A stretch of DNA of 37,117 nucleotides from an uncultured Clostridia bacterium. GTDB lineage: Bacteria; Bacillota; Clostridia; Oscillospirales; Acutalibacteraceae. Shown here piece by piece: positions 1-37,117 of the stretch. The position numbers were made by a program, and so were the translations under genes. The notes under the pieces were generated by a model. It did no database searches, was not told where the DNA came from, and saw nothing but the letters and a program-made list of their open reading frames with translations. The stretch is from assembly GCA_946184925.1 (NCBI GenBank), contig CAMHHL010000014.1, positions 1 through 37,117 of the forward strand. The letters are read 5' to 3'. How positions within the stretch are numbered: the stretch's first letter is position 1; every line of letters begins with the position of its first letter.

Positions 1-2
1 GG

Positions 3-44
3 CTTACCGATGTGCTGACACTAATCACTTACCTATGTGCTGAC
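3..44. repeat. Two direct copies of CTTACC[G/T]ATGTGCTGAC, period 25 bp
   Basis: Copies at 3-19 and 28-44; may continue left of the window. Confidence 0.6.
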
Positions 45-54
45 CCAACAGACC

Positions 55-89
55 ACAACTTACCACTTACAACTTCTCACTTACAACTT
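55..89. repeat. ACTTACAACTT repeats (reverse complement of the AAGTTGT heptamer unit)
   Basis: ACTTACAACTT at 65-75 and 79-89, ACAACTTAC at 55-63; same unit as 5117-5141, 5285-5295 and 37056-37117. Confidence 0.7.
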
Positions 90-95
90 TCAATT

Positions 96-1055
96 TCACT
101 TATCCTTTTTCTTCAAAATCTCACGTGCGATATAAATTGGGCGGTTCTTGCTCTGAATGTAGGTTTTCGCGAGGTACGAGCCGATGATTCCTATGCAAAA
201 CAGCTGCACTCCGCCGAGCAGGAGTATCAGCGCGACAATCGTCGCGTAACCGCTGACGGCGACGTTGAAGAACAATCTCTGAATGATTACGACAACGAGG
301 TAGACGATCGCCGCGAACGACATGAACATTCCGATGTAGGTCGAGAGTTTCAGCGGTTTTGTCGAAAACGCCGAGATTCCCTCAAGGGCATATCTCATGA
401 GCTTTCGGAAGCCCCACTTGCTCTCTCCGGCGTTGCGCTCCTGAACCTCATAGGGAATGAACTTGGTGTTGAAACCAATCCAGCTGAAAATTCCCTTCGA
501 GAACCGGTGGTACTCGCCCATCTCCATAATCGCGTCGGCAACGCCTCTTGTGAAGGTGCGGAAGTCGCTCGCGTCGGCGCGCAGCTCAATCTCGCTGAGC
601 TTGTTGATGACCTTGTAGAACATAGTTTTGGCGCCGCTCATCGCCTTGCCTTCCTTGCGCTCTGCCTGATACGCGGCAACGCAGTCGTATTCCTGCTCGT
701 TGTCGAGAATGTCAACCATCTCGAGCACAACCTCAGGCCGTTGCTGCAGGTCGGCGTCAATCAGCGAGATATAATCCCCGGTGCTGTTTTTGATTCCGGC
801 ATAAATCGCGGCTTCCTTGCCGAAGTTGCGGCTGAACGACACCACGGTGATGTTGCTCTCCTGTTTTTCGTTATACAGCTTTTTGAGCCTTTCGAGCGTC
901 TTGTCGCGGCTGCCGTCGTTCACAAAAACAAATTCATAGTCAAAGCCGCGTCCTAAGAACGCGCTGACAGTTTCTTCATAAAATTTTTCTACATTGTCCT
1001 GCTCGTTATAGCAGGGAACAACCAAAGAAAGCTTCATTTCTTTCTCCTTCGGCAA
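96..1055 (-). CDS. GT2 family glycosyltransferase with C-terminal TM helices (GtrB/DPM1-like)
   Basis: 319 aa: LSLVVPCYNEQDNVEKF, NDGSRDKT, SLIDADLQQRPEV, two C-terminal hydrophobic helices. Confidence 0.9.
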   Translation of the reverse strand: MPKEKEMKLSLVVPCYNEQDNVEKFYEETVSAFLGRGFDYEFVFVNDGSRDKTLERLKKLYNEKQESNITVVSFSRNFGKEAAIYAGIKNSTGDYISLIDADLQQRPEVVLEMVDILDNEQEYDCVAAYQAERKEGKAMSGAKTMFYKVINKLSEIELRADASDFRTFTRGVADAIMEMGEYHRFSKGIFSWIGFNTKFIPYEVQERNAGESKWGFRKLMRYALEGISAFSTKPLKLSTYIGMFMSFAAIVYLVVVIIQRLFFNVAVSGYATIVALILLLGGVQLFCIGIIGSYLAKTYIQSKNRPIYIAREILKKKDK

Positions 1056-1103
1056 TCCCGAACAATTCAGTTGTGCGGATAGCGCGGTATTCTTTTTTTA
1101 ATA

Positions 1104-1127
1104 TTACACTACAATTTACACTACAAT
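1104..1127. repeat. 12-bp perfect tandem duplication TTACACTACAAT x2
   Basis: Read directly; lies between divergent genes. Confidence 0.7.
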
Positions 1128-1164
1128 TTTACCACTTTTCGGGATAATGTCAATAACGTAATGA

Positions 1165-1193
1165 TTGCATAAGATTTGCGATTGTGGTATGAT
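1165..1193 (+). promoter_or_regulatory. Putative sigma-A promoter for the metF operon (TTGCAT-N17-TATGAT)
   Basis: -35 at 1165-1170, -10 at 1188-1193, 17-bp spacer, about 30 bp upstream of the metF ATG. Confidence 0.65.
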
Positions 1194-1224
1194 AGGATTA
1201 TCATTTAACCGGTAGGTGATATAT

Positions 1225-2082
1225 ATGCGTATTCTTGATATGTATGAGGAAAACAAAACCCTGCTCAGCTTTGAGGTCTTTCCGCCGAAGAAAACCTCGC
1301 CGATTGAGTCAGTCTACGGCGTGCTCGAGGAGCTCACGGAGCTCAAGCCTGCCTACATCAGTGTGACCTACGGCGCCGGCGGTACAGCCGCCGACAACAC
1401 CTGCGCCATCGCGTCAAAGATAAAGCACGACTACGGCGTTGAGGCGATTGCTCACATCACCTGTGTCAACAGCTCTCGCCGGCAGGTCAGCGATACTCTC
1501 GAACAGTTCCGCGCTAACGACATCGACAACGTCCTCGCTCTCCGCGGCGATATCGTTCCCGACCTTCCTCCGCAGACCGACTTTCACTATGCCTCCGAGC
1601 TCACCGAATTTATCCGCGAAAAGGGCGGTTTCCACATCGCCGGAGCATGCTATCCCGAGGTTCACCCCGAGGCGAAGAATGATATAGATGATATTCTCAA
1701 CCTCAAAAAGAAGGTTGACGCGGGCGCTGAATTTTTGATTTCCCAGCTGTTTTTTGACAATCAATACTTCTATGATTTTCAGCAGAAGTGCCGCTTTGGC
1801 GGAATAAACGTCCCGATAGAAGCCGGAATCATGCCTGTCATAAACACAAAGCAGATTAACCGCATGGCAACCCTCTGCGGAGCCACGCTCCCGGCGAAGT
1901 TCCTGCGAGTTATGGCTCGCTTTGAGAACAATCCTAAGGCGCTGCGCGACGCCGGAATCGCCTATGCCGTTGACCAGTGCGTTGATTTGATTGCGAACGG
2001 CGTCAGCGGAATCCACCTCTACACCATGAACAACCCCTACGTCGCGCGCAAAATCACCGAGGCGATAGGTTCGCTACTATGA
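1225..2082 (+). CDS. metF: Methylenetetrahydrofolate reductase
   Basis: SFEVFPPKK, YISVTYGAGG, AHITCVN, ALRGD, FLISQLFFDNQYF; ATG at 1225 preceded by TAGGTG (the ORF track starts at an upstream GTG, 1216). Confidence 0.93.
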   Translation: MRILDMYEENKTLLSFEVFPPKKTSPIESVYGVLEELTELKPAYISVTYGAGGTAADNTCAIASKIKHDYGVEAIAHITCVNSSRRQVSDTLEQFRANDIDNVLALRGDIVPDLPPQTDFHYASELTEFIREKGGFHIAGACYPEVHPEAKNDIDDILNLKKKVDAGAEFLISQLFFDNQYFYDFQQKCRFGGINVPIEAGIMPVINTKQINRMATLCGATLPAKFLRVMARFENNPKALRDAGIAYAVDQCVDLIANGVSGIHLYTMNNPYVARKITEAIGSLL

Positions 2083-2723
2083 AAATTCCCGAGCATATAA
2101 GCCGCGCGGAGACGCTGCGCTGCCTCGGCAACAGCTCTGTTGCGATGAATGACGAGATGCAGTCGCTGCTCGACAGCTGCGAGGAAAAGCTGCTCCGCTC
2201 GCTCAGACCGAAGTGGTTGTACAAAAGGCTCAATCCGTCCGAATGCGGACTGCTCGAGGGCGAGAGCATAAGAGAACACCTCTCGGGCTGCGGCGATGCC
2301 GTGCTGATGTGCGTCACGCTCGGCACCGAGACCGACCGATTGATTCGCTCCGCTCAGGTTGAGGATATGGCGTCCGCCGTTGTCCTCGACGCGATGGCGA
2401 GCGTAGCCACCGAACAGCTCTGCGACGAGCTCGAGGCGGAGATTGCCGCGAAATTCCCCGAAAAATCGCTCACATGGCGTTTTTCGCCCGGATACGGAGA
2501 TTATCCCATCTCGCTCCAAAAAACCTTTCTCAGCCTGCTTGACGCGCCGAGAAGGATAGGACTGTGCACCAATGACAGCTCAATCCTCACACCGATGAAG
2601 TCCGTCACCGCGATAATCGGGCTGAGCGACGCACCCGTTGAGCGAAAGCGCCGCGGCTGCGCCGGGTGTAATCTCAACAAAACATGCAAATTCAGAAAGG
2701 CGGGAACCCGCTGTGACTTTTAA
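2079..2723 (+). CDS. Stand-alone vitamin B12-dependent methionine synthase activation-domain protein
   Basis: Overlaps the metF end by 4 bp (ATGA); activation-domain-like GYGDYPISLQ...RIGLCTNDSSILTPMKSVTAIIGLS; Cys-rich C-terminus CAGCNLNKTCKFRKAGTRC; followed by metH. Confidence 0.82.
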   Translation: MKIPEHISRAETLRCLGNSSVAMNDEMQSLLDSCEEKLLRSLRPKWLYKRLNPSECGLLEGESIREHLSGCGDAVLMCVTLGTETDRLIRSAQVEDMASAVVLDAMASVATEQLCDELEAEIAAKFPEKSLTWRFSPGYGDYPISLQKTFLSLLDAPRRIGLCTNDSSILTPMKSVTAIIGLSDAPVERKRRGCAGCNLNKTCKFRKAGTRCDF

Positions 2724-5094
2724 CGATTTACTAAAAAATGAATATATTTTTCTCGACGGCGCCATGGGCACAATGCTCCAGAAGAGCGGACTGCCCCTCG
2801 GCGAAATGCCCGAGCTCCTCAATCTCACTCACCCGGAGCTGATTGAGGACATACACCGTCAGTATATTGACGCCGGCGCTCAGGTCGTCTACGCCAACAC
2901 CTTCGGCGCTAACGGCTACAAGCTCGAGGGCAGCGGTCACACCGCGTCCGAAGTCATCCCGGCGGCTGTCCGCAACGCGAGAAAAGCCGCGGACGGCAGG
3001 GCGCTCGTCGCTCTCGACATCGGCCCCATCGGTCAGCTTATGGAGCCCTCGGGGGCTATGAGCTTTGACGAGGCGTACAACTACTTCAAAGAGGAGATTG
3101 TCGCCGGAGCCGACGCCGACCTCATTATCTTCGAAACCTTCACCGACCTGCTCGAGCTCAAAGCCGGAGTTCTTGCCGCGAAGGAGAACAGCGACAAGCC
3201 CGTTCTTGCGACGATGACCTTTGAGCAGAACGGCAGAACCTTTGCCGGAGCCTCGGTCGCTTCAGCGGCGCTCACGCTTCAGGGTTTGGGCGTTGACGCG
3301 CTGGGAGTGAACTGCTCGCTCGGCCCGGACGAGCTCAAGCCGATTGTCGCCGAGCTCGCCGGAATCAGCCGCGTTCCGCTTATTGTCAAGCCGAACGCCG
3401 GACTTCCCGATCCTGTCACGAACACCTACGATATTTTGCCCGACGACTTTGCCGCGAGCCTGCGCTCGATTGCCGGGCTCGGCAGCGTTAAGTTTGTCGG
3501 CGGCTGCTGCGGAACGACGCCCGACTATATCCGCGCGCTCATCAAGTCGCTCGAAGGCATGAGCTTCCGCATGAACGAGCCAAAGGGCGAAACCGCTGTC
3601 TGCTCCGGAACTACCGCGGTGGAGATTTCTCAGCCCAGAATAATCGGCGAGCGAATCAACCCGACGGGTAAAAAGCTGTTCAAGCAGGCGCTCGTCAATA
3701 ACGACATTGACTATATTCTTTCCCAGGCGATAAGCCAGGTGAAAGCCGGAGCCGACATTCTCGACGTAAACGTCGGTCTCCCGGAGATTGATGAGAAGGA
3801 GATGATGGTGCGCGTCGTCAAGGCGCTGCAGTCCGTCGTTGACGTTCCGCTCCAGATTGACAGCACAAAGCCCGACGTTCTCGACGCGGCGCTGAGAGTT
3901 TACAACGGAAAGCCGATTGTCAACTCCGTCAACGGCGAGGAAAAGTCGCTCTCGGCTGTTTTGCCGCTAGTCAAAAAGTACGGCGCTTCCGTAATCGGAC
4001 TCACTCTCGACGAGAACGGAATACCCAAGACCGCAGAGGGGAGATTCGCGATAGCAAAGCGGATTGTTGACCGTGCCGTTGAATACGGAATCAGCCCAAA
4101 GGACGTCTATATCGACTGCCTTACGCTGACTGTCTCGGCGGAGCAGGACGCATGCCGCGAGACGCTCACGGCGCTCCATAGAGTAAAAACCGAGCTCGGG
4201 TGCAAGACCTGTCTCGGAGTTTCAAATATCAGCTTCGGACTTCCCGACCGAGAGCTTATAAACCATATTTTCCTCACGATGGCGCTCGAGGAAGGGCTCG
4301 ATTTGCCGATTATCAATCCCAATGACGAGCTGATGACCGGCGCGGTCAGAGCGTACAAGGTGCTCTCGGGAATTGACCGCAACGCTTCCGAGTTCATCGC
4401 CTCACGGACGGAAACAGAGCCGAAGCAAACAAAAATTCAAAGCTCGCATGTAACACTCTCCGAGGCTGTTCAGAACGGTCTCAAGGGCGAGGCAAGGGCG
4501 CTGACGGAAAAGCTCCTGGGCACAAAGGACGCTATGGAAATCGTCAACACCGAGCTCATCCCCGCGCTCGACAGGGTGGGAGCCGACTTTGAGAAGAACA
4601 AAATATTCCTGCCCCAGCTGATTCAAAGCGCGAACACCGCGCAGGTCTGCTTTGAGGTGATAAAAGCTCAGCTTTCAAAGGGCGACAGCTCGCCCGTCAG
4701 CAAGGGAAAAATCATTCTCGCCACCGTCAAGGGCGATATACATGACATCGGCAAGAACATTGTCAAGGTTCTGCTCGATAACTACGGATACACTGTCGTA
4801 GACCTCGGGCGCGACGTTGAGCCCTCGCTGATTGTGCGCACTGCCGTTGAGCAGAACATCAGGCTCATCGGGCTTTCCGCGCTGATGACGACAACCCTCG
4901 GCAGCATGGAGGAGACAATCGCACTCATTCGCTCCACTCCGGAGCTTCAGGCGGAGGACGGCTCGAGCCGGTGTACGGTTATGGTCGGCGGCGCGGTTCT
5001 CACCCCGGAATACGCAGAGAGAATCGGAGCCGATTACTATTGCCGCGACGCCAAGGAAAGCGTCGATACAGCAAAGAAGTTTTTCGGGAAATAG
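2713..5094 (+). CDS. metH: Cobalamin-dependent methionine synthase lacking the C-terminal AdoMet activation domain
   Basis: FLDGAMGTMLQKSG, GGCCGTTPDYIRAL, pterin-binding segment GERINPTGKKLFKQAL, B12-binding DIHDIGKN; ends after the cobalamin domain. Probable GTG start at 2713 (VTFNDLLKNEYIFLDG); the tracked start at 2638 lies inside the upstream gene. Confidence 0.92.
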   Translation: MTFNDLLKNEYIFLDGAMGTMLQKSGLPLGEMPELLNLTHPELIEDIHRQYIDAGAQVVYANTFGANGYKLEGSGHTASEVIPAAVRNARKAADGRALVALDIGPIGQLMEPSGAMSFDEAYNYFKEEIVAGADADLIIFETFTDLLELKAGVLAAKENSDKPVLATMTFEQNGRTFAGASVASAALTLQGLGVDALGVNCSLGPDELKPIVAELAGISRVPLIVKPNAGLPDPVTNTYDILPDDFAASLRSIAGLGSVKFVGGCCGTTPDYIRALIKSLEGMSFRMNEPKGETAVCSGTTAVEISQPRIIGERINPTGKKLFKQALVNNDIDYILSQAISQVKAGADILDVNVGLPEIDEKEMMVRVVKALQSVVDVPLQIDSTKPDVLDAALRVYNGKPIVNSVNGEEKSLSAVLPLVKKYGASVIGLTLDENGIPKTAEGRFAIAKRIVDRAVEYGISPKDVYIDCLTLTVSAEQDACRETLTALHRVKTELGCKTCLGVSNISFGLPDRELINHIFLTMALEEGLDLPIINPNDELMTGAVRAYKVLSGIDRNASEFIASRTETEPKQTKIQSSHVTLSEAVQNGLKGEARALTEKLLGTKDAMEIVNTELIPALDRVGADFEKNKIFLPQLIQSANTAQVCFEVIKAQLSKGDSSPVSKGKIILATVKGDIHDIGKNIVKVLLDNYGYTVVDLGRDVEPSLIVRTAVEQNIRLIGLSALMTTTLGSMEETIALIRSTPELQAEDGSSRCTVMVGGAVLTPEYAERIGADYYCRDAKESVDTAKKFFGK

Positions 5095-5116
5095 CTTTAT
5101 TAATTAATTTGCAAGC

Positions 5117-5295
5117 AAGTTGTAAGCGGTAAGTTGTAAGTGATAAGTTTTGGTCGGGCAGACAGATTGTGAGTTTCTCACGCCTGTTTCCCGACAGAAT
5201 TTTTATGCTTGCTGCGCAAGCAGCATATTGATAAGGTCGGCTATACGGCGTTGTTTTTCTATACGACCTATCTACTCGACCGTAACTTACAACTT
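5117..5295. repeat. Non-coding segment flanked by inverted AAGTTGTAAGT / ACTTACAACTT repeats with internal hairpins
   Basis: AAGTTGTAAG at 5117-5126, AAGTTGTAAGT at 5131-5141; inverted copy ACTTACAACTT at 5285-5295; internal hairpins at 5153-5195 and 5206-5222. Confidence 0.55.
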
Positions 5296-5428
5296 AACAG
5301 CCGTTTGATAGGACAGCAACACACAGCACAAACGTCACCTTTACAGGCGTTGGTTCGGAGCAGTTGTCACAGCCCAAACCAAACTCCTGATAGGAGCACT
5401 CACGTAACAGGGTAGAGATATAAAAAAT

Positions 5429-5458
5429 AAAAAAACACCGCGTGCTTTTGACGCGGTG
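5429..5458. repeat. First copy of a 30-bp perfect direct repeat containing a GC hairpin
   Basis: AAAAAAACACCGCGTGCTTTTGACGCGGTG; identical at 5606-5635. Confidence 0.85.
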
Positions 5459-5460
5459 AA

Positions 5461-5603
5461 AGGTTTGACAGGGACTTGCGATAAAAGGCTATAGTAAATG
5501 AAGAAAATGCTGTAAACCGACTTTCATAGTTTCCATAACTCCTGCCAAACCTAAGATTTGTGTTGTCCGCTCAGTTGCGCACTTCGTGCGCACGAGCGAT
5601 GAC
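5461..5603 (+). other. Candidate structured intergenic element, copy 1
   Basis: Long-range arms AGGTTTGACAGG (5461-5472) / CCTGCCAAACCT (5541-5552), then GTC-CGCTC-AGT-TGCGCAC-TTC-GTGCGCA-C-GAGCG-AT-GAC (5565-5603). Same architecture at 30838-30982. Confidence 0.6.
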
Positions 5604-5605
5604 TG

Positions 5606-5642
5606 AAAAAAACACCGCGTGCTTTTGACGCGGTGTTTTTTT
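5606..5642 (+). terminator. Intrinsic-terminator-like hairpin; second copy of the 30-bp repeat
   Basis: ACACCGCGT-gcttttg-ACGCGGTGT followed by a T run. Confidence 0.6.
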
Positions 5643-5863
5643 GGATGAAATTGTGTGAATGCCACTTATCTTCGTGTGCAAGTATATTCTACATTATAAT
5701 GGCAATAAAATCAATAATTCTAGCAGAATGTAATTGCAATATGGAAAAACTGTAAGAGTTAATTCTTTAATGAATTATTGAGGAACAAAACGGTAACATT
5801 TTGTAAAGAACAAAAGTTCTAATATTAAAAGAATATTACAATAGTTACGCAGAGTTTGCGAAT

Positions 5864-6769
5864 TTACAAGATGTTGTGGTTTTTATCGCTGCCGTATACA
5901 ACCCATAGTTTCATATATGCGTAGATGGGAGGTTGGTCAACGAGCGGGATTATGCCCAGCTTGCGGTATGCGGAGGTGCTTTCGTATTGTGTGCCCGACG
6001 TCATTCCCGCGAGATAGACAGGACATCCGGCGTCTTTGCAGAAACGGCGAAAGCTTTCGCTTTCGGTCGGCAGAGTTCCGGAGTGATAACCCTCGAGCAG
6101 AACCGCCTTGCAGCCGTGAACATCGGGAAAAATCATACCCGGATGAGCCTTCAGCCACAAAACAGGCGAATTCTCGCTCAGCTCAAAGGCGCCGACGCTT
6201 TCCGTCTCGGGCTTTGAGCTGAGCTTGTGAAAGCCGTCGTCGAAAACACCGAACGCTCCGCCGAGAGAGCTGAGCCTGTCGCTGTACGCAGGGTGCGCAA
6301 GAAGCCGTGAGCCGAGGTGAATTTCGGGCTTTTCGCCGGTGTTGCGGTAGCTTGCGAAAACTCCGCCGGTTTTTTCGCGAATGAATTCAGCCGCAAAATA
6401 CAGGTTGTCCGCGCCGTTTGAGCGCCGGTCGCTGAGAATGTAGTTCGCCGAGGCAAGAACTATCGGAGTTCCGCAGTTTTCGAACGCAAGCGAGAGAGCC
6501 GCCGCGGAGAACTGGAGCGTATCTGTGCCGTGAGCGACGATTATGCCGTCATAACCGCCGCTCAGTAATGTTTCTGTATGTTTTATCAGGCGCGTGAGAA
6601 TTTTTCCGTCAAGCTGCTCCGAGAGCGTGGTGAACGGTCTGAAAATCTTAACTTCAAAGTCGTCGGGAAGATAGCCTGCAAGCGCGGCGTTCTCCGCAGG
6701 GGAGATGTAGCCGTCCCTGAGCGCGCTCCCGATTGTTCCGCCTGTCAGAACCAGCGCAATCCGCATCAT
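5864..6769 (-). CDS. Asparaginase/glutaminase family protein, no signal peptide
   Basis: Active-site motifs LTGGTIGS and VAHGTDTLQFSAAAL; start overlaps the upstream FN3 gene stop (ATGA). Confidence 0.88.
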   Translation of the reverse strand: MMRIALVLTGGTIGSALRDGYISPAENAALAGYLPDDFEVKIFRPFTTLSEQLDGKILTRLIKHTETLLSGGYDGIIVAHGTDTLQFSAAALSLAFENCGTPIVLASANYILSDRRSNGADNLYFAAEFIREKTGGVFASYRNTGEKPEIHLGSRLLAHPAYSDRLSSLGGAFGVFDDGFHKLSSKPETESVGAFELSENSPVLWLKAHPGMIFPDVHGCKAVLLEGYHSGTLPTESESFRRFCKDAGCPVYLAGMTSGTQYESTSAYRKLGIIPLVDQPPIYAYMKLWVVYGSDKNHNIL

Positions 6770-7905
6770 TTAACGGTGGTGATGATTCTGATTTTGTGTG
6801 CCTTGCCCTTGTATGTGCCGGTAGCGATAAGGGTAGCCTTGCCCTTTGATACTCCGGTGATTATGCCGAGAGCGTTGACCTTGACAATCTTTGTGTCGGT
6901 GCTCGACCATGTAATTTCGCTGACAACACCGTAGGCGTTGAGCTTTTCGTAGATGTCGCGGTAAACCTCGCCCTTGGAGATCGTCAGATAGAGCGGCACT
7001 TCATCGCCGTCATAGTGACCGTAAACGTCGTAGTCAACGTTGCTCCTGGCGGATTTTGTAGTGCCGTTATAGGCGACAACATAGTATTTATAGGAATTGA
7101 TTCCCGTGACGTCCATATCCTTGTATTCAACTCTGCCTGTAGCGTTGACGTAGGGATTCGCGATTTTAATGAGGCGCTTGTAGTTGCTCTCGGTCTTGAG
7201 GCTGCGGTAGACGATGTAGCCGACTGCGCCCTTGGTCTGAGTCCATTCGAGCGTGATTCCCTTCATGTCGAGCTTTTCTTCGGCGTTAAGCTCAGGACTT
7301 TCGAGGAATTGATGAGTGGTTATTCCGCTGAACGCGCCGGCAGAGGTCTTTGTGTATGCTCTGACCTTGATGTCATAAACGGAGCCGGGGGAGAGGTTAG
7401 AATCAATGTAGGCTGTCTTTGTGCCGCGGTAGATTGCCGAGAAGGACTTTGCCGTGGATTTCTTTGCGACTACGACATATTTGGTCGCGCCCTTGACAGC
7501 TGTCCAGCTGATTTTGACACCGGTCGAAACGTTCTTGACGGCAATCTTCTTGGGAGCAGTAACGCGAATCAGCGCCTTTGCCGGGCTGAACTTTGACTTT
7601 TTGCCGTTAACAACCGCGCGAACCTTGTAGGCGTAGCGCTTGGTTGCCTTTACGGCGGTGTGGGTATATTTGGTCGCGCTGACTTTGGCGAGCTTTTTGT
7701 AGGAGCCGTTGCCGACCTTGGAGAATACTTCGTAAGCTGTAGCGGATTTTACGGAGCTCCACTTGACGGTGATGCCCTTCGTTGAGTTTGAGAGTGATTT
7801 GAGCTTGGGCGCAGAGGCTGTCGCGGCGCCGAAGGTTGCAACGCTGCCGAAAACAAGCAGCACCGCAAGCGCAGAGCACAGCAGCGCTTTCAGAGTTTTG
7901 GTCAT
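6766..7905 (-). CDS. Secreted FN3-repeat protein with C-terminal Ig-like (BIG2-type) segment
   Basis: Signal peptide MTKTLKALLCSALAVLLVFGSVATFGAATA; FN3-like repeats (GITVKWSSVKSATAYEVF, GVKISWTAVKGATKYVV); C-terminal ITWSSTDTKIVKVNALGIITGVSKGKATLIAT. ATG 7905 has an AAGGA RBS. Confidence 0.82.
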   Translation of the reverse strand: MTKTLKALLCSALAVLLVFGSVATFGAATASAPKLKSLSNSTKGITVKWSSVKSATAYEVFSKVGNGSYKKLAKVSATKYTHTAVKATKRYAYKVRAVVNGKKSKFSPAKALIRVTAPKKIAVKNVSTGVKISWTAVKGATKYVVVAKKSTAKSFSAIYRGTKTAYIDSNLSPGSVYDIKVRAYTKTSAGAFSGITTHQFLESPELNAEEKLDMKGITLEWTQTKGAVGYIVYRSLKTESNYKRLIKIANPYVNATGRVEYKDMDVTGINSYKYYVVAYNGTTKSARSNVDYDVYGHYDGDEVPLYLTISKGEVYRDIYEKLNAYGVVSEITWSSTDTKIVKVNALGIITGVSKGKATLIATGTYKGKAHKIRIITTVK

Positions 7906-8072
7906 AATATGTTTTCCTTTCATAAATTATTTGACAAATATGGTGACGGTACACTTTCCAAATGTACTATTTTATTGTAGCATATCCTGTAAAAAAATTA
8001 AATAGCAAATAAACGGTAAATTGCGGTAAATAACTCCGCAAAAATTGTGAGAACTGACGGATTAACAAAGAA

Positions 8073-8097
8073 AGGCGCGCCTCAGAGAGACGCGCCC
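8073..8097 (-). terminator. Probable terminator for the 8116-9330 gene
   Basis: GGCGCG (8074-8079) / CGCGCC (8091-8096), followed on the minus strand by TTTCTTTG. Confidence 0.5.
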
Positions 8098-8115
8098 GAA
8101 TTATTAAGTGTGTGA

Positions 8116-9330
8116 TTATTCTACTGTAATCATGAGATAAACAACGCGGCTTGCTGTCTTGATAGCGCCCTTGTTGCCGAACTCATCGAGGAGAGCCTTG
8201 CACTCGTCGTTAACTGTGAGCTTGATGATTGCAGAACCCTCAGCCTCAGCTGTGATTACGGAATCGTCGATGGAAACTACATCCTTGCCCTCGATAACCT
8301 CTGCATTGTAGAGACCGTTAGCACTGATGAAGTCAGCAAGGAGCTTGCCCTCGTAGTACTTCTCGCCAACGCTGAAGTTGAGAACGATGTGGAGGTTCTT
8401 GAGACCGTCGTTGTCAGCATCCTCGTCAGGCATGAAGTAGTAGCTGTTTACGCCGTCTCTCTTGGGAGCAAAGAGAACGATTCTCTCGTCGCTTGCGAAG
8501 GAAGTACTTACGTTGACAGCCTTAACCTTGTACATATAGCCTGCGGGGTTGTTGGGAACGTCTGTGTCGCTGTAGGAAGTTGCGCTTGTTGTAGCAACCT
8601 TTACAAAGCCCTTTGATGTGGAGGACTCACGATATACCTCGTATGTCTTTGCGCCCTTTACGGAGTTCCAATTGAGCTCAACGGATTTAGCGCTGCCTGC
8701 CTCGCGGGCAACAAGACCTGTGGGCTGAGCAAGATATGTGAGAGCTCTCTGTGTAATTCTTGCGGAAAATGTCTTTGTAGCGGAATCGTAGCAAGCAACC
8801 TGATATGTGTATCTTGTGCCGGATGTTACGTCCTTGTCAACATAAACGTTGGTCTTTGTTGAAGTAACCTTTGTGAAGGAACCGGAGCCTGACTTTCTGT
8901 AAAGAACGTACTTTGTGGCGCCGTGTCTCTTGTGCCAGCTTACTCTTACACCGTTTGTGGTGTTTGTGAGTGAACGGAAGTCGGAGAAGTTGATTCTCTT
9001 AATCTTAGCAGCAGCGGAAGCAGCGCTTGTTTTCTTTCCGTTAACAGCCTTAACCTTGTAGTTATAAACTGTGCCGGCGTTTACGCTGAAATCCTTTGTT
9101 GAAAGTTTAGCAGTTGTCCTGATGAGCTTGTTGTTGCGGTATACCTTATATTTCTTGGCACCCGAAACCTTGCTCCACTTAACCTGGATAGCGTTCATTG
9201 TGTTAGTTGCCTTTACGCCTGTGGGTTTCTTAAGTGATGCCGCCGAAGCAGAGGAAGCGCCGAAAGCAAAAGCGGACACTGCCATCATAGCCGCGAGAGC
9301 AACACTGATGATTCTTTTTGTTGTCTTCAA
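8116..9330 (-). CDS. Secreted FN3-repeat protein, probable TTG start
   Basis: Signal peptide (KRIISVALAAMMAVSAFAFGASSASA) and FN3-like repeats (AIQVKWSKVSGAKKYKVYR, SVELNWNSVKGAKTYEVYR). AAGGAGGAAATTAAATTG places a strong RBS before TTG at 9330, rather than the tracked start at 9414. Confidence 0.8.
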   Translation of the reverse strand: MKTTKRIISVALAAMMAVSAFAFGASSASAASLKKPTGVKATNTMNAIQVKWSKVSGAKKYKVYRNNKLIRTTAKLSTKDFSVNAGTVYNYKVKAVNGKKTSAASAAAKIKRINFSDFRSLTNTTNGVRVSWHKRHGATKYVLYRKSGSGSFTKVTSTKTNVYVDKDVTSGTRYTYQVACYDSATKTFSARITQRALTYLAQPTGLVAREAGSAKSVELNWNSVKGAKTYEVYRESSTSKGFVKVATTSATSYSDTDVPNNPAGYMYKVKAVNVSTSFASDERIVLFAPKRDGVNSYYFMPDEDADNDGLKNLHIVLNFSVGEKYYEGKLLADFISANGLYNAEVIEGKDVVSIDDSVITAEAEGSAIIKLTVNDECKALLDEFGNKGAIKTASRVVYLMITVE

Positions 9331-9457
9331 TTTAATTTCCTCCTTATTGTTGATAACAATACACATTAGATTATAACACGCCGCATAAAAAAGCGCTAGT
9401 GGCATTTTGCACAATTAATGCGGCAAAGCGTTGGTGAATTTGCGAAAAATGTTACGA

Positions 9458-10297
9458 TTATGTCTCATCCGGACGAAGCTTGAAGTGGACAAAGAGCATA
9501 ACAAACGAAATCACGAGAAGCATAGCCGCGACGATGAACATGTTGGTGAAGAAGGTCGTCAGATATGTAGTGTACAGGTCGTTGAGCGCCCGTGTGATTA
9601 TCGTTATCTTGCCGATGAGCCCGCTCGAGAGGACGATTGCCGGAATCCCGAGCACAAAGAGCCCGGAGCCCGAAAAGCTGTAGAAAATATATCTGCACGC
9701 CCGGTGCTTCCACTCGTTTGTGAGAATTAAGAACAGAATCAGCAGCACGGAAACAACCGCAGCCGCAATCGTGACGATGGTCAGAATTCTGTTGTAGTTC
9801 AGATATGACTTCTGAAGTGACGAAAGGTACGAAATCTTGATGTTGTCGGCGTAGATTTTGCTTGCTTCCTTTACGAAGAAATCGACGCTTTCTCCGGAGT
9901 AATCCTTGATTCCCCTGCTCTGGGCATACTGCGCAATACTCTCGCGCAAATCTCTCGAGAAGCGGTCGGTGCTTACGCTGAGCTTTTCGCCCGCGTAGAA
10001 GCTGTCGATATAGCTCTGAACGCCCTCGCGCACCAGAACCTCGTCAACAAGATCCTCGAAGAAGCTCTTGTTCAGTCCGCTCGCGTCGCCGAGGTCGATG
10101 AGACTGTCGGTAATTTCGTCACACAAATCGGCGTAATAGTTCGAGTTGTTCACGGTGTCGGTGAGGAAGTCCTTGCTGAACACCGTCATTTTGACAAACG
10201 CGCTCAGCGCGCAAATTGTGAGCGAAAGAGCAAGAATGAACGAAATAATGAGATAGCACACCTTTGAGGCGGTTTTGCTTTTGAAAAGATTTTTCAT
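9458..10297 (-). CDS. Multi-pass membrane protein of unknown function, sortase-linked
   Basis: N-terminal TM, extracytoplasmic segment, then several TM helices; downstream of the sortase with a 12-bp gap. Confidence 0.7.
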   Translation of the reverse strand: MKNLFKSKTASKVCYLIISFILALSLTICALSAFVKMTVFSKDFLTDTVNNSNYYADLCDEITDSLIDLGDASGLNKSFFEDLVDEVLVREGVQSYIDSFYAGEKLSVSTDRFSRDLRESIAQYAQSRGIKDYSGESVDFFVKEASKIYADNIKISYLSSLQKSYLNYNRILTIVTIAAAVVSVLLILFLILTNEWKHRACRYIFYSFSGSGLFVLGIPAIVLSSGLIGKITIITRALNDLYTTYLTTFFTNMFIVAAMLLVISFVMLFVHFKLRPDET

Positions 10298-10309
10298 ATT
10301 GTCACCGCC

Positions 10310-10978
10310 TTATTCATACAGCCCGACAATCTCGGGACCGGAGATTTTGTCTGCATAGACGAAAAATCTCTTTTCAGTGAGTCCGAGTGTGTCGAACGGA
10401 TAGCAGGTGTAGAGAACAAGGTTCTCCTCGTCCGCGGAAAGGTCAAACGCTTTTTTGTCGGTGTCCTTCAGGATTGCGGTTTTGTTGATTTTGTATTTGT
10501 AGTTGCCCCAGCTTGTCCTGATTGTGACAACGTCGCCTTTCTTAACGTTCTTGAGCCCGTTGAAGTAGGTGTTGTTGTGGCCGGCAACAAGGATTGTTTT
10601 GCCGTAGCCGGGGACGAAGCTGCCTGCGTACACTCCGACGCCGTTGCGCAGAGCAATGTCGCCGTCGCCGAAGAAAAGCTTGGCGTCAACGTTTCTGCCT
10701 TTGATTTTCAGGTCGCCGAACTGTTTGTTAATCCCCGGGAACTCAACCTCTGAGGCATCGACGGTGTCCTTGCTGTCGCCGGTCGGAACAAAGATGTTCT
10801 CGTACTCCTTCGAGTAGTCAACCTGCTTGTCCGAGAGAAAAACGCTTCCGATTGAAAGAATGTCCGAGAACATCGGATAGCCCACGGCGAATACCGCAAG
10901 ATACAAAAGCAGACAGAAAGCTACGGGAATGGCAATCAGCCGCAATATTCTCTTTTTCTTTTCGGATTTCTTTTTCAT
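10310..10978 (-). CDS. Sortase, class D-like
   Basis: N-terminal TM anchor, catalytic-type segments KTILVAGHNNTYF (His) and LVLYTCYPF (TCYP; Cys). Confidence 0.87.
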   Translation of the reverse strand: MKKKSEKKKRILRLIAIPVAFCLLLYLAVFAVGYPMFSDILSIGSVFLSDKQVDYSKEYENIFVPTGDSKDTVDASEVEFPGINKQFGDLKIKGRNVDAKLFFGDGDIALRNGVGVYAGSFVPGYGKTILVAGHNNTYFNGLKNVKKGDVVTIRTSWGNYKYKINKTAILKDTDKKAFDLSADEENLVLYTCYPFDTLGLTEKRFFVYADKISGPEIVGLYE

Positions 10979-11538
10979 TTTACAGCTGTCTTTCTTTTAG
11001 ATAATAAAACTCCGGCGCAGGATACCGCAAGGAGCGTACCTGTTACGGCGATAACCGTCATGGGAACAGCTTCGTCGCCGGCGCCTGTTGCCTTGACGAC
11101 GTTGCCCGACTCGTCAATAACGACGTCGCCGCTCTTGTTGATTATCTTTACCCCTTTTGTGAGGTCGGAGCCGGCTCCCGCCGAAAGGTCGAGAACTCCT
11201 GCCGCCGCTCTTGCATAGCCGAGGAAGGTTTTTACTTCGTCGGCAGAGAGCTCGCCGTAGCTCGAGCGCTTTGTGCTCTCGAGGTACGAACGTCCGGCGT
11301 TGATATAGCCGTTAATCTCGTCAGCCTGAGCCTGAGTCATGTCAATGGTGTTGAAGTTCGCTTCCGCCTGATTGATATATGAATCAGGAACATAAACTGC
11401 GTTGCCGTTCATGTTTGAGGGCGTGCGCATGTTGTTGAGCACGCTCTGCTCGGCAGAGTTAATCCCTGCGGCAAATGCCGGTATACAGGAAAGCGCCGCG
11501 AGCGCGACAACCGCGATAAGTGCAATAATCTTTTTCAT
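10975..11538 (-). CDS. Secreted helical protein with C-terminal hydrophobic anchor; candidate sortase substrate
   Basis: ATG at 11538 with signal peptide MKKIIALIAVVALAALSCIPAFA; C-terminus DEAVPMTVIAVTGTLLAVSCAGVLLSKRKTAVK; overlaps the sortase start. The tracked ORF start at 11706 runs through the MITE. Confidence 0.75.
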   Translation of the reverse strand: MKKIIALIAVVALAALSCIPAFAAGINSAEQSVLNNMRTPSNMNGNAVYVPDSYINQAEANFNTIDMTQAQADEINGYINAGRSYLESTKRSSYGELSADEVKTFLGYARAAAGVLDLSAGAGSDLTKGVKIINKSGDVVIDESGNVVKATGAGDEAVPMTVIAVTGTLLAVSCAGVLLSKRKTAVK

Positions 11539-11560
11539 GTTGCAAGTCTCCTTTCCTTTC

Positions 11561-11732
11561 ATTAAGGCAACACCGCACAATTCAAGGCGCACGGCTTGCT
11601 TGAATATTATTCCGTCAGTTTGCCCAAAAAATCTCGGCAAGGCGTCAGCCTTACCTTGATTTATTTGTACAACCTGACGAAAAATCTTGCTACGCAATCC
11701 GCACACCTGAATTATGCGGTATTGCCTTAAAT
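11561..11732. mobile_element. MITE-like element with about 25-bp terminal inverted repeats
   Basis: Left ATTAAGGCAACACCGCACAATTCAAG (11561-11586); right CTGAATTATGCGGTATTGCCTTAAAT (11707-11732); inverted complements with a few mismatches, 172 bp, no convincing ORF. Confidence 0.75.
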
Positions 11733-11961
11733 ATTCATATGGTCAGTTCTCCGGGTGTTTCCGGAGAGGCCAAAATAACAATCCACGAAAATGTATATTA
11801 TCACAAAAGAAAGAAAAAGTAAAGAGTAAAAATATACAATATAAGTCGAAAAAAACAGGCGTTTGCTTGTTTTCGGGGATAAGAGTGCATTAAATTAATT
11901 CGAAAACAACAGACGATTTTATGCAAGAATATAGAAAATACTGTAATAACTCCGATTATTA

Positions 11962-11990
11962 TTGCAAAAAAAGGCGTTTTAAGGTAGAAT
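11962..11990 (+). promoter_or_regulatory. Putative sigma-A promoter of the capsule locus (TTGCAA-N17-TAGAAT)
   Basis: -35 at 11962-11967, -10 at 11985-11990, upstream of ATG 12026. Confidence 0.65.
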
Positions 11991-12025
11991 GTATACTGCA
12001 TAATTACGTAAAACAGAGGTGCAGT

Positions 12026-12781
12026 ATGGAAAAATACGAGAACACTGAAACGCGTGAAATATCGCTCAAGGATTTATTCAACACTTTCAAGAAGGGCTTG
12101 TGGATAATGCTTGCCGCGGCGATAGTCTGCGGAACGATTGCATACGGATATTCCGCCTTCTTTATCAAGAAAACCTATTCTACGTCGGTAAAGCTCTATG
12201 TTGTGTCAGCAACAACAAACGAGAATGCCTACAACGATTTGAGCGCACATAATCTCTCAAAGTCGCTTGTAAAGACATATGTGAGTATGCTCACCTCGAA
12301 CAATTTCTTCATCAAGCTTGCCGAGAACCTTGACGACAAATACACTGCGGAGCAGCTCGGCGGAATGGTGTCGTTCGTGTCCGACGAAGATAACACAACC
12401 GAGGTGTTCACCGCGTCGGTAAGAGCCGGCTCGCCTACGGAAGCCAAGATTATTGCCGACAGCATCGAGGACGTAGCCCCCGGCGTTATCGCCGCACTCA
12501 ACGACAACGAAGCAAAGCTGAAAATTGTCGACAGCGCGACTATCCCGACGGCGCCTTCATCGCCTAATGTTCCGAGGAACACGCTCCTTGCCGCGGCGGC
12601 AGGCTTTGTGCTTGCGTTGATTTTCGTTTTCGTCAGGGAAGCTCTCGACAACAAAATCAAGTATTCCGCGGAGCTCACCGACATCGAAGGAATCCCGGTG
12701 CTTTCCGCTATTCCGGACTTTAACGGAGAGCCGATTATCCTCGGTAAGGAAGAAAGTACAGCAGAAACGGAGGTACAGTGA
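12026..12781 (+). CDS. Wzz/CapA-type polysaccharide co-polymerase (chain-length regulator)
   Basis: Two TM helices around a periplasmic-type domain; KTYSTSVKLYVVSATTNENAYNDL; C-terminal P-rich TM segment; adjacent to BY-kinase. ATG at 12026. Confidence 0.88.
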   Translation: MEKYENTETREISLKDLFNTFKKGLWIMLAAAIVCGTIAYGYSAFFIKKTYSTSVKLYVVSATTNENAYNDLSAHNLSKSLVKTYVSMLTSNNFFIKLAENLDDKYTAEQLGGMVSFVSDEDNTTEVFTASVRAGSPTEAKIIADSIEDVAPGVIAALNDNEAKLKIVDSATIPTAPSSPNVPRNTLLAAAAGFVLALIFVFVREALDNKIKYSAELTDIEGIPVLSAIPDFNGEPIILGKEESTAETEVQ

Positions 12782-13491
12782 TGGCAAAGAAAAAGAAAAA
12801 CAGCCCCCAGAGAAGCCAGGCGCTGTTGTTCCAGGTTACAGAATCATATAAAAAGGCGAGAACAAGCCTTGTGTATTCCATAATCAAGAAGGGCTGCCGC
12901 AAGGTCGTTATTACAAGCTCGTTCAAGAGCGAGGGCAAAACCACAACCGCCGTGAATATCGCCATAGCGCTTTCGCAGCAGGTTGACACCAGAGTTCTCA
13001 TCATCGACTGCGACCTTCGCCGTCCTACGGTTCACACCATTCTCGGGGTGAATTCCGACAAGGGACTCGCGAACTATCTCAACAACGAGTGTCCGCTCAG
13101 CGAAGCGGTTACAAAGACAGACAACGAGAGCCTCGACACCATCACCTTCGGCGCAATTCCGCCGAACCCGTCCGAGCTCCTCGCGAGCGAGGGCATGGGC
13201 GAAATGATTGGAGAGCTCGAGAAGGAGTATGACTACATTATCTTCGACACACCCCCGGTCAATATGGTCGTCGACGTTGTTCCGCTCATCGGACTTTCCG
13301 ACGGTGTTGTGCTTGTTGTCAAGCACAACGAGACAACTTACCCCGAGTTCAAAAAGGCGGTTGAAACCCTCAAGCGCAACAACGCCAAAATCCTCGGAGC
13401 CATTATCAACTATATCCCGACAGTAGAAACCTCCAAGGGCGGCTACTACTTTGACAAACGCAGAAAAGACAGGACTTACGGAGTTTATTGA
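12781..13491 (+). CDS. Bacterial tyrosine kinase (BY-kinase, CapB/YwqD-like)
   Basis: Walker A SSFKSEGKTTTAVNIA, Walker A' VLIIDCDLRRPTVH, C-terminal tyrosines GGYYFDKRRKDRTYGVY; TGATG overlap with previous gene. Confidence 0.92.
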   Translation: MAKKKKNSPQRSQALLFQVTESYKKARTSLVYSIIKKGCRKVVITSSFKSEGKTTTAVNIAIALSQQVDTRVLIIDCDLRRPTVHTILGVNSDKGLANYLNNECPLSEAVTKTDNESLDTITFGAIPPNPSELLASEGMGEMIGELEKEYDYIIFDTPPVNMVVDVVPLIGLSDGVVLVVKHNETTYPEFKKAVETLKRNNAKILGAIINYIPTVETSKGGYYFDKRRKDRTYGVY

Positions 13492-13515
13492 TTTCCGTAT
13501 TTTTGGAGAGGAAAT

Positions 13516-14970
13516 ATGTATCAAAAGGGTTCGAAAAGCTTTATCAAGCACTTTGATTTTCTGCTAATCGACATTTTGTGCTTGAATATATCATATGTGA
13601 TTTCCTACTTTTTCACACAAGGTAAGTTTAGCGGCTTGTATGACGGCTCGCACGGACGGTTTGTCGTCGTGCTCAACGTCATCATGCTTGTGACGGCTTT
13701 GCTTTCAAAAAGCTATAAAAATATATTAAAACGAGGACTGTACAAGGAGTTCGTCAGCGTGCTGAAGCTGACGGTAATCACGTTCTTCGCCTACTCGTTC
13801 TACTACTTCACGCTTCAGAGGGTTCTCAAGGACGAGGATAACAACATCATATGGTTCGTTATTCCGGCATTCTTCGTGATTTGTTATGTATGCCGTGTTG
13901 TTTACAAGAGGATTCTTCGGTTCTTTATCTCAAAGAACCCCGGAGCGTCAATCCTTATCGTCACCACCAGCACAATCGCCGACAAGGTCGTTTCCCAGTT
14001 CCACAAGAGGGAGTACGGCGCCTATACAATCGCCGGGCTTGTCATAGTGGACAAGGATTTGACAGGCAAAAAGTTCAAGGGCGAGACCGTAGTCGCGGGG
14101 CTCAGCGACGCGGCGGATTATGTCTGCCGCCAGTGGGTTGACGAGGTGCTGATTGACGTTCACCGCGACGCCGAATTCCCGAAAAAGCTCGTCAAGCAGT
14201 TCGAGACTATGGGACTGACAATTCACACCCGTATCGCGAACGCGTATTCCGCGTCAACGAAAAACCAGATTGTCGAGACAATCGGCGGCTACACCGTGCT
14301 CACAACCTCGATAAGCTACGCCTCGGGCTGGCAGATGATGATTAAGCGTGCGGTAGATATAATCGGCGGAATTCTCGGCTGCATAGCCACGGGGCTTGCG
14401 TTCTTAGTAGTAGCTCCGCTCATTTACATAAAATCACCGGGACCGATTTTCTTCAAGCAGGAGCGAATCGGCAAGAACGGAAAGGTTTTCGGCTGCTTTA
14501 AATTCAGAACAATGTACACCGACGCCGAGGAGCGCAAGAAGGAGCTCATGGACAAGAACCGCGTCAAGGACGGCATGATGTTCAAGCTCGAGTTTGACCC
14601 GCGAATCATCGGCTCCCAAAAGCTCGAAAACGGCAAGATTAAGAAGGGGCTCGGCGGCTGGCTGAGAACGCTCTCAATCGACGAGCTTCCGCAGTCAATC
14701 AACGTTCTCAGGGGCGACATGAGCCTCGTCGGAACCCGTCCGCCTACTCTCGACGAGTGGGAGAAGTACGAGCTCCACCACCGCGCGCGTCTCGCCATTA
14801 AGCCCGGAATCACCGGAATGTGGCAGGTAAGCGGACGAAGCAAAATCACCGACTTCGAGGAGGTTGTCCGTCTTGACACAACCTATATCCGCGAATGGTC
14901 GCTTAAGCTTGACGTAAAAATACTTCTAAAAACAGTGGTCGCCGTCCTCAGACGCGACGGTTCGATGTAA
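13516..14970 (+). CDS. Polyprenyl-phosphate sugar phosphotransferase (initiating glycosyltransferase, WbaP/CpsE-like)
   Basis: N-terminal TM helices; C-terminal KRAVDIIGGILGC, SPGPIFFKQERIGKNGKVFGCFKFRTM, SIDELPQSINVLRGDMSLVGTRPP. Confidence 0.93.
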   Translation: MYQKGSKSFIKHFDFLLIDILCLNISYVISYFFTQGKFSGLYDGSHGRFVVVLNVIMLVTALLSKSYKNILKRGLYKEFVSVLKLTVITFFAYSFYYFTLQRVLKDEDNNIIWFVIPAFFVICYVCRVVYKRILRFFISKNPGASILIVTTSTIADKVVSQFHKREYGAYTIAGLVIVDKDLTGKKFKGETVVAGLSDAADYVCRQWVDEVLIDVHRDAEFPKKLVKQFETMGLTIHTRIANAYSASTKNQIVETIGGYTVLTTSISYASGWQMMIKRAVDIIGGILGCIATGLAFLVVAPLIYIKSPGPIFFKQERIGKNGKVFGCFKFRTMYTDAEERKKELMDKNRVKDGMMFKLEFDPRIIGSQKLENGKIKKGLGGWLRTLSIDELPQSINVLRGDMSLVGTRPPTLDEWEKYELHHRARLAIKPGITGMWQVSGRSKITDFEEVVRLDTTYIREWSLKLDVKILLKTVVAVLRRDGSM

Positions 14971-14988
14971 ATCCGAAAGAGGGAAAAT

Positions 14989-15441
14989 ATGAAGGTTTGT
15001 CTGGTTGGTTCGTCGGGAGGACACCTGACGCATTTGTATATGCTCAAGCCGTTCTGGAAAGATAAAGAACGGTTTTGGGTGACTTTTGACAAAGAGGACG
15101 CGAGGAGCCTGCTTGAAGGCGAGAAGATGTATCCGTGCTATTACCCCACGAACAGAAGCCTCAAGGCGCTGATAATTAATACCCGTCTTGCAATAAAGGT
15201 TCTGCGCAAGGAACGCCCGGACGTGATTATATCATCCGGAGCGGCGGTTGCTGTGCCGTTCTTCTGGCTCGGCAAGCTTTTTTTCAAAGCGAAAACAGTT
15301 TATATCGAGGTTTTTGACCGCATTGATAAATCTACAGTTACCGGAAAAATGGTCTACAAGGTTACCGACAGGTTCATTGTTGAGTGGGAAGAGATGAAAG
15401 ATGTCTATCCCAAGGCTATCAACCTCGGAAGCATTTTTTAA
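14989..15441 (+). CDS. Alg14-like glycosyltransferase subunit (PssD/CpsF type)
   Basis: CLVGSSGGHLTHLYML, DVIISSGAAVAVPFFWLGKLF, YIEVFDRIDKSTVTGKMVYKVTDRFIVEWEEM. Confidence 0.87.
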   Translation: MKVCLVGSSGGHLTHLYMLKPFWKDKERFWVTFDKEDARSLLEGEKMYPCYYPTNRSLKALIINTRLAIKVLRKERPDVIISSGAAVAVPFFWLGKLFFKAKTVYIEVFDRIDKSTVTGKMVYKVTDRFIVEWEEMKDVYPKAINLGSIF

Positions 15442-15456
15442 TTTATCGGAGAAGCT

Positions 15457-15975
15457 ATGATTTTTGTGACAGTTGGTACTCACGAGCAGCAGTTTAACAG
15501 GCTGATTGAGTATGTTGACAATCTAAAAAAAGATAACATCATCACCGAGGACGTAGTTATGCAAACAGGTTTTTCAACCTATGAGCCGCGGTACTGCGAG
15601 TGGAGTAAGCTCTATCCCTACAAGAAGATGATAAAATATGTTGACGAAGCGCGTTTGGTTATCACTCACGGAGGTCCGTCAAGCTTTATTATGCCGCTCC
15701 AGGTCGGCAAAATCCCGATTGTGGTTCCGCGTCAGCTCAAGTTTGAGGAGCATGTCAACGACCATCAGCTCGAGTTTGCAAAGGCTGTCGCCGAGCGTCA
15801 GCATAACATTATAACAATAGAAAATATTGATGACTTGAAGGATACTATTCTGAATTATAACGATATAATCAAAAATATGAACGCAAGCTCCGAAGGGAAC
15901 AACGCTAAGTTCAACGAGCGTTTTTCGGAAATTGTTGACGAGCTTTTCGCTGAGAGCGGGAAGAAAAAACATTGA
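15457..15975 (+). CDS. Alg13-like glycosyltransferase subunit (PssE/CpsG type)
   Basis: MIFVTVGTHEQQFNRLIEYVD, VITHGGPSSFIMPLQVGKIPIVVPRQLKFEEHVNDHQLEF; follows the Alg14-like gene. Confidence 0.88.
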   Translation: MIFVTVGTHEQQFNRLIEYVDNLKKDNIITEDVVMQTGFSTYEPRYCEWSKLYPYKKMIKYVDEARLVITHGGPSSFIMPLQVGKIPIVVPRQLKFEEHVNDHQLEFAKAVAERQHNIITIENIDDLKDTILNYNDIIKNMNASSEGNNAKFNERFSEIVDELFAESGKKKH

Positions 15976-15994
15976 TTTTAATGAGGTTAATTGT

Positions 15995-17116
15995 ATGTTA
16001 AAGGTCGGAATACTATCGATGCAGCGGATAGCTAATTACGGCTCTTTCCTGCAGGCTTACGGTTTAAAATGTCTGATTGAGGAGCTCGGCGCAGAGGCAG
16101 AGTTCGTGGATTATCACCCGGGAGAAACTCTCATCCCCGCCGACGGAGGCACAGGGCTCTCCCGCAAATTCTCAAAACTCACCGATGTCTTGAAGTATAA
16201 AGCACCCTTTGGTGAAAAAATTCGTTTCATAAAGTATAAAAAGAATTACGCTGCAAACTATTACCCGTATCTCGGAATCGGAGAGCAGATGAATTATACT
16301 CCGAAGCTCGATCTTGAGATAATAGGAAGCGACGAGGTTTTTAATTGCGTACAGAATAACACCAATGTCGGATTCGCTCCCGAGCTGTTCGGAAGCGGAA
16401 ATAACGCCGGGAGACTGATTTCCTATGCGGCGTCATTCGGCAACACTACCCTCGAAAAGCTGTCTCAATACGGGGTAGAAGAAAAGGTCGCCGAGTGGCT
16501 CAAGAGGTTTGACGCGATTTCCGTCAGAGATAAAAACAGCGGAGATATTATAAAAAATTTGACCGGGAAAGCTCCCGAATACAACCTTGACCCTGTACTT
16601 GCTTACGATTTTGTCGGTAAATGCAAGGAGATTCCCGCGGAGGTTGACGAATCGGACTATATGATACTCTATGGATATTCGGGAAGATTCACCCCGGAAG
16701 AGTGCAAAGCGGTTCGGGCATATGCCGACAGTAAAGGGTTAAAGGTTTTCTGCATCGGCGGTGTTCAGGGCTGCTGCGATAAATTCATTGATTGCGACCC
16801 GTTTAAGGTAATTGCGTACTTTATGCACGCCGACTGTGTTGTTACGGATACTTTCCACGGTACGATTCTTTCGGTAATTACCCGTAGGGAGTTCGTTTCG
16901 GTAGTCAGAAACGAGGGCTACGGAAACAGCGAAAAACTAACCGACCTTCTCGAAAGGCTCGGTCTTAACGACAGAAAAGTAAAGGATATTTACGCTGCCG
17001 AAAAGCTTTTTGAAAACAAAATCGACTACAGCGCCGCGTATTCCGTAATTGAATCCGAAAGACAACACACGAAAAACTACCTCAGAAAGGAACTTGAAGC
17101 ATGTATACAGAGTTAA
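15995..17116 (+). CDS. Polysaccharide pyruvyl transferase family protein, copy 1
   Basis: MLKVGILSMQRIANYGSFLQAYGLK, IIGSDEVFNC, DCVVTDTFHGTILS. ATG 15995 rather than tracked 15932. Confidence 0.85.
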   Translation: MLKVGILSMQRIANYGSFLQAYGLKCLIEELGAEAEFVDYHPGETLIPADGGTGLSRKFSKLTDVLKYKAPFGEKIRFIKYKKNYAANYYPYLGIGEQMNYTPKLDLEIIGSDEVFNCVQNNTNVGFAPELFGSGNNAGRLISYAASFGNTTLEKLSQYGVEEKVAEWLKRFDAISVRDKNSGDIIKNLTGKAPEYNLDPVLAYDFVGKCKEIPAEVDESDYMILYGYSGRFTPEECKAVRAYADSKGLKVFCIGGVQGCCDKFIDCDPFKVIAYFMHADCVVTDTFHGTILSVITRREFVSVVRNEGYGNSEKLTDLLERLGLNDRKVKDIYAAEKLFENKIDYSAAYSVIESERQHTKNYLRKELEACIQS

Positions 17117-18870
17117 AGACATACAGGATAATCATTGCTCTAATGAAAAAATACGGAATAAAACACTGCGTACTTTCGGCAGGCAGCCGAAACGTTCCTT
17201 TTGTACATTCGATTGAGGAGGATCCGTATTTTCATTGTTACTCGGTTGTTGACGAGAGGAGCGCAGGATACTTCGCACTCGGACTTGCGCAGGAACTGAA
17301 TGAGCCTGTGGTTATCTCTTGTACATCCTCTACCGCAACATGCAACTACTGGCCGCCTGTTGCGGAAGCGTTCTATCAGGGAGTCCCGATTGTTGTATTG
17401 ACCAGTGACAGAGACCCAGCCATGCTCGGCCAATGGGAGGATCAGATGATAGATCAGGTCGGTATGTATGACCGTCATGTGCGCAAGTCGGTTAATCTGC
17501 CTATCATCAACGGAAAAGATGATGAGATATTTTGCCAAAGACTTGTGAATGAAGCGTTTCTCGAGCTGAATCACCACGGAACAGGTCCTGTGCATATCAA
17601 CATTCCGATGAAGTCATATAATAATTCATTCAACATCAAGGAGCTGCCCGAGGTACAGAAGATTGACAGGCTTTGCATTGATGACGCCGAAAGCTTATGG
17701 GAAGCCAAGGCTGAAATCCTGAAAAAGAGCAGACGGATTCTTGTGGCATGCGGACAGCGCAGCTATGTGAGTCCCGAGCTCAAAAAATCAATCGCCGAGT
17801 TTTTTGAGAAGTATAACTCCGCGGTTTCCGTTGAATACATGTCGAACGTAGAGATTGAGGAAGGCCTCAATCTTAATGTATGTATGGACGCTCGTTATAC
17901 TACGTCCAAAAAGGTAAAAGAGCTGTTGCCCGACATTGTTATCTCGTTCGGAGGCAACATTTTCTCGGGAATTAAAGAGCAGTTCAGAAAGTTCGCCGGT
18001 GAATTTGAGCACTGGCTTATCCAGGAAGACGGAAGAGTAGTTGACGCTTTCAAGAGCATTACCACCGTTTTTGAGTGTAAGCCCGAATACTTTTTCGGAT
18101 TTTTTGCAGATAAAGCAGGGGAGATGAAAAACAACAGAGAGTATTTCTCGGCGCTGAAGGCGTATGTTGATTCGGTTGTTTTCCCTGAATTCCCTTATTC
18201 TCATGTCTATGCAGTGAAGGAAGTTGTCGAGCGCATTCCTTCAAACTCGATTCTTCATCTCAGTATTAACGACAGCATAAGAATTGCTAACTTCTTTAAG
18301 CTGAACAGCAGTATAAAAACCTACGCGAATATAGGCACACACGGTATAGACGGCTGTCTCTCGTCCTTTCTGGGACAGGCGGCGGCATCTCCCGAAAAGC
18401 AGAGCTTTCTTGTAATCGGAGATCTCGCTTTCTTCTATGATATGAATGCGATCAGACTGCGCCATATAGGAAAAAACGTTCATATTCTCCTCATAAACAA
18501 TGAAGGCGGCTCGGAGTTTTATTTTAACAGAATGTGGAAAAACGAGGCGAGCGACCTTCACACCACAGCCCGCCATAATACACGCGCGGAGGGCTGGGTA
18601 AAATCCAATAACTTTATTTACCTCAGCGCGAACGATAAGGAATCGCTCGCGCGCGGCGTCAAGGAGTTCATGAGAGATGACCTTGAAAAGCCTGTTTTCT
18701 TCGAGGTTTTTACGGAAATGAAAAAGGATTCCGACACACTGTACGATTTCTTCGATCTCAGTCGTCCCAAGGATATCAAATCGGAAACCATACGCAAGAG
18801 TAAGGAATTCATAAAATCGACAATTGGTCAGGAAAAAGCGCAGAAAATTGCGGGAATGTTCAAAAAATAA
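17101..18870 (+). CDS. MenD-like thiamine-pyrophosphate-dependent enzyme in the capsule locus
   Basis: SAGSRNVPFVHSI, VVDERSAGYFALGLA, SCTSSTATCNYWPPVAEAFYQGVPIVVLTSDRDP, DQMIDQVGMYDRHVR, TPP site GDLAFFYDMNA...LINNEGG. Confidence 0.82.
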   Translation: MYTELKTYRIIIALMKKYGIKHCVLSAGSRNVPFVHSIEEDPYFHCYSVVDERSAGYFALGLAQELNEPVVISCTSSTATCNYWPPVAEAFYQGVPIVVLTSDRDPAMLGQWEDQMIDQVGMYDRHVRKSVNLPIINGKDDEIFCQRLVNEAFLELNHHGTGPVHINIPMKSYNNSFNIKELPEVQKIDRLCIDDAESLWEAKAEILKKSRRILVACGQRSYVSPELKKSIAEFFEKYNSAVSVEYMSNVEIEEGLNLNVCMDARYTTSKKVKELLPDIVISFGGNIFSGIKEQFRKFAGEFEHWLIQEDGRVVDAFKSITTVFECKPEYFFGFFADKAGEMKNNREYFSALKAYVDSVVFPEFPYSHVYAVKEVVERIPSNSILHLSINDSIRIANFFKLNSSIKTYANIGTHGIDGCLSSFLGQAAASPEKQSFLVIGDLAFFYDMNAIRLRHIGKNVHILLINNEGGSEFYFNRMWKNEASDLHTTARHNTRAEGWVKSNNFIYLSANDKESLARGVKEFMRDDLEKPVFFEVFTEMKKDSDTLYDFFDLSRPKDIKSETIRKSKEFIKSTIGQEKAQKIAGMFKK

Positions 18871-18906
18871 TCAGTGTCCGAACAGTGTATGAAACAGGAG
18901 AGAAAA

Positions 18907-19995
18907 ATGCGGGTTTTAGTTATTAACACGGTTCGTTTCAAACTCAACGGCATTTCGGCTGTAATAAAAAACTATTACGACGCTATGGATAAAACCGGTA
19001 TTGAGTGTGAGTTTTTGGCGATACAGGAGCCGTTCCCCGAATTTGAAAAGTGGTTTGCCGACAATGGACTAAAGTGTCACGTCGCGCGAAAAAAGAATCC
19101 GTTAAAATATTTAATAAGTGTGAAGAATATCGTAAAAAGCGGAAACTTTGATGTTGTACACATTCACGGCAACAGCGCTAATCTGGCTTTGGAGCTGCTG
19201 GCGTGTAAGCTCGGAGGAGCAAAGGTACGGATTGCCCATTCACACAACACGAGCAGCACACATCCCTTTATGCACAAACTGCTGTATCCATTGTTTTCGC
19301 TGCTGTACACCAAGGGTCTCGCCTGCGGACGCGATGCCGGCAAATGGATGTTTCATAACAAGCCGTTCGAGGTGCTCAACAACGGAATCCCGCTCGAGAG
19401 CTATAAATATAACCCCGAAGTTCGCGCGTTATGCCGCGAGGAACTCGGAATAAAGGATGAGGTTCTTCTCGGTCACGTGGGCAATTTTGTCACTCAGAAA
19501 AACCACGCTTTTTTGCTTGATACGTTCGCGAAACTCTGTGAGGATCGCGATAATTACAGATTGCTTTTGATAAGCGAGGGTATGCTGTTTGAGGACATGA
19601 AAAAAAGGGCGGAAACGCTCGGAATATCTGACAAGGTTATATTCTTCGGAAAGACCAACAAGGTCAGCCGCTATCTTCAGGCTATGGATATGTTTGTGCT
19701 CCCGTCACTTTTCGAGGGACTGCCTGTAGTTCTTGTTGAGGCTCAGGCGGCAGGACTTCCCTGCCTTGTTTCCGATACGGTTTCACGCGAGGCGGATATG
19801 ACAGATGAAATGAAGTTTATACCGATTGAGCGCGGTTCAGAGATTTGGGTTGAAAACATCGTTTCGGTTGCCGGAGAAACCGCATCTTCCGACAGACAGA
19901 GCCGCTGCGCTGTATATCAGGCGAAAATCGCGGACAAAGGATATGACATCTCGAAGAATGCCGACCGGCTGAGAAAAATCTATTTAGAAAGCTAA
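18907..19995 (+). CDS. GT4-like (GT-B) glycosyltransferase
   Basis: MRVLVINTVRFKLNGISAVIKNYYDAM, LGHVGNFVTQKNHAFLLDTF, FVLPSLFEGLPVVLVEAQAAGLPC; RBS AGGAGAG before ATG 18907. Confidence 0.9.
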   Translation: MRVLVINTVRFKLNGISAVIKNYYDAMDKTGIECEFLAIQEPFPEFEKWFADNGLKCHVARKKNPLKYLISVKNIVKSGNFDVVHIHGNSANLALELLACKLGGAKVRIAHSHNTSSTHPFMHKLLYPLFSLLYTKGLACGRDAGKWMFHNKPFEVLNNGIPLESYKYNPEVRALCREELGIKDEVLLGHVGNFVTQKNHAFLLDTFAKLCEDRDNYRLLLISEGMLFEDMKKRAETLGISDKVIFFGKTNKVSRYLQAMDMFVLPSLFEGLPVVLVEAQAAGLPCLVSDTVSREADMTDEMKFIPIERGSEIWVENIVSVAGETASSDRQSRCAVYQAKIADKGYDISKNADRLRKIYLES

Positions 19996-20010
19996 TCAGG
20001 GGGAGTTATA

Positions 20011-20643
20011 ATGCCCACTTTTGAAGGTCTCAGACTAAAGGTCTTAAAGCAGGTAAGGATACGATTTGCCGAAAAAAGAAAGAAAAAACTGAATAATACC
20101 GATTTTACAATTATCTCGAACAACTGCTGGGGCGGAATGATTTACGAATCATATAACCTGAAAAAAGCAAGCCCTACGGTAGGTTTGTATTTTTCGGCTG
20201 CGGATTATATAAAATTCCTGAAAAGACTTCGCGAGTATCTGTCCGCGCCGCTGAGCTTTGTGAAGTCTGATGTTGAAAATTGTCCGGTCGGAGAATTATC
20301 GTTGGATGACGAGAAAATTCAAATCGTCTTTTTACATTATCACAGCGAGGAAGAGGCGCGCGAAAAATGGCGCAGACGCTGCGAGCGTGTCAATTTTGAC
20401 AATATGCTTGTAAAATTCAACGACCAGAACGGCTGTACCGAGAAGGAGCTCAGGGAGTTTCTTGAATTGCCTTATAAAAACAAGGTGTTTTTCACCTGTA
20501 AAAATTGGGATAACATTAAAGATGAAAAAATAATTGTGAAAATAAAGCAGTTTTCCCGAAAGAATTTTATCCTCGCGTCTTATGAGCCTTTCGGAAGCGG
20601 CAGATATATAGATATAACCGCGTTGCTGAATAACCTGAAATAG
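20011..20643 (+). CDS. DUF1919-like protein in polysaccharide locus
   Basis: FTIISNNCWGGMIYESYNLKKASPTVGLYFSAADYIKFL...; recalled as DUF1919; located between glycosyltransferases. Confidence 0.72.
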   Translation: MPTFEGLRLKVLKQVRIRFAEKRKKKLNNTDFTIISNNCWGGMIYESYNLKKASPTVGLYFSAADYIKFLKRLREYLSAPLSFVKSDVENCPVGELSLDDEKIQIVFLHYHSEEEAREKWRRRCERVNFDNMLVKFNDQNGCTEKELREFLELPYKNKVFFTCKNWDNIKDEKIIVKIKQFSRKNFILASYEPFGSGRYIDITALLNNLK

Positions 20644-20653
20644 CTCAGGGAAA

Positions 20654-21709
20654 TTGCGTGGAAAAATTTTGAAAGTTAAGGATGTGTTTCTGATAGTCAG
20701 TATAGTTGTTCCTGTTTATAATGTTGAAAAATATCTTCGGCAGTGCATTGACAGTCTGATTGCTCAGACATACAAGGATATGGAAATAATACTCGTTGAC
20801 GACGGTTCAACCGACGGCAGCGGTAAAATCTGTGACGAATACGCGGAGAAAAACGAATTTATCCGTGCGATACATAAGGAGAACGCAGGGCTCGGCTTGG
20901 CTCGCAACTCCGGAATCGAAAAAGCGAAGGGCGATTACGTCAGCTTTGTGGATTCGGACGATTACCTCAAGCCCGACGCATTGGAAATGCTCGTCAAGGC
21001 TATGGATGAAGCCGGAGCGGACACGTGCATAGGCGGCTACACCCGCGTCAGAAATAACGGCGAGGTTATTTTTGAAAGCGCGCCGGAGAAGAAATCCTAC
21101 GCCGCAGCGGAGTTTTTTCCGCGGCTGATGGGCAGTCTTCCGGACAAAAAGGATTCCTTCCGACCTTCGGTATGGAATGCGCTCTACAGCATGGAAATAA
21201 TCCGCAATAACAACATTCGTTTTCCGTCTGAGCGTGAGTACATTGCCGAGGATATGGTTTTTGACATTGATTATTACAGATATTCAAATACAATCGCGAT
21301 TGTAAATTCTCCGGGCTATTGCTACAGGGTAACCCCGGGCTCGCTCACAATGAAATATAACCCCGAAAGATTTGAGAAGGTTGTGTTCCTTTTCAAAGAG
21401 GTTTTCGAGCGCCTGACTGACAGAGGCTGGGGCGAAGAATGTGTTCTCAGGGCAAACCGCCAGTTCTTCCTCTATCTCAGAGCTTGTATCCGCCAGCAGG
21501 AAACGACAATCAGCGGCAAGACAAAAGCCGAGGCTCTGGCGTCAATACGCGGTATTTGCGAGGATAATTTTACCCGGCGCTGTGTGGAGAACTATCCCGC
21601 TGAGAAAATGGGCTTTGCTCAGAGAACCTTCCTCGGTCTCGTTAAGAGTAAAAAGGCGAGGCTGCTGTACCTGCTCGTCTGCTGCGACAAAAAGGGCGGC
21701 AAGGCTTAG
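20654..21709 (+). CDS. GT2 family glycosyltransferase (start codon uncertain)
   Basis: IVSIVVPVYNVEKYLRQCIDSLIAQTYKDMEIILVDDGSTDGSGKICDEYA, SFVDSDDYLKPDALE; no ATG near the domain start, TTG/GTG alternatives. Confidence 0.88.
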   Translation: MRGKILKVKDVFLIVSIVVPVYNVEKYLRQCIDSLIAQTYKDMEIILVDDGSTDGSGKICDEYAEKNEFIRAIHKENAGLGLARNSGIEKAKGDYVSFVDSDDYLKPDALEMLVKAMDEAGADTCIGGYTRVRNNGEVIFESAPEKKSYAAAEFFPRLMGSLPDKKDSFRPSVWNALYSMEIIRNNNIRFPSEREYIAEDMVFDIDYYRYSNTIAIVNSPGYCYRVTPGSLTMKYNPERFEKVVFLFKEVFERLTDRGWGEECVLRANRQFFLYLRACIRQQETTISGKTKAEALASIRGICEDNFTRRCVENYPAEKMGFAQRTFLGLVKSKKARLLYLLVCCDKKGGKA

Positions 21710-21724
21710 GCCGGGAGATAAAAT

Positions 21725-22453
21725 ATGGGAATTAAAGAAAAAATCAAGAATAGATTTTTAGGCTACAAAGCAACAAGCGAAAGCTATTTGAAAAAGCTGA
21801 GAGATTCCGGAGCGATTATAGGTGAAAATGTGGTTTTATTCAGACCTTATAACACCAGCATTGATACGCAGAACCCTCACCTCATTACTATCGGAAATCA
21901 TGTTATGATAACGGGTCCGGCAACTATCCTTACGCATGACTATAGTTGGTCTGTGCTGAAAAACAAGTACGGCTATGTCGCCGGAAACCAGAAGCCTGTA
22001 AAAATAGGCAACAATGTATTCATAGGCTGGGGAGCAACCATTCTTGCCGGAACAACCATAGGCGATAACACCGTTATCGGCGCGAACAGCGTCGTGCACG
22101 GCAAGCTCGAAGGCGACAGTGTTTACGCCGGCAATCCGGCAAAACGCATAATGGGAATAGACGAGTATTACAAAAAGCGAGTCGAAAAGCAGCTTGACGA
22201 GGCTTATGAGGTCGTCCGCGAGTATAAAAAGAGAAAAGGCAGCTATCCGCCGCAGGAGTTGATGGACGAGTATTTCTTCCTCTTTACAGGCGGAGATATC
22301 GACAATCTTCCTGACGCATTTGTCACCAAACTCAGACTTGCGGGAACCTATGACGAGAGCGTCGAGCTCTTGAAGTCCAACAAGCCAAGGTTTAAAGACT
22401 TCGGCGAATTTTTGGACTATTGCAGGGAAAGAGAGAGCCAAGAGGGAGAATAG
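21725..22453 (+). CDS. Left-handed beta-helix (hexapeptide) acyltransferase with C-terminal extension
   Basis: PVKIGNNVFIGWGATILAGTTIGDNTVIGANSVVHGKLEGDSVYAGNPAKRIMGIDEYYKKR; charged C-terminal extension. Confidence 0.85.
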   Translation: MGIKEKIKNRFLGYKATSESYLKKLRDSGAIIGENVVLFRPYNTSIDTQNPHLITIGNHVMITGPATILTHDYSWSVLKNKYGYVAGNQKPVKIGNNVFIGWGATILAGTTIGDNTVIGANSVVHGKLEGDSVYAGNPAKRIMGIDEYYKKRVEKQLDEAYEVVREYKKRKGSYPPQELMDEYFFLFTGGDIDNLPDAFVTKLRLAGTYDESVELLKSNKPRFKDFGEFLDYCRERESQEGE

Positions 22454-22525
22454 GCGGAAACGCCATGATAAAGGCGGACAGCATAATTCCCGTTGCGCCC
22501 TTTGATTTTTTGTGTAAGTGAGAAT

Positions 22526-22699
22526 ATGGCAAGTAAAGTTGTCCCCGTATATAACGTCGAAAAAATATCTCAGACACGGTGTTGACAGCCTGCTTGCTCA
22601 TACATATAAAGATGTAGAAGAAGTCTCGTGAACGACTGTTCCACCGACAAAAGCGACGCAATCTCTGACAAATACGCGAGCAAGGATATTATCGGTTGA
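22526..22699 (+). pseudogene. Degenerate N-terminal fragment of a GT2 glycosyltransferase (two frameshifts, truncated)
   Basis: Three-frame reading: MASKVVPVYNVEK / fs / YLRHGVDSLLAHTYKDVEE / fs / VNDCSTDKSDAISDKYASKD; parallels VVPVYNVEKYLRQCIDSLIAQTYKDMEIILVDDGSTDGSGKICDEYAEK at 20654-21709. Confidence 0.82.
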
Positions 22700-22717
22700 G
22701 CATGAACGGAGAGTTTT

Positions 22718-23896
22718 ATGAAAATAAAAATCATACAAATTGATATTGCGCTGTTGTGCCTGACGTTCTATGAGATAACGATGCTGCCGCACGCTATATT
22801 CTTGGGCTTTAAGTATGCGGTGCTCACATATTTACTTCTGAAATACGCCGCCACAGCTAACAGAATACCATTCGCAATCATCCCCGCGGCACTGTACGGT
22901 GCGTCTAATGTTTTCTCGACAGTATACAACCATATGGATCATAACGTGATTATCGCGTCAATTTTTTACATGATTCAGATAGTGGTTATATTTTTGGTTA
23001 CAGAGAACTTTCTGTCAAAATTTACTCTTGAGCTGTACGCGACGACAATTTTCGCTGTGATTGCCGTTCTGCTTGCCATCACGGATGCTCTGATGCTTGT
23101 GATGCCGTACAACTTCAGCGATCCCAACCAATTCTATTTTATAGGAAACAAGTTTGTTGTTTCGTATCTGCATTGTTTTGCGGCGATGCTGCTTTTTATC
23201 ATCAGCTACAAATCAAAAAAGACGTGGGAAATCAGTCGCGGAATACTCAGAATCAACGGGTTGTCTTTGAGAGCGGGCGCCTTTGCGTTCTCCGTTTTTT
23301 CTGTTTTTATTTGTCGGAAGGTAACCTGCTCAACCGGAATGCTGGTTTGCGCGCTTCTGATTGTTATTATGCTTATTCCCGCCGTGGCGAGACCGTTCTT
23401 CTCAAACGGAAAGATGATGATTATCGTCACAGCGGTTCTCAACTTTTTCCTACTCGGTTCATATTCGTTCCTCAACACAAGCTTCGTCCACGAATTTATT
23501 TATGGGGTGCTTGATAAATCCGTAACATGGAACGGAAGACTTATCATCTGGAACGATGTTTTCCGGCTTATCGGCAAAAAGCTCGTCTTTGGCTACGGCT
23601 ATTACAGCTCAATAGTTTTTCGTGAAATCGGCTTCGGAAACCCCCAGAACGCCGTGCTGAAATTCCTGATAGATACGGGAATCGTGGGACTGGTTCTTTA
23701 CGGGGTTGTTGTCTGGGTATGCTTCCGCGCATTCAGTTCGGAAGCACTCAAGAGAATCTATCCGACAGTCGCGTTTATGTACGTGATGATTTTTGCGGCA
23801 TTGGTAGAGATTAATCTCACACATATGATATTGTTTATGGCGATGGCAATCGCTTTCAGCGGCGCCAGACATGTTGACAGGAGGCTTAAAGCATGA
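22718..23896 (+). CDS. O-antigen/capsule polymerase-like multi-pass membrane protein (Wzy candidate)
   Basis: Many TM helices; SVTWNGRLIIWNDVFRLIGKKLVFGYGYYSS; position in a Wzx-containing locus. Confidence 0.72.
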   Translation: MKIKIIQIDIALLCLTFYEITMLPHAIFLGFKYAVLTYLLLKYAATANRIPFAIIPAALYGASNVFSTVYNHMDHNVIIASIFYMIQIVVIFLVTENFLSKFTLELYATTIFAVIAVLLAITDALMLVMPYNFSDPNQFYFIGNKFVVSYLHCFAAMLLFIISYKSKKTWEISRGILRINGLSLRAGAFAFSVFSVFICRKVTCSTGMLVCALLIVIMLIPAVARPFFSNGKMMIIVTAVLNFFLLGSYSFLNTSFVHEFIYGVLDKSVTWNGRLIIWNDVFRLIGKKLVFGYGYYSSIVFREIGFGNPQNAVLKFLIDTGIVGLVLYGVVVWVCFRAFSSEALKRIYPTVAFMYVMIFAALVEINLTHMILFMAMAIAFSGARHVDRRLKA

Positions 23897-24987
23897 AAAT
23901 AGGAATACTTTCTATGCAGCGCATATATAATTACGGCTCTTTTCTTCAGTCGTACGCATTGAAAACCATCCTTGAGCGCAGAGGACACGAAGTTACCTTT
24001 GTTGACATCGAAAAGAGAAAGAATTATACATATCCGAGAAAGAGCAAGCTTCAGGTCAAGCTCGGAAAACTGAAATATGTAGACAGATATTTCTTCAGAC
24101 GAATGGAGGACAGCAAGAAGAACACTCAGCTTGACGTGCTGTTCAGAACTGTTCAGCGCGAAGGTCTCGGGCTCAGCGACGAGCATATGAGCGCCAGCGG
24201 GCTTGACGCTGTTGTTATAGGCAGCGATGAAATTTTCAACTGCTCTCCCGTAAGTATGTGGGGAATTACCGGCCAGCGCTTCGGTGATATCGAAGGAGTC
24301 GGCAAGACACTGAGCTATGCGGCATCCTGCGGATATACGTGTGTGGATGATATGGATGACGACGACAGAGCTCTCGTGAGCGGCGCGCTTAAAAAGCTCG
24401 ACGGTATTTCCGTCCGCGACGATAATACCGCGGATTTCGTCCGGAAACTCACCGGCAAGGAGCCTGAGATGAACTTAGACCCGGTGCTTGTCTATGATTT
24501 TGAGAAAGAAATCGCTCAGGGTGAACGAGAGGGAGTTCCCGATTATCCTTATATGGTTGTGTATGCGTATCATAACCGAATTGAGTCCAAGTCCGAGATA
24601 AAAGCAATCAAGGATTACGCGAAGAAAAAATCTCTGAAAACCATTGCAATCGGCGGCTCGCTCCCGTGGTGCGATGAATTTGCGGTCATCTCTCCATTTC
24701 AGGTTCTCGCGTACTTTAAGCACGCCGAATGCATTGTGACCGACACCTTCCACGGTTCGGTTATGGCGTCGAAGCTCAATCGTCCGCTGGCGGTGCTCGT
24801 GCGCGACAGCAACACAAACAAGCTTGACGACTTGCTCAGAAGGCTCATCATAGAAAACCATAAGGTTGTTGATACAGCAGGACTTGAGGGAGTACTGTCA
24901 CAATCGGACGACTACTCCGCCTGTAACCAAAAGATTGAGCAGGAGTGTGCGCACACTGTGAAATACTTTGATGAAATCGGCTTATAA
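23893..24987 (+). CDS. Polysaccharide pyruvyl transferase family protein, copy 2
   Basis: MKIGILSMQRIYNYGSFLQSYALK, VIGSDEIFNC, CIVTDTFHGSVMAS; ATGA overlap with previous gene; paralogue of 15995-17116. Confidence 0.85.
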   Translation: MKIGILSMQRIYNYGSFLQSYALKTILERRGHEVTFVDIEKRKNYTYPRKSKLQVKLGKLKYVDRYFFRRMEDSKKNTQLDVLFRTVQREGLGLSDEHMSASGLDAVVIGSDEIFNCSPVSMWGITGQRFGDIEGVGKTLSYAASCGYTCVDDMDDDDRALVSGALKKLDGISVRDDNTADFVRKLTGKEPEMNLDPVLVYDFEKEIAQGEREGVPDYPYMVVYAYHNRIESKSEIKAIKDYAKKKSLKTIAIGGSLPWCDEFAVISPFQVLAYFKHAECIVTDTFHGSVMASKLNRPLAVLVRDSNTNKLDDLLRRLIIENHKVVDTAGLEGVLSQSDDYSACNQKIEQECAHTVKYFDEIGL

Positions 24988-24996
24988 GAGGAACTT

Positions 24997-26406
24997 ATGA
25001 AGAAGATTAAGGTTTCGGAATCACTTAAAAATGTCACGAAAATTTCAACAGGCACGGTTCTCGGTCAAATTATTTCAATCCTTACGCTCCCGTTCATCAC
25101 CCGTCTCTACGGAGCGGAAATAATCGGAATCTGGACGGTAATCACCGCCTTTTCAAATATAGTTCAGCAGATTGCCGATTTGGGACTTGCCAACTCGGTT
25201 ATGATGTGTAATGAGGACGAGATCAGACAACGCTACAGCATAGTCACTAAGATTTCGTTTTTTTTGAGCACTGTGTCGGGTATCGCGATAGTTCTGTATT
25301 ACATTATCATCCGCGAGGAGCTTAGCTATGCGCTGACTGTAGGCTGCTTCACAATTATGTACGCTTTCGGGCTCAGACAGATACAGACCTGCAACACTTT
25401 GCTCACCCGCGACAAGCAGTACAATGTGCTTATGACGAACGCCACCATACGTTTTTCGGCTATTGCGATTATCTCTATAGCGCTTGGCTTTTTGGGAAAA
25501 TATCTGCACGTCCCGTTCTGTATTGAGTTCGGATATTTTATAGGAAATGTCATTGGACAGTGGTTGACTATCATGCATCTCAAGCGCCACCTTCCCAAGA
25601 TAATCAAGCGCACACCGAGGAGCTTGTATAAGGAAACAATCAAAGGTAATATAGATTATGTAAGGTATCAGATGCCGGCGTCTATCACCGTAATCCTCAG
25701 AACAGAGCTTCCGAACCTGCTCATCAGCTCCCTGTTCGGCAACAAGATGCTGGGTTATTTTTCAATCTCCCAGAAGCTGCTCACCATACCGGTCACCTTT
25801 CTCGGACAGTCGCTCGGAACGGTGTTCTATCAGAAGGTAGCGGAGCTCGCGCGTCAGGGGAAGGATATCAGCCGTTTTGTCGACAGAAATATCAAGCGCG
25901 GAATGCTTATCGCGCTTGTGCCTATGGTTCTGCTTGCGGCTTACGGCGACGCCGCAATCAATGTTTTTTTCGGCACCGAGTACGGAATCGGCGGAGTAAT
26001 CTGCCGTATTATCGTGTTCCGAACACTGTTTAACTTTATTTCAACCTCAACAAGAGGACTTGATATAGTTCTCAACAAGCAGCAGTACGTTCTGTATTCC
26101 TGCCTTACTCAGACAGTTCTTGCCGTTGGCAGCGTTTTGTGCGGATTTTTCGTATTCAATAATATATATGTTACCGCCGCTCTGCTTGCAGGCACTTTTA
26201 TCATCGTCCAGATGGCTTACTTTGCGGCTTTGTACCGTGTCATGAAGCTTAATCCCTGGAAATACATCAGAAATATGCTTTTGATAATTGCGGCAATGTT
26301 CCTGATTTCAATTGCACTGAGATTCGGAACGATATTCATCCTCAAAGCCTTCCCAAACGGATTCTTCAACTATATTCTGAGCATGTTTGTACAGACCGCA
26401 ATATAG
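24997..26406 (+). CDS. Polysaccharide flippase (Wzx, MATE-like fold family)
   Basis: About 12-14 TM helices; N-terminal KISTGTVLGQIISILTLPFITRLYGAEIIGIWTVITAFSNIV. Confidence 0.85.
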   Translation: MKKIKVSESLKNVTKISTGTVLGQIISILTLPFITRLYGAEIIGIWTVITAFSNIVQQIADLGLANSVMMCNEDEIRQRYSIVTKISFFLSTVSGIAIVLYYIIIREELSYALTVGCFTIMYAFGLRQIQTCNTLLTRDKQYNVLMTNATIRFSAIAIISIALGFLGKYLHVPFCIEFGYFIGNVIGQWLTIMHLKRHLPKIIKRTPRSLYKETIKGNIDYVRYQMPASITVILRTELPNLLISSLFGNKMLGYFSISQKLLTIPVTFLGQSLGTVFYQKVAELARQGKDISRFVDRNIKRGMLIALVPMVLLAAYGDAAINVFFGTEYGIGGVICRIIVFRTLFNFISTSTRGLDIVLNKQQYVLYSCLTQTVLAVGSVLCGFFVFNNIYVTAALLAGTFIIVQMAYFAALYRVMKLNPWKYIRNMLLIIAAMFLISIALRFGTIFILKAFPNGFFNYILSMFVQTAI

Positions 26407-26415
26407 GAGGTTTAA

Positions 26416-27519
26416 ATGCTTACCGTATGCGAAAAGAATATGTGCGCCGGATGTATGGCGTGCGTGGACATCTGTCCCAAAAACGCGATTGAAATCGCGG
26501 ACACAATCGGCGAGTACAACGCTGTTATCGACGAGAAACTCTGCATAGAGTGCGACGCCTGCCGCAAGGTTTGTCAGCAGAATAATCCTCCGTCTTTTCG
26601 CAAGCCTGTCTACTGGAAAGAGGGCTGGGCAAAAAGCCCCGAAATCAGAGCCGCTTCATCCTCGGGCGGTTTTGCCGCTGCGCTTGAAATGGCGTTTGTG
26701 AGGGACGGCGGAGTTGTGTGCAGCTGTGAGTTTTCCGGGGGGAAATTCGGCTTTTCATTTGCCGGAGCTGAGGCTGATGTGAAAAAATTCACCGGCTCAA
26801 AATACATCAAGAGTAACCCCGAGGGAGTGTACAAGGAGATAAAAAAGCTCCTCAAAAGCGGAAAAAAGGTTCTTTTCGCGGGACTCCCGTGTCAGGCAGC
26901 TGCGGTAAGGAATTTTACCGGTGATGACGAAAAGCTCTGTACCGTGGATTTGATTTGTCATGGCTCTCCGTCACCGAAGCTTCTCGACCGTTTTCTTGAG
27001 GACTACAAAACAACCCCCGACAAGCTCGAGGGAGTAAGGTTTAGGGACAATAATAAATTCCGGTTCACTGCCGCCAATCAGAAAATCGAAGTTCCGACTG
27101 TTGTTGACAACTATACAAAGGTATTCCTCAACGGTACGACATACACGCTAAACTGCTACAGCTGTCAATACGCCCGAATCGAGAGAGCGTCGGACATTAC
27201 TCTCGGCGATTCGTGGGGAACAGAACTGAGCGCGGAGGAACAGAAAAAGGGTATCTCGCTGGCACTCTGTCAGACTGAGAAAGGCGTGGAGCTCCTTGAG
27301 AAGGCGGAGGTTATCCTAAAGGACGTTGACCTCGACAGGTCGATTGAACATAATCACCAGCTTGAGCACCCGTCGCGACCGACTCCGGAGCGTGAAAAGT
27401 TCTTCTCCGAAATCAAGAGCGGAGCGAGCTTCAAAAAGGCTATCGGGAAATGCTATCCCAATCAGAATACGAAAAACGCGGTCAAGACCGTATTGTACAA
27501 ATTGAATATTAAAAGATAA
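26416..27519 (+). CDS. Coenzyme F420 hydrogenase/dehydrogenase beta subunit-like protein with N-terminal 2x[4Fe-4S] ferredoxin domain
   Basis: CAGCMACVDICPKNAI and CIECDACRKVCQQ; FrhB-like SSSGGFAAAL, VLFAGLPCQAAAVRNF, DLICHGSPSPKL, ITLGDSWG. Confidence 0.87.
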   Translation: MLTVCEKNMCAGCMACVDICPKNAIEIADTIGEYNAVIDEKLCIECDACRKVCQQNNPPSFRKPVYWKEGWAKSPEIRAASSSGGFAAALEMAFVRDGGVVCSCEFSGGKFGFSFAGAEADVKKFTGSKYIKSNPEGVYKEIKKLLKSGKKVLFAGLPCQAAAVRNFTGDDEKLCTVDLICHGSPSPKLLDRFLEDYKTTPDKLEGVRFRDNNKFRFTAANQKIEVPTVVDNYTKVFLNGTTYTLNCYSCQYARIERASDITLGDSWGTELSAEEQKKGISLALCQTEKGVELLEKAEVILKDVDLDRSIEHNHQLEHPSRPTPEREKFFSEIKSGASFKKAIGKCYPNQNTKNAVKTVLYKLNIKR

Positions 27520-27523
27520 CATA

Positions 27524-27551
27524 ACCGGCTCGGGAACTTTCCCGAGCCGGT
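27524..27551. terminator. Hairpin between convergent genes, possibly a shared terminator
   Basis: ACCGGCTCGGG / CCCGAGCCGGT, 11-bp perfect stem with 6-nt loop; weak T run. Confidence 0.6.
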
Positions 27552-28670
27552 CTATTCATTATTATTTTCGTTGTTGTGCTGAAGAACACTCAGCTCGTGC
27601 CGTATCCTGTTTCGCCTGGACGGCAGAATAAGCCTGAATATCCTGTAGACATAGAAAACCGGAAGAAGAACCGGAAATTTTCTTACAGGGCCGAAGATGT
27701 CCTTCATCAGATTTGCCGGAGGGAAAATCCTCTTCAGGAAGAAGTGCTTGCTTCCTATGTCGCTCTTGCGGTTGAGCACCCTGTTTTCGGGAGTACCGTA
27801 AATTCCGCTGAGGAGAATATAAAGCTCTTCCTCGGAGAACCTGTCAAAATCATAATTCGCAAACCATTTCACGGCAATATCGCTCATCAGCCGGACGAAC
27901 CTGTCGATTTTCAGCGTCTTGAATTCTTTCCGCAGATATTCGGTGTCCATAGTGTCAAGATAGCGTTTGTTCATCAGATACACATCCGCGACGGAGCGTA
28001 TTCCGGTTCCGGATTCGTGATAGTGCTTGTACATATGCGTCATTATGTAGATGTAGTTGTCCTCGCGGCTCATTTTCCGAAGCTGCGACCTGTTGTGACT
28101 GCGTTCAAAAACATCCTCAAAATAGGTGTGGAAAGGAGAGCTCAGCGGAAACAGCTCGTGATGAAGCTCAACGTGCATAAACGGAGCCTTGATAAAGCTG
28201 TCATCATACATGAAACCCAGTTTGTCAGCCTCATATCCCAGAGTGAGCATAACGTCGTCCGCTTTTTTGAGCTGCTCTTTCCTGACAAGAATATCCAAGT
28301 CGCTCATGAACCTGTAGTCGGGCTGTGGGTAGAGATTGCTTATCTGGAAGCCCTTGACGGGCATGTATTCAATTTTGTTCTCCTCAAACGCCTTGCAGAT
28401 TGCGTCGAACTCCGCCTGCTGAATCATCGTGCGGTGGACGCACTGGTTGCGCTTAAACTCCCACTCCTTCAGCAATTTCGCCTCGGGCTTTTTCTTGAGA
28501 CGGTCAATCGCGTAACAGCTCGTGTTCAGAACGTCGTGGCTCTTTGCGATTGCGTAAACCGTTTCAAAATCCACGTCGGAGCCCGGCTCGGGCGGTTGAG
28601 TATTGTTTATCGCCGCCGCGAGAAGCTCAAGCAGATAAGCGGCGTTTTTTCTGTAGCTGTCGGTTACCAT
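27552..28670 (-). CDS. Nucleotidyltransferase family protein (NTP_transf_5-like)
   Basis: NKIEYMPVKGFQISNLYPQPDYRFMSDLDILVRKEQLKKADDVMLTLGYE; VELHHELFP; DVYLMNKRY. Confidence 0.77.
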   Translation of the reverse strand: MVTDSYRKNAAYLLELLAAAINNTQPPEPGSDVDFETVYAIAKSHDVLNTSCYAIDRLKKKPEAKLLKEWEFKRNQCVHRTMIQQAEFDAICKAFEENKIEYMPVKGFQISNLYPQPDYRFMSDLDILVRKEQLKKADDVMLTLGYEADKLGFMYDDSFIKAPFMHVELHHELFPLSSPFHTYFEDVFERSHNRSQLRKMSREDNYIYIMTHMYKHYHESGTGIRSVADVYLMNKRYLDTMDTEYLRKEFKTLKIDRFVRLMSDIAVKWFANYDFDRFSEEELYILLSGIYGTPENRVLNRKSDIGSKHFFLKRIFPPANLMKDIFGPVRKFPVLLPVFYVYRIFRLILPSRRNRIRHELSVLQHNNENNNE

Positions 28671-28699
28671 AGAAAACAGTCCTTTCGCTCATCTTTATT

Positions 28700-28723
28700 A
28701 TACATAAAAAAATGTATATAATC
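28700..28723. promoter_or_regulatory. Palindrome with TATAAT box between divergent genes
   Basis: TATACAT (28700-28706) / ATGTATA (28713-28719); TATAAT at 28718-28723. Confidence 0.4.
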
Positions 28724-28764
28724 AAGAATAACATTTCCCGTTTTGGCGAATAATATGTATGGTG

Positions 28765-28896
28765 ATGCATATGTGGAGACTGATTTTGGGAATATTGATA
28801 ATCGGAGCCTTGTGGTTCTATGCCTGCGTTGTCTGCGGAGCGAGAGCCGACAGAAGGCTCAAAAGAATGAATATGGAAAACACGCCGCCGGAATGA
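28765..28896 (+). CDS. 43-aa single-TM membrane protein (sORF, absent from the ORF track)
   Basis: MHMWRLILGILIIGALWFYACVVCGARADRRLKRMNMENTPPE*; TM helix then basic tail; followed by a strong terminator. Confidence 0.65.
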   Translation: MHMWRLILGILIIGALWFYACVVCGARADRRLKRMNMENTPPE

Positions 28897-28916
28897 TTCG
28901 TCCCGGCGGCGCTTTT
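28883..28916 (+). terminator. Intrinsic terminator after the 43-aa sORF
   Basis: CGCCGCCGG / CCGGCGGCG (28883-28891 / 28903-28911) followed by CTTTTC; overlaps the sORF stop codon. Confidence 0.75.
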
Positions 28917-28982
28917 CTGTCCTAAATGACAACTATTCCATAATTTTTTTGCCTTTTCTTGATAAAAATAACGAAAAACCTA

Positions 28983-29011
28983 TTGTAAAGTTTTGATTTT
29001 TAATTTATAAT
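28983..29011 (+). promoter_or_regulatory. Putative sigma-A promoter (TTGTAA-N17-TATAAT)
   Basis: -35 at 28983-28988, 17-bp spacer, -10 at 29006-29011; upstream of the NifU-like gene. Confidence 0.75.
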
Positions 29012-29075
29012 GAATGTGTGTAAGCAGCCGGACGAGCTCCGGCTCGACAACAAAAATGAAAGGAGCCAGTACAAT

Positions 29076-29768
29076 ATGATTTATTCATCTGAAGTAGAAA
29101 ACATGTGTACGGTAGCAAAGGGTCCCAAGCACGGTCCCGCGCCTATTCCCGAAGAGGGCAAATGGGTGAAATCTTATGACATCAAAGACATCAGCGGCCT
29201 GTCCCACGGCATTGGTTGGTGTGCGCCTCAGCAGGGTGCCTGCAAGCTCACACTCAACGTTAAGGACGGCATCGTTGAGGAAGCTCTCGTAGAGACAATC
29301 GGCTGCTCGGGCATGACTCACTCCGCGGCTATGGCTGCCGAGATTCTCCCGAACAAAACTCTCCTCGAGTGCCTCAACACCGACCTCGTTTGCGACGCAA
29401 TCAACGTTGCTATGAAGAACATCTTCCTCCAGCTCGTTTACGGACGCAGCCAGACAGCCTTCTCCGAGGGCGGTCTCCCCATCGGCGCAGGTCTTGAGGA
29501 CCTCGGCAAGGGTATCAGAAGCCAGGTCGGCACAATGTATTCTACAAACAAAAAGGGCGTCCGCTATATGGAGATGGCTGAGGGCTATGTCCTCAAGACA
29601 GCTCTCGACGAGAACGATGAGGTTTGCGGCTATCAGTTCCTCAAGCTCGGCAAAATGCTCGAGGATATCCGTCACGGCGTGTCGCCCGACGAGGCATACA
29701 AGAACAACATCGGTCAGTACGGACGCTTTGACGGCGCTGCCAAGTACATCGACCCGCGTGAAGAATAA
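29076..29768 (+). CDS. NifU-like iron-sulfur cluster assembly scaffold-type protein paired with GGGtGRT protein
   Basis: NifU-like segments GIGWCAPQQGACKLTLNVKDGIVEEALVETIGCSGMTHSAAMAAEILPNKTLLEC; conserved-type Cys; RBS AAAGGAG before ATG 29076 (tracked start 29010 is upstream of the RBS). Confidence 0.75.
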   Translation: MIYSSEVENMCTVAKGPKHGPAPIPEEGKWVKSYDIKDISGLSHGIGWCAPQQGACKLTLNVKDGIVEEALVETIGCSGMTHSAAMAAEILPNKTLLECLNTDLVCDAINVAMKNIFLQLVYGRSQTAFSEGGLPIGAGLEDLGKGIRSQVGTMYSTNKKGVRYMEMAEGYVLKTALDENDEVCGYQFLKLGKMLEDIRHGVSPDEAYKNNIGQYGRFDGAAKYIDPREE

Positions 29769-29786
29769 GGCAAGGAGGACTCAATT

Positions 29787-30788
29787 ATGGCAGTAACATT
29801 TGAAAGTATGGAAAGAAGAATGCCTAAAATCGAGAAGTGCCTTGCCGAATACGGCATCAAGGACCTCGAAGAGGCAAGACAGATTTGCGTTGACAGGGGC
29901 TTCAATCCCTATGACATCGTAAAGGGCGTTCAGCCCATCGCGTTCGAGAACGCCGGCTGGGCTTATACACTCGGCTGCGCTGTTGCAATCAAGAAGGGCG
30001 TCAAGACTGCCGCCGACGCTGCCGAGGCTATCGGCATCGGTCTCGAGGCTTTCTGTATCCCCGGTTCTGTTGCAGAGCAGAGAAACGTAGGTCAGGGACA
30101 CGGCAACCTCGGCGCAATGCTCCTCAGAGATGAGACAAAGTGCTTTGCGTTCCTCGCAGGTCACGAGAGCTTCGCGGCTGCCGAGGGCGCTATCGGTATC
30201 GCCCGTAACGCCAACAAGGCAAGAAAAGAACCTCTCCGCGTAATCCTCAACGGTCTCGGCAAGGACGCAGCTTACATCATCTCCAGAATCAACGGCTTCA
30301 CCTATGTTCAGACTGAGTTTGACTATTTCACAGGCGAGCTTAAGGTTGTCAAGGAGACAGCTTACTCCGACGGCGAGAGAGCTGCGGTTCGCTGCTACGG
30401 CGCTGACGACGTCCGTGAGGGTGTTGCCATCATGCAGAAGGAGAACGTCGGCGTTTCCATCACCGGTAACTCCACCAACCCCACCCGTTTCCAGCACCTC
30501 GTTGCAGGTACCTACAAGAAATGGGCTATCGAGAACGGCGTTAAGTACTTCTCCGTTGCTTCCGGCGGCGGCACAGGCCGTACTCTCCACCCCGACAACA
30601 TGGGCGCTGGTCCCGCTTCCTATGGTCTGACAGACTCCATGGGACGTATGCACGGCGACGCTCAGTTCGCAGGCTCGTCCTCAGTTCCGGCTCACGTTGA
30701 GATGATGGGACTCATGGGCATGGGCAACAACCCGATGGTTGGCGCAACAGTTGCGTGCGCTGTTGCGGTTTATGAGGCTATGAAGTAA
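29787..30788 (+). CDS. GGGtGRT family protein (function unknown)
   Basis: Signature VASGGGTGRTLHPDNMGAGPASYGLTDSMGRMHGDAQFAG; 18 bp after the NifU-like gene with its own RBS (AAGGAGG). Confidence 0.85.
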   Translation: MAVTFESMERRMPKIEKCLAEYGIKDLEEARQICVDRGFNPYDIVKGVQPIAFENAGWAYTLGCAVAIKKGVKTAADAAEAIGIGLEAFCIPGSVAEQRNVGQGHGNLGAMLLRDETKCFAFLAGHESFAAAEGAIGIARNANKARKEPLRVILNGLGKDAAYIISRINGFTYVQTEFDYFTGELKVVKETAYSDGERAAVRCYGADDVREGVAIMQKENVGVSITGNSTNPTRFQHLVAGTYKKWAIENGVKYFSVASGGGTGRTLHPDNMGAGPASYGLTDSMGRMHGDAQFAGSSSVPAHVEMMGLMGMGNNPMVGATVACAVAVYEAMK

Positions 30789-30806
30789 TTCATCAAGGTT
30801 TTTCAG

Positions 30807-30836
30807 GACACAGGGCTTTTGCTCTGTGTCTTTTTT
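30807..30836 (+). terminator. Intrinsic terminator of the NifU-like/GGGtGRT operon
   Basis: GACACAGGGC-TTTT-GCTCTGTGTC (10-bp stem with one G.U) followed by T6. Confidence 0.85.
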
Positions 30837-30837
30837 A

Positions 30838-30982
30838 CTTTATAGGAACTGCTTTGTAACGCTGCAAAATGATAAATATTTTCGCAGGATAACTGAAAAT
30901 AGCAATAACATAAGCTCCTATAAAGCAAAAAACAATTTGTATTGTCTGCTCAGTTGCACGCTGCGCGTGCACGAGCAATGAC
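30838..30982 (+). other. Candidate structured intergenic element, copy 2
   Basis: Long-range arms CTTTATAGGA (30838-30847) / TCCTATAAAG (30916-30925), then GTC-TGCTC-AGT-TGCACGC-TGC-GCGTGCA-C-GAGCA-AT-GAC (30944-30982). Same layout as 5461-5603. Confidence 0.6.
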
Positions 30983-30987
30983 TATAC

Positions 30988-31018
30988 GAAAGCGAACGCG
31001 CTGATTGCGCGCGCTTTC
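30988..31018 (+). terminator. GC hairpin following element copy 2 (terminator-like, weak T run)
   Basis: GAAAGCG-aa-CGCGC-tgatt-GCGCG-CGCTTTC. Confidence 0.45.
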
Positions 31019-31057
31019 TTGTGCACCGACAAAGCTCTGAAAATTGCTTTTCCGCTA

Positions 31058-31086
31058 TTGCATTTGTGTCTGATTTGCACTATAAT
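31058..31086 (+). promoter_or_regulatory. Putative sigma-A promoter (TTGCAT-N17-TATAAT) for murT
   Basis: -35 at 31058-31063, -10 at 31081-31086, upstream of ATG 31133. Confidence 0.7.
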
Positions 31087-31132
31087 ATATCTTGTTATTC
31101 AGAAAATTTCCTTTAGATATGAGGGTTTAATA

Positions 31133-32458
31133 ATGAAGATGTTCTTTACAATTCTAATCTGTAAGCTGCTCCGCTTTGTCGGCAAGCTTATAGGCAAGGG
31201 CAGCAGCATGCCGGGACAGATTGCGCTCAGACTGTGCCCGGATATTCTCAGCCGGGTCAAGCTTCCCGAATACATCATCGCCGTAACAGGCAGCAACGGC
31301 AAGACCTCAACGGTCGAGATGATTGCCCACATTCTCCAAAAAAGCGGCAGGAACGTCGCATGGAACCGCGAGGGCTCGAACCAGATCGAGGGCGTAACCA
31401 CCCTGGTGCTCTCGAGCGCGACGCTCGGCGGCAAGGTGAACGCCGACATTCTGCTGATTGAGAGCGACGAGAGATTTGCGAAGTACACCTTCAAATACAT
31501 CACACCCACCCACTATGTAATCACCAATCTCTACCGCGACCAGCTCACGCGAAACGGTCATCCCGAGTGGGTTTATGACGCGATAAAGGACAGCATTCAC
31601 CCCGAAACCACCCTCATTCTCAACGCCGACGATCCGCTCGTCGCGAGCTTCGGACAGGGCAGGAAGAACGTGATTTGGTTCGGAGCGGACAAGCTCGATT
31701 CCGACACCGAGCTGCTCGAGAGCGTCTACAACGACGGCGCCTTCTGTCCGGTCTGCAAGGGCAGAATGGTCTATTCAACCCATCACTATAACCACATCGG
31801 TCACTACAGCTGCATGTCCTGCGGCTATTCCCGCCCGGATACGGACTATACGATCACCTCGGTTGACCTCGGCTCCGGCGTTATGACGATTGACGGAAAG
31901 CACGAGATCACCCTCGCGCTCAAGTCGCTTTACAATATCTACAACATTCTCGCCGCCTATACGGTCGCCTCGCTCGTCGGAGTTGACGGCGAAAAGATTG
32001 CCGCCGACATGAGCAACTATGTCATGAAGAACGGCAGAGTAGTCACCTTTGACCTCGGCGGCAGGAAGGGAACTCTCCTCACCTCGAAGCACGAGAACAG
32101 CATTTCCTATGACCAGAGCATTCGCGTCGCGTGCGCCGACGGCAGGGGAGTTGACGTGCTCATCATCGTTGACGCGGTGAGCCGCAAGTATTTTACAAGC
32201 GATGTTTCGTGGCTTTGGGATATTGACTTCGAGATGCTCGGCGACGAGAACATTCACGAGATTATTCTCGCCGGCAAGTATTGTAACGACCTCGCTGTGC
32301 GCTTTTCCTACACCACTATCCCCGATGACAAAATCAGGATTTTTGAGGATATCGACAAGGCGGCGGACTACCTCAGCTCAGGCAGGAAAGAGTATATCTA
32401 TACCATCACCTGCTTCTCTGACAAGGGCAAGTTCCTCGCGAACGTAAAGGGGGAATAA
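31133..32458 (+). CDS. murT: MurT-like Mur ligase (lipid II isoglutaminyl synthase, ligase subunit)
   Basis: ATP site AVTGSNGKTSTVEMI; Cys4 zinc ribbon CPVCKGRM...CMSCGYSRP; DVSWLWDIDFE; followed by a GatD-like gene. The tracked start at 31019 lies upstream of the promoter. Confidence 0.87.
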   Translation: MKMFFTILICKLLRFVGKLIGKGSSMPGQIALRLCPDILSRVKLPEYIIAVTGSNGKTSTVEMIAHILQKSGRNVAWNREGSNQIEGVTTLVLSSATLGGKVNADILLIESDERFAKYTFKYITPTHYVITNLYRDQLTRNGHPEWVYDAIKDSIHPETTLILNADDPLVASFGQGRKNVIWFGADKLDSDTELLESVYNDGAFCPVCKGRMVYSTHHYNHIGHYSCMSCGYSRPDTDYTITSVDLGSGVMTIDGKHEITLALKSLYNIYNILAAYTVASLVGVDGEKIAADMSNYVMKNGRVVTFDLGGRKGTLLTSKHENSISYDQSIRVACADGRGVDVLIIVDAVSRKYFTSDVSWLWDIDFEMLGDENIHEIILAGKYCNDLAVRFSYTTIPDDKIRIFEDIDKAADYLSSGRKEYIYTITCFSDKGKFLANVKGE

Positions 32459-32460
32459 AA

Positions 32461-33168
32461 ATGCAGGTGCTTCACCTTTACAACGACATAATGAACCTCT
32501 ACGGCGAGTACGCAAACCTCACCGCGCTCGGACGCTTTCTCGCTCATAACGGAGAGAGAATGGCGCTCGAGTACGCCACCTTCGGCGACAACGTGAGACT
32601 CTATGATTATGACTTCATCTATATGGGCTCGGGCACCGAGCGTAACCAGAAGCTTGTCCTCGCGGACTTCGCGAGATATTCCGACGAGCTCGCCGCATAT
32701 ATCGAGAGCGGCAAGCCGGCGCTCTTCACCGGCAACGCGTTTGAAATTCTCGGCAAATCAATCACCGACGCTGACGGCAAAAAATACGACGGCTTGGGCA
32801 TCTTCGACTTTGAGACTGTCGAGCAGAGGAAAACGCGCATGACTGCCGACGCGATTTTTGAGGCTGACTTCCTCGACAAGCCCCTCGTTGGCTTTGTCAA
32901 CAAGTGCTCAACAATCAAGGGCGTCGAAACCCCTGCCTTCAAGGTCAGAATGGGGCTCGGCAACGACGACGGAAAATTTGAGGGCTTGCGTAAAAACAAC
33001 TTCATCGGCACCCACCTCACCGGCCCCATCATGGTCAAGAACCCTCATTTCCTCAAATATGAGGCTTCGCTCGAATCAGGCAGGAAAGACCTCTCCGACG
33101 ACTTCCTCGTGTATGAGAAGAAGGGCTTTGAGATTACTCTCAGCGAGCTAAAGGCGAGAAACAACTGA
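32461..33168 (+). CDS. GatD-like class I glutamine amidotransferase homologue, apparently lacking catalytic Cys and His
   Basis: HLYNDIMNLYGEYANLTALGRFL, DFIYMGSGTERNQ, YDGLGIFDFETVEQRKTRMTAD; nucleophile region reads LFTGNAFEILG and the His region reads GTHLTGPIMVKN. Confidence 0.85.
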   Translation: MQVLHLYNDIMNLYGEYANLTALGRFLAHNGERMALEYATFGDNVRLYDYDFIYMGSGTERNQKLVLADFARYSDELAAYIESGKPALFTGNAFEILGKSITDADGKKYDGLGIFDFETVEQRKTRMTADAIFEADFLDKPLVGFVNKCSTIKGVETPAFKVRMGLGNDDGKFEGLRKNNFIGTHLTGPIMVKNPHFLKYEASLESGRKDLSDDFLVYEKKGFEITLSELKARNN

Positions 33169-33253
33169 TATTTATAATTCCGTTATTAAAACATAAACAC
33201 GGCGATATATGATAAAATATTGAGTAATACGGTAATAAAATGGAGGAAAGCAT

Positions 33254-36200
33254 ATGTCCGATGTTATCAGAATTTTTGTAGAAAAGCGCGAGGGAATGAA
33301 CGTTGTCGCCAAGCAGACAATGTGGGACCTGCGCCATAATCTCGGAATCCGCGCGATTGAGGATTTGAGATTTGTCAACCGCTACGATATCGAGGGGCTC
33401 AGCCGCGAGCAGTTCGACAAGGCAAAGTCGATTGTTCTCTCCGAGCCGAATCAGGATATCATCTTTGAGGAAACCCTGCCCGTTGACGAGGGCTACCGCG
33501 TTTTCGCTATGGAGTATCTTCCCGGACAGTACGACCAGCGCGCCGACTCAGCCGAGCAGTGTGTTCAGCTGCTCACCCAGGGCGAGCGCTGCAAGATTCT
33601 CACCGCGCGCGTTGTTGCCGTAAAGGGCGACATCAGCGACGAGGAGCTTGAGAAAATCGAAAACTACCTGATTAACCCGGTCGAGAGCCGCCTTGCTTCT
33701 CTTGACAAGCCCGAAAGCCTCGACATTCCAGTTGAGCAGCCCGAAAACGTAAAGGTTATCGAGGGCTTTACAGCGTGGAACGACGACGAGATGGCTGAGT
33801 TCTTCGGCTCGATGGGCTTTGCAATGACGCTCGACGACCTCAAATTCACACGTGATTATTTCCGCGACACCGAGCACCGCGACCCAACCGTCACCGAGCT
33901 TCGTGTTATCGACACATATTGGTCAGACCACTGCCGTCACACCACCTTCCTCACACGTCTCGACAAGGTTGAGATTGAGAAGGGCGCTCTCGGCAAGGTA
34001 ATCGAGGACGCTCTCGCCGCGTACTATGAGACGCGCGACGAGGTCTACGGCAAGGACACCGACCGCAACGTGAGCCTCATGGACATGGCGCTCATCGGCA
34101 TGAAGGCGCTCAAAAAGCGCGGGCTCATTCCCGACCTCGACGAGAGCGAGGAAATCAACGCCTGCTCAATCGAGGTTCCCGTAACCATCGACGGCAAAAC
34201 CGAGAAGTGGCTCGTTCAGTTCAAGAACGAAACCCACAATCACCCCACCGAGATTGAACCCTTCGGCGGCGCGGCAACCTGTCTCGGCGGCGCAATCCGC
34301 GATCCGCTCTCAGGACGCGCATACATCTATCAGGCGATGCGCGTCACCGGCTCAGGAGACCCGACGATTCCGTTCAAAGATACACTCGAGGGCAAGCTCC
34401 CCACCCGCAAAATCACCACCGGCGCGGCTCAGGGCTATTCGTCCTACGGCAACCAGATTGGTCTCGCGACAGGTCAGGTTGTTGAGCTGTACGATCAGGG
34501 CTACGTCGCAAAGCGCATGGAAATCGGCGCGGTAATCGGCGCTTCTCCCAAGGAGAACGTTATCCGCGAGGTTCCGGCTCCCGACGACGTGATTGTGCTC
34601 CTCGGCGGCAGAACCGGACGCGACGGCTGCGGCGGCGCGACAGGCTCCTCAAAGGCTCACACGATGAGCTCAATCGAGACCTGCGGAGCTGAGGTTCAGA
34701 AGGGCAATCCGCCCACGGAAAGAAAAATCCAGAGACTTTTCCGTAACCCCGAGGTTGCGAAGATGATAAAGCGCTGCAACGACTTCGGCGCGGGCGGCGT
34801 TTGCGTAGCGATTGGCGAGCTTGCCGACGGACTGCGCGTTGACCTTGACAAGGTCACAAAGAAGTACGAGGGACTTGAAGGCACGGAGCTCGCGATTTCC
34901 GAGTCGCAGGAGCGTATGGCTGTTGTGCTTGACAAAAAAGACGTCGAGCGCTTCATCGCCCTTTCCGAGACCGAGAACCTCGAGGCTACGGCTGTCGCGG
35001 TCGTAACCGAAAGCCCCAGACTGACAATGAACTGGAGAGGTGACACAATCGTTGACCTCTCGAGAGATTTTCTCAATACAAACGGCGTAACTCAGGTTTC
35101 GAGCGCCTTCATCACCGCTCCCAAGCCCGAGGAATGCTATCGCAGACAGTGCCCCGAAAAGCTCAGAGGGCTTTCCGCGGCGGAGGCGCTAAAGGCGAAT
35201 ATGTCGCGCCTTGAGGTCTGCTCGCAGATTGGACTCAGCGAGCGCTTTGACGCGAGCATCGGCGCCGGAACGGTTATTATGCCCTTCGGCGGCAAGAACC
35301 AGCTCACTCCGCAGGAGGCTATGGCGGCGAAGCTTCCGCTGCTCAAGGGCGAGACCGACGACGCCACGGCGATGAGCTACGGCTTTATCCCGGCTGTTTC
35401 GCGCTGGAGCCCGTTCCACGGCTCCGCCTATGCGGTTGTCGAGTCGCTCTCCAAGCTGCTCGCAATCGGCGCTTATCCCCTGAAGGCGCGCCTCACCTTC
35501 CAGGAGTATTTCGAGAGACTTATGGACAAGCCCGAGCGTTGGGGCAAGCCGGCGGCGGCTCTGCTCGGCGCGATGGAGGCTCAGCTCAAGCTCGGAATCC
35601 CCTCAATCGGCGGCAAGGACTCCATGAGCGGAACCTTTGAGACAATCGACGTTCCGCCAACGCTCGTGTCCTTCGCGGTGGCTATGACCAAGGCGAGCAA
35701 GACAATCTCCGCCGAGTTTAAGCGCCCCGGCTCCAAGGTTATCTACGTTCCCGTTCCTGAGAATAAGGAGACCATAATGCCCGAGTGGGAAAAGCTCAAG
35801 GATATGTACAACGCCGTCTATGCCCTTATGGACGAGGGCAAGGTGCTCTCCGCATCCGTAGTCAAGGAAGGCGGCGCGGCGGCTTCCGTATGCAAGGCGT
35901 GTCTCGGCAACGGCTTCGGCTTTAAATTTGAGAAGGAGCTCAGCTTCGACGAGCTCTTCGCTCCGCTCTCGGGCTCGCTGATTCTCGAGCTTGCGGACGG
36001 CGCAAAGCTTGACGGTGCGCTCAACTATCTTCTCGGCGAGGTGACAGACAATGGCGAAATCGAAGTCAACAATGAAAAAATTAGCCTCGGCGATATCGCT
36101 GACGCGTGGACTGCTCCTCTCGAAAAAGTATTTCCAACAAAGGCAGAATGCCCGAAAATGGAGCGAGCTGGAGAGCTCTATACAGAAAGAAGTCAAAAAT

Positions 36201-37018
36201 CGCCTGCAATAAAGGTTGCAAAGCCCACTGTTTTCATACCCGTATTCCCGGGTACAAACTGCGAGGTTGACACAGCACGTGCCTTTGAGAAGGCAGGCGC
36301 AAACGTTGAACTCCTGATTGTCAAGAACCTCAAGCCCTCGGACATCGAGGACACCATCAACAAGATGGTCGGGCTTATTAACAAAAGCCAGATGATTATG
36401 TTCCCCGGCGGCTTCTCCGGCGGCGACGAGCCCGACGGCTCCGGCAAGTTCATCGCGACAACCTTCCGCAACCCCAAGGTCAGCGAGGCTGTCAACAACC
36501 TGCTCAAGAACCGCGACGGTCTCATGCTCGGTATCTGCAACGGCTTCCAGGCGCTCATTAAGCTCGGACTTGTGCCCTACGGCGAAATCCGCGACCTCAG
36601 TGACAGCGACCCGACTCTCACCTTCAACACGGTAGGTCGTCATATCTCCCACATGGCTTATACACGCGTGACCTCGGTCAAGTCTCCGTGGTTCTCCGGC
36701 GTTGATGCCGGCGAGGTGTTCGCTGTTCCGGTTTCTCACGGCGAGGGACGCTTTGTCGCTGACAGCGAGACAGTCAAGCGCCTGTTCGACAACGGTCAGG
36801 TCGCCACCCAGTATGTTGATTTGAACGGCAACCCGAGCGACGATATCCGCTACAATGTTAACGGCTCCGTCTGCGCGATTGAGGGCATCACAAGCCCCGA
36901 CGGACGAATCCTCGGCAAGATGGGACACTCCGAGCGCAAGGGCGACAACCTCTACGCGAACGTTCCGTTCAAAAAAGACCAGCTCATCTTCGAAAGCGGC
37001 GTCAAATACTTTAAGTAA
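33254..37018 (+). CDS. purL: Phosphoribosylformylglycinamidine synthase, PurL-PurQ fusion
   Basis: 1254 aa; TYWSDHCRHTTF, FKNETHNHPTEIEPFGGAATCLGGAIRDPLSGRAY, C-terminal glutaminase MFPGGFSGGDE...LMLGICNGFQALIKLG and PVSHGEGRF; RBS GGAGG. Confidence 0.95.
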   Translation: MSDVIRIFVEKREGMNVVAKQTMWDLRHNLGIRAIEDLRFVNRYDIEGLSREQFDKAKSIVLSEPNQDIIFEETLPVDEGYRVFAMEYLPGQYDQRADSAEQCVQLLTQGERCKILTARVVAVKGDISDEELEKIENYLINPVESRLASLDKPESLDIPVEQPENVKVIEGFTAWNDDEMAEFFGSMGFAMTLDDLKFTRDYFRDTEHRDPTVTELRVIDTYWSDHCRHTTFLTRLDKVEIEKGALGKVIEDALAAYYETRDEVYGKDTDRNVSLMDMALIGMKALKKRGLIPDLDESEEINACSIEVPVTIDGKTEKWLVQFKNETHNHPTEIEPFGGAATCLGGAIRDPLSGRAYIYQAMRVTGSGDPTIPFKDTLEGKLPTRKITTGAAQGYSSYGNQIGLATGQVVELYDQGYVAKRMEIGAVIGASPKENVIREVPAPDDVIVLLGGRTGRDGCGGATGSSKAHTMSSIETCGAEVQKGNPPTERKIQRLFRNPEVAKMIKRCNDFGAGGVCVAIGELADGLRVDLDKVTKKYEGLEGTELAISESQERMAVVLDKKDVERFIALSETENLEATAVAVVTESPRLTMNWRGDTIVDLSRDFLNTNGVTQVSSAFITAPKPEECYRRQCPEKLRGLSAAEALKANMSRLEVCSQIGLSERFDASIGAGTVIMPFGGKNQLTPQEAMAAKLPLLKGETDDATAMSYGFIPAVSRWSPFHGSAYAVVESLSKLLAIGAYPLKARLTFQEYFERLMDKPERWGKPAAALLGAMEAQLKLGIPSIGGKDSMSGTFETIDVPPTLVSFAVAMTKASKTISAEFKRPGSKVIYVPVPENKETIMPEWEKLKDMYNAVYALMDEGKVLSASVVKEGGAAASVCKACLGNGFGFKFEKELSFDELFAPLSGSLILELADGAKLDGALNYLLGEVTDNGEIEVNNEKISLGDIADAWTAPLEKVFPTKAECPKMERAGELYTERSQKSPAIKVAKPTVFIPVFPGTNCEVDTARAFEKAGANVELLIVKNLKPSDIEDTINKMVGLINKSQMIMFPGGFSGGDEPDGSGKFIATTFRNPKVSEAVNNLLKNRDGLMLGICNGFQALIKLGLVPYGEIRDLSDSDPTLTFNTVGRHISHMAYTRVTSVKSPWFSGVDAGEVFAVPVSHGEGRFVADSETVKRLFDNGQVATQYVDLNGNPSDDIRYNVNGSVCAIEGITSPDGRILGKMGHSERKGDNLYANVPFKKDQLIFESGVKYFK

Positions 37019-37021
37019 ACG

Positions 37022-37055
37022 AAAAACCCCGGATCGGAAATGAGCCGGGGTTTTT
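37022..37055 (+). terminator. Intrinsic terminator after purL
   Basis: AAAAACCCCGG / CCGGGGTTTTT, 11-bp stem including the A/T tract. Confidence 0.88.
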
Positions 37056-37117
37056 AGTTGTAAGTTGTAAGTTGTAAGTTGTAAGTTGTAAGTTGTAAGT
37101 TGTAAGTTGTAAGTTGT
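37056..37117. repeat. Heptamer tandem array (AGTTGTA)n, about 9 units, running off the window
   Basis: 62 bp of perfect 7-bp periodicity beginning immediately after the purL terminator. Confidence 0.92.

Follow-up and report, generated by a model that had tools for sequence, protein, structure and literature searches.

A murT-gatD-like pair in an uncultured Clostridia bacterium

The window analyzed here, a stretch of 37,117 nucleotides from an uncultured Clostridia bacterium of the family Acutalibacteraceae (contig CAMHHL010000014.1 of assembly GCA_946184925.1), carries two adjacent genes that resemble murT and gatD, followed by a purL/purQ fusion (Table 1). gatD starts 2 bp after murT, for which a longer ORF with a TTG start at 31019 is an alternative. 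An earlier note on this DNA, made from the letters alone, had given gatD the same coordinates, an intact frame and the same spacing, all of which proved correct. A frameshift or assembly error in gatD was ruled out by the intact frame, the strong third-position GC bias (0.74) and the occurrence of the same motifs in relatives.

The bacterium's own genome (2.32 Mb, 99% complete) contains a single MurT_C match, i.e., the MurT of the window, and its only other GATase_3 match is a HisH-like protein with an intact GICVG, encoded upstream of a HisF-like protein. In B. subtilis, the same MurT_C search gave no match. Thus, the search for a second, canonical pair that the earlier note had proposed returned no further MurT or GatD among the MurT_C and GATase_3 profile matches, and the window pair stands alone. 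The genome encodes separate MurC, MurD and MurE. Neither a constant neighbor beyond murT-gatD nor a conserved peptidoglycan gene adjoining the pair was found in the resolved neighborhoods, and with no constant neighbor the genomic neighborhood was dropped as a functional clue. Upstream in the window lies an exopolysaccharide-type cluster (11921-27516, + strand), which includes two polysaccharide pyruvyl transferases, a TPP-enzyme-like protein, a hexapeptide transferase and an F420 hydrogenase beta-subunit-like protein with 4Fe-4S domains. An uncharacterized nucleotidyltransferase family protein (PF14907; 27552-28670, - strand) separates this cluster from a stretch (29010-30785, + strand) with the gene of a GGGtGRT-family protein (PF14057, 642 bits), which is preceded by a 252-aa protein without a Pfam match that looks like an Fe-S scaffold type.

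Table 1. The murT-gatD-like pair and its sequence features in the window (types A and B are the non-canonical sequence types described in the text).
Feature	Position	Strand	Remarks
murT-like gene, type A	31133..32458	+	441 aa, ATG start; PF08353 and PF08245; NCBIfam MurT E 2e-67
P-loop region TGSNGKT, MurT residues 52-58	31286..31306	+	kept in all types; K57 corresponds to the essential S. pneumoniae Lys59
GatD-facing loop YRDQLTRNGH, MurT residues 134-143	31532..31561	+	canonical RDQLDRYGE; D136 and R140 kept; T139, N141 and H143 type-specific
Zn-ribbon CPVC...CMSC, MurT residues 205-230	31745..31822	+	four Cys invariant in types A and B
KHENSISYDQS, MurT residues 319-329	32087..32119	+	replaces KNPxGFNQ, with a 2-aa HE insert; H320 in 100% and E321 in 98% of 54 non-redundant type A MurTs
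DAVSRKYFTSDVSWLWD loop, MurT residues 347-363	32171..32221	+	replaces NDNAADGRDTSWIYD; S350, R351 and Y353 100% in type A
C-terminal TCFSDKGKF, MurT residues 426-434	32408..32434	+	T426, C427, F428, D430 and K433 100%, S429 98% in type A
gatD-like gene, type A, predicted inactive glutaminase subunit	32461..33168	+	235 aa; PF07685 E 3e-17
Nucleophile elbow TGNAFE, GatD residues 90-95	32728..32745	+	Gly91 instead of catalytic Cys94; Gly (rarely Ser) in types A and B
THLTGP, GatD residues 184-189	33010..33027	+	Thr187 instead of catalytic His189; His in no type A/B member

The GatD-like protein lacks both catalytic residues

The pair was compared with the solved MurT/GatD lipid II isoglutaminyl synthases of S. 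aureus (6gs2/6h5e), S. pneumoniae (6fqb) and S. pyogenes (9sq9/9sqj). In an alignment to the solved GatD chains, S. aureus C94 (LTICGGYQFLGK) falls on G91 of the window GatD (LFTGNAFEILGK), H189 (GTYLHGP) falls on T187 (GTHLTGP), and ENHGG falls on VNKCS, bearing out the earlier note on the missing Cys, the Thr in place of His and the replaced segment. S. aureus D19 is E16 in this protein, the Gln-capturing Arg128 is kept as R126 and, as in canonical GatD, the plug Tyr is present. The AlphaFold (AF2) model (pLDDT 96.4) presents a complete GatD fold with GatD structures as its best PDB matches (TM 0.84-0.87), and G91 is positioned exactly at the predicted strand-helix nucleophile elbow (strand 87-90, helix 91-97). 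The protein scores well above the cut-off of the GATase_3 family (PF07685, 63.5 vs. 27 bits), and falls short of that of the NCBIfam equivalog NF045636 (101.9 vs. 400 bits).

Both catalytic residues are likewise missing from every member of types A and B, the former being the type of the window pair and the latter its sister type, and no invariant Cys or His was found in type A/B GatD as a replacement. The invariant residues of type A GatD are N19, E60, R126 and N147, and Y14 is kept as well. It is highly improbable that the Cys and His were simply misaligned and that GatD works as a glutaminase via another pair, e.g., Cys149 and His185: these two residues are common in type A, where R126 and Y14 are also kept, but position 149 can equally be Gly, Ala, Ser or Met and position 185 Tyr, Gly, Glu or Gln, while G91 occupies the predicted elbow itself. 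This dyad was rejected, as neither residue is invariant. With neither alignment nor model placing a Cys and a His in the active site, the suggestion of the earlier note that the window GatD is a pseudo-glutaminase is well supported, and it is further backed by the relaxed constraint on GatD relative to MurT (see below).

Types A and B form a conserved clade

We scanned 150 genomes of the family, 394 of the order, 399 of the phylum and 391 of the class, and read MurT-GatD pairs from 203 genomes. Since the class and phylum matches were read in part, best- and lowest-scoring first, all counts outside the order are biased and do not represent unbiased frequencies; with this bias, 90 of the 203 genomes held only canonical Cys/His pairs, 60 only type A, 28 only type B, two held types A and B together, and one held a canonical pair alongside another divergent form, the remainder having other divergent or unclassified forms. 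In the sampled members of types A and B, Cys was replaced by Gly (rarely Ser) and His by Thr, Ile, Leu or another residue, the two always being lost together and never one alone. The MurT partners differed in parallel: canonical MurTs read RDQLDRYGE, KNPxGFNQ and NDNxxDGxDxSW; type A MurTs read RDQLTRNGH, SKHENSxSYDQS and VDAxSRKYFTxETSW; and type B MurTs read RDSxxRNAH and AKxxNPxACSR, followed by an acidic loop.

In a MurT tree, the 44 rows of type A fell on a single branch and so did the 28 rows of type B, both with 99% support, and together with their kin (81 rows in all) they were grouped at 99%, separately from the canonical rows. A GatD tree built without the catalytic columns also set A and B apart from the rest, albeit weakly (67%). 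Within the class, type A is spread over at least ten families, and intact, adjacent murT-gatD genes with a non-canonical pattern were found in >90 genomes from at least ten families. Conservation in about 90 other genomes puts the window pattern far beyond chance. Judged by sequence, then, the window pair is a member of a large conserved clade and not a lone decayed gene; what is new relative to the earlier single-protein view is this clade, rather than one odd GatD. Two smaller sets of divergent pairs were also observed. One, from family f46 (L207-L210, L212), is a separate, highly divergent lineage with TGSSLSxFG in GatD and KEQLSRxGE and SISxFEQ in MurT, in which GatD has lost the Cys throughout, four of the five retaining the His; G756, one of these genomes, carries a canonical pair in addition. 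The other (L113, L115, L203) lies near type B, with KDQVQRNG and KQENPETLQ in MurT and a GatD that reads FTNxLGP and is without Cys or His.

The two partners also differ in constraint. At a MurT identity of 0.50-0.55, mean GatD identity was 0.39 in type A, 0.50 in type B and 0.59 in canonical pairs, a trend rather than a tested rate because genome pairs are not independent. GatD is thus the more conserved partner in canonical pairs and the less conserved one in type A, suggesting, as a trend, that constraint on type A GatD is relaxed relative to MurT.

MurT retains its core residues and carries a rebuilt C-terminal domain

The window MurT has MurT_C (PF08353, 78.5 bits, cut-off 25), a Mur ligase middle domain and the Zn ribbon, and scores 228.3 bits against the NCBIfam equivalog NF045635 (cut-off 800); despite these sub-cut-off scores, NCBIfam MurT and GatD are the best family matches for the pair. 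Its AF2 model (pLDDT 92, pTM 0.91), least certain internally at the loop ~350-360 (pLDDT about 65), has MurT structures as its top PDB folds, followed by the pseudomurein ligase pMurC (6vr7) and MurF, placing it in the Mur ligase superfamily. Like canonical systems, the pair consists of two adjacent genes with both folds, and retains the P-loop, the Mg and acceptor residues, the Zn ribbon and the GatD-facing gate.

The earlier note had described this MurT as divergent, with two altered motifs. Both alterations were confirmed, KHENSISYDQS standing for KNPxGFNQ and VDAVSRKYFTSDVSW for NDNxADGxDxSW; the description needs qualifying, however, since none of the residues with an established requirement has been lost and the departures from canonical MurT are conserved in their own right. 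When scored on 54 non-redundant sequences, type A MurT keeps K57, N83, D112, E113, R135, D136, R140, D201, D/E357, W360, D363 and the four Zn Cys. Among these are counterparts, present in all 54, of the residues on which S. pneumoniae activity depends (K59, N85, D112/E113, D136 and R140), and counterparts of the S. pneumoniae gate residues R135, E201 (as Asp), D355 (as Asp/Glu) and D361. The triad Asp of S. aureus MurT (D349) is retained as D357 in the window and is Asp or Glu across the clade. The interface Trp region, where the S. pneumoniae W360A substitution abolishes GatD binding, is conserved, and gatD is adjacent. A neutralized negative gate was considered and found to be wrong, as the E201, D355 and D361 equivalents are kept and only loop residues 139, 141 and 143 differ; in S. 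pneumoniae, D139A and E143A have minor effects.

Unlike canonical MurT, type A has TRNGH for DR[YF]GE, KHENSxSYDQS for KNPxGFNQ, and DAxSRKYFT for NDNxADG, such that SRxY replaces DNAAD, a region of canonical MurT proposed to contact the stem peptide. It has also gained the C-terminal TCFSDKxK, absent from canonical MurT. Residues that are new and about 95-100% conserved in type A are N141, H143, H320, E321, S323, S350, R351, Y353, T355 and T426-C-F-S-D-x-x-K433; nearly all of them, including all three conserved stretches, are in the C-terminal domain. In addition, S82 and R114, which lie beside the acceptor-binding N83 and D112/E113, are both Ala in canonical MurT.

In Mur ligases, the C-terminal domain binds the incoming amino acid. 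Type A MurT shares the middle and C-terminal domains of MurC, MurD, MurE and pMurC, and differs from them in having a Zn ribbon and a GatD-like partner and no UDP-binding N-terminal Mur domain. In profile alignments, the SRKY loop falls in the region of the MurC FQPHTFSRT and MurD GGYDK loops, its invariant Arg lying in the region of MurC HxxxR and MurD DK, and TCFSDK falls opposite the SPACASFDMF segment of MurD (a C-terminal substrate segment). A correspondence of the SRKY loop to the MurE amino-acid motif DNPR was rejected, the profile alignment putting the loop opposite GCGGDRD instead.

Four genomes from unrelated lineages (L202, L204-L206) serve as a natural control. Their GatD has lost the Cys, and in three of them the His too, yet their MurT is still canonical-like (DQLDRYG, KNxAGFN, ADGxDxSW). 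Hence, loss of the glutaminase alone does not force the MurT changes, and the departure of types A and B from this simple situation points to a change in the reaction catalyzed by MurT. These four pairs are themselves candidates for plain ammonia-dependent amidation.

Possible functions of the type A pair

Of the three functional options raised in the earlier note (free ammonia, a structural role or another substrate), which a single sequence could not tell apart, the clade comparison leads us to favor a changed MurT substrate, albeit tentatively: the type A pair may be an ATP-dependent ligase in which a dead-glutaminase GatD is the scaffold and MurT takes an amine directly. For complex formation, acceptor and nucleophile alike, we infer that GatD would be a non-catalytic scaffold in a MurT-GatD-type heterodimer, and that MurT would still activate a carboxylate using ATP, the likeliest acceptor being the D-Glu alpha-carboxyl of a lipid-linked stem peptide. 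The group joined to it would be an amine bound directly by MurT, instead of ammonia made by GatD from glutamine. This amine would most likely be a small amino acid or another amine recognized by the rebuilt C-terminal domain; an amino acid may be used where canonical MurT takes ammonia. Two observations favor a directly bound amine: the residues newly conserved in type A map to the domain with which Mur ligases bind the amino acid, and the profile alignments put SRKY in the region of the basic MurC/MurD loops and TCFSDK opposite the MurD substrate segment, although the mismatch to the MurE DNPR motif renders this alignment support only moderate. S. aureus MurT was stated to add L-Lys to UDP-MurNAc-dipeptide in vitro, in place of MurE (PMC3266927, data not shown there). 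Together with the S. aureus C94G results described below, this indicates that both ammonia and an amino acid are within reach of the MurT fold, and that GatD can be required as a scaffold even when its glutaminase is dead. Counting against direct amine binding, the gate (R135, D201, D/E357, D363) and GatD Tyr14 and R126 are kept, as would be expected of a pair that still passed ammonia or bound a ligand.

The kept gate makes free ammonia a serious rival, albeit a somewhat unlikely one: NH3/NH4+ would replace glutamine, the product would be lipid II D-isoglutamine as in canonical systems, and the dead GatD would only hold MurT active. Near relatives of the window bacterium come from ammonia-rich sites, namely the dairy-cattle colon and a RUG assembly, which we take to be from the rumen. 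Moreover, an engineered S. aureus GatD carrying the same Cys-to-Gly change (C94G) is glutaminase-dead and leaves MurT active, the complex using NH3 for lipid II amidation with GatD being required (PMC3266927, PMC6085368). This was seen only at pH 8.5, however, and the engineered pair keeps His189 and the canonical MurT motifs, whereas type A changed all of these together, clade-wide. Free ammonia also fails to account for a MurT C-terminal domain that was rebuilt in a concerted and conserved manner, a change absent from the four natural-control genomes, and for types A and B sharing a genome; their coexistence in two genomes indicates that they probably do different jobs. Canonical and non-canonical pairs, for their part, never co-occurred in the order (34 of 127 genomes with a pair canonical, 93 non-canonical, none both), as if they had the same role. 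In the family scan of 150 genomes, the corresponding counts were 12, 40 and 0 (Fisher P 0.02, kinship ignored). This lack of overlap fits alternative treatments of one acceptor, though kinship could explain part of it.

Such exclusion suggests a shared target and so speaks against a different acceptor, whether another cell-wall or cofactor peptide carboxylate or another stem-peptide position, receiving ammonia or an amine. That reading is compatible with the replaced DNAAD region, with S82 and R114 and with the lack of a conserved peptidoglycan gene beside the pair, but the acceptor-carboxylate and Mg residues N83, D112 and E113 are invariant and the best family matches are still MurT and GatD, making it quite unlikely. 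A purely structural or decayed pair, i.e., a non-catalytic or regulatory complex or an amidation operon in neutral decay, is likewise unlikely, and still less probable than a new acceptor. It would suit the loss of the GatD catalytic residues and the faster evolution of GatD than in canonical pairs; against it, type A MurT is conserved at 63% on average with its ATP, Mg and acceptor residues all invariant, and the genes are intact and adjacent across the genomes and families counted above.

Extending the direct-amine ligase reading to the whole clade is more tentative again: types A and B could be hitherto undescribed ligases that modify peptidoglycan in gut-type Clostridia by attaching an amino acid or another amine, instead of ammonia, to the D-Glu alpha-carboxyl of lipid-linked precursors, with GatD as scaffold. 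If true, they could explain peptidoglycans substituted at this carboxyl; we know of no identified ligase gene for such substituents, and found no description of either such genes or an inactive natural GatD in the open-access literature. Published surveys (PMC3266927, PMC6085368) and genome annotation deduce D-isoglutamine in the wall from the occurrence of murT-gatD, a step that is unsafe in this clostridial order, given that 93 of the 127 sampled carriers have the dead-glutaminase form. The widespread "D-glutamate amidation" annotation thus probably hides a different reaction. Amidation at position 2 affects cross-linking, beta-lactam susceptibility and NOD1/NOD2 recognition, so another substituent there would have consequences for how the host senses gut bacteria. 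The type A/B clade also offers natural pairs in which to ask about roles of GatD beyond glutamine hydrolysis.
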